A stretch of 64,000 nt of DNA from Acinetobacter lwoffii. GTDB taxonomy: Bacteria > Pseudomonadota > Gammaproteobacteria > Pseudomonadales > Moraxellaceae. Below the pieces are notes generated by a model that worked only from the letters and a program-made list of their open reading frames with translations, did not search any database and was not told the DNA's origin. This document shows positions 1 to 64,000 of the stretch, in pieces. The stretch is taken from assembly GCF_019048525.1 (NCBI RefSeq), contig NZ_CP077369.1:744001-808000 (forward strand). The letters are read 5' to 3'. Each line of letters begins with the position of its first letter. Positions within the stretch are counted from its first letter, which is position 1. The translations under genes were made by a program, and so were the position numbers.

Positions 1-664
1 GCCGCACCTGTTCAATATCAATACCAAGCTTTTCTGCCACACTGGCCAGATCATTCATATAACTGATCCGGGTGGCCAGCATGCCGGAAATACTCAGCTT
101 GGTAAATTCGGCATCCAGAACCGGCATAAATAGATACTGTTGCGCGCGTGGAAAAAGGGGACGTAAGAGTTCTTTGATTTTAGGCTGTATATCTACATGA
201 TCACAACCCACAATCAGCTGGGTGGCCTGAGTAAAGCTACGCAGTGCATTCCCTTCCTGAATAATATCTGGCAGATAGATCCAGTCATCATTCGGCAGCA
301 ACTGCTGAAAGCGTTGCGTACCATGCAAGCCAAAGGTCGAGGCATTAATCATCAGTTTGGGATGGGCAAAACAGGCATGCCGGATGGTATCCACCATCTG
401 AAACGCTTGTTGCTCTTCAGTCGCATTAAAACTAAAGAAAAACACATCCTGATTAAAATCCAGATGCTGAAAATCGCAACAGTTTAAAAAGCCAGATTTC
501 TCCTGTTTTTGCAGTAATAGCTGAAGGGATTCATCTTGGAAATAGGGCCGAGCCGACTCATCTGCATTGAAGCTATTACACCAGACCACCTGGTGACCAC
601 ATTCAGATAAAAGAGCTGAAATGACTCCGGAAAATAAGGTTTTCCCTAATACTGCGACTTTCAT
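1..664 (-). CDS. ugd: UDP-glucose 6-dehydrogenase, N-terminal part (runs off window)
   Basis: Oxidises UDP-glucose to UDP-glucuronate for capsule precursor supply. The reading frame is open from an ATG at 662-664 to the window edge (221 codons), so only the N-terminal NAD-binding domain and the start of the central helix are visible. The later segment (about residues 180-221, AEFTKLSISGMLATRISYMN) fits the conserved central helix of the UDP-glucose/GDP-mannose dehydrogenase family. The N-terminal nucleotide-binding loop is unusual: GKTLFSG stands where most family members have GxGYVG. It is the third gene of the gdr-galU-ugd group, 24 bp after galU, which is the standard Acinetobacter K-locus order. 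The identity rests partly on that position. A diverged UDP-sugar dehydrogenase of another specificity is possible. Confidence 0.8.
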   Translation of the reverse strand, partial: MKVAVLGKTLFSGVISALLSECGHQVVWCNSFNADESARPYFQDESLQLLLQKQEKSGFLNCCDFQHLDFNQDVFFFSFNATEEQQAFQMVDTIRHACFAHPKLMINASTFGLHGTQRFQQLLPNDDWIYLPDIIQEGNALRSFTQATQLIVGCDHVDIQPKIKELLRPLFPRAQQYLFMPVLDAEFTKLSISGMLATRISYMNDLASVAEKLGIDIEQVR

Positions 665-688
665 GATATTCCTTTTTATTATTTTTTC

Positions 689-1564
689 TTACAAAGTCAG
701 TTCCTGAATCAATGCTTTAAACTCGCTACCGAGTTTAGGATGATCGACGCCATAATGTAAAACAGCTTTTAGATAACCTAACTTGCTACCACAGTCAAAG
801 GTCTGACCTTTCATGCGATAGGCTTCTACAGCTTCGGTTTGCTGCAGCATGGCAATGGCATCGGTGAGCTGGATTTCATTGCCCGCCCCGCTTGGTGTCT
901 GTTCCAACAGCTGCATGATTTTTGCCGGCAGGACATAACGTCCAACCACAGACAGATTCGATGGCGCTGTGCCAACTGCCGGTTTCTCGACGATGCCTTG
1001 CATCTCAATACTGTTCCCTTCCGCAGGCGATGCTGCAACATCAACAATGCCATACTGGTCCACCAGATGTTCAGGCACCGCTTCCACCATGATTTGTGAG
1101 GCTTTAGATTGTGCATAACGCTGGATCATACGTGACAGGTCATTTTCCGGACCGTGATCCTTGACCAGTACATCTGGTAGTAATACCGCAAAATCATCAT
1201 CGCCAATCACGGCTTTGGCACACAGTACTGCATGTCCCAGACCCAAAGGCTGCGGCTGACGTACACTAATCACACTCACACCCGCAGGCAGAATCTCAGT
1301 AATTTCTTTAAGCAGGTCCGTTTTGTTTTTTTGCTCAAGGGTGGTTTCTAGCTCAAAATTACGATCAAAATAATTTTCAATCGAAGCCTTGGAAGAATGG
1401 GTCACCAGAATAATCTGCTCAATTCCGGCAGCAACCGCTTCACGCACCACATATTCAATCGCAGGGCGATCCACGACTGTCACCATTTCTTTAGGAATGG
1501 ATTTACTGGCAGGTAAGAAACGCGTACCTAAACCAGCCACAGGGAGAATTGCTTTCTTAATCAT
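689..1564 (-). CDS. galU: UTP--glucose-1-phosphate uridylyltransferase
   Basis: Makes UDP-glucose from glucose-1-phosphate and UTP in the cytoplasm, feeding Ugd and other capsule sugar routes. The 291-residue protein has the nucleotidyltransferase signature near the N-terminus (GLGTRFLPASKSIPKEM, residues about 11-27), a downstream LPDVLV metal-site segment and a conserved VEKP motif, and the length is normal for bacterial GalU. It begins 12 bp after gdr and ends 24 bp before ugd, so the three are almost certainly co-transcribed as the end of the capsule operon. Confidence 0.95.
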   Translation of the reverse strand: MIKKAILPVAGLGTRFLPASKSIPKEMVTVVDRPAIEYVVREAVAAGIEQIILVTHSSKASIENYFDRNFELETTLEQKNKTDLLKEITEILPAGVSVISVRQPQPLGLGHAVLCAKAVIGDDDFAVLLPDVLVKDHGPENDLSRMIQRYAQSKASQIMVEAVPEHLVDQYGIVDVAASPAEGNSIEMQGIVEKPAVGTAPSNLSVVGRYVLPAKIMQLLEQTPSGAGNEIQLTDAIAMLQQTEAVEAYRMKGQTFDCGSKLGYLKAVLHYGVDHPKLGSEFKALIQELTL

Positions 1565-1576
1565 ATCTATAAAAAC

Positions 1577-3487
1577 CTAGTTCACTTTAATTTCGTTACC
1601 GCGTACATAACCATCCACATAATGTTCTAATTGTGCCAGCGCCCATTCAATGTCGGTTTGAGTCGCGGTAAGTTCATGTATGCGGTTAAATACTGCCAGA
1701 ATTTCTGCCAATGGATAATGTTTTTCGACAGATCGTAGAATACGCGTGTGTGAAGTAATTTCTGTATTTTCTTCGTCAATCAGCAATTCTTCATAGAGTT
1801 TTTCGCCTGGACGTAGCCCAGTATATTGAATTTCAATATCGCCATTCGGGTTTTTATCATCTCTGACTTTGAGTCCGCTGAGAGAAATCATTTGTCGTGC
1901 CAGATCCTGAATGCGTACCGGCTCACCCATATCCAGCAAGAATACATCTCCACCCGTGCCCAAAGCCCCCGCCTGAATCACCAGTTGCGAGGCCTCCGGA
2001 ATGGTCATAAAGAAACGGGTTACTTCTGGATCAGTCACGGTAATCGGACCACCTTTGGCAATTTGCTGTTTAAACAGCGGCACGACCGAGCCCGAAGAAC
2101 CGAGGACATTACCAAAGCGCACAATACTGATTTGAGTCTGATCCTGAACCTCTGCCATAGCCTGACAGTACAACTCTGCCATACGTTTGGTCGCCCCCAT
2201 CACGTTGGTTGGACGTACTGCTTTATCGGTTGAAATTAGCACAAAGGTTTCTACCCCTTTTTTTACCGCCGCATTCACACTAAAGGCAGTTCCAACGGCA
2301 TTGTTTTTCAACCCTGCCAGCGGATTACACTCCACCAGCGGCACATGCTTATACGCAGCAGCATGATAAACGGTTTGTACGCCATATTGTTCAATCACCC
2401 GTTCTAACTTACGTTCGTCAAGAACTGAACCTAAAATTGGAATAATTTCACAGTTTGCTGTAAGACGTAATTCTTTATCGATACGATATAAAGCAAATTC
2501 TGTCAGTTCATAAATGATAATTTTGACAGGCTGATTTTTAATAATTTGGCGACATAGTTCTGAACCAATCGAGCCACCCGCACCTGTGACCATGACTACT
2601 TTATTTTTAATATTTTTAGTCAAAAGTGCTGGAACTGGCGGTACAGGATCACGCCCCAGTAAATCAATAATATCCACTTCCTGAATATCAGAAATTCGAA
2701 TTTCACCATTGACCAGTTTAGTCAGCCCCGGAATCTCGGTAATTTTTAAATGAGCCGGCTCTAAAAACTTGATAATTTCACTTTTACGTATTCGCCCTAC
2801 TGACGGCAGTGCAATTAAAATTTCATCAATTTTCAGTTTTGTAAAACATTTCAAAGCAATATGTGGTAAAAAAACTTGGATACCACCAATATTTTGGCCA
2901 CTTAAAGAAGGATCATCATCAATAAATATAATCGGTAGATGTTCATTAGAACGGTTTAAAGTAGCTGCTACTTGCTGACCAGCATGACCTGCTCCATAAA
3001 TCGCGATACGTTTTTTCGGTACACCTGACTTCAAATAAGATTGAACGACAAAACGAATAATACCCCGGCTAAACCAAACCCAAGCGAACATCATAAAACC
3101 AAACATTAAAGGGATTGATGTCGGAATAAAGGCATGTGTACTATAAGCCAACAAGTACAAACCAATCACGCTTAATATGGTTGCCAGACCTAATTTGGCA
3201 ATAAAAAATTCATTAAAGGTACGAACAATAAAACGGTATACACCACAAATAAACAGCGCAAAGACTGTAATAGCACTGACCCAAACTGACCCAAAGGGAA
3301 TATTGGGTACAACTTCTGCACCGAGATCAAACTGTCGAATGACATAACAAAGCCAGATCAGAACCGGGAAAATAAAGAAATCCAAGACGACCAAAAATAC
3401 TAATTTTGCTGATCGTGGAGATTCAACTAATGGCAAGATGATAGATTTCACGTGATGTGTCTTCTCAATATGACTTATAAGTTTCAA
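1577..3487 (-). CDS. gdr: UDP-GlcNAc 4,6-dehydratase, membrane-anchored WbpM/PglF type
   Basis: Converts UDP-GlcNAc to UDP-4-keto-6-deoxy-GlcNAc, the first step to QuiNAc4N-type sugars. The 636-residue protein has about four N-terminal membrane helices (residues 25-150), a CoA-binding-like domain with GAGHAGQQ (about 165), and a C-terminal SDR domain starting at TGAGGSIGSE (about 301). The catalytic triad region STDKAVRPTNVMGATKR carries Met where ordinary SDRs have Tyr, which is typical of the WbpM/FlaA1 class. It follows the aminotransferase by 94 bp, consistent with the two acting in sequence. The length matches the large (PglF-like) members of the family. Confidence 0.93.
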   Translation of the reverse strand: MKLISHIEKTHHVKSIILPLVESPRSAKLVFLVVLDFFIFPVLIWLCYVIRQFDLGAEVVPNIPFGSVWVSAITVFALFICGVYRFIVRTFNEFFIAKLGLATILSVIGLYLLAYSTHAFIPTSIPLMFGFMMFAWVWFSRGIIRFVVQSYLKSGVPKKRIAIYGAGHAGQQVAATLNRSNEHLPIIFIDDDPSLSGQNIGGIQVFLPHIALKCFTKLKIDEILIALPSVGRIRKSEIIKFLEPAHLKITEIPGLTKLVNGEIRISDIQEVDIIDLLGRDPVPPVPALLTKNIKNKVVMVTGAGGSIGSELCRQIIKNQPVKIIIYELTEFALYRIDKELRLTANCEIIPILGSVLDERKLERVIEQYGVQTVYHAAAYKHVPLVECNPLAGLKNNAVGTAFSVNAAVKKGVETFVLISTDKAVRPTNVMGATKRMAELYCQAMAEVQDQTQISIVRFGNVLGSSGSVVPLFKQQIAKGGPITVTDPEVTRFFMTIPEASQLVIQAGALGTGGDVFLLDMGEPVRIQDLARQMISLSGLKVRDDKNPNGDIEIQYTGLRPGEKLYEELLIDEENTEITSHTRILRSVEKHYPLAEILAVFNRIHELTATQTDIEWALAQLEHYVDGYVRGNEIKVN

Positions 3488-3581
3488 CTCAATTTAAATA
3501 TTAGAATGACTAAATTGAAACCTGGATAAATTTATCAAATGCACCCATCGGTACATTCTACGTGACTGAATCATTGATAGA

Positions 3582-4751
3582 TTATATACGAGCAATCACT
3601 TGTTGAATGCCATATTCGGTTGTTTGAATATTATTTTCTGTTAATGTCGGATGCACCAAAAACATTAAACTAGTTTCACCCAATTGCTGAGCATTTTTCA
3701 AACGTTCTACTGGACGCCATTTTGTGTGATCAAACGCATGCTCCAAATAGACCTCTGAGCAAGATCCGCTGAAACAAGGCACGCCCAAAGCATTAATCTC
3801 TGCCATAATTCGGTCACGTGACCATCCTTCAGGCAAAGCATCGATATTGACCTGCACATAACATTTATAAGCAGCATGTACATAATCATCGGATGGGCGA
3901 TGTACAGTAAAATATGGACTATTCTCAAAACAACTCAAAATTCTTTCAGCATTTTTAGTACGTTTTTCCGTCCATTCCGGCATCATTTTGAGCTGAATAC
4001 GCCCAATCACTGCCTGCATTTCCATCATGCGCCAGTTGGTACCAAAGGAGTCATGTAGCCAACGGAAACCCGGTGGATGCTGCTTGTTATAGATGCTGTC
4101 AAAGTTCTTGCCATGGTCTTTATAAGACCACATTTTTTTCCATAAATTTTCATCATTGGTGGTGACCATACCACCTTCACCACCTGTCGTCATAATCTTG
4201 TCCTGACAGAAGGACCAGGCACCAATATGACCGATTGAACCGGCAGATTTGCCTTTGTACATCGCACCATGTGCCTGTGCACAGTCTTCAATCACATACA
4301 GCCCCTTTTCTTTTGCCAGTTGCATGATCGGATCCATATCACACATCCACCCTGCCAAATGCACACAAATAATGGCTTTGGTATTTGGAGTCAGTACCGC
4401 TTCAATGGTACGGGCAGAAATGTTTTGTGAATCAAGTTCTACATCTGCAAAAATGGGGTTGGCACCTGCGGTAACAATGGAGCTGGCCGAGGCCAGAAAG
4501 GTACGTGAGGTAACAATCACGTCATCACCCGTGCCAATGTTCAAGGCTTTGAGTGCAACATCTAAAGCGACAGTACCGTTGGTAAGTGCTACGGCATATT
4601 GGGTTTGCGCAAATTGGGCAAATTCTTTTTCAAACTCGCGGCACTCTTGTCCTGTCCAGTAGTTGACTTTATTGGACAGTAAGACTTGCGAGACGGCATC
4701 GGCTTCTTCTTGGGTAAAGCTAGGCCAGGGTGAAAATTGGGTGTTTAGCAT
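3582..4751 (-). CDS. PLP-dependent sugar aminotransferase (DegT/DnrJ/EryC1/StrS family)
   Basis: Predicted to transfer an amino group to the 4-keto sugar made by Gdr, giving UDP-4-amino-4,6-dideoxy-GlcNAc. The 389-residue protein has the family pattern: ALTNGTVALDVALKAL (cofactor phosphate site), VIEDCAQAHGA, and SFCQDKIMTTGGEGG, whose lysine should form the Schiff base with PLP. It lies directly upstream of gdr in the operon, like the PglE/PglF or QhbA/Gdr pairs. The usual partner, a PglD/QhbB left-handed beta-helix acetyltransferase, is absent from the window. In its place come an SDR and an ATP-grasp gene. The exact sugar specificity is inferred from context. Confidence 0.88.
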   Translation of the reverse strand: MLNTQFSPWPSFTQEEADAVSQVLLSNKVNYWTGQECREFEKEFAQFAQTQYAVALTNGTVALDVALKALNIGTGDDVIVTSRTFLASASSIVTAGANPIFADVELDSQNISARTIEAVLTPNTKAIICVHLAGWMCDMDPIMQLAKEKGLYVIEDCAQAHGAMYKGKSAGSIGHIGAWSFCQDKIMTTGGEGGMVTTNDENLWKKMWSYKDHGKNFDSIYNKQHPPGFRWLHDSFGTNWRMMEMQAVIGRIQLKMMPEWTEKRTKNAERILSCFENSPYFTVHRPSDDYVHAAYKCYVQVNIDALPEGWSRDRIMAEINALGVPCFSGSCSEVYLEHAFDHTKWRPVERLKNAQQLGETSLMFLVHPTLTENNIQTTEYGIQQVIARI

Positions 4752-4804
4752 CTAATAATCCTCAAAATTTTTCCTAATATTAATGACATTTCGAATATCA
4801 AACG

Positions 4805-5500
4805 TTAATCTTCTTTAGCTAGACTATTTATTAGAGAAGGCATCACATAGTAAATACCATTGTTAAATAAAGCCCTATCAATATATTTACCTTTAATAAT
4901 AAGATTTGGCTCTACTATTTTGATAACTTCATCATAGAGATTTTTTTTGGTATAGTAGTTTGATATAGGTATGTAACTAGACGTATTCGAGACTAGATTC
5001 TTTGTTAGTTCTGCTACTTCATTAAAGCTCATATAATTGTAAATTAATTCATCAACGACAGGTTTTTCTCCTTTCATAGCTTTGCTAACAATTGAATTAA
5101 TAATGTTTATGTCATCTAAGGTTGGCAGAGGTAAAATGTGTAAATTTTCAAAAATATTAGAATTTATTAATAATAGACTATTAGCCAACATTTTTGATTT
5201 TTGATAAAAATCCGCTTTGTATATTTCACTAAAGGTTGAAAAATGTATAAACTGCTTGTCTTTCGAATACTCTAATAATTTTTGTAAATAAATTACATTC
5301 CCTGATAGGTAATCATCATTGCTAGCCTTACTGCTAGGAATAACACCTGCACAGTTAACTATACATTTGATAGAAGACCAATCAATGTCAGATAAAGACA
5401 TAGAATGGCTATAGGGAATGTATCTTATATTATATTTTTCAAAGCAATTGATAATCGCTCTTCCAAGGTTTCCATTAGAGCCAGTAACTAATACAGTCAT
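4805..5500 (-). CDS. Small NAD(P)-dependent SDR/epimerase-like protein in capsule locus
   Basis: A 231-residue Rossmann protein starting with TGSNGNLGRA (nucleotide-binding loop, residues 6-15). It has IVNCAGV in the middle and a YQKSK segment that fits the YxxxK catalytic pair of short-chain dehydrogenases. It is shorter than ordinary sugar epimerases (about 300-350 residues), so the C-terminal substrate domain is reduced. Its start overlaps the end of the ATP-grasp gene by 4 bp, indicating tight translational coupling and probably a shared pathway. The segment is more AT-rich than gdr or galU, like other serotype-specific genes. The substrate is unknown. It could reduce or epimerise a sugar or an acyl substituent. 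Confidence 0.7.
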   Translation of the reverse strand: MTVLVTGSNGNLGRAIINCFEKYNIRYIPYSHSMSLSDIDWSSIKCIVNCAGVIPSSKASNDDYLSGNVIYLQKLLEYSKDKQFIHFSTFSEIYKADFYQKSKMLANSLLLINSNIFENLHILPLPTLDDINIINSIVSKAMKGEKPVVDELIYNYMSFNEVAELTKNLVSNTSSYIPISNYYTKKNLYDEVIKIVEPNLIIKGKYIDRALFNNGIYYVMPSLINSLAKED

Positions 5501-6510
5501 AATAAACTCGACACATTTTTTGCTATAATTTTGCCATTTAAGTTATTTCTCAAATCATTAATATTTTGTTTGCTAACTAATACTTCAGTCCAATGGCGTA
5601 AAACAATTTTTTCATAATCTATTTCAGATGAGTATTGTAAATTTAATGCTGATTTCAGACAGAACTCAACTGGATTAAATCCTAAATATGAACAAAATGG
5701 TGTCGTCCCTGAAAATCGGCTATTTATTTCAAAGAGGTAAGGCTCACCTACGCTATTAGTTCTCAGTTGAAAGTTACAAGATCCTTGGATTCCAATTTTC
5801 AAGGCAATATCTCTAACATAGTTTTCAATTTTTTCAGATTTAAAAGGGAAAGCTTTAAATGTATCACCAGCTCTTAAATCTCTTTGTAAGCATAATACCT
5901 CAGATTGATTATCACCAAATATAGCAATTGTGCATGTGTATTCTGGACCATCTATATACTCTTGAATAATTGGATCTTTTAATGAATTAATAGCACTTAG
6001 TGCTTCTTGAATATTTTTTACTAAATGTACCCCAATTGAACGATATCCAATTTTTGGCTTAATAATTAAAGGAAATTCTAAACTTTCTAAATCAATTTGA
6101 TGCGGTAGAAATGTTTTAGGAAAATTAAAACCATTTTCTTCAAGAAATTTAATTGTTTTATATTTATCGTCTGCTATTTCAATAACGTTAAATGGTGAAA
6201 CAAAGGTCGTTACGCCTAAAGAGTTTTTCAATGATTCATAATTATTCGCACACTGTATTAGTTCAACATCAGTTCCAGGAAAATAAAAACTAATATTTTC
6301 ATTTATACATATTTCTTTAATTCTATCAAAATAATTTGGATGGTTAGCCGCAGGAACAATATAACTATAATCACCTCCATAAAGACCTGCAGCTAACTCG
6401 CTCATATCTGCTGTAATTATTGAAATTTTTAAATCATTAATCAGCTTAAGTGACTTGATTATTCCTTGGCCTACACCACCACCAGCTCCAGTTACTAAAA
6501 CATTTATCAT
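5497..6510 (-). CDS. ATP-grasp carboxylate-amine ligase-like protein in capsule locus
   Basis: A 337-residue protein with an N-terminal nucleotide-binding-like fold (TGAGGGVGQGI, residues 7-17) and a CarB-like ATP-grasp domain. Visible motifs are PLIIKPKIGYRSIGV (ATP-binding lysine and glycine-rich loop, about residue 147), IIQEYIDGPEYT and the metal-binding stretch LFEINSRFSGTTP (about 272-284). ATP-grasp enzymes usually activate a carboxylate as acyl phosphate and join it to an amine. In this operon a natural acceptor is the 4-amino group made by the neighbouring aminotransferase, but that is inference. Annotation pipelines often call such proteins carbamoyl-phosphate synthase-like. It is not a carbamoyl-phosphate synthase by length or context. 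Confidence 0.78.
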   Translation of the reverse strand: MINVLVTGAGGGVGQGIIKSLKLINDLKISIITADMSELAAGLYGGDYSYIVPAANHPNYFDRIKEICINENISFYFPGTDVELIQCANNYESLKNSLGVTTFVSPFNVIEIADDKYKTIKFLEENGFNFPKTFLPHQIDLESLEFPLIIKPKIGYRSIGVHLVKNIQEALSAINSLKDPIIQEYIDGPEYTCTIAIFGDNQSEVLCLQRDLRAGDTFKAFPFKSEKIENYVRDIALKIGIQGSCNFQLRTNSVGEPYLFEINSRFSGTTPFCSYLGFNPVEFCLKSALNLQYSSEIDYEKIVLRHWTEVLVSKQNINDLRNNLNGKIIAKNVSSLL

Positions 6511-6519
6511 AATATTGCC

Positions 6520-7296
6520 TTATCTATAAAAATTAAGTAGTTTATTTTTGGTTTGTAACGAAAGGTTTGACCCTAGTATAGATTTACAGTGCAAAATAAC
6601 ATCATAGATTAGCGGAATGTTCTCCAAACAAATAGAATTAGATTCAATAGTGCAAATTAAATATGATGAACACGAACCTCTTGGTTGACCTAAACTACCA
6701 TTAGTAACTAAGAATTTTTCATCTTGATTAATATAGATAGGCTTATTGAATGAACTATCACAAATATTTGAAACACTTTGATTTTTGGAATAAATGCAGT
6801 GTTTAGCTCTATGAGTATGCCCCAAAATAGCACCTTTCAGATTATTAAGTTTTAATACTTCATAATTTACGGAAAAATCACCTTCAGTATTTAAGTAGGA
6901 CCAGTTTCCGTATCCTAGTAAGTTTGCATGGGTAAAGATGATATCTCCATAGAGGTAGCTTTCTTTCCAATTAAACTCATTTTCAAATATAGAAGATAAA
7001 TTATTGCCTGTTTGATAAATAGATTCTAACAGAAATTCTGGAAACTTTTTGTATTCGAAATTTTTATTATTTTGAAAATCAAAATATATTTGCTCATGAT
7101 TACCCTTTATAAACTCACAATCATAGTTTTTTTCTAAGTCCTTCAATAGAGTAATTGTTTCAGCAACATTGACTCCATAGGTTAAAGCATCACCTAAGAA
7201 TATTATCTTATCAAAAGATAAAAATGATATAGATTTAGTAAATGCAGATAATGCTACACTATTCGAATGGATATCATTAATAATAATAAATTTCAT
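6520..7296 (-). CDS. Calcineurin-like metallophosphoesterase in capsule locus
   Basis: A 258-residue protein with the full metallophosphoesterase motif series: NDIHSN (D-x-H), FLGDALTYG (GD), KGNHEQ (GNH[DE]), FTHAN and GHTHRAKH (GHxH). These residues bind two metal ions, so the enzyme should be active on a phosphomonoester or phosphodiester. No signal peptide or membrane segment is visible, so it is probably cytoplasmic. Its start overlaps the end of the initiating transferase by 4 bp and it precedes the ATP-grasp gene by 9 bp. The family is broad and the substrate cannot be read from sequence. An acyl-phosphate or sugar-phosphate intermediate of the adjacent enzymes is one possibility. Confidence 0.8.
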   Translation of the reverse strand: MKFIIINDIHSNSVALSAFTKSISFLSFDKIIFLGDALTYGVNVAETITLLKDLEKNYDCEFIKGNHEQIYFDFQNNKNFEYKKFPEFLLESIYQTGNNLSSIFENEFNWKESYLYGDIIFTHANLLGYGNWSYLNTEGDFSVNYEVLKLNNLKGAILGHTHRAKHCIYSKNQSVSNICDSSFNKPIYINQDEKFLVTNGSLGQPRGSCSSYLICTIESNSICLENIPLIYDVILHCKSILGSNLSLQTKNKLLNFYR

Positions 7297-7886
7297 GCGT
7301 CACCTTTGAATCTAGAATTCTCCTCAGAATCCAAGTGTTCTACACTATCCTTAGTAATAACTTTGCTTATTGTTGAAAGTAATATTCTAATATCCAACAA
7401 TAAAGAGTGATTATTAACATACCACACATCCATTTCAAACCTTTCTTTCCAAGATAGGGAATTACGTCCGTTAACCTGCGCATAACCTGTCACCCCTGGA
7501 CGCACGTTATGACGTTTAGCTTGTTCGGCATTGTATAAAGGTAAATACTCCATAAGTAAAGGTCTAGGACCAACCAAACTCATATCTCCTTTGAGCACAT
7601 TCCAAAGTTCTGGCATTTCATCCAGACTACTGGAACGCAGCATTTTACCAAATGGCGTTAAACGCTCACTATCTGGTAATGGATTGCCCTGTTCATCCAG
7701 TGCGTCTTTCATGGTGCGAAATTTAATCATTTCAAAAGGTTTACCATGCAAACCTGGACGAACCTGACGGAACAAAACTGGTGAACCTAAGTTCTTTTTC
7801 ACTTTATAAGCAACAAATGCATAAAGTGGTGAAAGCAGGATCAGGGCGATGGAGGCGATGATAATATCGAGAAGGCGCTTAATCAT
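7293..7886 (-). CDS. Initiating phospho-sugar transferase (Itr/PglC type)
   Basis: Transfers the first sugar-1-phosphate from a UDP-sugar to undecaprenyl phosphate at the inner membrane, starting the capsule repeat. From the ATG at 7884-7886 it is 197 residues. It has one N-terminal membrane segment (about residues 6-25), then FRTM, SSLDEMPEL with the Asp-Glu catalytic pair, LVGPRPL and RPGVTGYAQVNGR, all hallmarks of the small bacterial sugar transferase family. I prefer this start because it overlaps the stop of the upstream glycosyltransferase by 8 bp and gives the family N-terminus. A longer frame exists back to 7928. The small size fits PglC-like enzymes acting on QuiNAc4N-type or FucNAc-type UDP-sugars, in line with gdr and the aminotransferase nearby. 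Confidence 0.9.
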   Translation of the reverse strand: MIKRLLDIIIASIALILLSPLYAFVAYKVKKNLGSPVLFRQVRPGLHGKPFEMIKFRTMKDALDEQGNPLPDSERLTPFGKMLRSSSLDEMPELWNVLKGDMSLVGPRPLLMEYLPLYNAEQAKRHNVRPGVTGYAQVNGRNSLSWKERFEMDVWYVNNHSLLLDIRILLSTISKVITKDSVEHLDSEENSRFKGDA

Positions 7887-9096
7887 GTTGTACCTTTTCA
7901 AAAACTTCAATGAACTGTTTAACGCCACTTTCTAAAGATAATTCCTGTAAATAATAATTACGCGCATTCAAGCCCATTTGTAGTTGCTCACTAGCAGGTA
8001 AGTGATAAATTTTTAAAATAGCTTGCTGAATACTTTCTACATTTTCAGATATTGCTACACAACCGCACTCAGCAGCTTTTACAAGATCAGCAGCATTACC
8101 CTCTACAGCCATTAACACGGGTTTACCCATCGCCATATAAGCCTGAGTTTTAGAAGGTACTGTGATTTCAAATAAAGGATCTTTTTTTAAGTGTACCAGT
8201 AATAAACTAGACAGTTCTAATATACCTCCAACTTCAGCCATAGGCATACGAGGGATAAAAACAGCATTAGGTATACCTTCAATAATTGAGCGTTGTTTTA
8301 AACGCTCAGTTTCTGTCCCTCCACCAACAAATACAAACTGAATATCTGGAAAATCCTGAAGATTTTTAGCAACCTCTAAAATAATATCTAAAGCCTGAGC
8401 TTTCCCCATATTTCCTGCAAAAATAATATTAAACTTGTTCTGCATGAGTTGTTGATATTCAACCTTTGCAGACTGAGCCTGAGTTAAACTCTGCTCATCA
8501 CACCAATTATAAATAATGCTAATTTTTTCTTCTGGTACACCACGTTCTGTCAGCAGCTTTTTAAAGCCAGGACATAGCACGACAATATGATCAACAAATC
8601 CATAAACCAGCTTACAGATTGAACCAATAAGATTTAAAATTTTATTGTTATTCAACATGCCTGTTGCTTTTAGGGTATCAGGCCACATATCCTGAATGTC
8701 ATAGACAATCGGTGTACGTCGAAAAAACTTAATGAAAATAGCAGCTATTCCCACAGTTAATGGGGGATGATAAGCATAAATGACATCGGCTTTTCTGGTT
8801 GCAAAAATGCCAAAAAGTATTGCCATAAATGCAAAGCTAATATAGTTAAAAATTCTTTTTAACGCAGAGCTATCATGATTAGGATATAAAGCAACACGTA
8901 AAATGGATATTCCATCTACTTCTTCACGTTGATAAAGTTTTAATTTATACCCATCATAAATTTTCCCACCCGGGTAATTTGGAAACCCCGTGAGTACCTG
9001 AACATCATGACCTTGTCGTTTTAACTCTTTGGCAAAAGCCAGTCCTTTAAAAGTAGGTTCAGGATCAAACCACTGCGTTAAAAGAAGAATTCTCAT
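7879..9096 (-). CDS. Glycosyltransferase family 4, WbuB-like (probable L-FucNAc transferase)
   Basis: A 405-residue GT-B glycosyltransferase. The N-terminal acceptor domain begins LLTQWFDPEPTFKG and contains TGFPNYPGG and VYDIQDMWPD. The C-terminal donor domain contains IIFAGNMGKAQ, FVGGG and the family-4 region ending VPSKTQAYMAMGKPV. Sequence style and position directly after fnlABC match the E. coli WbuB / fnlABC-wbuB arrangement, so L-FucNAc is the likely donor. It starts 3 bp after fnlC and its stop codon overlaps the start of the initiating transferase by 8 bp, so these genes are probably translated together. Confidence 0.88.
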   Translation of the reverse strand: MRILLLTQWFDPEPTFKGLAFAKELKRQGHDVQVLTGFPNYPGGKIYDGYKLKLYQREEVDGISILRVALYPNHDSSALKRIFNYISFAFMAILFGIFATRKADVIYAYHPPLTVGIAAIFIKFFRRTPIVYDIQDMWPDTLKATGMLNNNKILNLIGSICKLVYGFVDHIVVLCPGFKKLLTERGVPEEKISIIYNWCDEQSLTQAQSAKVEYQQLMQNKFNIIFAGNMGKAQALDIILEVAKNLQDFPDIQFVFVGGGTETERLKQRSIIEGIPNAVFIPRMPMAEVGGILELSSLLLVHLKKDPLFEITVPSKTQAYMAMGKPVLMAVEGNAADLVKAAECGCVAISENVESIQQAILKIYHLPASEQLQMGLNARNYYLQELSLESGVKQFIEVFEKVQHD

Positions 9097-9099
9097 ATT

Positions 9100-10230
9100 T
9101 TAGTACTTCTTCCATACCACACGGTTAACATAGTCGGTATAGCTTAAAATAATACGCACAATTTTTTCACTCACATTTGGCATACTATAGTCAGCCACTA
9201 AACGTAGTAATCGTTCTTCACCACGTGGTTGATGATCCAGAATATCTAAACCTTGCAAAATCCGTTCAGCAGTTAAACCGACCATCATCACGGCAGCCTC
9301 TTCCATCCCTTCTGGACGTTCATGCGCCTGACGCAAGTTCAAAGCAGGGAAATTTAGAATTGAAGATTCTTCATTAATGGTGCCACTGTCTGATAAAGTC
9401 GCTTTGGCAGCAAGTTGCAGCTTATTGTAATCACTAAACCCTAGTGGTTTTAATAACTGAATAAGTGGATGAAACTCAATATTCAGCTCTTCAATACGCT
9501 TACGGGTACGTGGATGCGTTGAAACAATTACAGGATACTGATACTTTTCCGCAACTGAATTCAGCATTTGAACTAAGTCTAAAAAATTTTGATCAGAGTT
9601 AATATTCTCTTCACGATGCGCGCTGACAATAAAGTATTGATGCTCTTTTAAACCCAAACGCACCAATACGTCCGATGCTTCAATTTTAGCCTTGTAATGA
9701 TGAAGAACCTCAAACATTGGGCTGCCTGTTTTAATTACCTGATCTGCGGGTAAGCCTTCTGCCAACAAGTAATCTCGTGCAATCGTACTATAGGTCAAGT
9801 TAATGTCAGCGGTATGATCGACGATACGACGGTTAATTTCTTCTGGCACTCGCATATCAAAACAGCGGTTTCCTGCCTCCATATGGAATGTTGGAATTTT
9901 ACGACGTTTTGCAGGTAATGCGGCCATACAGCTATTGGTATCACCCAACACCAGTAAGGCTTCTGGTTGAACTTGCTCGAGTACTTTATCTACAGCAATT
10001 ATCACATTACCAATGGTTTCTGCACCCGTCGCACCTGCAGCATTTAAAAAATGATCAGGTTTACGGATACCCAAATCGGTAAAAAAAATTTCATTGAGTT
10101 CATAATCATAATTTTGGCCTGTATGCACCAGAACATGATCAAAATATTGATCACACGCAGACATAACACGTGATAAACGAATAATTTCAGGACGCGTTCC
10201 AACAACGGTCATTAATTTTAATTTCTTCAC
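9100..10230 (-). CDS. fnlC: UDP-GlcNAc 2-epimerase-type enzyme of UDP-L-FucNAc synthesis
   Basis: Third enzyme of UDP-L-FucNAc synthesis (FnlC/CapG/WbjD): C-2 epimerisation of UDP-L-PneNAc. The 376-residue protein has the WecB-like GT-B-fold motifs: VVGTRPEIIRLS at the N-terminus, GQNYDYELNEIFF, VLGDTNSCMAAL, FHMEAGNRCFDMRVPEE, VSAHREENIN and LSDSGTINEES. Its position directly after fnlA and fnlB (11 bp from fnlB) separates it from a housekeeping WecB. It is cytoplasmic and is predicted to act jointly with the two upstream enzymes. Confidence 0.93.
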   Translation of the reverse strand: MKKLKLMTVVGTRPEIIRLSRVMSACDQYFDHVLVHTGQNYDYELNEIFFTDLGIRKPDHFLNAAGATGAETIGNVIIAVDKVLEQVQPEALLVLGDTNSCMAALPAKRRKIPTFHMEAGNRCFDMRVPEEINRRIVDHTADINLTYSTIARDYLLAEGLPADQVIKTGSPMFEVLHHYKAKIEASDVLVRLGLKEHQYFIVSAHREENINSDQNFLDLVQMLNSVAEKYQYPVIVSTHPRTRKRIEELNIEFHPLIQLLKPLGFSDYNKLQLAAKATLSDSGTINEESSILNFPALNLRQAHERPEGMEEAAVMMVGLTAERILQGLDILDHQPRGEERLLRLVADYSMPNVSEKIVRIILSYTDYVNRVVWKKY

Positions 10231-10241
10231 AATCTTAACTC

Positions 10242-11354
10242 TTAATGTGTTAGTGGCATGGCATAAGTATCTGGTTTTTCACGGTCAAAAATTTCATTTG
10301 CCCATAACATGACCACCATTTCTTCATTACCAATATTGGTAATGTCATGCGTCCAGCCTGGTACAGTTTCTACAATTCGTGGTTCGTCGCCTGTTGTTTC
10401 TAATTCATAAAACTCGCCAGTCACCATATGCTTAAACTTAAATAGTGCCTGACCTTTAATTACCAAGAATTTTTCTGTTTTGGTATGGTGATAATGGCCA
10501 CCACGCGTAATCCCCGGATGTGCAGTAAAGTAGGAGAACTGCCCTGCATCAGGCGTTTTCAGCATTTCAACAAATACTCCACGCTGGTCGCCATATTTAG
10601 GTACGCTATAGTCAAACTGTTCAGGTTTTAAGAAACTTAAATAGGTTGAATACAATGCACGGGTTAAACCAGTACCCACTCGATCCGTAATCAAGGTTTC
10701 GCGTGAGTGTTTAAAGCCTGCCAGCGTTTTAGCCAACTCACCTACGCTGATTTGATATTCAGGTTCTATAGCGAAAGTTTGCTCTACCTTTTGTGTACCT
10801 TTAATAACATTCCAGAATGACTCTACGACATCATCCACATAGACTAGGCGAATAAGCGCATTTTCATCATGAATCTGAATCGGTAAGTCATTTGCAGTGT
10901 TATAACAAAATGTTGCAACAGCCGAGTTATAATTTGGACGTGACCATTTACCAAATACATTGGCCAAGCGGCAAATATATACAAGGTTGCCCTGCTGTTG
11001 CTGCAGTTCCAATAAAACCTGTTCACCACCCAATTTACTCTGGCCATAGGCATTATCACGTTCTACCTGAATAGATGACGAGAGAATAATAGGAGTCTGC
11101 TTTTTTGCTCGCTTAAGAATATTTGCAATTTTTTGCGTCAGGGTAATATTTCCCTCAATAAACTCTTGCTCATTTAAAGGGCGGTTTATTCCCGCTAAAT
11201 GTACAATCCAGTCCGCAGCAAGTACAGATTGCTCTAACTCTTCTGAACTAGAATCTCGGTTAAATTTTAAAACTTCGATTTCTGATTCTTCAGACAGGAA
11301 TTGAATTAAGTTTTTTGCAATAAAACCGTTGGAACCTGTGACTAAAATTTTCAT
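10242..11354 (-). CDS. fnlB: UDP-L-FucNAc pathway reductase/C-3 epimerase with cupin domain
   Basis: Second enzyme of UDP-L-FucNAc synthesis (FnlB/CapF/WbjC): epimerises at C-3 and reduces C-4 with NAD(P)H. The 370-residue protein starts with the Rossmann loop TGSNGFIAKNL, has a reduced YGQSK catalytic pair (about residue 103), and carries a C-terminal cupin from about residue 250 (HPGITRGGHYHHTKTEKF contains the metal-binding histidines). This two-domain layout is specific to the CapF family. It is spaced 2 bp from fnlA and 11 bp from fnlC. Confidence 0.94.
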   Translation of the reverse strand: MKILVTGSNGFIAKNLIQFLSEESEIEVLKFNRDSSSEELEQSVLAADWIVHLAGINRPLNEQEFIEGNITLTQKIANILKRAKKQTPIILSSSIQVERDNAYGQSKLGGEQVLLELQQQQGNLVYICRLANVFGKWSRPNYNSAVATFCYNTANDLPIQIHDENALIRLVYVDDVVESFWNVIKGTQKVEQTFAIEPEYQISVGELAKTLAGFKHSRETLITDRVGTGLTRALYSTYLSFLKPEQFDYSVPKYGDQRGVFVEMLKTPDAGQFSYFTAHPGITRGGHYHHTKTEKFLVIKGQALFKFKHMVTGEFYELETTGDEPRIVETVPGWTHDITNIGNEEMVVMLWANEIFDREKPDTYAMPLTH

Positions 11355-11356
11355 GT

Positions 11357-12409
11357 TTAAGTCTCTGGATCTATATATTGACCTTGAGTTAAAGCACGCA
11401 CAAATTCAAGTTTTAACAATAACTTTTTCATACCTTCAACATCTAAGCGCTCAGTATTATGCGAATTATAATCTTCGTATTGAGTAATTTTTAAATCACC
11501 ATCTTCTACATATTTTTCATAGTTCAGGTCGCGTTGATCTGCCGGTACTCGGAAGTAATATCCTTGGTCTATTGCAACTACCATTTCTTCACGGCTGAGT
11601 AAGGCTTCATACGCTTTTTCACCATGACGTGTACCCATAATTGAAACTGGATGTTCTTCTACATTCAGCAACTCTTTTAATGCCTGAGCCAAAACTTCAA
11701 TAGTTGCGGCTGGTGCTTTTTGTACAAAAATATCGCCGTTCTCACCATGCTCAAACGCATACAGCACCAAATCAACCGCATCTTCCAAAGTCATCATGAA
11801 GCGAGTCATATTGGGGTCTGTAATGGTGAGGGGTTTGCCTTGGCGAATCTGGTCTACAAATAACGGAATTACTGAACCACGAGATGCCATGACATTACCG
11901 TAACGTGTACCACAAATTACCGTTTCCAGTTCTTCTAAGTTGCGTGATTTTGCCACCATCACTTTTTCCATCATGGCTTTAGAAATGCCCATGGCATTAA
12001 TTGGATATACAGCTTTGTCTGTACTTAGGCAAACCACACGTTTTACACGGTTTTGAATGGCTGCTTCCAATACATTCTCTGTACCCAGCACATTGGTTTT
12101 GACCGCTTCCATTGGGTGAAATTCACAAGATGGTACTTGTTTCAGTGCAGCTGCATGGTAAATATAGTCAACACCACGAGTTGCATTCAGCACGCTGTTA
12201 TAATCACGTACATCACCAATATAGAATTTAAGCTTTGATGACTGGTATTTTTTACGCATATCATCTTGCTTTTTTTCATCACGGCTAAAGATACGAATTT
12301 CTTTAATATCTGTTTCTAAAAAACGTTTTAGAACAGCATTTCCGAATGAGCCTGTACCGCCTGTGATTAATAAAGTTTCCGACTTAAAAACACTCATATT
12401 TTTTTCCAT
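11357..12409 (-). CDS. fnlA: UDP-GlcNAc 4,6-dehydratase/5-epimerase
   Basis: First enzyme of the UDP-L-FucNAc route (FnlA/CapE/WbjB): dehydrates UDP-GlcNAc and inverts C-5. It has TGGTGSFGNAVL (NAD loop), FSRDEKKQDDMR, and the catalytic region STDKAVYPINAMGISK in which Met replaces the usual SDR Tyr, as in CapE and FlaA1. The first ATG overlaps the stop of the upstream glycosyltransferase (TAATG). A second in-frame ATG at 12395-12397 has a better-spaced GGAA, so the protein is 350 or 346 residues. Together with fnlB and fnlC it makes a complete pathway. Confidence 0.94.
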   Translation of the reverse strand: MEKNMSVFKSETLLITGGTGSFGNAVLKRFLETDIKEIRIFSRDEKKQDDMRKKYQSSKLKFYIGDVRDYNSVLNATRGVDYIYHAAALKQVPSCEFHPMEAVKTNVLGTENVLEAAIQNRVKRVVCLSTDKAVYPINAMGISKAMMEKVMVAKSRNLEELETVICGTRYGNVMASRGSVIPLFVDQIRQGKPLTITDPNMTRFMMTLEDAVDLVLYAFEHGENGDIFVQKAPAATIEVLAQALKELLNVEEHPVSIMGTRHGEKAYEALLSREEMVVAIDQGYYFRVPADQRDLNYEKYVEDGDLKITQYEDYNSHNTERLDVEGMKKLLLKLEFVRALTQGQYIDPET

Positions 12410-13248
12410 TAGAAATAAGAGTCCAACAAATATTTATATGACTTAACATGTTCTAAAGATATAAATTCATCTGCTTCTTTAGATGTTGATCCATGTTCTT
12501 TATCATAAATCTTCAACTCTGGAGCATATATAGTTTTTAATCCTTTCAATCTAGCTTCTTCCGCAACAAAAACCTCTTCACCAAATAAAAACCTAGGATA
12601 ATCAATAGAAGCACCTTGATTAAAATAAAATTTAGTAAATAGCATTATTGAACCATGAGCAGCATACATTTCTGTTCCTGAAGAATATGATCGATAACTA
12701 CTGGTATTTCTTTTCGACCCACGTAATTTAGCTCGACTAACTGACAACCAACTATAAAAGCGATAAAACCATAAAAACTGAAAACCACAATAGAGGCTCG
12801 ATAGTTTAAATTTACTTGGTCTTTTAAAAATTTTAGGATTTATATCCTCACTAGTTTCTTTGGATAAAATAGAAGGTGCTAAGACCCCTACATCTGAAGA
12901 AATACTAATGCCTTTTAAATTTTTAAAAAAACTCTCATCAAATTGAAGATCAACATTTGTAACCACTACAAAATCCCAATCACTAACACCTGTAATATTA
13001 TCAAGAAGTTTTTTTCCGGCAAAAAAAGCAGGGAAATATCCAACATTATCTAATTTCACATAATTAAACTTTAATTTTTTTATCCTTTCTTTTAGCTTTT
13101 CCAATCCTTTACTTTTATTAGAATTATCACAAACTATAACATGCAAATCTAGAAACTCACATGTTCTCATTGCCAACTCAATAGAGTCTAGCAATCCAAC
13201 CGAATCATCGTAAGCATTATAACATACTGCAACAATTGCAACCTTCAT
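12409..13248 (-). CDS. Glycosyltransferase family 2 (GT-A), capsule-specific
   Basis: A 279-residue GT-A glycosyltransferase. It opens with AIVAVCYNAYDDSV, continues with HVIVCDNSNKS (nucleotide-binding aspartate) and reaches the DxD-like VTNVDLQF at about residue 100. A later stretch around YPRFLFGEEVFVAEEARLKG fits the acceptor/catalytic acidic residues of rhamnosyltransferase-like family-2 enzymes. By elimination (the other transferase resembles WbuB) it may add L-rhamnose, but the donor is not proven by sequence. The gene is AT-rich like wzy and wzx beside it, and ends with a 1-bp overlap on fnlA. Confidence 0.85.
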   Translation of the reverse strand: MKVAIVAVCYNAYDDSVGLLDSIELAMRTCEFLDLHVIVCDNSNKSKGLEKLKERIKKLKFNYVKLDNVGYFPAFFAGKKLLDNITGVSDWDFVVVTNVDLQFDESFFKNLKGISISSDVGVLAPSILSKETSEDINPKIFKRPSKFKLSSLYCGFQFLWFYRFYSWLSVSRAKLRGSKRNTSSYRSYSSGTEMYAAHGSIMLFTKFYFNQGASIDYPRFLFGEEVFVAEEARLKGLKTIYAPELKIYDKEHGSTSKEADEFISLEHVKSYKYLLDSYF

Positions 13249-13337
13249 AAAAACACCATAAACTAATAGAAATAATAAAGATTAATACATATAAACTTCC
13301 AAAAACTTATAGACTATCAGCCCCTACATGATTTAGG

Positions 13338-14402
13338 TCAAAACAAATCCAACAAATAGTTACTAGTTAGTATATCAAAATAATCATAACTTCCCTCAAG
13401 ATTAATTGAAGATAAATATGAAAAAAACAAACTATTCAAAAAAATATATATCACCACCAGAAGCCTAAAATTCAAAGAAATATAAGGAAAACAAACACCC
13501 ACAAACAAATAACGCAAAATAAAAGCATTTCTATAAACCCTATTAAACTCAAAAAAATACATCAAAAATCCTAAAAAAACCACATGAATAATTAAAATTT
13601 TAAATAAAAAATCAATCTTTTTGAAATCACCACACAATAGGCTTGGCTGAATAAGAATATGCTTCCTTAAATTGTAAGCAACAAAAATAAATAAAAAATA
13701 ATCAAGCCCCCATATTAATATCGACTTCAATTTTATTGTATCTGATAAGTAGCTATATACTAAAGAGTTTACCCGACCTATATTTATAAATGGCAACAAA
13801 TATGACAAGGTGAATGGAAGAACAACCATTAACACCAGACCCAACAAAAAAATTTTAATCAAATCTCTACTATAAAATTTATATATAAAAATAACCAATA
13901 TATAAATTAATCCAAAATTATGAAAACATGCTCCTAAAAGAATAAATAAAAAAGACCTCACCCACCTTTCTTCGTAAGCGGATACCATACCATTCAAAGC
14001 AAAACAAAACATTATTGTATTTCTAATTTGAGTAATATCAAAAATAAAGGGGTATATAAAATATAAAATACAAAGTATAGAAATATTAACCTTAAAACTA
14101 ATTGCAGCTCTTAATAACGATAAAGTTAAAAAACCACCAACAATCAAAACTAAAGTTGAGTGCCCACCACCAATAAACTTAACAAACTCAACAAGTAAGA
14201 CATAACCAAATTCAGCATAACCCTCTGGATCATTAAAAATTTCAACGTAAGGCTTGTAATCGTGATTACCATTATTAAACCCAAATATCAATAACAGCAA
14301 AAATAATGCTAACAGACCAATCTGATTTGATATTTTAACATCCCTATTAACTGCAAGCGCAATAAGTGGGAAAAACAAAAAAATTGTTAAAAGCCAAAAC
14401 AT
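13338..14402 (-). CDS. wzy: Capsule repeat-unit polymerase, EpsG-like
   Basis: A very hydrophobic 354-residue protein with roughly nine to ten membrane segments, including an N-terminal one (residues 2-20) and a strongly hydrophobic block from about 120 to 330. The stretch YPFIFDITQIRNTIMFCFAL and the surrounding loop layout resemble EpsG/O-antigen polymerase proteins. Wzy links lipid-carried repeats in the periplasm in the Wzx/Wzy pathway. The call is by topology and position: there is one Wzx and no other polymerase candidate in the locus. It is among the most AT-rich genes of the window, as expected for a serotype-specific gene. Confidence 0.85.
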   Translation of the reverse strand: MFWLLTIFLFFPLIALAVNRDVKISNQIGLLALFLLLLIFGFNNGNHDYKPYVEIFNDPEGYAEFGYVLLVEFVKFIGGGHSTLVLIVGGFLTLSLLRAAISFKVNISILCILYFIYPFIFDITQIRNTIMFCFALNGMVSAYEERWVRSFLFILLGACFHNFGLIYILVIFIYKFYSRDLIKIFLLGLVLMVVLPFTLSYLLPFINIGRVNSLVYSYLSDTIKLKSILIWGLDYFLFIFVAYNLRKHILIQPSLLCGDFKKIDFLFKILIIHVVFLGFLMYFFEFNRVYRNAFILRYLFVGVCFPYISLNFRLLVVIYIFLNSLFFSYLSSINLEGSYDYFDILTSNYLLDLF

Positions 14403-14427
14403 TAATACCCACCTATCACCCTAAAAT

Positions 14428-15690
14428 TTAAAAAAATTTCACCTTAATATTTCTCATTTTATAATTAAATACCATCAACAAAACCATATCCACAAAAACT
14501 CTAAGAACCCACACTACAGCCACACCAACAATACCAAAATACACTGCAGCAAAATAAATTGAAATAAAATATGGAATTATTTCTAATAAGTGAATTATTG
14601 CCGTTTGCTTAGAAAATCCTTTTGATTGCAAAATAGTATAAGGTATTTGAGCAAGAGCATTAAAATAAAAACCCACAATTAAAATTTTAAGTATGCTTTC
14701 CGTCATTACACCATATTTTTCCCCCATCCATATAGCCATAATCTCATGAGCATATAAAAAAATTAAAAACACAATAGGTGCACAAAAAATTGCCACTATA
14801 GCATAAGATTTTCTCTCTAAATCTGCCTGCTCTTTTAATGTTCCTGAACTAACAATTTTAGGAAAAAGCACTTTAGATAATGCTATAGGTATATTAACCA
14901 GCCTGGTAACCCCTTCTGCTGGTGCAGTATATATTGCCACCTTATTTGCACCCAATATATTTGATATAATAAACTTATCCATATTAACCATTAGTGGACT
15001 TATAATATTACTAACTGTAATCCACCCGCCAAACTTAAACAATCTAATACTTACATTCTTATCAAAATGGAATTTAGAGCCTAAAATCTCTTTAAAACAA
15101 ATAAAAAAAGTAATAATTAAAGAAATTAACCGACCAAAAACCATCCCCATAACAGCTAACAGTAAACTTTTTTCATAAATGCAAAATAATACTGGAAGCA
15201 GAACTATCAAAGTATTTCCAATTGATTTTTGAATATTAACAACAAAAAAGTTTTCCATCCCCTCTAAATAACCAATCCAAATTAAGTTCAATAAATACAA
15301 AGGAATTGAGAAACTTAAAATTTTCAAAGATAAAGTTACTGTAGTTAAATATATTGATGAGATATTTAATAACTGAGCCACACTTGAAGCAAAAATAAAT
15401 AACAGTAAGCTTGCAAGCATACCAAAGATTAGAATCAGAAAATTCGATGTACCTAAAATTTTAATTTTTTCGTCGTAATTTCCCCTATAAATTGAAACTT
15501 CCCTAGTTACAGCTCTTGAAAGACCTCCATCAAAAATACTAGCATATCCAAGAATAGCAAAAGTTAAAGTAAATACACCAAACTCCTCCATACTCAACCA
15601 GCGCGACAATATACCCAAACAGGGTAATGCAATTAAGGTTGGCACCGCAAAACCTATTAGATTGTATGAAGTATTTTTTATGAGACTCAT
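14428..15690 (-). CDS. wzx: Capsule repeat-unit flippase
   Basis: A 420-residue polytopic protein with about 12 membrane segments in two bundles. The N-terminus (LIKNTSYNLIGFAVPTLIAL, then LSRWLSMEEFGVFTL) is typical of polysaccharide translocases of the MATE/MVF superfamily. The segment TAPAEGVTRLVNIPIALSKV fits the start of the second bundle. It should flip undecaprenyl-linked repeat units to the periplasmic face. It lies between rmlC (1-bp gap) and wzy (25 bp). Confidence 0.93.
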   Translation of the reverse strand: MSLIKNTSYNLIGFAVPTLIALPCLGILSRWLSMEEFGVFTLTFAILGYASIFDGGLSRAVTREVSIYRGNYDEKIKILGTSNFLILIFGMLASLLLFIFASSVAQLLNISSIYLTTVTLSLKILSFSIPLYLLNLIWIGYLEGMENFFVVNIQKSIGNTLIVLLPVLFCIYEKSLLLAVMGMVFGRLISLIITFFICFKEILGSKFHFDKNVSIRLFKFGGWITVSNIISPLMVNMDKFIISNILGANKVAIYTAPAEGVTRLVNIPIALSKVLFPKIVSSGTLKEQADLERKSYAIVAIFCAPIVFLIFLYAHEIMAIWMGEKYGVMTESILKILIVGFYFNALAQIPYTILQSKGFSKQTAIIHLLEIIPYFISIYFAAVYFGIVGVAVVWVLRVFVDMVLLMVFNYKMRNIKVKFF

Positions 15691-15691
15691 T

Positions 15692-16261
15692 TTATTTACA
15701 CTTAGCTAAGTTAGCTAAAAAACTGGATGATATTTCATCTTTTTTACTTAAGAACACTTTATCTACCAGATCTATCGGCCATTGGATAGCAAGTGTCGGA
15801 TCATTCCAAATAATAGCTCCTTCACTTTCTTTATTGTAATAATTGGTAGTTTTATAAAGAAATTGAGTATTGTCTTCAAGTGCTATAAAGCCATGCGCAA
15901 ACCCTTCCGGGATCCAGAACATAGTTTTATTTTCCGCACTCAATTCAACACCAACCCATTCTCCATAAGTTTTAGAGTTTGGGCGAATATCAACAGCTAC
16001 ATCCCAAACTTTACCTTGAACAACACGAACCAATTTACCTTGAGCATATGGTTCGCGCTGAAAATGCAAACCTCTCAACACCCCTTTTTGCGAACAGGAA
16101 TGATTGTCCTGCACAAATGTTGGGATAGGCAAATTTAACGCTTTTAATGCAGCTTCAAAACGCTGTTGATTAAAGCTTTCCATAAACCAGCCACGATCAT
16201 CCCCAAATACTTGTGGATGAAGTACTAATAAACCGTCGAGTTTTGTTTTTTCTACTCTCAT
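15692..16261 (-). CDS. rmlC: dTDP-4-dehydrorhamnose 3,5-epimerase
   Basis: Third step of dTDP-L-rhamnose synthesis. The 189-residue cupin protein shows [21 protein letters not shown] at the N-terminus, [17 protein letters not shown] with the catalytic histidine (about residue 65), [18 protein letters not shown] and IPEGFAHGF, all standard RmlC motifs. Its start overlaps the rmlA stop by 4 bp. The order rmlB-D-A-C is the usual one in K loci that contain rhamnose. Confidence 0.97.
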
Positions 16262-17142
16262 TTTACTTCATCCAATAATTTCAATAAGTATTGACCATAA
16301 TCTGTTTTTCTAAGTGCTTCTGCACTTTCCTTAAGTTTTTCTTTTGAAATCCAACCTTGCTGAAAACCAATTTCTTCTAAACAGGCCACTTTTAGCGATT
16401 GACGTTTTTCAATGGTATACACAAACTGACCTGCTTCTAGTAGAGATTCATGGGTTCCCGTATCTAGCCATGCAAAACCACGCCCAAGTAATTCAACATT
16501 GAGTGAACCATCTTTCAAATAAGCATTGTTAATATCGGTAATTTCTAACTCACCACGTGCGGACGGTTTTACCTGTTTAGCAAACTCAATAACCCGATTA
16601 TCATAGAAATACAATCCAGTGACTGCATAAGGTGATTTTGGTTTGGTTGGCTTTTCTTCAATGCTCAGCACTTTGCCAGTTGTATCAAACTCCACTACAC
16701 CAAAACGCTCTGGATCAGTCACATGATAACCAAAAACTGTGGCACCAACATCAACAGCATTTGCTATTTTTAATTGCTTACTAAAATTTTGACCATAATA
16801 AATATTGTCACCCAATATTAAGCACACATGATCATTACCTATAAATTCTTCACCAATAATAAAAGCCTGAGCTAATCCATCTGGTGAAGGCTGTTCTTTA
16901 TAACTTAACTTAATACCAAACTGCGAACCATCACCAAGTAACTTTTCAAAGTTTGGTAAGTCTTCAGGCGTCGAAATAATTAAAATCTCACGAATACCTG
17001 CCAACATCAATACTGATAATGGATAATAAATCATGGGTTTATCATAAATTGGTAAAAGCTGCTTAGATACACCTTTAGTAATAGGATGTAAGCGTGTGCC
17101 TGAACCACCTGCCAATATAATACCTTTACGCTTTATGCTCAT
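16258..17142 (-). CDS. rmlA: Glucose-1-phosphate thymidylyltransferase
   Basis: First step of the dTDP-L-rhamnose pathway: makes dTDP-glucose from dTTP and glucose-1-phosphate. The 294-residue protein begins [23 protein letters not shown] in pieces GGSGTRLHP and [17 protein letters not shown], has ILGDNIYYG (metal site) and [16 protein letters not shown]. The length equals typical RmlA. It overlaps both rmlD and rmlC by 4 bp, so the three are translationally coupled. Confidence 0.97.
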
Positions 17143-18032
17143 TTATGAAATACCTCAACTACTGTTCTTTGTACATGTACTTTCCAATCTGGCAAATAGA
17201 TTTGAAAAGCATGTTGAATTTTTTGATTATTTAATCGTGAATTATGTGGACGTTTAGCTGGTGTCGGATATGCTGCTGTTGGAATCGGATTAACTTGTTG
17301 AATGGCTAAATTCACACCTAAGTTTTTTGCTTGTTCAAATATATAGTTTGCATACTCAAACCACGATGTTTCCCCACTAGCAACCAAATGGTAAATACCA
17401 ATTTTAGTTTGATCTCGCAATGTCTGCACAATCGCATGAGCACTTACATCGGCAATTAGCTCAGCTGACGTTGGAGCACCAATTTGATCATCAATAATAG
17501 ATAATTCTTCACGCTGCTGAGATAGAGCAAGCATTGTTTTTAAAAAGTTTTTACCTTTTTGAGCAAAAACCCATGATGTTCGAAATATCAAATAATTGCA
17601 TTGAGCATTTTGAATAGCCTGCTCACCTAATGCCTTAGTCTTACCATATATATTCAAAGGTTTAAGGGCATCAGCTTCATTAAATACAGATACACCCTCA
17701 CCATCAAAAATATAGTCTGTCGAATAATGCACAAAGAGCGCCTTAATATGGGCACAAGCCTCAGCTATCTTCCCTACTGTCACATGATTAATGAGATTAG
17801 CCATATCTTGTTCTGTTTCGGCCAAATCTACAGCAGTATAAGCACTTGCATTCACAACAACATTTGGCGCTATATCTATAATAGTTTGATAAATTTGTTC
17901 AGGTTTACTTAAATCACCACACCATTGATTTAAACCATTTCGATCAAGTGAAATCACCTCACCCAATGGCGCAAGGGAACGCTGAAGCTCCCAACCGACC
18001 TGTCCATTTTTTCCAAGCAATAAGATTTTCAT
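17139..18032 (-). CDS. rmlD: dTDP-4-dehydrorhamnose reductase
   Basis: Last step of dTDP-L-rhamnose synthesis, reducing the 4-keto group with NAD(P)H. The 297-residue SDR starts [17 protein letters not shown], has [26 protein letters not shown] and the catalytic YGKTKALGE (YxxxK). It overlaps rmlA by 4 bp and rmlB by 1 bp. Confidence 0.97.
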
Positions 18033-19096
18033 TACTTAGCCTTGTATTGCTTTTCTAACCACGATTGATATTCACCACTTTGAATATGGGCAACCCAATC
18101 TTGGTTATTCAAATACCATTGCACCGTTTTACGGATTCCAGTTTCAAACGTTTCCGTTGGTGTCCAACCTAATTCATTTTGAATTTTTGTAGCATCAATC
18201 GCATAGCGTAAGTCATGACCAGGGCGGTCTTTTACAAATGTAATCAGTGATTCATAAGTTTGACCATTGGCTTGTGGCTTTAACTCATCCAAAATCTTAC
18301 AAATAGTTTTGACCACCTCAATATTCTGCTTTTCGTTGTGTCCACCAATGTTATAGGTTTCACCCATGATTCCTTCGGTCACCACTTTATACAAAGCGCG
18401 AGCATGATCTTCCACATACAGCCAATCCCGAATTTGTTGACCGTTACCATATATTGGTAAAGGTTTAGCATCTAGTGCATTTAGAATCACCAATGGAATT
18501 AGTTTTTCTGGAAAATGATAAGGCCCATAATTGTTCGAGCAATTAGTCACAATCACAGGTAGACCATAGGTTCTGTGCCAAGCACGTACTAAATGATCTG
18601 AACTAGCTTTAGACGCAGAATAAGGAGAGCTTGGTGCATATGAGGTTGTTTCCGTAAAAAGATCGGTTGTACCTTCTAAGTCGCCATAAACTTCATCAGT
18701 TGAAATATGATGAAAGCGAAAGTTGTGTTGAGCTTCAGCTTCAAGACTCATCCAATATTTTCGAGCTGCTTCTAATAGGGTATAAGTTCCCACAATATTA
18801 GTTTGAATAAATGCTGCTGGGCCGTTAATTGAACGATCTACATGCGACTCTGCCGCTAAATGCATAATCGCATCCGGTTGAAATGCTTCAATTGCTTTCG
18901 TAATTTGCTCAGTATCACAAATATCTATTTGTTTGAACTGATAGTTTTGGTTCTTTTCAACTTCTTTTAAAGACTCTAAATTACCTGCATAAGTCAATTT
19001 ATCAATATTCAGAACTTGGTTATTGGTGTTTTGAATAATATGACGGATAACTGCTGAACCAATAAAACCGGCGCCACCAGTGACAAGAATTTTCAT
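18032..19096 (-). CDS. rmlB: dTDP-glucose 4,6-dehydratase
   Basis: Second step of the rhamnose pathway: dTDP-glucose to the 4-keto-6-deoxy sugar. The 354-residue protein has [15 protein letters not shown] (NAD loop), [25 protein letters not shown] and [14 protein letters not shown], with the YxxxK pair. It is the first gene of the long minus-strand capsule operon and is divergent from wza across about 260 bp of very AT-rich DNA, which should hold promoters for both directions. Confidence 0.98.
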
Positions 19097-19356
19097 TTAT
19101 ATGACCTTATATGTCTTTTTAAGAATTTTACCAACAGGAGTATAAAATTTTGCAGCTATTGTAGCCATAAATTAAGAAAAAGATATTAATACCGTATTAA
19201 ATTTTAACCAGTCATCAAAAAAATAAAAAAATAAATATAAAAATCAAAAAATTAAATTATAAAAGCAAATTTAAAATGTTTTAAACATATTCAATAATTA
19301 GATTTTGCACTACAATCCTTTCCTAATAACGATGTATTAAAATTAAGGGCTTGAAT
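19097..19356. promoter_or_regulatory. Divergent capsule promoter region between rmlB and wza
   Basis: A 260-bp, extremely AT-rich intergenic stretch separating the two divergent arms of the capsule locus. A TACAAT at 19311-19316 could be a -10 element for wza, though no good -35 is visible at the right distance. I could not place the rmlB promoter with confidence. The call rests on the divergent geometry and base composition. Confidence 0.5.
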
Positions 19357-20451
19357 GTGAAGTATCAACGCACATCCATTTTATTCACTATTTCAATATT
19401 ATTTTCTGGTTGTACGCTTACTTCCGGTTTACAAACCTATGACTTGCCTCCTCAAGGTAATTACAGCACCGATCAAGGCGCAGAGCTTTCAGTCATCCAA
19501 ATCACGCAAGACAATATTCCTCGTATCGAACTCAATAACTCTCAGAATTCCAATAATCTTTTTCACTTATTTGACAAGCATCAACAAGTCTATAAATTAA
19601 GTCCAGGTGATGTTCTCTCAATTCAACTTTGGGCCTACCCAGAAATCACCCCCCCTATTCAGGATATTTCAAATGTAAAAGCTGCAGGTTATCCCATTGA
19701 CTCTAGTGGCAATATACAATTACCTTTAGTGGGGCAGATACGGGTAGCCGGGAAAACACTGGCTGAAACCAATCGTTTTTTACGTAGTCAATTTGCGCGC
19801 TATTTGAAACATCCTGATGTGGTAGTTCGAGTATTGTCTTATGAGGGTCGTCGCTATTTTGTCAATGGACAAGTTATGCGTAGTGGTCAATATACCCTTA
19901 ATGATCAACCTATTAGTATCTATACAGCGCTGGGACAGGCAGGTGGTATTAATACTGAAACAGGTGACAATACCAATATTCAATTGATTCGGGGAGGTCA
20001 AACTTTTGACCTTAATGTACTACAACTAGAGAAACAAGGCTTATCATTACATAATTTACTGATTCAACCGAATGATACTATTTTTGTGAATACCAAACAG
20101 GATCAAAAGCTTTATGTTATGGGTGAGTCGAGTAAAAGCCAAGCGCTGGCTTTACGTGACCAAGGTATGACCTTAAGTGATGTTTTGGGTGAAAGTGAAG
20201 GAATTAATCCTTACTCCGCAAGTGCGGCTAAAATCTATGTAATGCGCACCGATTTAGCCACCAAGCAATCTACTGTGTATCACTTAAATTTAAGCAGTTT
20301 TGGTAATCTGGGCTTAGCCAATCAATTTCAAATGAAAAAAAATGACATCATTTATATTGATGCGACTGGATTAACGCGCTGGCAACGTATTGTTAACCAG
20401 ATTATTCCGTTCTCTAGTGCACTCTATAGCTTTGACCAACTGGGTAAATAA
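19357..20451 (+). CDS. wza: Capsule export outer-membrane lipoprotein
   Basis: Forms the outer-membrane channel for capsule export. The precursor has a signal peptide ending in a lipobox (ILFSGC, Cys at about residue 19), a polysaccharide-export domain (LSPGDVLSIQLWAYPEI, about residue 80) and SLBB repeats (FVNGQVMRSGQYTL and LYVMGESSKSQALAL), and ends in the usual C-terminal amphipathic segment (ALYSFDQLG). No ATG fits the start. A GTG at 19357 has an AAGGG about 8 bp upstream, so I chose it. A TTG at 19351 would add two residues. It is followed by wzb after 3 bp. Confidence 0.94.
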   Translation: MKYQRTSILFTISILFSGCTLTSGLQTYDLPPQGNYSTDQGAELSVIQITQDNIPRIELNNSQNSNNLFHLFDKHQQVYKLSPGDVLSIQLWAYPEITPPIQDISNVKAAGYPIDSSGNIQLPLVGQIRVAGKTLAETNRFLRSQFARYLKHPDVVVRVLSYEGRRYFVNGQVMRSGQYTLNDQPISIYTALGQAGGINTETGDNTNIQLIRGGQTFDLNVLQLEKQGLSLHNLLIQPNDTIFVNTKQDQKLYVMGESSKSQALALRDQGMTLSDVLGESEGINPYSASAAKIYVMRTDLATKQSTVYHLNLSSFGNLGLANQFQMKKNDIIYIDATGLTRWQRIVNQIIPFSSALYSFDQLGK

Positions 20452-20454
20452 AAT

Positions 20455-20883
20455 ATGCAAATTCGGAATATTTTGGTCGTCTGTGTAGGAAATATTTGTC
20501 GTAGTCCAATGGGTGAGTTTTTTCTCAAGAAAAATCATCCTAACTTACATATTGAATCTGCGGGTCTTTCTGCCATGGTAGGCCATACTGCTGATGATAA
20601 AGCCATTGCAAGTATGGCAAGAAAATCAATTGATATGAGATCACATGTCGCAAAACAAATTGATGCCCACTTAATCAAAACTGCAGATTTAATTTTAGTG
20701 ATGAGTTCAAATCAACAAAAACATATAGAAAAGACTTGGCCATTTGCTAAAGGTAAAGTATTTCGTTTAGGCCATTGGCAAGGTCATAATGTTCCAGATC
20801 CTTATAAGCTTGATCAAGCATTTTTTGAAGAAACATGTAATAACATCGAATCTTATGTTTCGGATTGGCAATCACATATTTAA
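20455..20883 (+). CDS. wzb: Low-molecular-weight protein-tyrosine phosphatase
   Basis: Dephosphorylates the tyrosine-rich tail of Wzc, keeping the kinase cycling needed for capsule polymer length control. The 142-residue protein has the phosphatase loop CVGNICRSP near the N-terminus (C-x5-R) and the general-acid motif DPYK (about residue 112). It sits 3 bp after wza and 20 bp before wzc. The gene set wza-wzb-wzc is complete. Confidence 0.96.
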   Translation: MQIRNILVVCVGNICRSPMGEFFLKKNHPNLHIESAGLSAMVGHTADDKAIASMARKSIDMRSHVAKQIDAHLIKTADLILVMSSNQQKHIEKTWPFAKGKVFRLGHWQGHNVPDPYKLDQAFFEETCNNIESYVSDWQSHI

Positions 20884-20903
20884 TTTTATCTAGTAGTTTA
20901 TCC

Positions 20904-23102
20904 ATGAATCAAAATTCAAGTACTAATGACGATACCATTGACTTAAAAGAATTATTTTTTTCGTTAATTGCACAATGGAAAGTGATCGCGCTTTGTATCA
21001 TCCTGAGCTTAACCTTCGCATTACTTTATTTACGTGTTACTCCCTCAATTTATTCTGCTGATGCAATGGTTCTAGTAGAGGATAATAAAGGCGCTGGAGC
21101 TGCTGCCCTCTTGGGTGGGTTGAGTGATGCTATTCCAGGGGGAATGGGCGGAAAATCTCCGGCAGATGCTGAGATTGAAATATTAAACTCACGCATGATT
21201 TTGGGACAAACTATTCAAAATTTGCACCTTGATATTCAAATTAAAGATAATAGTAATACTTTATTTAATCGTCTGATTAAAAACGACAAAGCTGAAGTTC
21301 TTTATAAAAAGGATATGGTGGTTTTCCAAAAAGAAAATCAAGCCTTCTTAATCAAAACATTAAAAATTCCAAATTTCTATCTAGATAAAAAATTAGAGTT
21401 AAAATTCACGGATAACAACCAGTTTACTTTCTCTTATAAAGATGAAGTGATATTTAAAGGTCAATTGAATTCCAGCAATCAAACCATAGACTCTAAGGGA
21501 CTTTGGGAAGTCGCTATATTTAGCAAATCTCCGTTTAAAGAAACATTTACTATTACTAAACTTGCACTACCTACAGCAATGCAGTTCTTAAAAAATGACT
21601 ATGGTGTAGCAGAGAGAGGGAAAAACTCCGGTGTTATTGGTCTAAATTATAATGGCAATGATAAGGAACATATTACTCAAGTTCTGAATAATATTTTATC
21701 CGTCTATCAAATACAAAATATTCAACGCAAGTCTTTAGAATCTAAACAAACTTTAAATTTTCTAGACAAACAGCTGCCAGAACTTAAACAGCAACTTGAG
21801 GAATCAGAAGTCAAGTTCAATCGTTTTCGTGAGCAATACAATACTATTGATGTAACTCAAGAAGCTGAGTTAATGTTAAAGCAAAATGTTGAACTTGCGA
21901 AAATGAAAATTGAATTACAACAACAGCAAGCGGAACTTTCTTCAAAATATACCACTGATCACCCTCTTATGTCGGCAATCAATGCTCAACTTGCTGAAAT
22001 TAATCAAAAAACTTCAGAAATGACACAATCGATTAAACGTTTACCAGAAACACAACGATTATATTTACAACTATATCGAGATGTGAAAGTAAACACTGAA
22101 CTTTATACCGCCTTACTCAATAGCTATCAGCAATTAAAAATTGCAGAGGCTGGTGAAATTGGTAATGTTAGAGTTATTGACCAAGCTGTTAAACCTGTTA
22201 AACCAATTAAACCTAAGTCATTAATTACAATAATTTTATCAATTTTTGCTGGTGGTTTTATTGGAGTATTAATTGCACTATTACGAAATATGATGCGTTC
22301 AGGCATTAAAGACGCAGCGCAAATTGAAAATGAGCTTGATCTGCCAGTCTATGCCACTGTACCGCGCTCTGTTATTCAAGAAAGTCTTATTAACCTATTA
22401 AAGAAGAAAAAAAATATTCCTATTCTTGCGGTTAAAGATAGTAGTGATATCGCGATTGAAAGCCTCCGTAGCATGCGAACAGCAATTCATTTTGCCTTAA
22501 TGAATGCGACCAATAATGTGATTGCAATTTCTGGCCCTGCACCTGAAGTTGGAAAATCATTCATTACCACTAACCTTGCTACTATTTTAGCGCAAGGGGG
22601 AAAACGGGTTCTGGTCATTGATGGTGATCTACGTCGTGGCTATTTACATAAGTACTTTAATGCCGAAGTGCAACCAGGTTTAGCAGAATTATTGAATCAC
22701 CAAAATAGCTATGAAGAGGTGGTGCAAAATTCAACTGTAGATAACCTGTTTTTTGTGACACGTGGTAAGAGTCCGGTTAACCCGTCTGAACTATTAAGTA
22801 CAGATCAATTCAAAACTTTCCTAGATCAGGCATCCGCTCATTTCGATCATGTACTGATTGATACGCCACCTGTGCTTGCGGTGACCGATGGCATCATTAT
22901 TGCGCAATATGCAGGCGTGAATTTATTGATTGCCCGTCATGCTAAAACGCAAATTAAAGAACTTGAAATTACTGTTAATCGTTTTGAACAGGCCAATGTC
23001 AAAGTCAATGGCGTGATTCTAAATGATGTACAACAAGGGGCAGCAGGTAGCTATGGTTATAATTATGCCTATGCTTATACCGCAAATAAAGACAATGACT
23101 AA
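20904..23102 (+). CDS. wzc: Capsule polymerisation tyrosine autokinase
   Basis: Inner-membrane co-polymerase and BY-kinase controlling capsule polymerisation and export through Wza. The 732-residue protein has a Wzz domain bounded by two membrane segments (about residues 30-50 and 435-455) and a coiled-coil-rich middle. The kinase domain follows, with Walker A GPAPEVGKS (about 543), Walker A' VLVIDGDLRR (about 572) and Walker B VLIDTPP (about 649). It ends in a tyrosine cluster (YGYNYAYAY). I chose the ATG at 20904 because the upstream ORF extension overlaps wzb and lacks conserved character. Confidence 0.96.
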   Translation: MNQNSSTNDDTIDLKELFFSLIAQWKVIALCIILSLTFALLYLRVTPSIYSADAMVLVEDNKGAGAAALLGGLSDAIPGGMGGKSPADAEIEILNSRMILGQTIQNLHLDIQIKDNSNTLFNRLIKNDKAEVLYKKDMVVFQKENQAFLIKTLKIPNFYLDKKLELKFTDNNQFTFSYKDEVIFKGQLNSSNQTIDSKGLWEVAIFSKSPFKETFTITKLALPTAMQFLKNDYGVAERGKNSGVIGLNYNGNDKEHITQVLNNILSVYQIQNIQRKSLESKQTLNFLDKQLPELKQQLEESEVKFNRFREQYNTIDVTQEAELMLKQNVELAKMKIELQQQQAELSSKYTTDHPLMSAINAQLAEINQKTSEMTQSIKRLPETQRLYLQLYRDVKVNTELYTALLNSYQQLKIAEAGEIGNVRVIDQAVKPVKPIKPKSLITIILSIFAGGFIGVLIALLRNMMRSGIKDAAQIENELDLPVYATVPRSVIQESLINLLKKKKNIPILAVKDSSDIAIESLRSMRTAIHFALMNATNNVIAISGPAPEVGKSFITTNLATILAQGGKRVLVIDGDLRRGYLHKYFNAEVQPGLAELLNHQNSYEEVVQNSTVDNLFFVTRGKSPVNPSELLSTDQFKTFLDQASAHFDHVLIDTPPVLAVTDGIIIAQYAGVNLLIARHAKTQIKELEITVNRFEQANVKVNGVILNDVQQGAAGSYGYNYAYAYTANKDND

Positions 23103-23119
23103 TTCATTGTAAACTTTGA

Positions 23120-23150
23120 TATCACACCTTGCTAGAGGCAGGGTGTGATA
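23120..23150 (+). terminator. Stem-loop after wzc
   Basis: An inverted repeat (TATCACACC / GGGTGTGATA, about 12-nt loop) 18 bp downstream of the wzc stop. There is no long T tract after it, so it may be a weak terminator or an RNA-stability element that separates wzc from the wzi-like gene. Confidence 0.5.
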
Positions 23151-23248
23151 GTTCTCTCTATCACATTTATTCCACATGTTCATTGTTGAAAAAATCAACT
23201 AAAAACCCTATCTTGGTTACAGTTTAAAACTCCTGAGAATATACAAAA

Positions 23249-24688
23249 ATGTTACCTAAAACACTGCTCGCCAGCTTGGCATTAAGCTCCTCACTAACCT
23301 TTGCTCAAGGCATCGTTTTAAATGACCAAAACCTGCGCACCGATTTAAACTGGTTAAATCAGCAAGGTGTGATTCAAGTTAGCACTTCGACCTGGCCAAT
23401 GAGTAGTGATGAAATCCAACGCGCCCTTTCTCAGGCCCAAGTCAGCAATAATAATCAGCAAAGAGTCATTGATTCAGTCATGGCTCATTTGAATACCAAC
23501 AACCAGTTACTTAAAGCATCACTATTTGCAGAGACAGATCAAAAAAATATTCCTCAAGTCTTTGGCGACCAGCAAAAAGCGCAATACCAAGCGGGTATAG
23601 AGTTAAATACAGGCAATCAAAATTGGGATGCCAGACTTCGTATCAATGCAGAAAAAGATCCCCAGATTGATAATGATCAAGATGTGAATGTTGAAGGGTC
23701 TTACCTCGCAGGTAAGTTATGGAATCAATGGCTGATTGCTGGACAAATTCCGACCTACTGGGGACCCGGTCATGATGGCAGCTTAATTCGGGGTGATGCC
23801 AGTCGTCCTGTGTATGGTGTGACCATGCAGCGTGCCGAACAGCATGCTTTTGCAAATAAATGGCTCTCCTGGATTGGGCCTTGGCAATATCAAGCCTTTG
23901 CCGGACAACTGGATGACTATGATGCTGTACCTGATGCTAAATTAATTGGCTTACGTGTCACTGCACAACCTTTACCCTATTTGGAGCTGGGTGTATCACG
24001 TGCTATTCAATGGGGAGGTGAAGGACGACCTGAAAGCCTGAGTTCACTTTGGGATGCTTTTGTCGGTAATAAAGACAATGGTGGCACAGGTGAGCCTGAC
24101 CCATCCAATCAAATCGCCGGTTTTGATGCACGCTTAAATCTACAACCATTACTGCAAGTCCCAATGGGGATGTATGCACAATATATTGGTGAAGATGAAG
24201 CCGGTGGCTTACCAGCCAAAAAAATGTATTTGGCTGGGGTCGATTATTCTTCTAGCTATAATAATATGCCTTTCCAGCTATATACCGAATGGGCAGACAC
24301 CCGCACCAATGGCAAGGCCCAAGGTATTTCTTATAATCACACCAATTATATTGGTGGTTTTTATCAACATGGTTACCCATTAGCACATGCAATGGGTGGT
24401 GATGGTCAAATGGTTTCTGTGGGTGGTGATATTCGTTTCGATCGCCTGAACCGTGTTAATGCTCGAGTGCTGTTTGCCAAGTTGAATGAATCCAACCGAA
24501 CTACTAATTTAGCTTTTCCAATCCAAGATGAATTAAAAGCTGTTGATGTGAGCTGGACCCATTATTTACGCCCCAATATTCCCCTGAAATTAAATGGCTG
24601 GATCAGTGATTCAGACCTACGTGGTAATGATGGTGGTGCATCGATTGGAATTGAATTTCCTTTAGAAAAAAGCTTGTTTTCCTACTAA
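23249..24688 (+). CDS. wzi: Wzi-family outer membrane capsule assembly protein
   Basis: A 479-residue predicted outer-membrane beta-barrel with a signal peptide (cleavage near residue 19, LTFAQG). It has a periplasmic N-terminal region and a long run of alternating amphipathic strands. Motifs such as IPTYWGPGHDGSLIRGD, LSWIGPWQYQAFAGQL and HTNYIGGFYQHGYPL fit the Caps_assemb_Wzi family, whose E. coli member anchors group 1 capsule at the cell surface. It lies 146 bp after wzc in the same direction. A role in attaching or assembling the K polysaccharide is the likely reading. Confidence 0.88.
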   Translation: MLPKTLLASLALSSSLTFAQGIVLNDQNLRTDLNWLNQQGVIQVSTSTWPMSSDEIQRALSQAQVSNNNQQRVIDSVMAHLNTNNQLLKASLFAETDQKNIPQVFGDQQKAQYQAGIELNTGNQNWDARLRINAEKDPQIDNDQDVNVEGSYLAGKLWNQWLIAGQIPTYWGPGHDGSLIRGDASRPVYGVTMQRAEQHAFANKWLSWIGPWQYQAFAGQLDDYDAVPDAKLIGLRVTAQPLPYLELGVSRAIQWGGEGRPESLSSLWDAFVGNKDNGGTGEPDPSNQIAGFDARLNLQPLLQVPMGMYAQYIGEDEAGGLPAKKMYLAGVDYSSSYNNMPFQLYTEWADTRTNGKAQGISYNHTNYIGGFYQHGYPLAHAMGGDGQMVSVGGDIRFDRLNRVNARVLFAKLNESNRTTNLAFPIQDELKAVDVSWTHYLRPNIPLKLNGWISDSDLRGNDGGASIGIEFPLEKSLFSY

Positions 24689-24769
24689 GCTCTTTGCAAA
24701 ATATAATTTCGGTTGAGGCAGTCATTGATCCTAGACATTCTCCAACAATGATTAAGTTCTGAAAAATAA

Positions 24770-24795
24770 AAAAACCAGCCATTGCTGGTTTTTTT
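24770..24795 (+). terminator. Rho-independent terminator after wzi
   Basis: GC-containing stem AACCAGC / GCTGGTT with a 4-5-nt loop followed by seven Ts, 80 bp downstream of the wzi stop. It ends the wza-wzb-wzc-wzi transcription unit. Confidence 0.85.
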
Positions 24796-24921
24796 ATATC
24801 TTTAAACTTCAACACAACTGCGGTGTCCGCTTGCTAAAAAACCACCCATTCTGCAAGATTTCTCAAAATTTTCTGCTAAGATGGAATGAACCTCAACGAT
24901 AACATTAGATTGGAATAATAC

Positions 24922-25626
24922 ATGAGTAAGGCCTTACCGATTGCTGTCGCTGTTCTTTTAGGCGGTGCCGCGCTAGTACCTGTTTACTATGCAACTCAAA
25001 ACCCAGCTGCTCAAACCACAAAAGCATCTAAAGATGCCTCTGCTGTTTCTAAAATTAGCTATGCACTCGGTTATGAAGTCGCTCATCAAACTCCACCTGA
25101 GCTGGATATTAACAGCTTTGTGACAGGCGTTCGCGAAGGTCATGCCCGTACCGCTCCTGCTTATACTGAAGAAGAATTACAAGCAGCTTATGAGCAGTTC
25201 CAAAAAGAAATGCAGCAGAAGCAAGTGGATAGTGCCAAACAGGCTCAGGCATCAAGTGATACTTTCCTGACTGAAAATGCAAAAAAAGCTGGGGTAAAAA
25301 CTACAGCATCTGGTTTGCAATATTTAGTGACCAAAGAAGGTACGGGCAAGCAGCCTGCAGCAACTTCAATTGTGAAAGTACATTACACAGGGAAATTGGT
25401 TGATGGTACCGTGTTTGACAGTTCGGTTGAACGTGGCGAGCCGATTGAGTTCCCACTCAATCAGGTCATTCCAGGCTGGACCGAAGGTCTGCAACTGATG
25501 AAAGAAGGTGGTAAAGCCACTCTGTATATCCCATCTAAACTCGGTTATGGTGAACAGGGCGTGCCAGGTACGATTCCTCCACACAGTACTTTGATTTTTG
25601 ATGTGGAACTCATTGAAGTAAAATAA
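24922..25626 (+). CDS. fkpA: FKBP-type peptidyl-prolyl isomerase, envelope protein
   Basis: Catalyses cis-trans isomerisation of prolyl bonds in periplasmic or membrane-attached proteins. The 234-residue protein has an N-terminal hydrophobic signal/anchor (residues 4-25), an FKBP_N dimerisation region ([12 protein letters not shown] onward) and a C-terminal FKBP domain ([56 protein letters not shown]). It corresponds to the fkpA that borders Acinetobacter capsule loci. A paralogue follows 48 bp after the stop. Confidence 0.93.
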
Positions 25627-25633
25627 TCCACGA

Positions 25634-25658
25634 AAAGGAGAGCAACGCGCTCTCCTTT
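25634..25658 (+). terminator. Stem-loop between the two FKBP genes
   Basis: Perfect inverted repeat AGGAGAGC / GCTCTCCT followed by TTTATTTT, ending 16 bp before the second FKBP start. It should terminate or attenuate read-through from the first isomerase gene into the second. Confidence 0.75.
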
Positions 25659-25674
25659 ATTTTGAGAATTAATC

Positions 25675-26364
25675 ATGAAAATACAAATAAGTTTGATGGT
25701 TTTACTGCTGAGTTCTGGCAGTCTGTTTGCCAAAGAAGTCACCAATAAAAGCCCTGAGGCTGAACAAGTCGGCTACAGCTTTGGTTATCTAATGGGAAAA
25801 AGTAATGCAGACTCTTTACAAGGTATTGATCTAGATGCCTTCAGTGCCGGGTTAAAAGCGGCAGCTGCCGGAAAACAGGCAACTTTAAGTGATGAAGAGA
25901 TGGCGCAGGTCTTGACCCAGTTTAAACGTCAAAGTGAAGCCAAAGAGCTGATTGAATTAAAACAAAAAGCTGAAAAAAATGCCAAAATCGGCCAAGCTTT
26001 CCTGGCAGAAAATGCTAAAAAACCTGAGATAAAAGCCACCAAATCAGGTCTGCAATATCAGATTCTGCGCGAAGGCAAAGGTAAATCACCAAGTGCCAAC
26101 AGTAATGTCCGTGTACATTATGAAGGCCGTTTGATCGATGGTACGGTTTTTGATAGCTCGATTGCCCGTAATCAGCCCGTGGTATTTCGTACCACCCAGG
26201 TCATTACCGGCTGGACCGAAGGTTTACAGCTGATGAAAGAAGGTGCCAAATATCGTTTCTTCATTCCGGCCGAACTGGCCTATGGACAGATTGGTTCAGG
26301 GGATGTAATTGAACCGAACAGTACTTTAATTTTTGATGTGGAATTACTGGAAATTATCAAATAA
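25675..26364 (+). CDS. Second FKBP-type peptidyl-prolyl isomerase (tandem paralogue)
   Basis: A 229-residue paralogue of the preceding gene: cleavable signal peptide (SSGSLFAKEV), FKBP_N region (VGYSFGYLMGKSNAD) and FKBP domain ([53 protein letters not shown]). Unlike the first copy, its N-terminus looks like a normal cleaved signal, so it is probably free in the periplasm. The head-to-tail layout suggests a local duplication. Confidence 0.92.
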   Translation: MKIQISLMVLLLSSGSLFAKEVTNKSPEAEQVGYSFGYLMGKSNADSLQGIDLDAFSAGLKAAAAGKQATLSDEEMAQVLTQFKRQSEAKELIELKQKAEKNAKIGQAFLAENAKKPEIKATKSGLQYQILREGKGKSPSANSNVRVHYEGRLIDGTVFDSSIARNQPVVFRTTQVITGWTEGLQLMKEGAKYRFFIPAELAYGQIGSGDVIEPNSTLIFDVELLEIIK

Positions 26365-26391
26365 TCCATCATCTTTTACCGATTATTTCAT

Positions 26392-26422
26392 CAGAGAGGT
26401 TCAATATGCACCTCTCTTTTTT
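26392..26422 (+). terminator. Rho-independent terminator after second FKBP gene
   Basis: Inverted repeat AGAGAGGT / ACCTCTCT with a 9-nt loop, followed by six Ts. It closes the FKBP pair before the dienelactone hydrolase gene. Confidence 0.8.
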
Positions 26423-26527
26423 ATGGGCTTAAACATCAGAGAATTGCATGTTTTCATGTCACATTCCGATCAGTTTTGCTATGTTATATTTTAATTAAGT
26501 GATTCAACAACAATAGAGGACGTCAGC

Positions 26528-27262
26528 ATGGCAGCAATCAAGACCCGCGAAATTCATTATACTGCACAGGATGGCAGTCCATTGATTGGTTATTTTGCCG
26601 CACCAGAAACAGATACAGCCGTTGCCGGCGTACTGGTCGCACCAGAATGGTGGGGGCGTAATGAATATACTGAACAGCGCGCCCGTGAACTTGCAGAACA
26701 TGGTTATGCGGCCTTGGCCATAGACATGTATGGTGATAAAAAAGTGACCACCCATTCTGATCAGGCGTATGAATGGATGATGCAGACTTTCGAAGATCCT
26801 GACACCATCGTCAACCGTGCAACAGCAGCTCTGAATGCCTTGGCAGCGCAGGATGAAGTCAATGCTGAAAAACTTGCAGCCATTGGTTTCTGTTACGGCG
26901 GCAAAGTGGTACTGGATCTGGCTCGTTCCAATGCCCCTTTAAAAGCAGTGGCTACTTTCCATGCCAATCTGTCTCCGAAAGCCCCAGCTCAGGAAGGTCA
27001 GGTACAGGCAGAAATTCTGGTGCTACATGGTGAACTCGACAGCATGGTGACTCTGGATGATGTCGCCAGTTTCCGTGAGGAAATGCATGCTGCCAAAGTC
27101 GAGCATGAAGTAATTGTTTTTGAAAATGCCAAACATGGCTTTAGCAACCCGCTTGCGGATGAACGGGCCAAGGCCAATGGTGTGGATCTTGGTTACAATG
27201 CAGAAGCGGAACGAAAAAGCCTGGCAGCGATGTATGCCTTGCTAGACCGTCATTTGGTATAA
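26528..27262 (+). CDS. Dienelactone hydrolase family protein
   Basis: A 244-residue alpha/beta hydrolase of the dienelactone hydrolase family. The nucleophile elbow is GFCYGGKV (Cys at about residue 122), with the acid in GELDSMV and the catalytic histidine in KHGFSNP near residue 200. No signal peptide is seen, so it is cytoplasmic. The substrate is unknown: family members cleave dienelactones in aromatic degradation, but no such genes are nearby, so a generic ester or lactone hydrolase is as likely. A GAGGACG ribosome-binding site precedes the ATG. Confidence 0.88.
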   Translation: MAAIKTREIHYTAQDGSPLIGYFAAPETDTAVAGVLVAPEWWGRNEYTEQRARELAEHGYAALAIDMYGDKKVTTHSDQAYEWMMQTFEDPDTIVNRATAALNALAAQDEVNAEKLAAIGFCYGGKVVLDLARSNAPLKAVATFHANLSPKAPAQEGQVQAEILVLHGELDSMVTLDDVASFREEMHAAKVEHEVIVFENAKHGFSNPLADERAKANGVDLGYNAEAERKSLAAMYALLDRHLV

Positions 27263-27353
27263 ATAGAAACAACTATCCGGCTTGTTCACAGGCTGAATAT
27301 TTCAGATACTTCATGAAGAAAAGAAAGATAAATCCTACCAGAGGAGAATGTGT

Positions 27354-27716
27354 ATGATGGCCGAAACCAACTGCCCCTACTGCAATTTTGATGAATATGA
27401 TGTCATTGCCAAAAATGATTATGGTGTGGTGTTGCCTGAACCGAATTCATTGTCCGAAGGTCACTGTGTGATTATTCCATTGCGGCATGTGGCCTCATTT
27501 TTTGAAGTAACCGACAAAGAACGTAAAAGTTTGATGTCTTTACTGGAACAGGCACGCAATGAACTGCAATTACGTTACCAGCCTGCCGGTTTTCATGTTG
27601 GTTTTATTGACGGTGAAGTTTTTCAGGAAAAGGTTGAACATCTGCATATTCATATTATTCCGCGTTATGCAGGCAAGACCTTGAAGCTGGATGAGCGCTG
27701 GGGAATTAACGATTAA
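27354..27716 (+). CDS. HIT-family nucleotide hydrolase/transferase
   Basis: A 120-residue histidine-triad protein. The triad HLHIHIIPR lies near the C-terminus, and an N-terminal CPYC pair could bind zinc. Such proteins hydrolyse dinucleoside polyphosphates or AMP-linked compounds. I chose the ATG at 27354 because GAGGAG is about 7 bp upstream. An ATG at 27348 would add two residues but is too close to that site. Confidence 0.88.
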   Translation: MMAETNCPYCNFDEYDVIAKNDYGVVLPEPNSLSEGHCVIIPLRHVASFFEVTDKERKSLMSLLEQARNELQLRYQPAGFHVGFIDGEVFQEKVEHLHIHIIPRYAGKTLKLDERWGIND

Positions 27717-27732
27717 CCGGATTCTTTATCAA

Positions 27733-27762
27733 AAATAAATGCTCTCCGGAGCATTTATTTTT
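27733..27762 (+). terminator. Terminator after HIT gene
   Basis: Perfect inverted repeat AAATAAATGCTCC-type arm (AAATGCTC / GAGCATTT, short CCG loop) followed by ATTTTT, 17 bp after the stop codon. Confidence 0.75.
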
Positions 27763-27878
27763 ATGAAAGCCAATTTCTATCAAGCTCGATGAACATCTAC
27801 GTTTTTATCCGACTTTTCACATTCCCACCCTGCTGATTCCGCTATACTAGCTGCTGCTTATTCGGTTGCTATGTGTTC

Positions 27879-28907
27879 ATGTTTGTATTTTCAGATGCCC
27901 TGTTGGAATGGTTTGATGTGCATGGTCGTCATGACTTGCCCTGGCAGGTGACAGATGATCCCTATAAAGTCTGGGTCTCTGAAATCATGTTGCAGCAAAC
28001 CCAGGTCAAAACTGTACTGCAATATTTCGAACGATTTATCCAGCGTTTTCCGACTGTTCAGGACTTGGGTCAAGCCTCATGGGATGAGGTCGCACCCTAC
28101 TGGGCAGGTCTCGGCTATTATGCCCGCGCCCGCAATCTGCATAAAGCTGCCGGCATCGTAACCGCACAGCAGCAGTTCCCTCAAACCCTGGAAGAATGGA
28201 TGGCCTTGCCCGGCATTGGCCGTTCTACCGCTGGCGCCCTGATGTCACTCGGTTTACGTCAATATGGCGTAATCATGGATGGTAATGTCAAACGGGTATT
28301 GTCACGTTTCTTTGCGATTGAGGATGATCTGTCCAAACCGGTGCATGAGCGTGCTCTATGGCAACTGGCGGAACAGCTCTGTCCTATCGAGCGCAATCAT
28401 GACTATACCCAGGCGATTATGGATTTGGGTGCGACCGTTTGTACACCGAAAAAGCCTTTGTGTCTGTATTGTCCGATGCAGCAGCATTGCAAGGCTCATC
28501 AGCAAGGTCTGGAAAATGAATTGCCTTTCAAGAAGGCCAAAAAAACGGTTCCGGTACGCTTTGCTCAGGTCTTGCTGATCCAGTCCGGTACAGACTGGCT
28601 CTGGCAGCAACGTCCCAATAGCGGTCTTTGGGGCGGTCTCTGGTGTCTGCCGATTATTGAAAATGCATATGAATTTGAACAGCAATGCCAGCAGCTGAGC
28701 CTTAAAAATATCGTCAAAAAGACCCAGATTAGCCACAGTTTTACCCATTTTACCTGGCACCTTGAAGCGATTGTTTTTGCAGTAGAACAGGATCAGCAGG
28801 AACATGTGGCGATTGAACTGCAAGGCTGCTGGATGAGTCCGCAAACAGCAACCGATGCCGGTATTCCGACTGCCATGAAAAAATTGATCACTAGCGTCAA
28901 TCTGTGA
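27879..28907 (+). CDS. mutY: A/G-specific adenine DNA glycosylase
   Basis: Removes adenine mispaired with 8-oxoguanine. The 342-residue protein has HGRHDLPWQ, SEIMLQQTQVKTVLQYFERF, the helix-hairpin-helix LPGIGRSTAGALMSL, the catalytic aspartate in VIMDGNVKRVLSR, the [4Fe-4S] cluster cysteines (CTPKKPLCLYCPMQQHC) and a C-terminal NUDIX-like domain (GLWGGLWCLP). An upstream in-frame GTG at 27873 would add two residues. Confidence 0.96.
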   Translation: MFVFSDALLEWFDVHGRHDLPWQVTDDPYKVWVSEIMLQQTQVKTVLQYFERFIQRFPTVQDLGQASWDEVAPYWAGLGYYARARNLHKAAGIVTAQQQFPQTLEEWMALPGIGRSTAGALMSLGLRQYGVIMDGNVKRVLSRFFAIEDDLSKPVHERALWQLAEQLCPIERNHDYTQAIMDLGATVCTPKKPLCLYCPMQQHCKAHQQGLENELPFKKAKKTVPVRFAQVLLIQSGTDWLWQQRPNSGLWGGLWCLPIIENAYEFEQQCQQLSLKNIVKKTQISHSFTHFTWHLEAIVFAVEQDQQEHVAIELQGCWMSPQTATDAGIPTAMKKLITSVNL

Positions 28908-28967
28908 CATAGTCTGGACAAAGCAAAATATCGATCAGCTCGACATGAGCATTGCCAATATTTAAGG

Positions 28968-29519
28968 ATGAATAAAGTGCGCCAATACCTTGCTTTGACG
29001 TGGATTGCTTTGATTACTGTGCTGCTGGCTGCTTGTAGCAGTACACCGAAAAAATCCCCCGCTGTACAGCTCAATCCTATCCTCGTGCAAAAACTGAAAA
29101 GTATGCGAGTGCCGTCCTCTCTACCAATCCCGGTGGCACGTGTACAGGCACGTGAATTGACAGATACCTGGGGTGCTTCGCGTAGTCGCGGACGCCTGCA
29201 TGAAGGTATTGATATTATGGCTCCACGTGGAACCAAAGTTTTTAGCGCAACTGAGGGCCTGATTGCAGATTTACGTAATAACAATTTGGGTGGTAAAGTA
29301 GTCTGGATTCTGGGTCCAGGCGGCTCCTGGCATTATTATGCGCATCTGGATGGCCATAAACGTGGCTTAAAAGTGGGTGACTATGTCAAAAAAGGCCAGC
29401 TGATCGGTTATGTCGGCAACAGCGGCAATGCCCAGCATACTGCACCACATCTACATTATGGAATCTATTTACAGGGCAAGGGCCGCGGTGTGGTCAACCC
29501 TTATCCCTATTTACGTTAA
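28968..29519 (+). CDS. M23-family (LytM) lipoprotein peptidase
   Basis: A 183-residue probable lipoprotein with a signal peptide ending in the lipobox VLLAACS (Cys about residue 23). The LytM-type domain shows HEGIDIMAPRG (HxxxD zinc site), the AHLDG stretch and the final HLHYGIYL (HxH). Since both zinc-binding motifs are present it should be an active murein endopeptidase in the envelope. It lacks LysM domains and is shorter than NlpD or EnvC. It is 15 bp ahead of a small conserved-looking gene. Confidence 0.88.
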   Translation: MNKVRQYLALTWIALITVLLAACSSTPKKSPAVQLNPILVQKLKSMRVPSSLPIPVARVQARELTDTWGASRSRGRLHEGIDIMAPRGTKVFSATEGLIADLRNNNLGGKVVWILGPGGSWHYYAHLDGHKRGLKVGDYVKKGQLIGYVGNSGNAQHTAPHLHYGIYLQGKGRGVVNPYPYLR

Positions 29520-29534
29520 TTTTAGGATATTTAC

Positions 29535-29780
29535 ATGTCAGAAGCGTTGATCAATCGTCTGGTAGAATTTGCTGAATCAGGCAATCAACAAAAAATTGTA
29601 TTGAATGGTCAAACTTACCAGGGCTGGGTGATGGAAATTACCGAGGAAGCGCTTCTGATCAGTACCGGTTATGCCGACAAGGCCGGTAAAGACATGTGGA
29701 TTCAATTTAGCGATCTGAATCAGGCTGAACTGTCGTATTGGGACAATCAGCAGGATCAATGGACTGTGTTTAAATTATAA
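29535..29780 (+). CDS. Small uncharacterised protein
   Basis: An 81-residue acidic cytoplasmic protein with no motif I recognise. An AGGATAT ribosome-binding site stands ahead of the ATG, and the gene lies between two real genes with gaps of 15 and 24 bp, so it looks genuine. The sequence alternates short strands (KIVLNGQTYQGWVMEI, EEALLISTGY), suggesting a small beta-rich fold, perhaps SH3-like. No function can be given. Confidence 0.75.
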   Translation: MSEALINRLVEFAESGNQQKIVLNGQTYQGWVMEITEEALLISTGYADKAGKDMWIQFSDLNQAELSYWDNQQDQWTVFKL

Positions 29781-29804
29781 AAGCATCAAAACAAGGAGCA
29801 TCAC

Positions 29805-30386
29805 ATGACTGTGCAACGCTGTGGCTGGTGCTCCGATGATCCGCTGTATATCGCCTACCATGACCAGGAATGGGGACAGGCTCTGCTGGATGAAAATCGC
29901 CTGTTTGAAATGCTGTGTCTGGAAGGACAGCAGGCCGGTCTGGCCTGGATTACTGTCCTCAGAAAACGTGAAGCTTATCGTGAACATTTTTTTCAATATT
30001 CGATTGAATCTATCGCCTCACTTACAGATCAACAACTCCAAATAAAACTTGAAGATGCTAGCCTGATACGGCATCGCGGCAAGCTGAATGCCATTCGGGA
30101 GAATGCCCAAGCTTGGCTGAAACTGCAACAGCAAGGGATTAATCTGGTGGAATGGCTCTGGTCTTTTGCCCAGCAACCGCGATTGAATAATGAGGTTGTG
30201 GATTATCGGCAAGCACCCGCTCAAACCATTGAGAGCCAGAAGATGTCTAAAGCACTCAAACAGGCTGGTTTTAAATTTATTGGACCCACCATTTGCTATG
30301 CCTTTATGCAAGCCGTCGGTATGGTCGATGACCATGAAAATCATTGTGACTTTAAAACAATATTCTCGCATTTAAATAAGAGCTGA
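29805..30386 (+). CDS. tag: 3-methyladenine DNA glycosylase I
   Basis: Excises 3-methyladenine from alkylated DNA. The 193-residue protein closely follows the E. coli Tag pattern: [20 protein letters not shown] at the N-terminus with the zinc-ligand Cys and His, [49 protein letters not shown], and a C-terminal His-x3-Cys-like end (DDHENHCDF). Confidence 0.97.
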
Positions 30387-30391
30387 AAATC

Positions 30392-31420
30392 ATGTCGAAT
30401 AATATTATTCAAGCTTATGCTGCTATGTCCGCAGGTGCGGAACTTGAACCTTATCAATTTGATGCCGGAGAACTGCAGCCGCATCAGGTCGAAGTCAAAG
30501 TAGAATACTGCGGTCTCTGTCATTCCGATATTTCAGTGATCAATAATGACTGGGGTTCTTCAGTGTATCCGGTCGTAGCAGGACATGAGATTATCGGTAC
30601 CATTACCCATCTGGGTACAGAAGCTAAAGGCCTGAGAGTTGGTCAACGGGTGGGTATCGGCTGGACAGCGGAAAGCTGCCAATATTGCGATCCCTGCATT
30701 TCAGGCCAGCAGGTGCTGTGTACTGGCGGTCAGGTGGCGACCATTGTCGGACATGCCGGTGGTTTTGCCGACAAAGTGCGTGCCGGATGGCAATGGGTCA
30801 TTCCCCTACCCGAAGATCTTGATCCTGAAAGTGCCAGCCCCCTGCTCTGTGGCGGGATTACTGTATTCGATCCGATCCTGAAACATCAGATTCAGGCCAT
30901 TCATCATGTTGGCGTAATTGGCATTGGCGGTTTAGGGCATATGGCCATCAAGCTGCTGAAAGCCTGGGGCTGTGAAATTACTGCCTTCACCTCGAACCTG
31001 GATAAAACTGATGAACTGAAAGGCATGGGCGCTGACCATGTGGTGAACAGTCGTGATGTCGCTGCATTAAAAGCCCAGCGTGGCAAGTTTGATTTACTGT
31101 TGAGTACCGTCAATGTCACCTTGAACTGGCAGGCTTATCTGGCAACTCTGGCACCAAACGGTACTGTGCATATGTTAGGTTTGCCATTGGAGCCGATGCA
31201 GATTCCGGCAGGCATGCTGATTGGTGGAGCCAAGTCAGTTACCGGTTCACCGACAGGTTCGCCGGCGGCTTTACGTCAGTTACTCCAATTTGCTGCACGT
31301 AAAAATATTGCGCCACAAATCGAAGTCTTCCCGATGTCACAGCTGAACCAAGCGATTGAACATCTGCATTCTGGCAAAGCCCGTTACCGGATTGTACTTA
31401 AAGCAGATTTTACAGCTTAA
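30392..31420 (+). CDS. Zinc-dependent alcohol dehydrogenase, YahK/AdhC-like
   Basis: A 342-residue medium-chain dehydrogenase. The catalytic zinc site is YCGLCHSD with GHEIIG, the structural zinc is the four-cysteine lobe [16 protein letters not shown], and the nucleotide loop is GIGGLGHMA. The SN after FT in [10 protein letters not shown] suggests preference for NADP, as in YahK-type broad aldehyde reductases. It is 5 bp after tag, apparently in the same transcription unit, though no functional link is obvious. Confidence 0.92.
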
Positions 31421-31442
31421 ATTCAGTCTGTTTTCACGTGTT

Positions 31443-31470
31443 AAAAAGACCCAGCGATTGGGTCTTTTTT
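31443..31470. terminator. Bidirectional terminator between adh and the START-domain gene
   Basis: Stem AAGACCCA / TGGGTCTT with a 5-nt loop, flanked by an A-run on the left and a T-run on the right. It sits between convergent genes and can serve both. Confidence 0.82.
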
Positions 31471-32113
31471 ATTGCAGAGCTTCAGGCAAGACCGCAATAG
31501 GTGAAGGCTTGGCCAGCTCGGTCTTCATTTTCTGCAGCATCTGATAAGGTTGTTGTTGCACGAACATATTTACGAAGGTCAAAGGAATGGAACCTTCCGG
31601 ATTGGCATAACCATAGGTTGAAACCTTGACCTTGTTATTGGCCAGTTTCTGAAAAGTCCAGTCGCCCTGATAATCGGTTAAACGCACATAATCCGGATTT
31701 AAAGGATAGCCACTTTGGATGGCTTTATTCTTGATGGTGATCTGGCCATTGGCTTCCTTGATCATCTTGCCCTGTACAATCAGGTCACGGTCTTTTAAGG
31801 GAAATGGAAAATCCAGCACCATATACAGGGTAAAGTCACCTTTTTTATCATCGCGGGACAGGATCTTGATGCTACCCATATAGGGAACCCACTGTACGGC
31901 ATGCTCGACATTTAGAATCAGGGACACGGCATTTTCAATGGGTGCAGTATAGGTGGTTTCAGCTTTATAGAGAAAGACCGGGTTTTGCTCATTCTGGTAG
32001 GTCCAGACCTTGATATTGTTTTTATGAATACTGAGTTTAGGCTTCTCAACAGGTTTTGCCTGCGCAATGGCACCAAGCGCCACTGCACAGAGCAGGAAAA
32101 TCATTTTTTGCAT
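31469..32113 (-). CDS. START-domain protein, probable periplasmic
   Basis: A 214-residue protein with a cleavable signal peptide (GAIAQAKP, cleavage near residue 19) and a START/polyketide-cyclase-like lipid-binding domain: the ENAVSLILNVEHAVQWVPYM region, VLDFPFPLKDRDLIVQG and YQGDWTFQKLANNKVKVSTYG. Such proteins may bind a hydrophobic ligand. No partner is apparent. It is convergent with adh and 56 bp downstream of dapB on the same strand. Confidence 0.82.
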   Translation of the reverse strand: MQKMIFLLCAVALGAIAQAKPVEKPKLSIHKNNIKVWTYQNEQNPVFLYKAETTYTAPIENAVSLILNVEHAVQWVPYMGSIKILSRDDKKGDFTLYMVLDFPFPLKDRDLIVQGKMIKEANGQITIKNKAIQSGYPLNPDYVRLTDYQGDWTFQKLANNKVKVSTYGYANPEGSIPLTFVNMFVQQQPYQMLQKMKTELAKPSPIAVLPEALQ

Positions 32114-32169
32114 TTTTTATTCGTCTTATTTTAGTTTTAGATTTTTTTATAAATGATTTTGACTCGGTT

Positions 32170-33592
<1,423 letters not shown>

Positions 33593-33790
33593 CTATACAA
33601 TTTTGAAAATTTTTCCACTTAAGGTACTTTGAAAGCACATTTCAAAACTGGGACGAATATCTTCACCATCTACAGTGATATGTTTTATATTGGAATGAGA
33701 TTGTGTTTTAGAAAAATGATGATCGACTGTTGCTTGAATAGCCTGTTGAGCCCCAAACTGATCCTTTACACTGATACTTTGTTTAAGCAT
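33593..33790 (-). CDS. Possible small hypothetical protein
   Basis: A 65-residue frame with an ATG but no motif I recognise. It lies in a degraded-looking gene-poor region next to a frame without a start codon. The composition (KQSISVKDQFGAQQAIQATV) is protein-like, with an amphipathic N-terminal half. It may be a real small gene or the end of a decayed one. Confidence 0.35.
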   Translation of the reverse strand: MLKQSISVKDQFGAQQAIQATVDHHFSKTQSHSNIKHITVDGEDIRPSFEMCFQSTLSGKIFKIV

Positions 33791-33859
33791 ATCTATACCT
33801 TTAATAATAGTTAAAGTGGCAAAATATCCACTAAAAATTGATATTTCTGAATTTTATCT

Positions 33860-34132
33860 TTAAATAACTTTATGATTTAGCTTAAATAATTGATTTAGAG
33901 AAGTATAGAATGTACGGCCATCTAAGTTTAAATCCACCTCAACTCCAGATGAAAGAAGAACTCTTTTACCCACTTCAATTCTTTTTAAACCCTGACGTGT
34001 ATTTTGCATTTTATTGAGAGGAATTAACGAAACAATAATTTCAGTACCATTTTTAGATTTTGCAATTAAATCATTTATTTTTAACAGCTTGAATCCTGTT
34101 TTTCTAAAGATTTTTCCAATTTGGAAAATAAC
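33860..34132 (-). pseudogene. Start-less 90-codon open frame, possible gene remnant
   Basis: On the minus strand the frame ending with TAA at 33860-33862 is open for 90 codons up to a stop at 34133-34135, but has no ATG until about codon 42. The protein-like part includes LIAKSKNGTEIIVSLIPLNK and GKRVLLSSGVEVDLNLDGRT, which reads like a small beta-rich domain. I interpret it as a 5'-truncated gene. It is not recognised. Confidence 0.3.
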
Positions 34133-34154
34133 TTAAAATTAAATTTTGAACGAT

Positions 34155-34184
34155 AAAAAAAGCACTTATTAAGTGCTTTTTTTT
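34155..34184 (-). terminator. Terminator of the cold-shock gene
   Basis: Perfect inverted repeat AAAAAGCACTT / AAGTGCTTTTT with a short ATT loop, 16 bp downstream of the csp stop codon on the minus strand and followed by Ts in that direction. Confidence 0.85.
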
Positions 34185-34199
34185 ACTGTTTATTCTTGC

Positions 34200-34415
34200 T
34201 TAGATAGCAACAATATTTACAGCATTCGGTCCTTTTTGACCTTGAGCTACACTGAATTCAACCAGCTGGCCTTCAAGCAAGGTTTTAAAACCTGAACTCG
34301 CAATTTCGCTGAAATGAGCAAAAACATCTGGACCTGATTCTTGTTGAATAAAACCAAAACCTTTAGTTTCGTTGAACCACTTTACAGTACCTTTAACAAC
34401 ATTTGAGTTTGACAT
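34200..34415 (-). CDS. Cold-shock (CspA-family) RNA-binding protein
   Basis: A 71-residue single cold-shock domain: [17 protein letters not shown] includes RNP1 (KGFGFI), and DVFAHFSEI is RNP2. It binds single-stranded RNA/DNA as an RNA chaperone. It is monocistronic, with its own terminator and an AGGA site ahead of the ATG. The AT-rich leader upstream could be a thermosensitive 5' UTR, but I cannot show that. Confidence 0.95.
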
Positions 34416-34883
34416 AATATATCCTAATAATTTTTAATAATTTTTTAGTCATTTTATAGACTGATTATAACTTTGAAATAATAAAGAATGAGACTTAAAA
34501 TCTGAAAAAAAACGAAGGATTATGACTAAAACTACGATACTTAAAGAAGATTTACCGAAACAAGACTTTTTTCTAGTTAAGTTAACTATACACGAAAAAT
34601 TTAATTAATCAAGTTTTCTTATATATATATTTATTTTATTTATTAAAAAGTAAAATTTATAATTATTTCAATAAGATTAAGCTTTCATTGTCATGATAAC
34701 AAAATAAGAGTAATCTGCTGTACTGGTAAATTTGATAAGTAATGAATGCGATTATATAGCTCTGTAATAACAATATTGGCCTTTTTAATTTCGGGAATGA
34801 TGCTTTTTTCTCACTTACAAAATATCTATCACCCTCCAAATTTGGACTCATACTTTCTATTTAGATAGTCAAATATAAAAATA
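34416..34883. other. AT-rich intergenic region upstream of the cold-shock gene
   Basis: About 470 bp, very AT-rich, containing the csp leader and promoter. A 62-codon minus-strand frame at 34663-34851 has unremarkable composition and no ribosome-binding site that I trust, so I do not call it. Confidence 0.5.
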
Positions 34884-34907
34884 GAAACCGCTTTTTAGGC
34901 GGTTTTT
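34884..34907 (+). terminator. Stem-loop with T-tail in intergenic region
   Basis: Stem AAACCGC / GCGGTTT with a TTTTTAG-like loop, followed by TTTAT. It is a good terminator shape with no supported gene directly upstream, so it may belong to a short unrecognised transcript. Confidence 0.5.
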
Positions 34908-34975
34908 ATGTTTAAGCGAGACTTATCAAACAATAAATAGCATCTTCTAATCTAGAGTATCTTATCTACATAATA

Positions 34976-35003
34976 AAAAAGGACGCCTCAGCGTCCTTTT
35001 TTA
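34976..35003 (-). terminator. Terminator of dnaJ
   Basis: Perfect inverted repeat AAAGGACGC / GCGTCCTTT with a CTCA loop and T/A tracts on both sides, 12 bp downstream of the dnaJ stop. Confidence 0.88.
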
Positions 35004-35014
35004 CTTTCACTCAA

Positions 35015-36133
35015 TTAATCAAACAAACGATCAAAGAATGATTTTTTCTTTGGTGATGATTTGCTATCTTCACCATCCATGGTTTCTTGCAGTTCTTTTA
35101 ACAGTTCACGTTGACGTGCACTTAAGTTGACTGGAGTTTCTACCACAATACGGCACAGCAAGTCACCTTGCATGCTGGTACGTACCGGTTTAACACCCTT
35201 ACCACGTAAACGGAACAGTTTACCTGTTTGCGTACCTTCAGGAATTTTCAGACTAACACGGCCATCTAGCGTAGGAATCTGAACTTCCTTACCTAAGGCT
35301 GCATCAGCAATTGATACCGGCACATCCATATACAGGTCAGCGCCATCACGCTGGAAGATTTCATGCTCACGCACCACCACTTCTACGTACAAGTCACCTG
35401 ACTGACCATCACGGATTGCTTCACCCTTACCGGTCAAGCGAACGCGGTCGCCATTATCCACACCCGCAGGAATAGTGACTTCCAGAGTTTGCTGACGATC
35501 CGACACACCTGAACCATGACATTTATTACATGGGTTCTTGATGATCTTGCCCTGACCACGACAGGTACTACAAGTTTGCTGTACGGAGAAGAAACCTTGC
35601 TGCATGCGCACTTGACCAGCACCATGACAGGTACGGCAGGTTTCTACATCGTTTGGATTTTTTGAACCCTTACCATCACAGGCATCACACGGTGCCGGTG
35701 CAGTAAAGGTAATGGTTTTCTTGACACCTTTGACCGCTTCTTCCAGGGTCAGTTCCATCACATAGCGTAAGTCAGAACCACGGCGTGCGCGTTGCTGGCC
35801 ACGACCACCGCCGCCACCAAAAGCACCACCGAAAATATCACCGAACTGGCTAAAAATGTCTTCTGCGCTGAAACCACCGCCGAAGCCGCCACCGCCGCCC
35901 ATACCACCCTCAAAGGCCTGGTGGCCCATACGGTCGTACATGCTGCGCTTTTCACCATCAGAGAGCACTTCATAGGCCTCTGCTGCTTCTTTGAATTTCT
36001 CTTCAGCTTCAGCATTGTCCGGGTTACGGTCTGGATGATATTTCATCGCCAACTTACGGTAGGCTTTTTTGATTTCATCATCACTAGCGGTTTTAGCGAC
36101 GCCCAAAACCTCATAATAATCACGTTTAGCCAT
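35015..36133 (-). CDS. dnaJ: Chaperone DnaJ
   Basis: Hsp40 co-chaperone stimulating DnaK. The 372-residue protein has the J-domain with HPD (YHPDRNPDN), a long Gly/Phe-rich linker (about residues 75-115), four CxxCxGxG zinc motifs ([36 protein letters not shown]) and the C-terminal substrate domain. The length is normal. dnaK is not in the window. Confidence 0.99.
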
Positions 36134-36237
36134 GTCTGGCGATGCTCCTCACGGAATTTTGTTTAATATTCAACTGAGGTCTGAAATTGGGGTCAAACCG
36201 AGTTTTACAAGGGGAAATATGAAAAAAATTATACGCT

Positions 36238-36615
36238 TTAGAACACAGCTTTGTTTTGAGAGAATTTATGGATGCCTTTAAACCAGGCATTGATCAGGAA
36301 AATAAAGGCAATAAAGCTGAAAATTACCCCGGTCACTACACAGGCTTTAACCCAGAGCTGGCTGTCCCAGGCAAAGAAAAACAGGGGAATAAACCACAGC
36401 GCAGCGAAGATCGCCAAAATGGTATAAATCACGATATTACGCATGATCCACAGTGCCTGCGCTTGTAACCAGACCTCGGCATAATCAACCTGGGTGACTT
36501 TACGTGCGAACCAGTAGGCCAATAGTCCACTAAACAGGGTAAATAAGGCCAAAAACATGAAGACATAAGCCATCGCTACGGAACGTCGCATCTTGGTTAA
36601 TGTATCTTGAGTCAT
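36238..36615 (-). CDS. Small inner-membrane protein, uncharacterised
   Basis: 125 residues from the ATG at 36613-36615, with three predicted membrane segments (about residues 14-37, 56-80 and 87-112) and short polar ends. I do not recognise the family. The first part (MRRSVAMAYVFMFLALF) and the spacing look like a small DUF-type membrane protein. The frame continues upstream to 36663, but that extension looks non-coding. Confidence 0.75.
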   Translation of the reverse strand: MTQDTLTKMRRSVAMAYVFMFLALFTLFSGLLAYWFARKVTQVDYAEVWLQAQALWIMRNIVIYTILAIFAALWFIPLFFFAWDSQLWVKACVVTGVIFSFIAFIFLINAWFKGIHKFSQNKAVF

Positions 36616-36746
36616 GTTTGGTTCAACCTCGTTACCGTATTGGCAGCTCGGCCAATGCAGCAATTACTTATTTTTTTAAATTATAAAAATCTCAGGTGCT
36701 ACTATATTGAAAATTTCCAAATTTCGCACCTGAAATTATGACAAAT

Positions 36747-39700
36747 TTAAACAGAATTTAAACTTTTTTTCACTTTAAACCACTGTGCATATAGGGCAGG
36801 CAGGAAAAACAGGGTCAATAATGTCGCCACAATCAAACCACCCATAATCGCCACCGCCATTGGCCCGAAGAAAATACTGCGGGACAAGGGAATCATGGCC
36901 AGCACTGCAGCCAGTGCGGTCAATACGATCGGACGACAACGGCGTACTGTGGCATTGATGATGGCATCCCACTGCGACTCTCCGGCCTGAATATCCTGCT
37001 CGATCTGGTCAATCAGAATCAGCGAGTTGCGCATGATCATTCCAGATAAGGCAATCGTTCCGAGCATCGCAACAAAACCGAAAGGTTTATTGAAAATTAA
37101 CAGGAATAACACCACTCCGATAATGCCTAAAGGTGCGGTCAGGAACACAATAAAGGCCCGTGAGATGCTCTTGAGCTGAATCATCAGCAGGGTCATGACG
37201 ACTGCGAGGAATAAAGGCATGCCGGCATTCACCGAGTTCTGTCCACGAGCCGATTCTTCAACTGTACCCCCCACTTGCAGCAGATAGCCATTCGGCAGCT
37301 CTGCCCGGATTTTTTCCAGTGGCTCTTTGAGTTCATTGACCACAGTAGCGGGCTGCAACTTGCTACGAATATCGGCACGCACGGTAATGGTCGGCAAGCG
37401 ATTACGATGCCAGATCAGACCTTCCTCAAAGCTGTATTCTATTTTGGCCAGCTGCGCCAAAGGTACCGATGTACCGGTTGCGGTCGGAACAGCCAGACTG
37501 GCTAAAGATGCTACCTCCACCCGTTCAGCCTGAGCACCACGCAAACGGATCTCGATCAGTTCACGTTTTTCACGATACTGATCAATGCCTGCTCCCAAAA
37601 TCGAGCTATTCAGTACATTGGCCAGTTCACTGCTGCTCACCCCAAGCTGACGGGCACGATCCTGATCAATCTGTAATTTGATGACTTTGCTCGGCTCGCC
37701 CCAGTCCAGATGCACATTGGTGGTATTTGGATTTTCTCCCACGGTGGCTGCAACTTTCTGCGCCCATTCACGAACTAATCCTAAGTCTTCACCCGATACC
37801 CGGAACTGCAGTGGATAGCCCACAGGTGGGCCATTTTCCAACAAGGACACCCGGGTACGCACTTCCGGCAATAACTCTCGAATCTGGTCACTTAAGGATT
37901 TGCGGATTTCATTCCGGTCTTCCAGCGAGGAAGCCAATACCACAAACTGGGCAAAGCTGGTTTGCGGCAACTGCTGATCGAGCGGTAAATAGAAACGCGG
38001 CGATCCCATCCCGACATAGGCCACATAGTTATCAATCCCCTCTTGTTTTGATAAAAAGGCTTCGACTTTTTTTACTGCAGCTTCAGTGGCTTTCAGTGAT
38101 GCACCTTCTTCAAGTTTGAGATCCACCAGAATTTCAGCCCGGTTCGAGGGCGGAAAAAACTGCTGCGGCACCAATTTAAACATTAAAATAGACAGGATAA
38201 AAATTCCGACCGTGGCAGCAATGACAGTTTTACGATAGGTCACACAGGCATTGACCCAACGACGAAAGCTCTGATAAAACCGGGTTTGATAAGGGTCATA
38301 ATGTTCACCGGCATGATGCACAAGCGGCTGAGGTTCTGGCTGTTTGCGCAGACGTGCCCAAAGCCGCTGATACCACGGCGCTTTTTGAATTAAATCTTTG
38401 TTGAAATCCGGTAGAAGTTTATCGCCTAAATATGGCACAAACAGTACCGCGGCAATCCAGGACACCAGTAATGCAATGGTCACTACCTGGAAAATCGAAC
38501 GGGTATATTCCCCGGTACTCGAGGCTGCAGTGGCAATCGGCAGGAAACCGGCAGCGGTAATCAGAGTCCCGGTCAGCATCGGAAAAGCGGTGGTGCGCCA
38601 GGCATGCCCGGCCGCCTGTAAACGGCTATAACCCTGCTCCATTTTAATCGCCATCATTTCAATGGCGATAATGGCATCATCGACTAGCAGACCGAGGGCC
38701 AGAATCAGCGCCCCCAAAGAAATTTTATGCAGTCCGACATCAAACAGCTGCATACCGGCAAAGGTCATGGCCAGCACTAGCGGAATGGAAAATGCCACCA
38801 CCAGACCAGTCCGGAAACCGAGCGAGAAAAAACTGACCAGCAATACGATAATCACCGCTTCTGCCAGCACTTTCATAAATTCGTTAATACTGCGTTTGAC
38901 TGCCACCGGCTGGTCCGAGACTTTTTGCAGCTCCATGCCAAGTGGCAGGGCTTTTTGCAGGCGGGCGAATTCCTGTTCTAGATTTTTACCCAAGGCAATG
39001 ATGTCCCCACCCTTGCGCATCGATACAGCAATACCAATGCCGTTTTCGCCCATAAAGCGCATCCGGGGCTGCGCCGGATCACTAAAGCCACGATAGACTT
39101 CTGCGACATCCCCCAGCTGAATGGTTTTGCCATTGACCAGCAGCGGCATCTGTCTTAACTCTTCAACACTGTTTAATGCACCACTGACCCGCACCTGAAT
39201 CCGGTCTGAACTGGTTTCAAAAAAACCGGACTGGGTGGTGGCATTTTGCTGCTGCAGGGCTTGCTGAATCGCCATGACTGGAACGCCCAGCTGAATGGCC
39301 TTGGTATTGGAAATCTCAATCCAGATTTTCTGGTCTTGCAGGCCAATCAGCTCAACTTTGGCAACATCTTTGACCCGTTGCAATTGCAGCTGTAAGCGGT
39401 CGGCGTATTCCTTGAGGGTCGCATAGTCAAAATCTTTACCCTTGAGCACATAAATATTGCCAAAGGTATCGCCGAATTCATCATTAAAGAACGGACCTTG
39501 TACCCCTTGTGGCAATTCATACCGAATATCGCCCACCTTCTTGCGCACGTTATACCAGACATCCGCGACATCTTTCGAAGCCAGAGAATCCTTGGCAACA
39601 AAAGTCACCATGGATTCACCCGGACGCGAATAGGCCATGATGCGGTCATACTGTCCCGTGGTCATCAGTTCCTTTTCAATCCGGTCAGTGACCTGTAGGG

Positions 39701-39884
39701 ATACTTCTTTGGCACTCGCACCCGGCCAATAGGTCTGGATCACCATGACTTTAAAGGTAAAAGGCGGATCTTCACTTTGTGACAGTTTGGAATAAGAGAC
39801 GATGCCGATCAGACCCAGCAGGATCATGAAATACAGCACCAGACCTTTATTTTTTAAGGCCCATTCCGACAGGTTAAAGTTCAT
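36747..39884 (-). CDS. RND efflux pump, inner-membrane permease
   Basis: A 1045-residue AcrB-superfamily proton-driven exporter with 12 membrane helices and two large periplasmic loops. The TM4 proton-relay segment is LILALGLLVDDAIIAIEMM (adjacent Asp pair), and the C-terminal half repeats the layout (ALSGMIMRNSLILIDQIEQ). It is 2 bp downstream of its adaptor and has no outer-membrane channel gene next to it, so it likely borrows a TolC-type partner encoded elsewhere. The sequence resembles the TriC/MexK-like branch more than AdeB or AdeJ. The substrate range is unknown. Expression is probably altered by the ISAba1 insertion upstream and the broken tetR. Confidence 0.95.
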   Translation of the reverse strand: MNFNLSEWALKNKGLVLYFMILLGLIGIVSYSKLSQSEDPPFTFKVMVIQTYWPGASAKEVSLQVTDRIEKELMTTGQYDRIMAYSRPGESMVTFVAKDSLASKDVADVWYNVRKKVGDIRYELPQGVQGPFFNDEFGDTFGNIYVLKGKDFDYATLKEYADRLQLQLQRVKDVAKVELIGLQDQKIWIEISNTKAIQLGVPVMAIQQALQQQNATTQSGFFETSSDRIQVRVSGALNSVEELRQMPLLVNGKTIQLGDVAEVYRGFSDPAQPRMRFMGENGIGIAVSMRKGGDIIALGKNLEQEFARLQKALPLGMELQKVSDQPVAVKRSINEFMKVLAEAVIIVLLVSFFSLGFRTGLVVAFSIPLVLAMTFAGMQLFDVGLHKISLGALILALGLLVDDAIIAIEMMAIKMEQGYSRLQAAGHAWRTTAFPMLTGTLITAAGFLPIATAASSTGEYTRSIFQVVTIALLVSWIAAVLFVPYLGDKLLPDFNKDLIQKAPWYQRLWARLRKQPEPQPLVHHAGEHYDPYQTRFYQSFRRWVNACVTYRKTVIAATVGIFILSILMFKLVPQQFFPPSNRAEILVDLKLEEGASLKATEAAVKKVEAFLSKQEGIDNYVAYVGMGSPRFYLPLDQQLPQTSFAQFVVLASSLEDRNEIRKSLSDQIRELLPEVRTRVSLLENGPPVGYPLQFRVSGEDLGLVREWAQKVAATVGENPNTTNVHLDWGEPSKVIKLQIDQDRARQLGVSSSELANVLNSSILGAGIDQYREKRELIEIRLRGAQAERVEVASLASLAVPTATGTSVPLAQLAKIEYSFEEGLIWHRNRLPTITVRADIRSKLQPATVVNELKEPLEKIRAELPNGYLLQVGGTVEESARGQNSVNAGMPLFLAVVMTLLMIQLKSISRAFIVFLTAPLGIIGVVLFLLIFNKPFGFVAMLGTIALSGMIMRNSLILIDQIEQDIQAGESQWDAIINATVRRCRPIVLTALAAVLAMIPLSRSIFFGPMAVAIMGGLIVATLLTLFFLPALYAQWFKVKKSLNSV

Positions 39885-39886
39885 GC

Positions 39887-40990
39887 TTAACTCCCTGCCT
39901 GAATGGTCACATGACGGTTTTCACGATCAATCGGATTGATTTTTTGCTGGTTACGCAGCAGATGTACGCCACCAATCACCACATAGTCTTCCGGCTTGAG
40001 CCCACTGAGTACAGGAACACTGTCCCGGCCATAGGCACCTAGCTGGACCGGGACTTTACGCAAGGTATGATCCGGCTGGACCACCATTACATAAGCCTGC
40101 TGATCGGTGGCCGATACACTGGACAGCGGGATACTGAGCATATTGTCCCGGCTGTGCTGAAAATATACCCGGGCACTTTGTCCCAGCTGAATCTGCGCAT
40201 TGCCCTCACGCAGTGAGACTTTAACCCGGAAGGTACGCGACTGGTCTGCTGCCGGTGCAATCTCGCGAACAAAGGCAGCAAATTTTTCTTCAGGTCTGGA
40301 CCATAAAGTGACCGTAGCTGCCTGTCCGACCTTAATCTCTGAAATGGCCTGTTCCGGCACTCCAATCACCACTTCACGTTCACCGGAAATCGCCAGCTCA
40401 TAGGCCGCCTGCCCCGCGGCCACCACCTGACCTGTTTCGATATTACGTGCAGTGATCACGCCATTTTTAGTGGCAAGTAGCTGGTTATAAGCGGTCTGGT
40501 TTTTGGCCGTATCATAATTGGCTTGTGCCTGTTTCAGGCTTGACTGTGCGGCTTTGTATTGATTATCGATGGCATCATATTGCGAGCGACTCACAGCATT
40601 GACAGGTAATAGCTGCTTGAAGCGCTGTAGTTCATCTTGAGCAATTTTGCTGGCAGACTGTGCATTTTCCAGCTGGGCACGTGCTGCATCCAGCTGTAGC
40701 TGTGCATCTTTTACATCCAGTGTCGCTAGTACCTGCCCGACTTTGACCTGATCCCCGACATCGACGAAACGCTGGGTTACCTGTCCCGCCACCCGAAAGG
40801 CCAGCTCGGTTTGCTGACGCGCCTGCACATCTCCGGCATAGCTTTTCAGTTCATGCTGTGAAGCGGCCGGTCTACTCACCATGACGAAGGGAACTTCCTG
40901 TTCTGCTGCGGCAGTATCTTTGTTGCACCCGCTTAAGGTCACACTGCAAAGCATCATCATGCCAGCCAATACGCTGTAAATCCTGCTCAT
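39887..40990 (-). CDS. RND efflux periplasmic adaptor, lipoprotein
   Basis: A 367-residue membrane-fusion protein. Its signal peptide ends at the lipobox VTLSGC (Cys about residue 22), so the mature protein is lipid-anchored. It has the lipoyl/barrel-sandwich half motif YAGDVQARQQTELAFRVAGQ, a long coiled-coil hairpin (about residues 95-165) and the second half NGVITARNIETGQVVAAGQ, followed by beta-barrel domains. It is the first gene of the efflux operon, 139 bp from the end of ISAba1. Confidence 0.95.
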   Translation of the reverse strand: MSRIYSVLAGMMMLCSVTLSGCNKDTAAAEQEVPFVMVSRPAASQHELKSYAGDVQARQQTELAFRVAGQVTQRFVDVGDQVKVGQVLATLDVKDAQLQLDAARAQLENAQSASKIAQDELQRFKQLLPVNAVSRSQYDAIDNQYKAAQSSLKQAQANYDTAKNQTAYNQLLATKNGVITARNIETGQVVAAGQAAYELAISGEREVVIGVPEQAISEIKVGQAATVTLWSRPEEKFAAFVREIAPAADQSRTFRVKVSLREGNAQIQLGQSARVYFQHSRDNMLSIPLSSVSATDQQAYVMVVQPDHTLRKVPVQLGAYGRDSVPVLSGLKPEDYVVIGGVHLLRNQQKINPIDRENRHVTIQAGS

Positions 40991-41120
40991 CTTATTCGCT
41001 CTTATCTGATCATCTTTTTTAGGGCAAACTATGCTGATATATTGAATTGCTTATCTTTTAGCCAATATGCCAACCGGTACACTAATTACAACTGAGTCAT
41101 CAAAGCAATGACCGTGTTAA

Positions 41121-41129
41121 CTGTTTTGA
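41121..41129. repeat. Left copy of ISAba1 target-site duplication
   Basis: CTGTTTTGA directly abuts the left end of the IS and recurs exactly at 42310-42318 after the right end. A 9-bp duplication is what ISAba1 generates, so this was a simple transposition without later rearrangement. Confidence 0.97.
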
Positions 41130-41161
41130 CTCTGTACACGACAAAAATAGATAACTCATTG

Positions 41162-41189
41162 AAATAATGTCATAATAATTGTTTTCTAA
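41162..41189 (-). promoter_or_regulatory. ISAba1 outward promoter facing the efflux operon
   Basis: On the minus strand, TTAGAA (41184-41189) is followed after 16 bp by TTATTT (41162-41167). These are the -35 and -10 hexamers published for the ISAba1 outward promoter. Transcription would leave the IS at 41130 and reach the adaptor ATG about 165 nt downstream. The elements are seen directly. Activity in this strain is inferred. Confidence 0.9.
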
Positions 41190-41200
41190 CGACGAATACT

Positions 41201-42291
41201 ATGACACATCTCAATGAGTTATATCTTATCTTAAACAAATATCTAAAATGGAACAAGTCACATTTAAAGTGCTTTGCGCTCATCATGCTTGTGATTATTT
41301 TAAAGCAAACATGTAATCTTTCTTCTGCATCTAAAGCCTTGCCCATCAAGTGCTTACCACAATCATTTTATCGACGTATGCAGCGCTTCTTTGCAGGTCA
41401 GTATTTTGATTATCGTCAAATTTCTCAGTTGATTTTCAATATATTTTCATTCGACAAAGTCCAACTGACTTTAGATAGAACCAATTGGAAATGGGGAAAA
41501 CGAAATATTAATATCCTGATGCTTGCGATCGTTTATCGTGGAATAGCGATACCTATCGTTTGGACATTACTTAATAAACGGGGAAATTCAGATACGAAAG
41601 AGCGTATTGCTTTAATTCAACGCTTCATATCCATTTTTGGTAAAGACTGTATTGTGAATGTGTTCGCAGACAGAGAGTTTATCGGTGAGCAGTGGTTTAC
41701 ATGGTTAATTGAACAAGAGATCAACTTCTGCATTCGTGTTAAAAAAACTTTATTGTCACCAATCATTTAGGAAAGAATCATAAAATTAGTGATTTATTTC
41801 GCCATCTTCAAGTTGGTCAAATTGAATGTCGTAAACGACGGATTTTGGTTGGTCGGGTGAAACTATATATAAGTGCACTACAGTTAGAAAATGGAGAGCT
41901 TTTACTCGTCGTTTCTCCTCAGTTTAATGCCAATGCTATTGAGGATTATGCATTACGCTGGGAAATTGAAACCTTATTCAGTTGTCTCAAAGGACGCGGG
42001 TTTAATCTTGAAAATACGCGCTTGACAGACCCTAGACGAGTGAAAAAATTGATTGCGGTGTTAGCTATAAGCTTCTGTTGGTGTTACTTAACGGGTGAAT
42101 GGCAACATGATCAAAAAAAAGTGATAAAAATAAAGAAGCATGGACGACTCTCAATGAGTTTATTTCGCTATGGTTTAGACTATGTTCAAATGGCGATTCA
42201 GCGTTTAATTGGTTTTGGGAAAAAAGAAGAGTTTAAGGAAATTTTGGCAATTTTAAGAAGGCAGAACCCTGATAGGATAAGGGTTCTGTGA
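41201..42291 (+). CDS. ISAba1 transposase, two frames joined by -1 frameshift
   Basis: An IS4-family DDE transposase. The first frame (189 codons, to 41770) and second frame (to 42291) form one protein if the ribosome slips -1 on the run of seven A's at 41741-41747. The joined sequence then reads on as NFIVTNHLGKN. The first D is in LTLDRTNWKWG, the second in VNVFADREFIGE, and the glutamate is in the WEIETLFSCLKGRGF (YREK-like) segment of frame two. ISAba1 is known to be encoded in two overlapping frames, so I read this as normal for the element and not as a mutation. Confidence 0.9.
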
Positions 42292-42309
42292 AATTTGTCG
42301 TGTACAGAG

Positions 42310-42318
42310 CTGTTTTGA
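42310..42318. repeat. Right copy of ISAba1 target-site duplication
   Basis: CTGTTTTGA, identical to 41121-41129. It ends 9 bp before the GTG start of tetR, so ISAba1 separates tetR from its own promoter while leaving its ribosome-binding region. Confidence 0.97.
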
Positions 42319-42327
42319 GAAGAAATT

Positions 42328-42600
42328 GTGCAAATACCTGTAGGACGACCCAAAGATCTGAAAAAGCGCCAACGGATTCTCAGTGTGGCCAAAGCCTTAT
42401 TTTTAGAACATGGCTATCATACTTCTAGCATGAACCAGATTGCGCGTGAGGCCGGCGTCACCAAGCTGACGGTGTATAACCATTTTCAGGACAAGGCGAC
42501 TCTGTTTACGTGTGCGATCGAAGATACCTGTGAAGCCATTCTGCATGAATACCCGCAGATGCTACGACCTGAAATTGATTTTTATCATGAGTTTTATTAA
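42328..42600 (+). pseudogene. TetR-family regulator, 5' fragment (interrupted gene)
   Basis: About 90 codons encode a TetR N-terminal DNA-binding domain: GRPKDLKKRQRILSVAKALF, then the helix-turn-helix (SSMNQIAREAGVTKLTVYNH), then FQDKATLF. It ends abruptly where the IS605-type element begins. Its C-terminal half resumes at 44899. It is divergent from the RND operon, the usual place for its local repressor. The fragment lacks the ligand-binding and dimerisation domain and so should not repress. The start is a GTG. Confidence 0.93.
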
Positions 42601-42682
42601 ATGGAGCGTAAAACTCTGTTCTTCAGGTCAGAGATATAAGCGACACGACATGAAATGTCGTTTATTTTTTAAGAATCAATAA

Positions 42683-42687
42683 TTTTA
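42683..42687. repeat. Left target duplication of IS701-like element
   Basis: TTTTA, repeated at 43790-43794 on the other side of the insertion. Together with the inverted repeats this fixes the boundaries of the nested IS. Confidence 0.82.
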
Positions 42688-43789
42688 TAGGACTTACGCA
42701 TTGAGGGATTTAAAAAAGTCTCAAACTACTTTATAACGTATCTGTGATCAGACGAACTAAACATGCTTCTACAGCAACTTGTACATTACCCATTTATATG
42801 GGCTTTCTCATGACAGAACCAAACTCTATTAGCTGCACACAACTTGCCGAGACTTATAATATCTCGCATGACAGTGTAAATCGCTTTTTGGAGCGTGAAG
42901 ACTACACAGCTCGCGATCTATATCAAGAAGCAATTCAACACATTGATAATAATAAACTTATAGTCAGTATTGATGATACTGTTTTAGATAAGCCATATAG
43001 TCAACATATGGACTTAGTTAGCTATTTTTGGTCAGGTAAACACCACCGATCCGTCAAGGGTATTAATCTCATTACCTTGTATGCGACAGATCAACATGGC
43101 AAAAATATTCCAATTAATTTTCGAATTTATGATAAGTCAGAAAGTAAAACCAAGAATGATTACTTTATGGAGATGTTAAGTGAAGTACTCGATTGGGGTG
43201 CAAAGATTCAATTCATTACAGGTGATAGTTGGTATTCATCGACTGAAAATCTAAAAACCATAAGAAAACATGGTATTCGATTTATGTTTGGTGTCGACAG
43301 TAACCGTAAGGTTTCCCCTGAAAAAGGACAATGGTTTCAACTCCGTTTATTGCCGAATTTTCATCAGGGTCAAGTGGTCTGGCTCAAAGATGTTGGCTTT
43401 GTACAATTATTTAAGACTCAGTTAAAAGAACAGCAGAGATTTTATATTGTGCATCAAGATGAAGATGATTTATTGTCCTTTGATGGTTTTTATGAATTAC
43501 ATTCAAGTCATTGGAAAATAGAACAATATCATCGAGTAATTAAACAGGTTTGTCATATTGAAAAGTTTCAAGTAAGACGATCCAAGCTGATTTTGAATCA
43601 TATTTTCTCAGCCTTGATGGCCTATGTTGAGATACAAAAGAACCAGTTTGAGCGGATCTTTGAAAATGTATATCGTTGGCAGAAAAAATTATTTAGACCA
43701 ATTATCAAGAACTTTATTGATGAATTTATTCTCGATAAGAATCATCTGCTGCCACAGAAAATCTATAAATAATAGTGCGTAAGTCCTAT
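42688..43789 (+). mobile_element. IS701-like insertion sequence, ISAba11-like
   Basis: 1102 bp, ending in inverted repeats TAGGACTTACGCA / TGCGTAAGTCCTA and flanked by the 5-bp repeat TTTTA. Size, terminal sequence and transposase type resemble ISAba11, an Acinetobacter element known from lpx gene disruptions. The assignment to that exact element is from memory and not from a search. It is nested inside the IS605-type element, between its left hairpin and tnpB. Confidence 0.85.
42744..43772 (+). CDS. IS701-like transposase
   Basis: A DDE transposase of up to 342 residues. Recognisable parts are an N-terminal helix-turn-helix-like NISHDSVNRFLERE, SIDDTVLDKP (first Asp), HHRSVKGINLITLY, FITGDSWYSS (second Asp) and WKIEQYHRVIKQVCHIEKFQ (Glu). 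The frame begins at a GTG at 42744. The first in-frame ATG that starts conserved sequence (MTEPNS) is at 42810. An ATG at 42763 lies in another frame, so a 1-nt change near the N-terminus cannot be excluded. Confidence 0.85.
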   Translation: MIRRTKHASTATCTLPIYMGFLMTEPNSISCTQLAETYNISHDSVNRFLEREDYTARDLYQEAIQHIDNNKLIVSIDDTVLDKPYSQHMDLVSYFWSGKHHRSVKGINLITLYATDQHGKNIPINFRIYDKSESKTKNDYFMEMLSEVLDWGAKIQFITGDSWYSSTENLKTIRKHGIRFMFGVDSNRKVSPEKGQWFQLRLLPNFHQGQVVWLKDVGFVQLFKTQLKEQQRFYIVHQDEDDLLSFDGFYELHSSHWKIEQYHRVIKQVCHIEKFQVRRSKLILNHIFSALMAYVEIQKNQFERIFENVYRWQKKLFRPIIKNFIDEFILDKNHLLPQKIYK

Positions 43790-43794
43790 TTTAA
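43790..43794. repeat. Right target duplication of IS701-like element
   Basis: TTTTA, matching 42683-42687. Confidence 0.82.
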
Positions 43795-43818
43795 TTCAAC
43801 ATGAGCTAATATAAGCCC

Positions 43819-44889
43819 ATGAAAACACTTAAATTACGAATAAAAGACAAACACTGCAAGGTGCTAGACCAATTAGCATCTGAGGTGAACTTTGTTTGGA
43901 ATTATGTGAATGATTTAAGTTTCGCACACCTAAAAAGAACAGGTGACTTTTTCTCAGCATTCGATATGGCTAAATACACAAAAGGGACTTCAAAATTGTG
44001 TGGTCTGCATAGCCAAACGGTGGATGCAATCAGGGAAGAATATACTGCTAAAAGAAAACAGTTTAGAAAAGCAAAATTAAAATGGCGTGTAAGTAACAAG
44101 AAGTCAGCAAGAAGATCGCTTGGTTGGATACCATTCAAAAAATCAGGACTGAAATATGCTGAGGGATGGGTTGAGTATGGAGAAACCAAATTTGGCTTAT
44201 GGGATAGCTACGGTTTAAGCAAATATGCCGTTAGAACAGGTTCATTTGTTGAGGACAGTCGTGGGCGTTGGTATGTGTGCCTAGTCGTGGATTCACCTAA
44301 GTTAGACAAACCAACTGCAACTAAAGCCATTGGCATTGATCTAGGCTTAAAAGATATAGCCACCTGTTCTGATGGTACTGTGATTTCAAATCCAAAGTTC
44401 TATCGAAAATATGAACAAAAACTAGGTATTACTCAACGAGCGAAGAATAAAAAGCGTGTTCGTGCATTACACGCCAAGATTGCAAATTGTCGTAAAGATC
44501 ATTTGCACAAAGCAAGCACCATGCTTGTAAAAGAAAATGCACTGATTATTGTTGGCAACCTGAGTGCTAAAAAACTTGTGAAAACTAAAATGGCTAAATC
44601 GGTTTTAGATACAGGATTTTCAGCACTCAAAACAATGCTCAAGTATAAATGCGAGAACGCAAGTGTATTGTTTGAGGAAGTCAACGAAAGTTTCACAACC
44701 CAAATCTGCTCGTGCTGTGGTGAGATCACCGCAAGCAGTCCGAAAGGTAGAGCAGATTTGCGAATAAGAGTATGGGAATGTGAAAACTGCTCAAGTGTCC
44801 TGGATAGGGATTTGAACAGTGCTAAGAACATACTTGCGCTTGGGCATAAGCGTCTAGCAGTAGGAATCACCCTCCTTTCAGGTGGGTGA
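43819..44889 (+). CDS. tnpB: TnpB, RNA-guided nuclease of IS605-type element
   Basis: A 356-residue TnpB/OrfB. The RuvC-like core is visible: Asp in AIGIDLGLKDIA (about residue 176), Glu in VLFEEVNESFTTQ (about 283) and Asp in SVLDRDLNSAKNIL (about 332). The zinc finger is ICSCCGE...CENCSS. All three catalytic residues are present, so it may be active. The stop codon lies 9 bp before the element end, so the guide RNA scaffold must overlap the 3' coding region. The guide would be read from the flank, i.e. the 3' half of tetR. The gene itself appears intact despite the nested insertion upstream. Confidence 0.93.
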   Translation: MKTLKLRIKDKHCKVLDQLASEVNFVWNYVNDLSFAHLKRTGDFFSAFDMAKYTKGTSKLCGLHSQTVDAIREEYTAKRKQFRKAKLKWRVSNKKSARRSLGWIPFKKSGLKYAEGWVEYGETKFGLWDSYGLSKYAVRTGSFVEDSRGRWYVCLVVDSPKLDKPTATKAIGIDLGLKDIATCSDGTVISNPKFYRKYEQKLGITQRAKNKKRVRALHAKIANCRKDHLHKASTMLVKENALIIVGNLSAKKLVKTKMAKSVLDTGFSALKTMLKYKCENASVLFEEVNESFTTQICSCCGEITASSPKGRADLRIRVWECENCSSVLDRDLNSAKNILALGHKRLAVGITLLSGG

Positions 44890-44898
44890 GGATGTCAA

Positions 44899-45144
44899 CA
44901 GGCCTCGCATAGCAAACTGGAAGCAGTCTGGAATGATTTCTTTGCTCTGGCTCAACAGTACCGTTTTATTAAGGTTGATCTTCCAGAAAAACAGACCGAG
45001 CTGATTGTGTCCCTGCTGACCGGAACCCGGCATCAGAAAATCCTGCTGGGCCTCAGCCCGCCTCCATCGCATACCGCACAACAGCAGATCATTGCCCAGG
45101 CGATTGAACTGTTTATGCTGAAATATGGTATTACCAACCCATAA
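44899..45144 (+). pseudogene. TetR-family regulator, 3' fragment
   Basis: 82 codons continuing the interrupted repressor (SKLEAVWNDFFALAQQYRF, then a helical C-terminus ending KYGITNP) to a TAA at 45142-45144. No start codon or ribosome-binding site belongs to it. Joined to the 5' fragment it gives about 172 residues, shorter than the usual 190-210 for TetR proteins, so some central codons may have been lost along with the insertion. Confidence 0.85.
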
Positions 45145-45291
45145 GCTCATACCAACGTCACCTACCTGCGCTATTGTGATGCTGCCGACTTGTGAAAAAA
45201 GCAGCTAAAAATCTGCAACTTTTGTCTGTAAAGGACTTGGATTGTCCGACAGTCGCGGTATAGTCAAACTAAGCATTTGAGGGAATATAAA

Positions 45292-47976
45292 ATGATTCAA
45301 CAAATTGATGCACCACTACGCGAAGACGTACGCTTACTGGGTAATTTGCTCGGGGAAACCTTAAAATTACATGCCGGGCAGGATTTGTTTAATCAGATCG
45401 AGCAAATCCGTGCCCTGTCCAAAGGCGCTCGCGATGGACAGGTCGAAGCAGAAAAACAACTGGAACAACTGTTTTTGAGCCTGGAAGATGCCGAAATCCT
45501 GCCGCTGACCCGTGCCTTTACCCACTTTTTAAACTTTGCCAATATTGCCGAACAATATCATGTGGTACGTCGTCGCCGTCAGAGCGAGTTTGATCACACT
45601 GCAGAATCACCCAATCCTCTGGTGCCTTTATTTGAAAAATTTAAACAGCAGGAGATTTCTGCCGATACGCTGTATCAGGAAATCTGTGAACTGAAAATTG
45701 AACTGGTCCTGACCGCGCATCCCACAGAAGTCAGCCGCCGTACCCTGATTCAAAAATATGATGGCATCAATAATGCCCTGTCCAAATTCGACCAGCAGAA
45801 ACTCACTCCACGTGAACGTCTGGCAGTTCTGGCCGATCTGAAACAGCTGATCAGCTCCGCCTGGCAAACCGATGAAATCCGTCAGCATCGCCCGACTCCG
45901 ATTGACGAAGCCAAATGGGGCTTTACCACCATTGAGCAGACCCTGTGGAATGCGGTCCCGAAATTTATCCGCGAACTGAATGGCATGGTGCAAGCGCAAT
46001 GTGGCCAGAACCTGCCCTTAGATGTCGCACCAGTACGTTTTGCCTCCTGGATGGGTGGTGACCGCGATGGCAACCCGAATGTCACTCACACCGTCACTCA
46101 GGAAGTACTGTGGCTGTCGCGCTGGAAAGCAGCCGACCTTTATGTACGTGATATTGAAAACCTGCGCTGGGAACTGTCTATTCAGCAATGTAGTCCGGAA
46201 ATTTCCGAAGCTTTGGGCCAGCCCCATCCTGAACCCTATCGTGAATATTTACGTGACACCCGTACCCGCCTGAAAGCGACGCGGCACTGGCTGGCAGAAA
46301 AATTAAAAGGCAATGATGCCGATGACAGTCTGGTGATTAAAAGTAAAGACGAACTTTTACAACCGCTCCTGACATGCTACCGCTCGCTAATGGACTGCAA
46401 TCTGGCCGAAATTGCCAATGGCAGCCTGCTGGACTTTATTTACCGGGTCAACAGTTTTGGGATCGAACTACTAAAACTGGATATCCGTCAGGAATCCGGC
46501 CGTCACCGTCAGGCAATTTCAGCCATTACTGAATATTTGGGACTGGGGAATTTTGAAACATGGACCGAACAGGCCCGTCAAAACTTTTTACTGCAGGAAT
46601 TACAAAGCAAGCGTCCATTACTGCCGAAACATCTGAATGAACCGGCCGGCAGCCTGATTGAACATCCGGATGTACAGGAAGTCTTTGCCACCATGCGCAC
46701 ACTGGCCGAACAGCCGAGCGAGTCTCTGGGTGCCTATATTATTTCCATGGCAGAATATCCAAGTGATGTGCTGGCGGTACTGCTTTTACAAAAAGAAGCC
46801 GGCATCGAGCAGGCGTTACGGGTGGTTCCTCTATTTGAAACCTTAAAAGATCTGGATGGTGCAGCCGCAACCATGTCGACCCTGTTCAATATGCACTGGT
46901 ACAAACAGCATATTCAGGGCAAGCATGAGGTCATGATTGGCTATTCGGATTCTGCCAAGGATGCCGGCTTTATGTCGGCCAACTGGGCACAGTATCGTGC
47001 CCAGGAAGAACTGACCGCAGTTGCCCAGCAACATGGCGTGCAATTGACCCTGTTTCATGGTCGTGGGGGTTCAATTAGCCGTGGCGGTGCGCCAACCCAG
47101 CAGGCACTCTTCTCTCAACCGCCAGGGTCGATTTCAGGTGCGATCCGGGTGACTGAACAGGGCGAAATGATCCGTTTCAAATTCGGTCTGGAAGAAATCG
47201 CCCTGCAGAATCTGGAAATTTATACCGCTGCAACACTGGAAGCGACCTTACTCCCGCCACCTGAACCCAAACAGGAATGGCGCGACTTGATGCATCAAAT
47301 GACCGAGCTATCGGTGCAGGTCTATCGCCAGACCGTCCGGGAAAATCCGCATTTTGTGAAATACCTGCGTACCGTCACGCCAGAACTTGAACTGCAAATG
47401 CTGCCACTGGGTTCACGGCCGGCGAAACGTAAAGTCAGTGGTGGGATTGAATCACTGCGAGCGATTCCCTGGGTCTTTGCCTGGACCCAGATTCGCCTGA
47501 TGTTACCGGCCTGGCTCGGTACCGGTGCTGCATTAAATGCGGTACTGGATCAGGGACAACGCACGGTACTGGATGAGATGCTGGCAGAGTGGCCGTATTT
47601 TCAGACCCTGATTGATATGCTGGAAATGGTACTGTCCAAAGCCGATGCCAATGTGGCGCTATATTATGAATCGCATTTGACTCAGGATGAAGATCTTAAA
47701 GTTCTGGGAACAGAACTGCGTCAGCGTTTGCAGGATGCTGTACAAACCCTGTTGAGCTTAAAAGGCGAATCGAAACTCCTGAGCAGTAACGGTGTACTGG
47801 ATCAGTCGATGAAAGTACGTAAACCCTATTTGTTACCGCTGCACTTACTGCAAGCTGAACTGATGAAACGTCGCCGTTTATATCTGGAACAGCAGCAGGC
47901 TGAAAATACCCCGGTCGATCATGCCTTAATGGTCAGCATTGCCGGCATTGCAGCCGGTTTACGTAATACCGGCTGA
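45292..47976 (+). CDS. ppc: Phosphoenolpyruvate carboxylase
   Basis: Anaplerotic enzyme making oxaloacetate from PEP and bicarbonate. From the ATG at 45292, with GAGGGA just upstream, it has 894 residues against 883 in E. coli. Signatures: VLTAHPTEVSRRTL (catalytic His), SWMGGDRDGNPNVT, GYSDSAKDAGFMSANW, FHGRGGSISRGGAPTQ (mobile loop) and the C-terminal GLRNTG. A longer frame from a TTG at 45277 is unlikely. Confidence 0.98.
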   Translation: MIQQIDAPLREDVRLLGNLLGETLKLHAGQDLFNQIEQIRALSKGARDGQVEAEKQLEQLFLSLEDAEILPLTRAFTHFLNFANIAEQYHVVRRRRQSEFDHTAESPNPLVPLFEKFKQQEISADTLYQEICELKIELVLTAHPTEVSRRTLIQKYDGINNALSKFDQQKLTPRERLAVLADLKQLISSAWQTDEIRQHRPTPIDEAKWGFTTIEQTLWNAVPKFIRELNGMVQAQCGQNLPLDVAPVRFASWMGGDRDGNPNVTHTVTQEVLWLSRWKAADLYVRDIENLRWELSIQQCSPEISEALGQPHPEPYREYLRDTRTRLKATRHWLAEKLKGNDADDSLVIKSKDELLQPLLTCYRSLMDCNLAEIANGSLLDFIYRVNSFGIELLKLDIRQESGRHRQAISAITEYLGLGNFETWTEQARQNFLLQELQSKRPLLPKHLNEPAGSLIEHPDVQEVFATMRTLAEQPSESLGAYIISMAEYPSDVLAVLLLQKEAGIEQALRVVPLFETLKDLDGAAATMSTLFNMHWYKQHIQGKHEVMIGYSDSAKDAGFMSANWAQYRAQEELTAVAQQHGVQLTLFHGRGGSISRGGAPTQQALFSQPPGSISGAIRVTEQGEMIRFKFGLEEIALQNLEIYTAATLEATLLPPPEPKQEWRDLMHQMTELSVQVYRQTVRENPHFVKYLRTVTPELELQMLPLGSRPAKRKVSGGIESLRAIPWVFAWTQIRLMLPAWLGTGAALNAVLDQGQRTVLDEMLAEWPYFQTLIDMLEMVLSKADANVALYYESHLTQDEDLKVLGTELRQRLQDAVQTLLSLKGESKLLSSNGVLDQSMKVRKPYLLPLHLLQAELMKRRRLYLEQQQAENTPVDHALMVSIAGIAAGLRNTG

Positions 47977-47994
47977 TTTTTCGCCCTCGCATTC

Positions 47995-48023
47995 AAAGCA
48001 CATCCTGGTGATGTGCTTTTTTT
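47995..48023 (+). terminator. Terminator of ppc
   Basis: Stem AAGCACATC / GATGTGCTT with a CTGGT loop and seven following Ts, about 20 bp after the stop codon. Confidence 0.88.
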
Positions 48024-48246
48024 GTACATGAATTGGCCAAAACCACTCACTGCATCGTATTTTTTATAACTAAAATAACAAATCTTTATGAGTGAATTTT
48101 AAGCATAGCTATATGATTAATCCACTGATTTAACGCTACTTTTATATTAAAAATATTTACCAATTGATAAAAAATAAATAAAAGTCAATGAATTAACTTG
48201 AACAAAAAGTTGAAAGGAGTGATTAAAACTTCCAAAAAACCGGAGT

Positions 48247-49578
48247 ATGATGTGCACAATTTATCTTATGAGTGCTCATTTTATGTCCAGTTGGTTTCCC
48301 AAATGGCGCCCTTATCAGGGCAGTATCGATGCACGACCAGTAGGTACCGCAGAGTATTTGCCACCCGCACAAACGGTAGTTTTGGGTGTACAACATGCCT
48401 TTGCCATGTTTGGCGCAACCGTACTGGCACCTTTTTTAATGGGCTTTGATCCAAACCTGGCAATTTTAATGTCAGGGATCTGTACCATCCTGTTCTTTTT
48501 AATCACCGGTGGCCGCGTTCCGAGTTATTTAGGTTCGAGCTTTGCCTTTATTGGGGTGGTAATTGCAGCGACCGGTTATGCCGGCGGCGGTGGACTGAAT
48601 CCGAATATTGGCGTTGCAGCCGGCGGGATTATTGCCTGTGGTATTTTCTATGCGCTGATGGGTTTTCTGGTCATGGCGACCGGTACGCGCTGGATTGAAA
48701 AGCTGATGCCACCGGTGGTGACTGGTGCCGTGGTAATGATCATTGGTCTGAACCTGGCGCCAGTGACGGTGAAAAGCGTCATGGGCAACACCTTTAATAT
48801 GTGGATGTCCTTGGTCACTGTGCTGTGTATGGGTTCGATTGCAGTGTTTACCAAAGGCTTGCTACAGCGTCTGCTGTTATTGGTCGGTCTGTTATTGGCT
48901 TATCTGATCTATTTCGTGCTCAGTAATGTCATGGGTTATGGCACTGCGATCAACTTCCAGCCGATTCAGCAAGCGGCCTGGTTCGGTTTACCAACCTTCC
49001 ACGCGCCAACCTTTGAATTAAACGCCATGCTGATCATTGCACCGGTTGCCTTGATTCTGGTGGCAGAAAATCTGGGCCATATTAAAGCGGTCAGCGCGAT
49101 GACCGGAGAAAATCTGGATCCGCATATTGGTAAAGCCTTTGTTGCCGATGGTGTTGCGACGACCCTGGCTGGTGGTGTCGGTGCGCCGGGGATGACCACC
49201 TATGGTGAAAACATTGGGGTCATGGCCGTAACCCGTGTGTATTCAACCATCATCTTTGCCATCGCCGGTGTCTTTGCCATCTTCCTCGGTTTATCGCCAA
49301 AGTTTGGTGCAGTGATTCATACCATTCCAACGGCGATTCTGACCGGTGCTTCGATTGTGGTGTTTGGTCTGATTACCATTGCCGGTGCCAAAATCTGGAT
49401 TGAAAACAAGGTCGATTTCTCGCAGAACAAGAACCTGATGGTGGCTGCGGTGACCATTATTTTAGGGACGGGTGATTTTGCCCTGACTTTCGGCAGCTTC
49501 AATCTGGGTGGTATTGGTACCGCAACTTTTGCAGCCCTGTTCCTCAACTGGTTCTTCAGCCTGGTCGATAAAAAATAA
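48247..49578 (+). CDS. Nucleobase:cation symporter-2 permease (uracil/xanthine type)
   Basis: A polytopic inner-membrane transporter of the UraA/RutG/XanQ family with about 14 membrane segments. Evidence: LGVQHAFAMFGATVLAPFL (first helix and signature), GSSFAFIGVVIAATGY, LILVAENLGHIKAVSAMTGEN with the conserved Glu of the substrate site, and GGVGAPGMTTYGENIGVMAVTRV. These two motifs favour a uracil/pyrimidine permease. The start is uncertain: ATGs at 48247, 48250, 48268 and 48283 are all in frame, and the GGAG at 48242 best suits the second. Confidence 0.9.
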   Translation: MMCTIYLMSAHFMSSWFPKWRPYQGSIDARPVGTAEYLPPAQTVVLGVQHAFAMFGATVLAPFLMGFDPNLAILMSGICTILFFLITGGRVPSYLGSSFAFIGVVIAATGYAGGGGLNPNIGVAAGGIIACGIFYALMGFLVMATGTRWIEKLMPPVVTGAVVMIIGLNLAPVTVKSVMGNTFNMWMSLVTVLCMGSIAVFTKGLLQRLLLLVGLLLAYLIYFVLSNVMGYGTAINFQPIQQAAWFGLPTFHAPTFELNAMLIIAPVALILVAENLGHIKAVSAMTGENLDPHIGKAFVADGVATTLAGGVGAPGMTTYGENIGVMAVTRVYSTIIFAIAGVFAIFLGLSPKFGAVIHTIPTAILTGASIVVFGLITIAGAKIWIENKVDFSQNKNLMVAAVTIILGTGDFALTFGSFNLGGIGTATFAALFLNWFFSLVDKK

Positions 49579-49613
49579 AATTCAGCGATGACCGGACACA
49601 ACCTGTTGCAAGC

Positions 49614-49646
49614 AAAAAGACCGAACATTGATGTTCGGTCTTTTTG
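49614..49646 (+). terminator. Terminator after the permease gene
   Basis: Long perfect inverted repeat AAAGACCGAACA / TGTTCGGTCTTT with a TTGA loop and a T tract. Its symmetry means it could also end the 37-residue gene arriving from the right. Confidence 0.9.
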
Positions 49647-49711
49647 TGTCGCTTAAAACAGTCGGTCTAGAATGAACTGTTTTAAGTGACAGGCTATTGA
49701 TTCGCGTTGGC

Positions 49712-49825
49712 TTATTTCTGTTTTTTAAGCGCTTGCTTCAGTTGCTTCAATTTGCCTTTATGTTTTGAAATCTTTTTCAAACGTGCTTTGATTTTCTGCT
49801 TTAAAGATTTAACTTGCTTAGCCAT
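49712..49825 (-). CDS. 37-residue lysine-rich small protein
   Basis: A small gene read from ATG at 49823-49825 to TAA at 49712-49714. A GGGAG stands about 6 bp before the start. The product has 16 Lys or Arg of 37 residues and no acidic residue, in a heptad-like pattern (KSLKQKIKARLKKISKHKGK), so it should be an amphipathic basic helix that could bind nucleic acid or membranes. It lies 20 bp downstream of a ribbon-helix-helix gene on the same strand. No function is known to me. Confidence 0.72.
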   Translation of the reverse strand: MAKQVKSLKQKIKARLKKISKHKGKLKQLKQALKKQK

Positions 49826-49845
49826 GGTATTACTCCCTAGTAAGG

Positions 49846-50025
49846 CTATTCGTTAGGCTTGTGTTGTTTCACAAAACCACGAATAAATTTTCTTAATTCA
49901 CGAGCAGCACTGGTATCCAGTTCTTCGCAAAGACGAATAAATTCATCACGCTCCGTACTCTGAATACGAATTAAAAGTTGTCCATCTTTCTTGCCTGTCT
50001 TTATTTTTTTGATTTGCTCGCTCAT
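49846..50025 (-). CDS. Small ribbon-helix-helix-like protein
   Basis: 59 residues from the ATG at 50023-50025, preceded by GGAGAG about 8 bp upstream. The body (QLLIRIQSTERDEFIRLCEE, then ARELRKFIRGF) fits one beta strand and two helices of an Arc/MetJ-like DNA-binding fold, with a basic N-terminal arm. A frame extension to 50040 adds only five residues and lacks the ribosome-binding site. It may autoregulate this two-gene unit. It does not resemble a known antitoxin well enough to name one. Confidence 0.72.
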   Translation of the reverse strand: MSEQIKKIKTGKKDGQLLIRIQSTERDEFIRLCEELDTSAARELRKFIRGFVKQHKPNE

Positions 50026-50327
50026 TGCTGATCTCTCCAAAATAAAGACTGCTTTGCAAAAGATGTATATACAATATATATACTTCTTAAATTAAACTTA
50101 CATTGTAAAAATATTTAATAAAATCAATTTCTTTTTTTACCATTATTTTTAAAAAACCGTGCAAAGCCCGTCCAGACAAGGCTTTAGGCACTTGGCTGAA
50201 TGGGCTTTTGATGGATAAATTATTTTTGCAAAAAGGCGACGTTGTGCTTAAAAATGGCCAAGATTACAGCAAGATCTACTGCATAGCTTGAAGATCGTCC
50301 GGTGCGGTTAAACTGAAATGAGCCCGT
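50026..50327. other. Intergenic region with no supported gene
   Basis: About 300 bp between the small RHH gene and the chorismate mutase gene. The part next to the RHH gene is strongly AT-rich and should hold its promoter. I see no clear RNA gene or repeat. Confidence 0.5.
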
Positions 50328-50615
50328 TTAAGGACGAAACTCTTTCAGTTCACGCTGGATAAAATACTGGAACATTTCACGGTATAGATGTTCAATAAAC
50401 TCCTGATCGATACCCTGCTTTTGCGCCAGAGCTCTGACATTTTCTACAATCTGTTCCATACGTTCCGGTGACTGCAAATCGGTTTCGGTTTTTTTGAAAC
50501 GGGTGGTTTGATCAACATAAAATTGACGCGCAGCGATCAGCTCAACTAAAGCTGTATCAATGGCATCGATCTGTTGACGTGCATGTTCTAGTGATTCAGC
50601 TTTGATCTTTTCCAT
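50328..50615 (-). CDS. Chorismate mutase, AroQ class
   Basis: A 95-residue all-helical chorismate mutase: ARQQIDAIDTALVELIAARQ with conserved DxxL and R, VDQTTRFKK, QSPERMEQIVENV and IDQEFIEHLYREMFQYFI. It converts chorismate to prephenate (or is a homologous isochorismate-pyruvate lyase; similarly small PchB-type enzymes share the fold). No signal peptide. It overlaps the end of the upstream gene by 20 bp, so translation is coupled. Confidence 0.87.
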   Translation of the reverse strand: MEKIKAESLEHARQQIDAIDTALVELIAARQFYVDQTTRFKKTETDLQSPERMEQIVENVRALAQKQGIDQEFIEHLYREMFQYFIQRELKEFRP

Positions 50616-51918
50616 GTTTTTTCAGTTCACTTTCAGTTTGATTATTACTCTTATACTTTTCTTCTAACACATTACTGAAAATACTTTCAATCATCCAGAC
50701 CCGATATAAGCTATTAAATGTATAACTTTGATCATCTATACGTAGTTCCAGTACCGGGAAATTCGGCTGAGACTTCATTTCACAGAGCATATCATTGTCC
50801 TGTAGCTTGGCCAGAATATCGTCCTGGGTCAGATCTACAATATTTAACTGTTGCTGCAAACGTTTGAAATGAGGTGCATAAGACAGGTCTTCACCACGGG
50901 TCCAGACGGCCTGCAAGATCTGGTACATCGCCTCAATCCGCTGCTCCTCGGGACAGCTATAAAATAATTGTGCCATTGGCGCAATCGCCTGCTCGGTCGG
51001 TCGGCAGAACGGGGTAAATTCTACTTCAGTCCGTTTGGATAAACGTGTGGCCAGACTCCAGTCAAACTCATCCCGGCCGCGATAGGACAAGGGATAGACA
51101 TTCAGCTGGATATTGTAATAATCCGCCAGTTCTTCCTTGATATAAGCCAGCAGCAGCCAGGAGATCGGGTCTTCCAGCGCGATATACAAGTCCAGTTCCG
51201 GATCCATCGACTGGATCTCGTTCAGCTCTTCAGCATCACTGATCAGATGCTCACGCCATTCAATGTGATCGATCATAAAAATCGGATTACCGGTCAGCAG
51301 TTTTTGCTGCTCCAGACGCCGGGTCAGACGCAACAGGTCATCGACCGCCTGATACTGGCGACCGCCTAAATTAAAATAGCTGGCCAGAATCGGAGTCTGG
51401 TCAAAAATACGTTCGGGAAAGTCCTGTGGCTGATGATGACGACTGGCCATGGCATAAAGGGTTCGTAATTTTCCGGTCTGTTTTTGCCACAACATATGAA
51501 ACACATCTTCCAGCAAATACAGAAAATCCTGCCCGCGCAGCGGGGTATGCCGTAAAATCAGTTCCGCCTGTTGCAAGGCTTCAGCGCTGGGCAATTCTGG
51601 CGTGTCATGAAAACTAAAACGATGCTGTTTCGACAGAATCTTGGCATCATTTAGGGTGTAGTGCTGCCATTCATCAAAAGACATCTGATTTGGGGGGGCT
51701 GCATGCGAACTAGAAATAATTACTTTCAGCGGCTTGAGCTGCGGACTTAAAATTTCTTCGAGCTGGGGCAGCTGCTGTACCGCCAGATAGCTGTACACAT
51801 CATCCAGTCTTAAATGGATACTCAGCCCATCTTGAATAGATAACACCGTTTGACGGATTGGTTTCTGGTAAAACCAACTCGATCGGATTGGATCAAACCA
51901 ACGGCGTAACAGGGACAT
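50596..51918 (-). CDS. DsbA/HCCA-isomerase-like protein, probably two-domain
   Basis: 440 residues from the ATG at 51916-51918. The second half contains LDLYIALEDPISWLLLAYIK, and later YPLSYRGRDEFDWSLATRLS and VEFTPFCRPTEQA. This layout recalls the 2-hydroxychromene-2-carboxylate isomerase/DsbA thioredoxin-fold group. The first half has a partly similar outline, so a duplicated domain is possible. No CxxC pair is present, so it is unlikely to be a disulfide oxidoreductase. The open frame continues to 52044, but that part overlaps the end of a tnpB element and was probably created by its insertion. Family identity is tentative. Confidence 0.6.
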   Translation of the reverse strand: MSLLRRWFDPIRSSWFYQKPIRQTVLSIQDGLSIHLRLDDVYSYLAVQQLPQLEEILSPQLKPLKVIISSSHAAPPNQMSFDEWQHYTLNDAKILSKQHRFSFHDTPELPSAEALQQAELILRHTPLRGQDFLYLLEDVFHMLWQKQTGKLRTLYAMASRHHQPQDFPERIFDQTPILASYFNLGGRQYQAVDDLLRLTRRLEQQKLLTGNPIFMIDHIEWREHLISDAEELNEIQSMDPELDLYIALEDPISWLLLAYIKEELADYYNIQLNVYPLSYRGRDEFDWSLATRLSKRTEVEFTPFCRPTEQAIAPMAQLFYSCPEEQRIEAMYQILQAVWTRGEDLSYAPHFKRLQQQLNIVDLTQDDILAKLQDNDMLCEMKSQPNFPVLELRIDDQSYTFNSLYRVWMIESIFSNVLEEKYKSNNQTESELKKHGKDQS

Positions 51919-52047
51919 GAGATCGGCCTCGACAAAGATGACGGTGTGCAGTTCAAAAAATTGAATCTGTACAGAATAATCTATTTTTAAGATCGCAGAG
52001 CCAAAGCCCTGCATGGTGTAAAAACTTATATCAAGTCTTGACATACT

Positions 52048-52078
52048 CCCGCCACTTTCGACTAGCTCAAGTGGGGGA
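52048..52078 (-). ncRNA. Predicted 3' hairpin of the TnpB guide-RNA (omega RNA) scaffold
   Basis: A strong stem-loop just inside the element's right end, after the tnpB stop at 52097. In characterised TnpB systems the omega RNA covers this end and its guide is the sequence just outside, which here would read leftward from 52037 into the promoter region of the DsbA-like gene. The hairpin is seen; the RNA is inferred. Confidence 0.45.
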
Positions 52079-52096
52079 TTCTAAAAGCAAAAGCTC

Positions 52097-53392
52097 TTAG
52101 GTGACTTCCTCACGGATTTCACTTGCTTTCTGCTTCACAGGGCGATCTTTACCGCATCTTCCCTCGACAGACAAAACGGTATGTCCCACCGCTAAAATGT
52201 TACGAGAAGCGTTAATATCTGCATTCTCGCTAAAACCACAACTAACACACTCAAACTTAGCCTGAGTAGGTCTATTTTCTTTTGCAACATGACCGCATGA
52301 ACTACAAGTCTGACTTGTATATCTAGGGTCAATCTTAACGAGTAAACCACCTCGCCATTGTTGCTTATACTCCAACATATTGACAAGCATTGACCAACCT
52401 TGATCTAGGATTGATTTGTTTAAGCTTGATTTAGCTTTAACATTCTTTCCTTTTTCCTCAATTGAGCCTTTTGCTGACTTCGACATATTGGCTACTTTCA
52501 AGTCCTCAACTACGATCATTGCGTGGTTTTTGCTGAGAGTTGTCGTGACTTTGTGCAAGTAGTCATGCCGAATATTGGCTATATGGTGATGTAATTTATT
52601 AAGTTTTAAATTAAGTTTTTTCCAATTTTGGCTAAACTTGATTTTCTTTTTTAGCTTACGTTGAAGTTTAGCTAACTTTACTTGATTGGCTTTAAAACTA
52701 TTGATTGGGTCAAATACCTGACCTGTTGATGTTGTAATTAATTTCTTAATGCCAAGATCAACACCAATTGCAGATTTTGATGGATGAATTGGTTGTTCGA
52801 TTTCACGGTTAGTACAAAATGAAACATACCAAAGCCCACAAATTTTCTTAATTGTAATACTTGTGATTTTACCAACAATTTCTTGTGATTTTTTAAATCT
52901 TATCCAACCTGTTTTTTTAGGCAAAGAAACTCGATCACCAATAACCTCACAATCTGCAAATGGAAGTCTAAAAGATTGCTCACCATCTGATTTCTTCTTG
53001 AATCTTGGCATGAGTGGTCTAAGCTGAATCTCACCACCATCAGCCAATTTAAAAAAATTGGGTTTACGTGGTTTCCGCTTGTTTTGCTTTAAACGAGCTT
53101 GTTCTTTTTTGTTGTAAAACTTACCCCATGCTTGAGCAAGATCACGTATTTTTTGCTGTAAGCAAGCTGAATATGTTTGACCAAGAAAAGAAAATTCAGG
53201 TGTTTTTTTAAGGGGCACTAATTTTTTTTCAATGCTTTCGTAACGAATATATTCATCTTTAGCAAACATTTCAAATGATTTAGCGAGAATTTGATTCCAC
53301 ACAAAACGAGCAGAACCTATTGCTTGATTAAGCAATATTTCCTGTTCTTGGTTAGGCAGAAGCCTAAACTTGTAGTGTTGTGAAATCTTCAT
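52097..53392 (-). CDS. tnpB: TnpB, RNA-guided nuclease, second element
   Basis: A 431-residue TnpB with the N-terminal HTH-like YKFRLLPNQEQEILLNQAIG, the RuvC Asp in AIGVDLGIKKLIT, Glu in AMIVVEDLKVANMS and Asp in ENADINASRNIL. The zinc finger is CSSCGH...CVSCGF. The catalytic residues are intact. It is only distantly similar to the TnpB at 43.8 kb (different N-terminus and 75 residues longer), so the two belong to different element lineages. Confidence 0.93.
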   Translation of the reverse strand: MKISQHYKFRLLPNQEQEILLNQAIGSARFVWNQILAKSFEMFAKDEYIRYESIEKKLVPLKKTPEFSFLGQTYSACLQQKIRDLAQAWGKFYNKKEQARLKQNKRKPRKPNFFKLADGGEIQLRPLMPRFKKKSDGEQSFRLPFADCEVIGDRVSLPKKTGWIRFKKSQEIVGKITSITIKKICGLWYVSFCTNREIEQPIHPSKSAIGVDLGIKKLITTSTGQVFDPINSFKANQVKLAKLQRKLKKKIKFSQNWKKLNLKLNKLHHHIANIRHDYLHKVTTTLSKNHAMIVVEDLKVANMSKSAKGSIEEKGKNVKAKSSLNKSILDQGWSMLVNMLEYKQQWRGGLLVKIDPRYTSQTCSSCGHVAKENRPTQAKFECVSCGFSENADINASRNILAVGHTVLSVEGRCGKDRPVKQKASEIREEVT

Positions 53393-53569
53393 TAAATCAT
53401 TGTTTATAAAAGAATTGTAGTGTTTAAATTATAGCAAAAATAAGCAATAAAACCAAGAAAACATTATCTTTAATATGGCTATCGCCACTCGCTTGTATCC
53501 TCCACCTGACTGTCGGTGAGGGTCTTACGCCCGATTAAGATAAGCAAATGTTCAATGTTTAACAATGGA

Positions 53570-55255
53570 TTAGAGGTCAAGATTCAGGTCAGTGACTGCA
53601 CCGGTTTCTGCACCTGAAGTCAGTTTGGCGAATTTGGCCAGCGCACCGTGAGTATAGTTTGGCTGAGGTTTGGTCCAGGCCGCTTGACGTGCGGCAATTT
53701 CTTCTTCCGCAACATGCCAGGTCATTTCCCGGGTTTCAGCATTAATTGAAATCTGATCACCATTTTGCACCAGACCAATCGGGCCGCCCTCATAAGCTTC
53801 TGGCGTCACATGACCAATCACGAAACCATGACTGCCGCCAGAGAAGCGTCCGTCAGTAATTAAAGCCACCGAAGCGCCCAGACCTTTACCAATAATCGCA
53901 GAAGTCGGTTTCAGCATTTCCGGCATGCCCGGACCACCTTTAGGGCCGACGCCACGAATCACCACCACTTCACCCGGCTGGACTTCGCCATCCAGAATCC
54001 CGCGCATGGCACCCTGCTCGCCTTCAAAGACCCGTGCCGGGCCAGCAAAATGCAGACCTTCCTTACCGGTAATCTTGGCCACAGCGCCCTTCGGCGACAG
54101 ATTGCCTTTCAAAATCACCAGATGGGAATCTTTTTTCACGGGCGCATCAAAAGGCAGAATAATCTGCTGACCTTCCGGATAGTCCTGCACATCGGCCAGG
54201 TTTTCTGCCAGCGTCTTACCTGTGACCGTTAAACAGGACCCATCCAGCATGCCGGCATCCAGCATGCGCTTCATCAGTGGTTGAATCCCACCAATCGCAA
54301 TCAGTTCTGACATTAAATATTTCCCGGATGGACGCACATCGGCCACCACCGGAATATCTTTGCCAATCCGCACGAAATCATCCAGACTCAATTCAACCCC
54401 TGCGGTATGCGCCATGGCTAGCAGATGTAACACGCCATTGGTTGAACCACCCAGCGCAATCAAGACCTTGATCGAATTTTCGAAAGCAGCCTTGGTCATG
54501 ATGTCGCGCGGCTTGATATCCAGTCGTAACAGATTCATCACCGCTTCACCGGCACGGGCACAGTCGATTTTTTTGTCATCCGAAATCGCTTCCTGTGCCG
54601 AGGAACCCGGCAAGCTCATGCCGAGTGCTTCAATCGCAGAGGCCATCGAGTTAGCGGTATACATACCGCCACAAGAACCCGGACCCGGCAAAGACACTTC
54701 TTCAATATGCTTGACCTGAATCGCGTTGATTTCACCTTTGGCATACTGACCGACTGCTTCAAATACCGAAATCATGTCGGTATGGCCTTCGCCCGGTTTA
54801 ATAGTGCCGCCATAAATAAACAACCCCGGACGGTTTAAGCGTGCCAACCCCATGATGCAGCCCGGCATGTTTTTATCACAACCACCAATCGCGATGACCC
54901 CATCATAAGCCTGGCAGCCCACGACCGTTTCAATCGAGTCTGCGATCACTTCCCGTGATAGCAGTGAATATTTCATGCCTTCCGTACCGTTGGAAATTCC
55001 GTCAGAAATGGTAATGGTATTGAAGATAATACCTTTGCCACCCGCCGCACTCACGCCCTGTTCGACTGTTCTGGCCAGACCATCAATATGCATATTACAT
55101 GGCGTAACGTTGGCCCAGGTCGAAGCAATGCCAATAAATGGTCGGTTAAAATCTTCATCCTGAAAACCGGTGGCACGCATCATGGAACGTGCCGGTGCAT
55201 TTTCAATGCCTTCATAGACAGGGGCTGAATGTTCGCGGATATTTTCTTTACTCAT
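53570..55255 (-). CDS. ilvD: Dihydroxy-acid dehydratase, short type
   Basis: Valine/isoleucine pathway enzyme with an Fe-S cluster. The 561-residue protein has cysteines in [10 protein letters not shown] and [11 protein letters not shown], and the C-terminal [20 protein letters not shown]. It is about 50 residues shorter than the other ilvD copy at 55.6 kb and resembles the type found in actinobacteria and plants (start [18 protein letters not shown]). Having both is unusual. It lies between the tnpB element and a hairpin-rich intergenic stretch. Confidence 0.95.
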
Positions 55256-55411
55256 TATTTTATTCCTTGGCGATGACCAATTTTAAGCGTCGGTCTTGGA
55301 CAATTTATTTTAATGTCATTGTATAGAAAGCATTCGGCATGTAAAAGAAATTACCCTATAGAAAAACATTTTGATGAATCCTTAAAAATTTGAATCACAT
55401 GAGCGAGTGAC
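55256..55411. other. Promoter region of the short-type ilvD
   Basis: AT-rich non-coding DNA upstream of the 53.6-55.3 kb ilvD. No distinct operator seen. Confidence 0.4.
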
Positions 55412-55423
55412 ATGGATGTCGCT

Positions 55424-55496
55424 GTTTTCCTGTGCAGCAAGGATGCTGCATCAGGAAAACAAAGGCGTTTTGTTACTTTTGCGCTGTCAAAAGTAA
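55424..55496. repeat. Tandem pair of stem-loops, REP-like intergenic element
   Basis: Two adjacent dyads lie between the two ilvD genes. The first is GTTTTCCTG-GCAGCA paired with TGCTGC-CAGGAAAAC (55424-55460, loop AGGA). The second is TTACTTTTG / CAAAAGTAA (55473-55496). The paired design is like dispersed palindromic repeats. I have not found another copy in this window. Confidence 0.6.
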
Positions 55497-55566
55497 AACA
55501 TTGTCTACGCAATATTATTGCAAAATCACAAAGTAAAATGCGACCGTGCTATTTTCAACAATTAAT

Positions 55567-55596
55567 AAAAAAGCACCCCCGTCTGGAGTGCTTTTA
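55567..55596 (-). terminator. Terminator downstream of the long-type ilvD
   Basis: Stem AAAAGCACTCC / GGGTGCTTTT-like (slightly imperfect), with a T tract in the minus direction, about 20 bp after the ilvD stop at 55616. Confidence 0.75.
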
Positions 55597-55615
55597 AAAT
55601 CTGTAAAATTACAAA

Positions 55616-57445
55616 TTAGATATCACGTACCGCACCTTTCGAGGCACTGGTGGTATGCATCGCATACGCTTTCAGTGCTTTAGACACTTTACGCGGACGC
55701 TGTTCAGCAGGCTGCCAGCCTTTGGCTTCTTGTGCTTCACGACGTGCTGCCATAGTTGCATCATCCACCGCCAGGTGAATGGTACGGTTTGGAATATCAA
55801 TTTCGATACGGTCGCCATCTTCAACCAGACCAATCGCACCGCCTTCTGCAGCTTCAGGCGACACGTGACCAATCGACAGACCAGATGAACCACCAGAGAA
55901 ACGGCCATCCGTTAAAAGTGCACAGTCTTTACCCAAACCTTTCGATTTTAAGTAACTGGTTGGATACAGCATTTCTTGCATACCCGGACCACCACGTGGA
56001 CCTTCATAGCGAATCACGACGACATCACCCGCAGTGATTTTACCACCCAGAATTGCTTCAACCGCAGCATCCTGACTTTCAAACACACGTGTAGTCCCGT
56101 TGAATTTCAGGATTGAGTCATCCACACCCGCTGTTTTTACGATACAGCCTTCTAGTGCGATATTGCCATAAAGTACTGCCAAGCCGCCATCTTGCGAGAA
56201 TGCATTGGCTGCATTACGGATCACGCCATTGTCACGGTCGCCATCTAAGCGTGCATAATAACGGTCTTGCGAGAATGCCGTCTGAGTCGGTACACCACCC
56301 GGCGCTGACTTAAAGAATTGATAGACGTCTTCATCTTCAGTACGGATGATGTCCCATTTATCCAAGGCATCTTTTAAAGTTTTTTCATGGACCGTTGGAA
56401 CAGAAGTATCCAGTAAGCCTGCACGATCCAGTTCGCCCAGAATCGACATGATGCCACCGGCACGGTGTACATCTTCCATATGCACGTCCTGCTTCGCCGG
56501 CGCAACCTTACAAAGAACTGGCACATTACGTGACAAACGATCGATATCAGTCATGGTAAAGTCGACTTCTGCCTCGTGTGCTGCTGCCAACAAATGTAGA
56601 ACCGTATTGGTTGAACCACCCATGGAAATGTCTAAAGTCATCGCATTTTCAAACGCTGCTTTGGTCGCGATTGAACGTGGCAATAAGCTGTAGTCATTTT
56701 GCTCATAATGACGTTTAGTGATTTCAACAATCAATTGACCCGCACGCTCGAATAATTTTTTACGGTTGGCATGGGTTGCCAGCGTTGAACCATTGCCCGG
56801 AAGCGATAAACCAAGTGCTTCAGTCAAACAGTTCATCGAGTTTGCGGTAAACATGCCTGAACATGAACCACAGGTTGGGCAAGCTGAACGTTCATATTCA
56901 GCAACTTCTTCATCAGTGAAGCTGTCATCTGCTGCAACAATCATGGCATCAACCAGATCAATGGCTTTTTCATTGCCACGGATTTTGACCTTGCCCGCTT
57001 CCATTGGACCGCCAGAGACAAATACTACTGGAATGTTCAGACGCATCGCGGCCATTAACATGCCTGGGGTAATCTTGTCACAGTTCGAGATACATACCAT
57101 CGCATCGGCACAATGGGCATTGACCATGTACTCGACCGAGTCTGCAATCAGGTCACGCGAAGGCAATGAATACAACATGCCATCATGACCCATCGCGATG
57201 CCGTCATCGACCGCAATAGTATTGAATTCTTTGGCCACGCCGCCTGACGCTTCAATTTGACGTGCCACCAGCTGACCCAGGTCTTTAAGATGCACATGAC
57301 CCGGTACAAACTGGGTGAACGAGTTCACCACCGCAATAATCGGCTTACCGAAATCTTCATCTTTCATGCCGGTGGCACGCCATAAACCGCGTGCGCCAGC
57401 CATATTTCTTCCGTGTGTCGATGTTTTTGAACGATAGTCAGGCAT
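55616..57445 (-). CDS. ilvD: Dihydroxy-acid dehydratase, long (E. coli-like) type
   Basis: The 609-residue protein follows the enterobacterial IlvD pattern: [53 protein letters not shown] (cluster cysteines), and [20 protein letters not shown]. The length agrees with the E. coli enzyme (616). It makes branched-chain 2-keto acids and is likely the main housekeeping enzyme. The neighbouring short-type copy is a separate lineage, not a recent duplicate. Confidence 0.97.
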
Positions 57446-57853
57446 TTTATATTTCCAACAAAGTTTGAGCTTGCAATGAATCGGGCAGATCCACTCTGGC
57501 TAAATCATACTGACAAGGAGCTTAAATCAGTTGAATTTTAAACCTATCATACTACAAGCCCTTGATTTACAAGATGGCCTTTTGGGTGTAGATACAGGCA
57601 AAAATGTCTATAGAGAGATTTGGATGATCTGACGATAAAAATTTCTTAATGAAATCTACTATACCGCCATCATCATCAGGACAATACAAAACTTTCATGA
57701 ATAATTTTTACAATTTGCATGAGTTTTTTTTATATAAAAATTCCACTGAAATTCAAGCACTCACCAAGCTTCTCGGATAAGTTTTTGCAACGATTAGGCT
57801 GAAATTTGGCTTTTGGCTTATAATAGCTTTTAAGTTTATTTGGAATTTCATGT
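57446..57853. other. Divergent intergenic region between ilvD and fmt
   Basis: About 400 bp separating ilvD (leftward) and fmt (rightward). It must contain both promoters. It is AT-rich, with no gene or repeat I can support. Confidence 0.5.
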
Positions 57854-58816
57854 GTGAAGATCATATTTGCAGGCACACCAGAATTTGCAGCGACTGCATT
57901 GGCTGCGTTGCTTAGAACCGAACATGAAATTGTGGCGGTCTATACTCAACCGGACCGCAAGGCCGGACGTGGACAAAAGCTCACGGCATCTGCGGTGAAG
58001 CAGTTAGCGCTTGAACATCATCTTTCGGTCTATCAGCCTTTACATTTCAAGTCATCGACTGAAGAAGGTCTGGCGGCGCAAGCGGAACTTAAAGCCTTAA
58101 ATGCAGATGTGATGGTGGTGGCAGCTTATGGCCTGATCCTGCCACAAGTGGTTCTGGATACGCCAAAATATGGTTGCCTGAATATTCATGGTTCGCTGTT
58201 GCCACGCTGGCGCGGTGCAGCCCCGATTCAGCGCGCGATTGCTACCGGCGATATCGAAACAGGTGTGACCATTATGAAAATGGCAGCCGGTCTGGATACC
58301 GGGGACATGATGTATAAAACACTGTGCCCGATTAGCGCCGAAGATACATCTGCCAGCCTGCATGACAAACTGGCGCTGCAAGGTGCTGAGGCGATTGTGG
58401 CCGTGCTCGAATCGGAACAGACTTTACAGCACTATCTTGAGACCCGTGAAGTTCAGGATGAAAATCTGACTGTCTACGCGCATAAACTGACAAAAGCCGA
58501 AGCACAAATTGACTGGACCCAGCCTGCAGCAGATATTGACCGTAATATTCGTGCCTTTAATCCCTGGCCAGTGGCATTCACCCCGCTAGATGACGGCAAC
58601 AATTTACGCATCTGGAATTCATCACTTTCCACACAAAAGGCAAGCAATGCCCTGCCTAGTGAAGTGATTGCCCTGGATAAAGATGGCGTGCATGTGATGT
58701 GTGGTGATCAACATGCTATTTGCATCACCAATCTGCAATGGCCAGGTGGCAAAGCCCTGAATGCTGTTCAAATTAATCAAACTCAAAAACTATCGGTAGG
58801 ATATAAATTCGCATGA
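57854..58816 (+). CDS. fmt: Methionyl-tRNA formyltransferase
   Basis: Formylates initiator Met-tRNA. The 320-residue protein has GTPEFAATAL, the catalytic Asn-His-Asp set (LNIHGSLLPRWRGAAPIQRA and LDTGDMMYK) and a C-terminal OB-like domain. The start is a GTG at 57854; an overlapping ATG at 57850 is in another frame. It overlaps rsmB by 4 bp, the common fmt-rsmB arrangement. Confidence 0.98.
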   Translation: MKIIFAGTPEFAATALAALLRTEHEIVAVYTQPDRKAGRGQKLTASAVKQLALEHHLSVYQPLHFKSSTEEGLAAQAELKALNADVMVVAAYGLILPQVVLDTPKYGCLNIHGSLLPRWRGAAPIQRAIATGDIETGVTIMKMAAGLDTGDMMYKTLCPISAEDTSASLHDKLALQGAEAIVAVLESEQTLQHYLETREVQDENLTVYAHKLTKAEAQIDWTQPAADIDRNIRAFNPWPVAFTPLDDGNNLRIWNSSLSTQKASNALPSEVIALDKDGVHVMCGDQHAICITNLQWPGGKALNAVQINQTQKLSVGYKFA

Positions 58817-60120
58817 GCCAAATTCAATCATCAGCTAAAAATTTGAATTTGCGCGCGCAAGTTGTAAAAACGCTATTGGCTGTACAAAATGGCCAATCAC
58901 TTGCTTCTGTACTCAATCAACATATCAACATCGTATCTGAGCGTGACCGTGGTCTATATCATGAGTTAACTCTAGGCTGTTTACGTCAGTGGCATGGCCT
59001 GAAAGCCATCACTCTGCCGCTGTTAACCAAACCCCTGGATAACCAGGCTCTAGAAAGCTGCTTATATTTGGGTTTGTACCAGATTCTATGTACCCGTATT
59101 CCGGCACATGCTGCAATTTCAGAAACCGTCACTGCAGCCAAACAGCTGGGATTTGAACCTTTAAGCGGTCTGGTCAATGCGGTACTGCGTCGTGTTTCAC
59201 GTGAAACAGAAGAATTTGACCTGGCTTTAAATCAGGCGCATGGCCTGCCAAGCTGGCTCTACAAGCGTTTAAAGAAAGACTGGCCGGAACAGCTTGCCGA
59301 GCTGTCACATGACTTGAAACAGATTGCGCCGCTTACCTTGCGTGTCAATATCAATCAGGTCAGCCGTGATGAATATCTGGAAATTCTGGAAGAAGAAGGC
59401 TATGAAGCACGTGCCTGTACTCTTTCTGAAGTTGGGATTGTACTGGAACAGAATGTGCATATTCCGAACCTGCCGGGCTATGAAGCCGGCGGTTTCTCGG
59501 TGCAGGATGAACATGCCCAGCTGTGTGCGACCTTAGTTCCTGACCTTGAAGGCAAAATCGTAGTAGATGCCTGCGCTGCGCCAGGGGGTAAGACTGCGCA
59601 TATCTTGGAAAAATACAGCCCGAAAAAACTCTATGCCATTGATCAGGATGCTAAACGTTTAGTCCGTGTGGCAGAAAATCTGGAACGTTTACTGTTAACT
59701 GAATATGCCGACGTTGAAATTATCGCGGCTGATGCGATCACCTGGACCGCTCCGGAGCCGGTCGATTGTATCGTACTGGATGCACCATGCTCTGCAATTG
59801 GTGTGATCCGTCGTCATCCGGATATTCGCTTGTTACGTCACTCTACCGATATTCCGCAAACGGTACAGCTGCAAAAGCAGATTCTGGAAAATATGTGGCA
59901 GCAACTGAAAGTCGGTGGTACGTTGCTGTACATCACCTGTTCAATTCTGAAAGCCGAAAATGAACAACAGATGGTCGAGTTCTTTGCTCAACATGCCGAT
60001 GCCAAAGAAATCAAAATCGAAGCCGATTGGGGCATCGAACAGATTCATGGCCGTCAATTGTTACCGAAAGCGGATCAAGGCGACGGCTTCTTCTATTGCC
60101 GTATTGAAAAAACGGCATAA
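58813..60120 (+). CDS. rsmB: 16S rRNA (cytosine-967-C5)-methyltransferase
   Basis: Methylates C967 of 16S rRNA using SAM. The 435-residue protein has an N-terminal NusB-like domain (residues about 10-140), a SAM-binding VVDACAAPGGKTAHIL, the catalytic cysteine pair regions VLDAPCSAIGVIRRHPDIR and LYITCSILKAENEQQ, and a C-terminal FFYCRIEK. It is coupled to fmt. Confidence 0.98.
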   Translation: MSQIQSSAKNLNLRAQVVKTLLAVQNGQSLASVLNQHINIVSERDRGLYHELTLGCLRQWHGLKAITLPLLTKPLDNQALESCLYLGLYQILCTRIPAHAAISETVTAAKQLGFEPLSGLVNAVLRRVSRETEEFDLALNQAHGLPSWLYKRLKKDWPEQLAELSHDLKQIAPLTLRVNINQVSRDEYLEILEEEGYEARACTLSEVGIVLEQNVHIPNLPGYEAGGFSVQDEHAQLCATLVPDLEGKIVVDACAAPGGKTAHILEKYSPKKLYAIDQDAKRLVRVAENLERLLLTEYADVEIIAADAITWTAPEPVDCIVLDAPCSAIGVIRRHPDIRLLRHSTDIPQTVQLQKQILENMWQQLKVGGTLLYITCSILKAENEQQMVEFFAQHADAKEIKIEADWGIEQIHGRQLLPKADQGDGFFYCRIEKTA

Positions 60121-60136
60121 ATCATGCGTTTAAAAT

Positions 60137-60163
60137 GAAAGGCAGCCTAAGCTGCCTTTTTTA
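60137..60163 (+). terminator. Terminator after rsmB
   Basis: Perfect inverted repeat AAGGCAGC / GCTGCCTT with a CTAA loop and six Ts. It also lies at the end of zupT, which arrives from the other side. Confidence 0.9.
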
Positions 60164-60190
60164 TATCTCGTGATTCAGTGAATATGAGGT

Positions 60191-61000
60191 TTATTGAATA
60201 AACTTAAAAATCACCAGACTGCTGGCCAATGCAGCCATGCCACTGACCAGCCCATATACCGTTTCATGTCCTTTGGCATAGCGTTTTGCCGTCGGCAATA
60301 ATTCATCCAGTGCCAGATAAACCATCACGCCGCCAATCACCCCAAAGATCAGACCATAGACGGTTTCACTCATATAAGGTGCCAGAATAAAATAACCGAG
60401 CGCTGCCCCCAATGGTTCGGCCAGGCCCGAGACCAGACTGGCCCAGAGCGCATAATCTTTACGGCCGGTGGCCATATATACCGGCAAGGCAATCGCCACA
60501 CCTTCTGGTACATTATGAATCGCAATTGCCACCGCCAGTGGCGCACCCAAAGCAGGGCTTTCCAGTGTGGCAAAAAACGTCGCCAGTCCTTCCGGTAGGT
60601 TATGTGCGCTAATCGCAAACAGGGTCAACATGCCGGTACGCAGTAATTGGGTTGAACTGACGCCCTTGGCAGAATGGGTTTCAATGGTGTCATGGGGATT
60701 CGGCACAAAGCGATCCAGCAATAACACCAGAACTACGCCCAGTAAAAAAGCAAAAGTGCCAAAGGCAAAACCGGTTTTTTCATCAAAATCCAGGCTAAAG
60801 GACGCGATCGATTTGTTCAGAATTTCGGTTAAAGAGACATAAATCATGGCCCCGGCAGCAAAGGCCAAACCAAAGGCTAGCAAACGGAAATTAGGTTTTT
60901 TTAAGAATAATACCAGTCCCCCACCCACCACGGTGGCCAGCCCGGCAAATAAAGTCACGGCAAAGGCTGTATGGACTTGTCCATCTGAAACGGAAATCAT
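60191..61000 (-). CDS. zupT: ZIP-family divalent metal transporter
   Basis: Inner-membrane importer of zinc and other divalent metals. The 269-residue protein has eight membrane segments and the two metal-site helices SAHNLPEGLATFFA and AIHNVPEGVAIALPV, with the following helix LAEPLGAALGYF. The length and motifs match ZupT. Regulation by Zur or Fur is possible, but no site is clear. Confidence 0.95.
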   Translation of the reverse strand: MISVSDGQVHTAFAVTLFAGLATVVGGGLVLFLKKPNFRLLAFGLAFAAGAMIYVSLTEILNKSIASFSLDFDEKTGFAFGTFAFLLGVVLVLLLDRFVPNPHDTIETHSAKGVSSTQLLRTGMLTLFAISAHNLPEGLATFFATLESPALGAPLAVAIAIHNVPEGVAIALPVYMATGRKDYALWASLVSGLAEPLGAALGYFILAPYMSETVYGLIFGVIGGVMVYLALDELLPTAKRYAKGHETVYGLVSGMAALASSLVIFKFIQ

Positions 61001-61022
61001 GTCAAAGCATCAGCCATTAAAA

Positions 61023-61053
61023 AAGTCATTATCATCAAGGATGATAATGACTT
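61023..61053 (-). terminator. Terminator after metS
   Basis: Perfect 14-bp inverted repeat AAGTCATTATCATC / GATGATAATGACTT followed by T's in the minus direction. It separates the NSS-metS unit from zupT. Confidence 0.85.
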
Positions 61054-61088
61054 CTATTTATGGTAACAGTAGGTTTATGTGAAGATTT

Positions 61089-61199
61089 TTAGTCTTCTGG
61101 TTCTTCCGGATTCTTTGCCAGATGAATCACAGCCAGTACCAGACCACCCCATAATAAAACGATAGAGATGATCATCATGATTAGTGCAGATGTATTCAT
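61089..61199 (-). CDS. metS: MetS-like small subunit of NSS amino-acid importer
   Basis: A 36-residue protein with a single membrane helix (ALIMMIISIVLLWGGLVLAV) and an acidic tail (NPEEPED). It starts 10 bp after the stop of the sodium-coupled transporter gene and has a GGAG-type site (GGAGAGCGAC before the ATG). This size, position and layout match MetS partners of MetP-type methionine/alanine importers. Confidence 0.88.
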   Translation of the reverse strand: MNTSALIMMIISIVLLWGGLVLAVIHLAKNPEEPED

Positions 61200-61209
61200 A
61201 GTCGCTCTC

Positions 61210-62685
61210 CTAGCTGTGACGATCTTTAATCAGGCTGAATAGAATGGCACCCAGAATAAAGAATGCCATTACTCCTCCACCTACCATCCATAGGGTACTG
61301 GCAGCATAGCCACCATAACCTTCTGCCATGATCGATTTCAGGGTCAGGCCCAATGCCAGCAATAATGACAAAGGCGTGATCACCGTTAGCATGAAGTTCC
61401 AACTGGCACCCAGTTTCACGCTGGCAAACTCATTCACATGGCCTTCCAGCTGTTTCATTAATGGACGACGGAACCACGACAACAGAATAATCGATAACAG
61501 ACCGCCACCGACAATACCGATGTTATTGGCAAAGTAGTCGATGATATCGACAAAGGTAATGGCACTATGTGTCGAGAACATCAGGGTAGAAATCACTGCT
61601 GAACCACCAGCAATAATCGTCACTGACTTGTTCTTTGACCAGCCCAGTTTGTCCTGGAACGCAGCAATCGGAACTTGCAGGATACTGACCATCGAGGTAA
61701 TACCAGCAACCGTCAATGAACCAAAGAACAGGAAACCGAACAGGTCACCACCTGCACCTAAACTGGAAATGATTTTCGGAAACGCAATAAAGGCCAGACC
61801 AATACCGCCAGATACCACATCTTCAACTTTCGCACCTGAGCTGAATGCCATAAAACCAAGCGCGGCAAAGACACCAATACCCGCCAGAATTTCAAAAGAC
61901 GAGTTGGCCAATGCCACCACAATCCCTGAACCGGTCAGGTTAGTTTTGCGTTTCAGGTAAGATGCATAGGTCAACATGATCCCGAAGCCCACTGACAGTG
62001 AGAAGAAGATATGACCAAAAGCGGCTAACCAGACTTTATAGTTGGCCATCGCTTCCCAGTTCGGCGTGAAGAAAGCATTTAAACCATCGACTGCACCAGG
62101 TAAACGTACTGCCTGAATCACTAGGATCGTGAATAAAATCACCAGCAATGGCATAAAGATTTTATTCGCCAGTTCTACCCCACGGCGTACTCCACCGTAA
62201 AGAATCAGCATGACTGCTGCCCAAACGACCACCAGACCAAAGAACAGCACAGGTACAAAACCGAGCGTCAGACCCTCACCATTTTGTAGGTAAGTATTGA
62301 AGAAGAAGCCTTGGGTATCTGTGCCCCACTGCTGTCCAAAGGAATAGAACATATAGCTGCCAGCCCAGGACAAGACGCTGGCATAGTAAATCCCGATCAC
62401 CAGAGTGACCATGACCTGCCACCAACCCAAGGATTCGGCATTCATGAGTTTTTTATAGGCCATAGGCGGTGCTTTACGGAACTTGTGTCCGACCGCATAG
62501 TCTAAAAACAATAAAGGTAAACCTGCTGCGAAAATCGCAATCAGATAGGGGATCAGGAATGCCCCGCCACCATTTTCATAGGCAACATAAGGGAAACGCC
62601 AGATATTCCCCAAGCCAACGGCGGAACCAATCGCTGCAATAATGAATCCTGATCGTGCGGACCAATTCTCACGAGTTTCTGTCAT
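61210..62685 (-). CDS. Sodium-dependent (NSS/SNF family) amino-acid transporter
   Basis: A 491-residue transporter with 11-12 membrane segments. The first helix SGFIIAAIGSAVGLGNIWRF and following FPYVAYENGGGAFLIPY are the family signature (sodium and substrate sites). Its coupling with MetS suggests a MetP-like methionine/alanine importer. It is the first gene of a two-gene unit on the minus strand. Confidence 0.94.
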   Translation of the reverse strand: MTETRENWSARSGFIIAAIGSAVGLGNIWRFPYVAYENGGGAFLIPYLIAIFAAGLPLLFLDYAVGHKFRKAPPMAYKKLMNAESLGWWQVMVTLVIGIYYASVLSWAGSYMFYSFGQQWGTDTQGFFFNTYLQNGEGLTLGFVPVLFFGLVVVWAAVMLILYGGVRRGVELANKIFMPLLVILFTILVIQAVRLPGAVDGLNAFFTPNWEAMANYKVWLAAFGHIFFSLSVGFGIMLTYASYLKRKTNLTGSGIVVALANSSFEILAGIGVFAALGFMAFSSGAKVEDVVSGGIGLAFIAFPKIISSLGAGGDLFGFLFFGSLTVAGITSMVSILQVPIAAFQDKLGWSKNKSVTIIAGGSAVISTLMFSTHSAITFVDIIDYFANNIGIVGGGLLSIILLSWFRRPLMKQLEGHVNEFASVKLGASWNFMLTVITPLSLLLALGLTLKSIMAEGYGGYAASTLWMVGGGVMAFFILGAILFSLIKDRHS

Positions 62686-63276
62686 AGAACACCTAAACTT
62701 TTAACCCCTTTAGATGCTGCTTGTTATGGTTATGGCGCAAGCAAAAAAAGAAGCATTTTCAATAATTTTGGGTGTTTGAATTAGAGGGCACCTTGTGGGC
62801 GTCGAATTCTAATGTACAAACAGGTCAGCAGGTCTTACATCTTGCTTAAAGTCTGATCGAAAAACTGACCTTGTAGATGATTTAACAATACTGACTTTTT
62901 TAAATTTTTTCTGTAAATTCTGCTTAAAATATTCGTTATTTATAATCTATTCGAATTAAGCGTTCAATAATTCTGCAAAATAAGGCAGATTAAACAAGTT
63001 ATATATTGACAAACTTTTTGGAATATATTTTTCTTAAGTTTTACTACAGGGTCGCTGTTTCAAAAAATGTATTCCAAGACTCTGATCCAGCATCTGTTTT
63101 TAGATCATTATTTGAAGATGAAACGGCTCATACTAAGGCACATGACCAAGCCGTGATATGGGAAATCAAATTCTCTCATGGAATTTTGACCTCTTTAAAA
63201 ACCGGTTTAAATATCACAAGCAGATTTAAAAACCAGCCACCTGTGATATCGAAGCGATGAATTGAATATTCTGAAC
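62686..63276. other. AT-rich intergenic stretch, no supported gene
   Basis: About 590 bp between the NSS transporter and the aldehyde dehydrogenase. An 84-codon plus-strand frame at 63006-63260 has no good ribosome-binding site or recognisable motif, so I do not call it. It should contain the transporter's promoter on the left. Confidence 0.5.
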
Positions 63277-64000
63277 CTAGGCTTTAATCACCAGCATGCG
63301 CTCTTCCTGCATATCGCGAATGGCGGACTGAATTCCTTCACGACCCAGACCTGAATCTTTGACCCCGCCATAGGGCATGTTATCGACCCGGAAAGACGGA
63401 ATATCATTGATAATGACACCGCCGACATGCAGATGATCCCAGGCATACAGCATCTTGTTCAGATTCTGAGTATACACTCCAGCTTGCAAGCCAAAACGGC
63501 TGCGGTTGATACAGGCAATACCGGATTCGAAATCAGCATACGCTTCCAGAATTGCCACCGGGCCAAAGGCTTCATCACGGTAGATTTCCAGACTGTGGTC
63601 TACATTTTCCAGCAAGGTCGGTGCGAACATCACACCATTCAATTCGCCTCCAATCAGGATTTTCGCGTCTTTTTTCACGGCTTTATCCAGCCATTTTTTC
63701 AGGCGTTTGGCTTCATCTTCCTTGATCATCGGACCAACCAAGGTTGTGCTCAGATTCGGATCAGCGGCTTTAATCGTTTTCAGTTTCGCCAGCAGTTTGT
63801 CCTTCACTTCAGTATAAATCTGCTGATGCACCAAAATGCGTTGCACACTGATACACACCTGTCCGGCATGGTTATACGCCCCGCCAATTAGACGGTTAAT
63901 CAAGGCATCGTTAATTTCGGTATCTGGCTCAATCATGACAGCAGCATTGCCACCCAGCTCCAAGACCACTTTTTTACGACCGGCACGCGCTTTCATATCC
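63277..64000 (-). CDS. Aldehyde dehydrogenase, C-terminal part (runs off window)
   Basis: NAD(P)-dependent aldehyde oxidation. The visible 240 residues include the catalytic glutamate in VLELGGNAAVMI and the nucleophile cysteine in GQVCISVQR, then EAFGPVAILEA and PYGGVKDSGLGREG near the C-terminus. The frame continues past the window edge, so the N-terminal NAD-binding domain is missing here. The specific substrate is unknown. Confidence 0.9.
   Translation of the reverse strand, partial: DMKARAGRKKVVLELGGNAAVMIEPDTEINDALINRLIGGAYNHAGQVCISVQRILVHQQIYTEVKDKLLAKLKTIKAADPNLSTTLVGPMIKEDEAKRLKKWLDKAVKKDAKILIGGELNGVMFAPTLLENVDHSLEIYRDEAFGPVAILEAYADFESGIACINRSRFGLQAGVYTQNLNKMLYAWDHLHVGGVIINDIPSFRVDNMPYGGVKDSGLGREGIQSAIRDMQEERMLVIKA

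What the first reader, a model, noticed from the sequence alone, without database searches (positions are those of the whole stretch)
39887..45144. RND efflux locus hit by three separate insertions that remove its repressor
Seen directly: ISAba1 lies between the divergent adaptor gene and tetR; an IS605-type element splits tetR; an IS701-like IS is nested in that element. Each is bounded by its own ends, and two have clean target duplications. Known: local TetR repressors usually control such pumps. Inferred: repeated hits at one regulator suggest selection for pump over-expression, for example under drug or solvent stress.
Basis: partly seen in the sequence, partly recalled or inferred. Interest (0 to 1): 0.75.

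Follow-up and report, generated by a model that had tools for sequence, protein, structure and literature searches.

The report
Mobile DNA rewires Acinetobacter pump control
In this Acinetobacter chromosome, jumping DNA has broken the gene for a drug-pump repressor and placed an outward-facing promoter in front of the pump; this is a known kind of event at a less-studied pump, and its effect on the pump was not measured.

Summary
ISAba1 (41130-42309, 9-bp duplication) lies between pump genes and tetR. A TnpB-carrying IS605-type element (42598-44898) splits tetR. An ISAba11-like IS701 element (42688-43788, 5-bp duplication) is nested in that element, so two of the three insertions hit the regulator region. 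The pump is MexJK-like, the Acinetobacter arpAB/acrAB system with repressor arpR/acrR. Of 122 genus relatives with the pump, 121 have the repressor full length and one nearly so. The truncated 90-residue repressor is listed on 20 contigs of a protein database; two other truncated repressors there end in ISAba11-family residues. Pump over-expression is likely but not shown. Papers conflict on whether losing this repressor matters (1.1-fold in A. baumannii AB5075, raised in A. nosocomialis), and such clustering is expected somewhere by chance in this IS-rich genome. DNA beside the TnpB element matches intact repressor genes of sibling species, so it could in principle cut them. A new member of a known kind.

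The parts
36747..39884 (-). RND permease gene, 1045 aa, closest solved relative MexK
   Evidence: ACR_tran; MexK 1532.7 bits over residues 1-1041, second a pump of the Tri type (6vej; that name is recalled) 952.3 bits
39887..40990 (-). Periplasmic adaptor gene, 367 aa, MexJ-like; arpA/acrA counterpart
   Evidence: RND_mfp above cut-off; MexJ best PDB hit; two bases lie between its stop and the permease start
41074..41089 (.). Conserved block 84-99 bp upstream of the adaptor start, where A. nosocomialis has its AcrR-binding motif (-87)
   Evidence: Intergenic alignment, window sequence; core GGTACACTAATTA exact in 12 of 13 close relatives; published motif found in 1 of 149 genus genomes, upstream of that genome's adaptor gene
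41121..41129 (.). ISAba1 target duplication, left copy (right copy 42310-42318)
41130..42309 (+). ISAba1, IS4 family, the only copy found in this genome
41162..41189 (-). ISAba1 outward promoter TTAGAA-N16-TTATTT, pointing at the adaptor gene (start codon at 40990)
   Evidence: consensus from PMC9161033 and, with N17, PMC9330008
42328..42600 (+). tetR 5' piece: truncated repressor of 90 aa, DNA-binding part only; the stop codon is the first three bases of the TnpB element
   Evidence: TetR_N
42598..44898 (+). IS605-type element with tnpB, no tnpA found, carrying the nested IS701-like element
42688..43788 (+). ISAba11-like IS701 element, duplication TTTTA
43819..44889 (+). tnpB, 356 aa, canonical RuvC-II Glu replaced by Gly, alternative Glu six residues before the first CxxC
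   Evidence: NF040570; alignment to TnpB structures; motif as in PMC10711439
44899..45144 (+). tetR 3' piece (C-terminal domain remnant), starting inside the second copy of a 15-bp repeat; 111 bp missing before it
   Evidence: TetR_C_7, 23.2 bits against cut-off 22, for 44917-45144
44899..44918 (+). 20 bases beside the element's right end: presumed TnpB guide segment
   Evidence: Placed behind TTTAT it matches intact tetR in 10 of 149 genus genomes, 6 exactly and 4 with one mismatch, and nothing in the own genome

Best explanation
This is an arpAB/acrAB (MexJK-like) pump locus of an Acinetobacter of the lwoffii group whose control has been rewired by mobile DNA. Shown: ISAba1 inserted 18 bp before the tetR start codon and 139 bp before the adaptor start codon, with its outward promoter motif directed at the pump and the operator-like block left on the pump side; a TnpB element ends the tetR reading frame after 90 codons; 111 bp of tetR are gone; an ISAba11-like element sits in the TnpB element. 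Inferred: the pump is transcribed from the ISAba1 promoter, no longer restrained by its local repressor, and so is made at a higher, less inducible level. The order of the ISAba1 and TnpB events is unknown; once either had silenced tetR the other could be neutral. Whether drug or solvent selection kept the allele is not known.
For: Promoter motif with the published spacing and the right orientation. Precedent in A. baumannii AB5075: adeI::ISAba1 38-fold adeJ, adeN::ISAba13 5-fold (PMC8585491, passages); ISAba1 upstream of adeABC 25-fold in a reporter (PMC9161033 abstract). AcrR binds and represses acrAB in A. nosocomialis (PMC6090078); its published motif falls upstream of the adaptor homologue in G004. 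Both pump genes are open. Full-length tetR in 121 of 122 genus relatives and in 17 of 17 named loci, which may overlap them. The same truncated repressor is listed on 20 contigs, the longest 1,033,496 bases, shorter than the 3,226,399-base own chromosome. Two other truncated repressors end in ISAba11-family residues.
Against: Delta-arpR in A. baumannii AB5075 changed arpA only 1.1-fold (PMC5387308), so loss of the repressor alone may do little. No transcript, MIC or isolate data here. Close pairs of IS matches occur elsewhere in this genome. The region is an allele diverged from all relatives compared, so the insertions may have arrived by recombination and not been selected here. None of 122 other genus genomes shows a clear disruption. 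The 20 contigs need not be independent isolates.
Confidence: 0.6

Rival explanations
1. Neutral decay: in an IS-rich genome a dispensable regulator was hit by chance, and after the first hit further insertions and the 111-bp loss were free.
For: 83 transposase/TnpB places on the chromosome, 10 distances under 2 kb between successive ones (two of them in this locus), 1.6 pairs within 780 bp expected somewhere by chance; delta-arpR had little effect on arpAB in AB5075; the third element is nested and so not a hit on tetR.
Against: tetR is kept full length in 121 of 122 genus relatives; ISAba1 points its promoter at the pump (about one chance in two); two ISAba11-family truncations in other alleles.
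Confidence: 0.25
2. Imported package: the diverged tract from about 40.1 to 45.2 kb came by homologous recombination from an unsampled lineage, bringing the already disrupted regulator.
For: 300-bp windows: 38,901-40,100 are 95.3-99.0% identical to G146, G059 and G022 (92.0-98.3% to A. pecorum); 40,101-45,150 (elements left out) are 81.8-90.8% to six lwoffii-group relatives and 70.5-84.0% to A. variabilis; 45,501-47,000 are 94.7-98.7% to G146. The truncated repressor is listed on 20 contigs.
Against: Other stretches of low identity lie nearby (47,301-48,200 and 48,501-49,400), so the tract need not be linked to the insertions; no donor found; recombination could have come before the insertions. 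Compatible with the best explanation.
Confidence: 0.3
3. The gain is loss of the repressor as such, not pump over-expression: ArpR has effects beyond arpAB.
For: Delta-arpR lowered opaque-to-translucent switching 1,916-fold with arpAB hardly changed (PMC5387308).
Against: Does not explain the outward promoter facing the pump; shown only in A. baumannii.
Confidence: 0.1

Closest known systems
adeI::ISAba1 and adeN::ISAba13 in laboratory-evolved A. baumannii AB5075 (PMC8585491, passages)
   Same: ISAba1 upstream of an RND adaptor gene with the outward promoter facing it; an IS parting a TetR-type repressor gene from its promoter
   Different: Different pump (adeIJK), single insertions in separate clones, expression measured; here both kinds of event occur in one natural allele, unmeasured
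arpAB-arpR of A. baumannii AB5075 (PMC5387308) and acrAB-acrR of A. nosocomialis (PMC6090078)
   Same: Divergent TetR gene beside an adaptor-permease gene pair; repressor gene of 624 bp in A. nosocomialis and in the A. lwoffii relative L032
   Different: Regulator intact there; adaptor 70% identical to that of A. baumannii
MexJK-MexL of Pseudomonas aeruginosa
   Same: Closest solved permease and adaptor; three truncated relatives bear the source name repressor of mexJK operon; the divergent MexL arrangement is recalled
   Different: Intact regulator; other genus
TnpB-guided retention and drive of IS200/IS605 elements (PMC11870625, a preprint, passages)
   Same: Constant right end followed by varying host sequence, TTTAT before the left end, TnpB with a possible catalytic set
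   Different: No tnpA found; nested IS between left end and tnpB; activity untested; the matching sites are repressor genes of sibling species

Membership tests
ISAba1 (IS4 family) | Sequence identity, terminal repeats, 9-bp duplication | tested here: met
   (the 9-bp length as an ISAba1 trait is recalled)
ISAba1 (IS4 family) | Outward promoter TTAGAA-N16-TTATTT at the left end | tested here: met
   against PMC9161033
ISAba11-like IS701 element | IS701 transposase, inverted ends, 5-bp duplication | tested here: met
   NF049921 390.9 bits over cut-off 250; about 94% to plasmid copies labelled ISAba11 family; the 5-bp length as a family trait is recalled
IS200/IS605-group TnpB element | TnpB with RuvC catalytic acids | tested here: inconclusive
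   Above the TnpB family cut-off; canonical Glu is Gly, alternative Glu present; nuclease activity not testable
IS200/IS605-group TnpB element | Fixed motif before the left end and constant right end | tested here: met
   TTTAT in 24 and ATTAT in 1 of 25 left ends placed by BLAST of the element end alone, out of 32 copies, 7 not placed (one search had a motif with TTAT or TCAT built into its search and is not counted); GAGGATGTCAA at the computed right end in 29 of 32, one-base variants in 2, boundary misplaced in 1. Some copies share one site (L048/L156/L157, L162/L163, L049/L175/L176)
IS200/IS605-group TnpB element | Y1 transposase tnpA in the element | tested here: not met
   The ORFs of 60 aa or more in the element are the IS701 transposase, tnpB and, on the minus strand, two inside tnpB and one across the right end; the last three have no Pfam match. 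tnpB-only elements are known (recalled)
arpAB/acrAB pump locus | Divergent TetR gene, adaptor-permease gene pair, AcrR motif upstream of adaptor | tested here: met
   the published motif as a whole is not found in the own genome, only the part next to the pump is conserved
arpAB/acrAB pump locus | Drug export | not testable with these tools
   no phenotype

The most novel reading that the evidence does not exclude
The TnpB element may lock in the loss of pump control. By inserting in tetR it would take its RNA guide from the 20 bases beside its right end; these, behind the TTTAT motif, occur exactly in the intact repressor genes of six of 148 other genus genomes (four more with one mismatch) and not in its own genome. 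If active, it would cut incoming wild-type repressor DNA from sibling species and favour the disrupted allele, so a selfish element would drive a regulatory change of a drug pump through a group of related species.
Probability: 0.12. Interest if true: 0.7.

Novelty: new member of a known kind. Interest (0 to 1): 0.42.

Why it matters
If the pump is over-produced, this is a natural allele combining promoter gain and repressor loss at the arpAB/acrAB pump, outside the three pumps (adeABC, adeFGH, adeIJK) treated in PMC9161033, and the truncated repressor on 20 contigs suggests that the allele is not confined to one assembly. It also gives a testable case in which a TnpB element could favour loss of a regulator.

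Tried and rejected
Three hits on the regulator as proof of selection: rejected as argument, because one is nested and pairs this close are expected somewhere in so IS-rich a genome. Many ISAba1 copies as the cause: rejected, one copy only was found. A wider habit of the genus: not seen in species representatives; strain-level counts could not be made. The count of truncated database repressors as a hit rate: not used, because contig edges and frameshifts cannot be told from real losses for most of the 38 listed; the 5-letter tail test proved too noisy, and an unidentified tail (P0026) matched unrelated frames. No comparison gene was run in the protein database (3 of 3 searches used). The left-end pattern had part of the motif built in, so the motif was recounted without it. 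The alignment of element right ends mixed strands and was discarded. An Rfam scan and a tRNA scan of the window gave nothing. A promoter and terminator scan found 6 promoter-like sites against 4.3 expected by chance and was not used; it does not list the ISAba1 outward promoter, which departs from its consensus. Plasmid searches found ISAba1 and the ISAba11-like element but no plasmid place covering 80% of either query.

Full report
Setting. The window is C1:744001-808000 of a genome of 3,466,826 bases in 9 contigs.

The pump. The permease (36747-39884) has MexK as its best solved match (1532.7 bits) and a second RND pump (6vej, Tri type by recall) at 952.3 bits; the adaptor matches MexJ best. 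In Acinetobacter this is the system called arpAB/arpR in A. baumannii AB5075 (PMC5387308: sections 18 and 25 and passages seen) and acrAB/acrR in A. nosocomialis (PMC6090078: sections 19 and 21 and passages seen). The link was tested: the AcrR-binding motif printed in PMC6090078 occurs, with one mismatch, in 1 of 149 genus genomes (G004), about 100 bases upstream of that genome's homologue of the window adaptor; the reversed control pattern was found in none.

ISAba1. It occupies 41130-42309 with a 9-base duplication, reads toward tetR, and is the only copy found in the genome. Its left end carries TTAGAA-N16-TTATTT on the minus strand at 41189-41162, aimed at the adaptor start codon at 40990. 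This is the published ISAba1 outward promoter (PMC9161033 passages; PMC9330008 passages give N17). The block where A. nosocomialis has its AcrR motif lies at 41074-41089, between this promoter and the pump; its core is exact in 12 of the 13 close relatives aligned. The element ends 18 bases before the tetR start codon at 42328, so tetR is cut off from whatever lay upstream.

The TnpB element and the lost piece. The element runs from 42598 to 44898. A 98% copy at C1:924 kb (L048) lacks the IS701-like insertion, which shows the nested insertion without joining anything. Of 32 copies examined, 29 end in GAGGATGTCAA at the computed boundary, two in one-base variants, and one boundary was misplaced. 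Of 25 left ends placed by BLAST of the element end alone, 24 are preceded by TTTAT and one by ATTAT; 7 could not be placed. Some copies share one site, so they are not all independent. Of the 14 relatives printed, seven have two exact copies of AGTTTTATCAGGCCT 111 bases apart in tetR, four have them with one or two changes, and in the other three no such pair was found. The left side of the window element fits copy 1 and the right side fits copy 2. So 37 codons are missing, by loss between the repeats before or after the insertion; which of the two cannot be told. The truncated protein keeps the DNA-binding domain and ends at a stop formed by the element's first bases; of the 24 other placed copies 23 begin with C instead of T there, L167 with T.

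Is it kept in relatives? Of 149 genus genomes searched, 123 (own included) hold the adaptor at E 1e-40 or better (three weaker second matches were dropped, and 26 genomes without the adaptor were not examined for tetR). Of 140 loci examined (own, 122 genus relatives, 17 named loci that may overlap them), 138 have a TetR alignable over 170 residues or more, G053 (L076) over 167 residues in a 190-residue frame, and only the own locus (L001, which stops early in the 5' piece) has none. At species level the repressor is thus conserved and the window is the exception.

Is it repeated elsewhere? The 90-residue protein was searched among 5.8 billion proteins; the length limit leaves only short forms. 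38 proteins were listed. P0001 is the window's protein exactly, with 10 member sequences and 20 contigs, the longest of 1,033,496 bases; the own chromosome has 3,226,399, so other assemblies carry it, unless the own chromosome is held there in pieces; the contigs need not be independent isolates. P0003 (27 member sequences, allele nearest to L003) and P0027 (2, allele nearest to the A. pseudolwoffii locus L033) both end in IGLTHCYL. The right end of the ISAba11-like element reads GLTHYYL, mostly behind I, in 5 of 6 fetched loci and in the window; no held copy has the C. I read the two as ISAba11-family insertions in the same gene, independent of the window's. The member counts may include other truncations, and most of the remaining 35 may be contig edges or frameshifts. 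For scale, full-length relatives form one large cluster of 475 member sequences plus smaller ones.

Chance. PF01609 and rve matches plus three TnpB copies give 83 places on the chromosome; rows on other contigs were left out, and other IS families were not sought. Ten distances between successive places are below 2 kb, two of them in this locus. Uniform insertion predicts 1.6 pairs within 780 bases somewhere, but a chance of 0.00019 for two or more in one given stretch. So the cluster alone proves nothing; the orientation of ISAba1 and the database truncations carry the argument. A. lwoffii M2a is reported with more than 250 IS elements (PMC7031236, abstract and passages).

Mosaic tract. From 38,901 to 40,100 the window is 95.3-99.0% identical to G146, G059 and G022; from 40,101 to 45,150 (elements left out) it is 81.8-90.8% identical to G146, G059, G022, A. 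pseudolwoffii, A. pecorum and L035, and 70.5-84.0% to A. variabilis; from 45,501 to 47,000 it is 94.7-98.7% to G146. The insertions thus lie in a private allele. Similar low stretches at 47,301-48,200 and 48,501-49,400 warn against reading too much into it.

What the literature says. In AB5075 an in-frame arpR deletion changed arpA only 1.1-fold while extra arpR lowered it 7.3-fold; in A. nosocomialis the acrR deletion raised acrA and acrB. So repressor loss alone may or may not matter, and the ISAba1 promoter is the stronger reason to expect over-expression. PMC8585491 (passages) is the nearest precedent. In the rows listed for five searches (25 of 134 papers, 20 of 697, 15 of 35, 10 of 135, 7 of 7; open-access library only) I saw no report of an insertion at this pump's regulator.

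TnpB. The protein lacks the canonical RuvC-II glutamate (Gly in the alignment to a solved TnpB) but has a glutamate six residues before the first CxxC, the alternative position described in PMC10711439 (passages). TTTAT plus the 20 bases beside the right end occur in 10 of 149 genus genomes (6 exact, 4 with one mismatch), each once and 525-549 bases upstream of the adaptor match, that is inside tetR, and not in the own genome. PMC11870625 (a preprint, passages) reports TnpB acting as a drive of its element in plasmids. Against activity here: no tnpA was found, and the ISAba11-like element lies between the left end and tnpB and may have cut its promoter.

Verdict. A real, well-bounded rewiring of a known pump locus by known elements; over-expression likely, selection unproven.

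Noticed in passing
52097-53392: A second, different TnpB gene (431 aa, with HTH_OrfB_IS605) on the minus strand; no match to G146, G059 or G022 was found in the 300-bp windows 52,101-53,300, so it looks like another insertion.
   Followed up: no
47301-48200 and 48501-49400: Further stretches of low identity (mostly 70-91%, up to 94% in the last piece) to the compared relatives, around the 3' part of ppc and the rutG-like permease gene; the 300 bp between them reach 94.7%.
   Followed up: no
689-24688: Genes of polysaccharide synthesis and capsule export (wza, wzc and wzi type), followed by two FKBP isomerase genes; of this only 20,001-24,800 was compared with G146 and little of it matched.
   Followed up: no
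L051 (G000:C1:2837800-2840200): Another ISAba11-like copy in the own genome with an extra adjoining 125-bp piece of the same element's end.
   Followed up: no
42598: The TnpB element here starts with T where 23 of 24 other placed copies start with C; the change makes the stop codon that ends the truncated repressor.
   Followed up: partly
50596-52044: A 482-residue open frame without any Pfam match.
   Followed up: no
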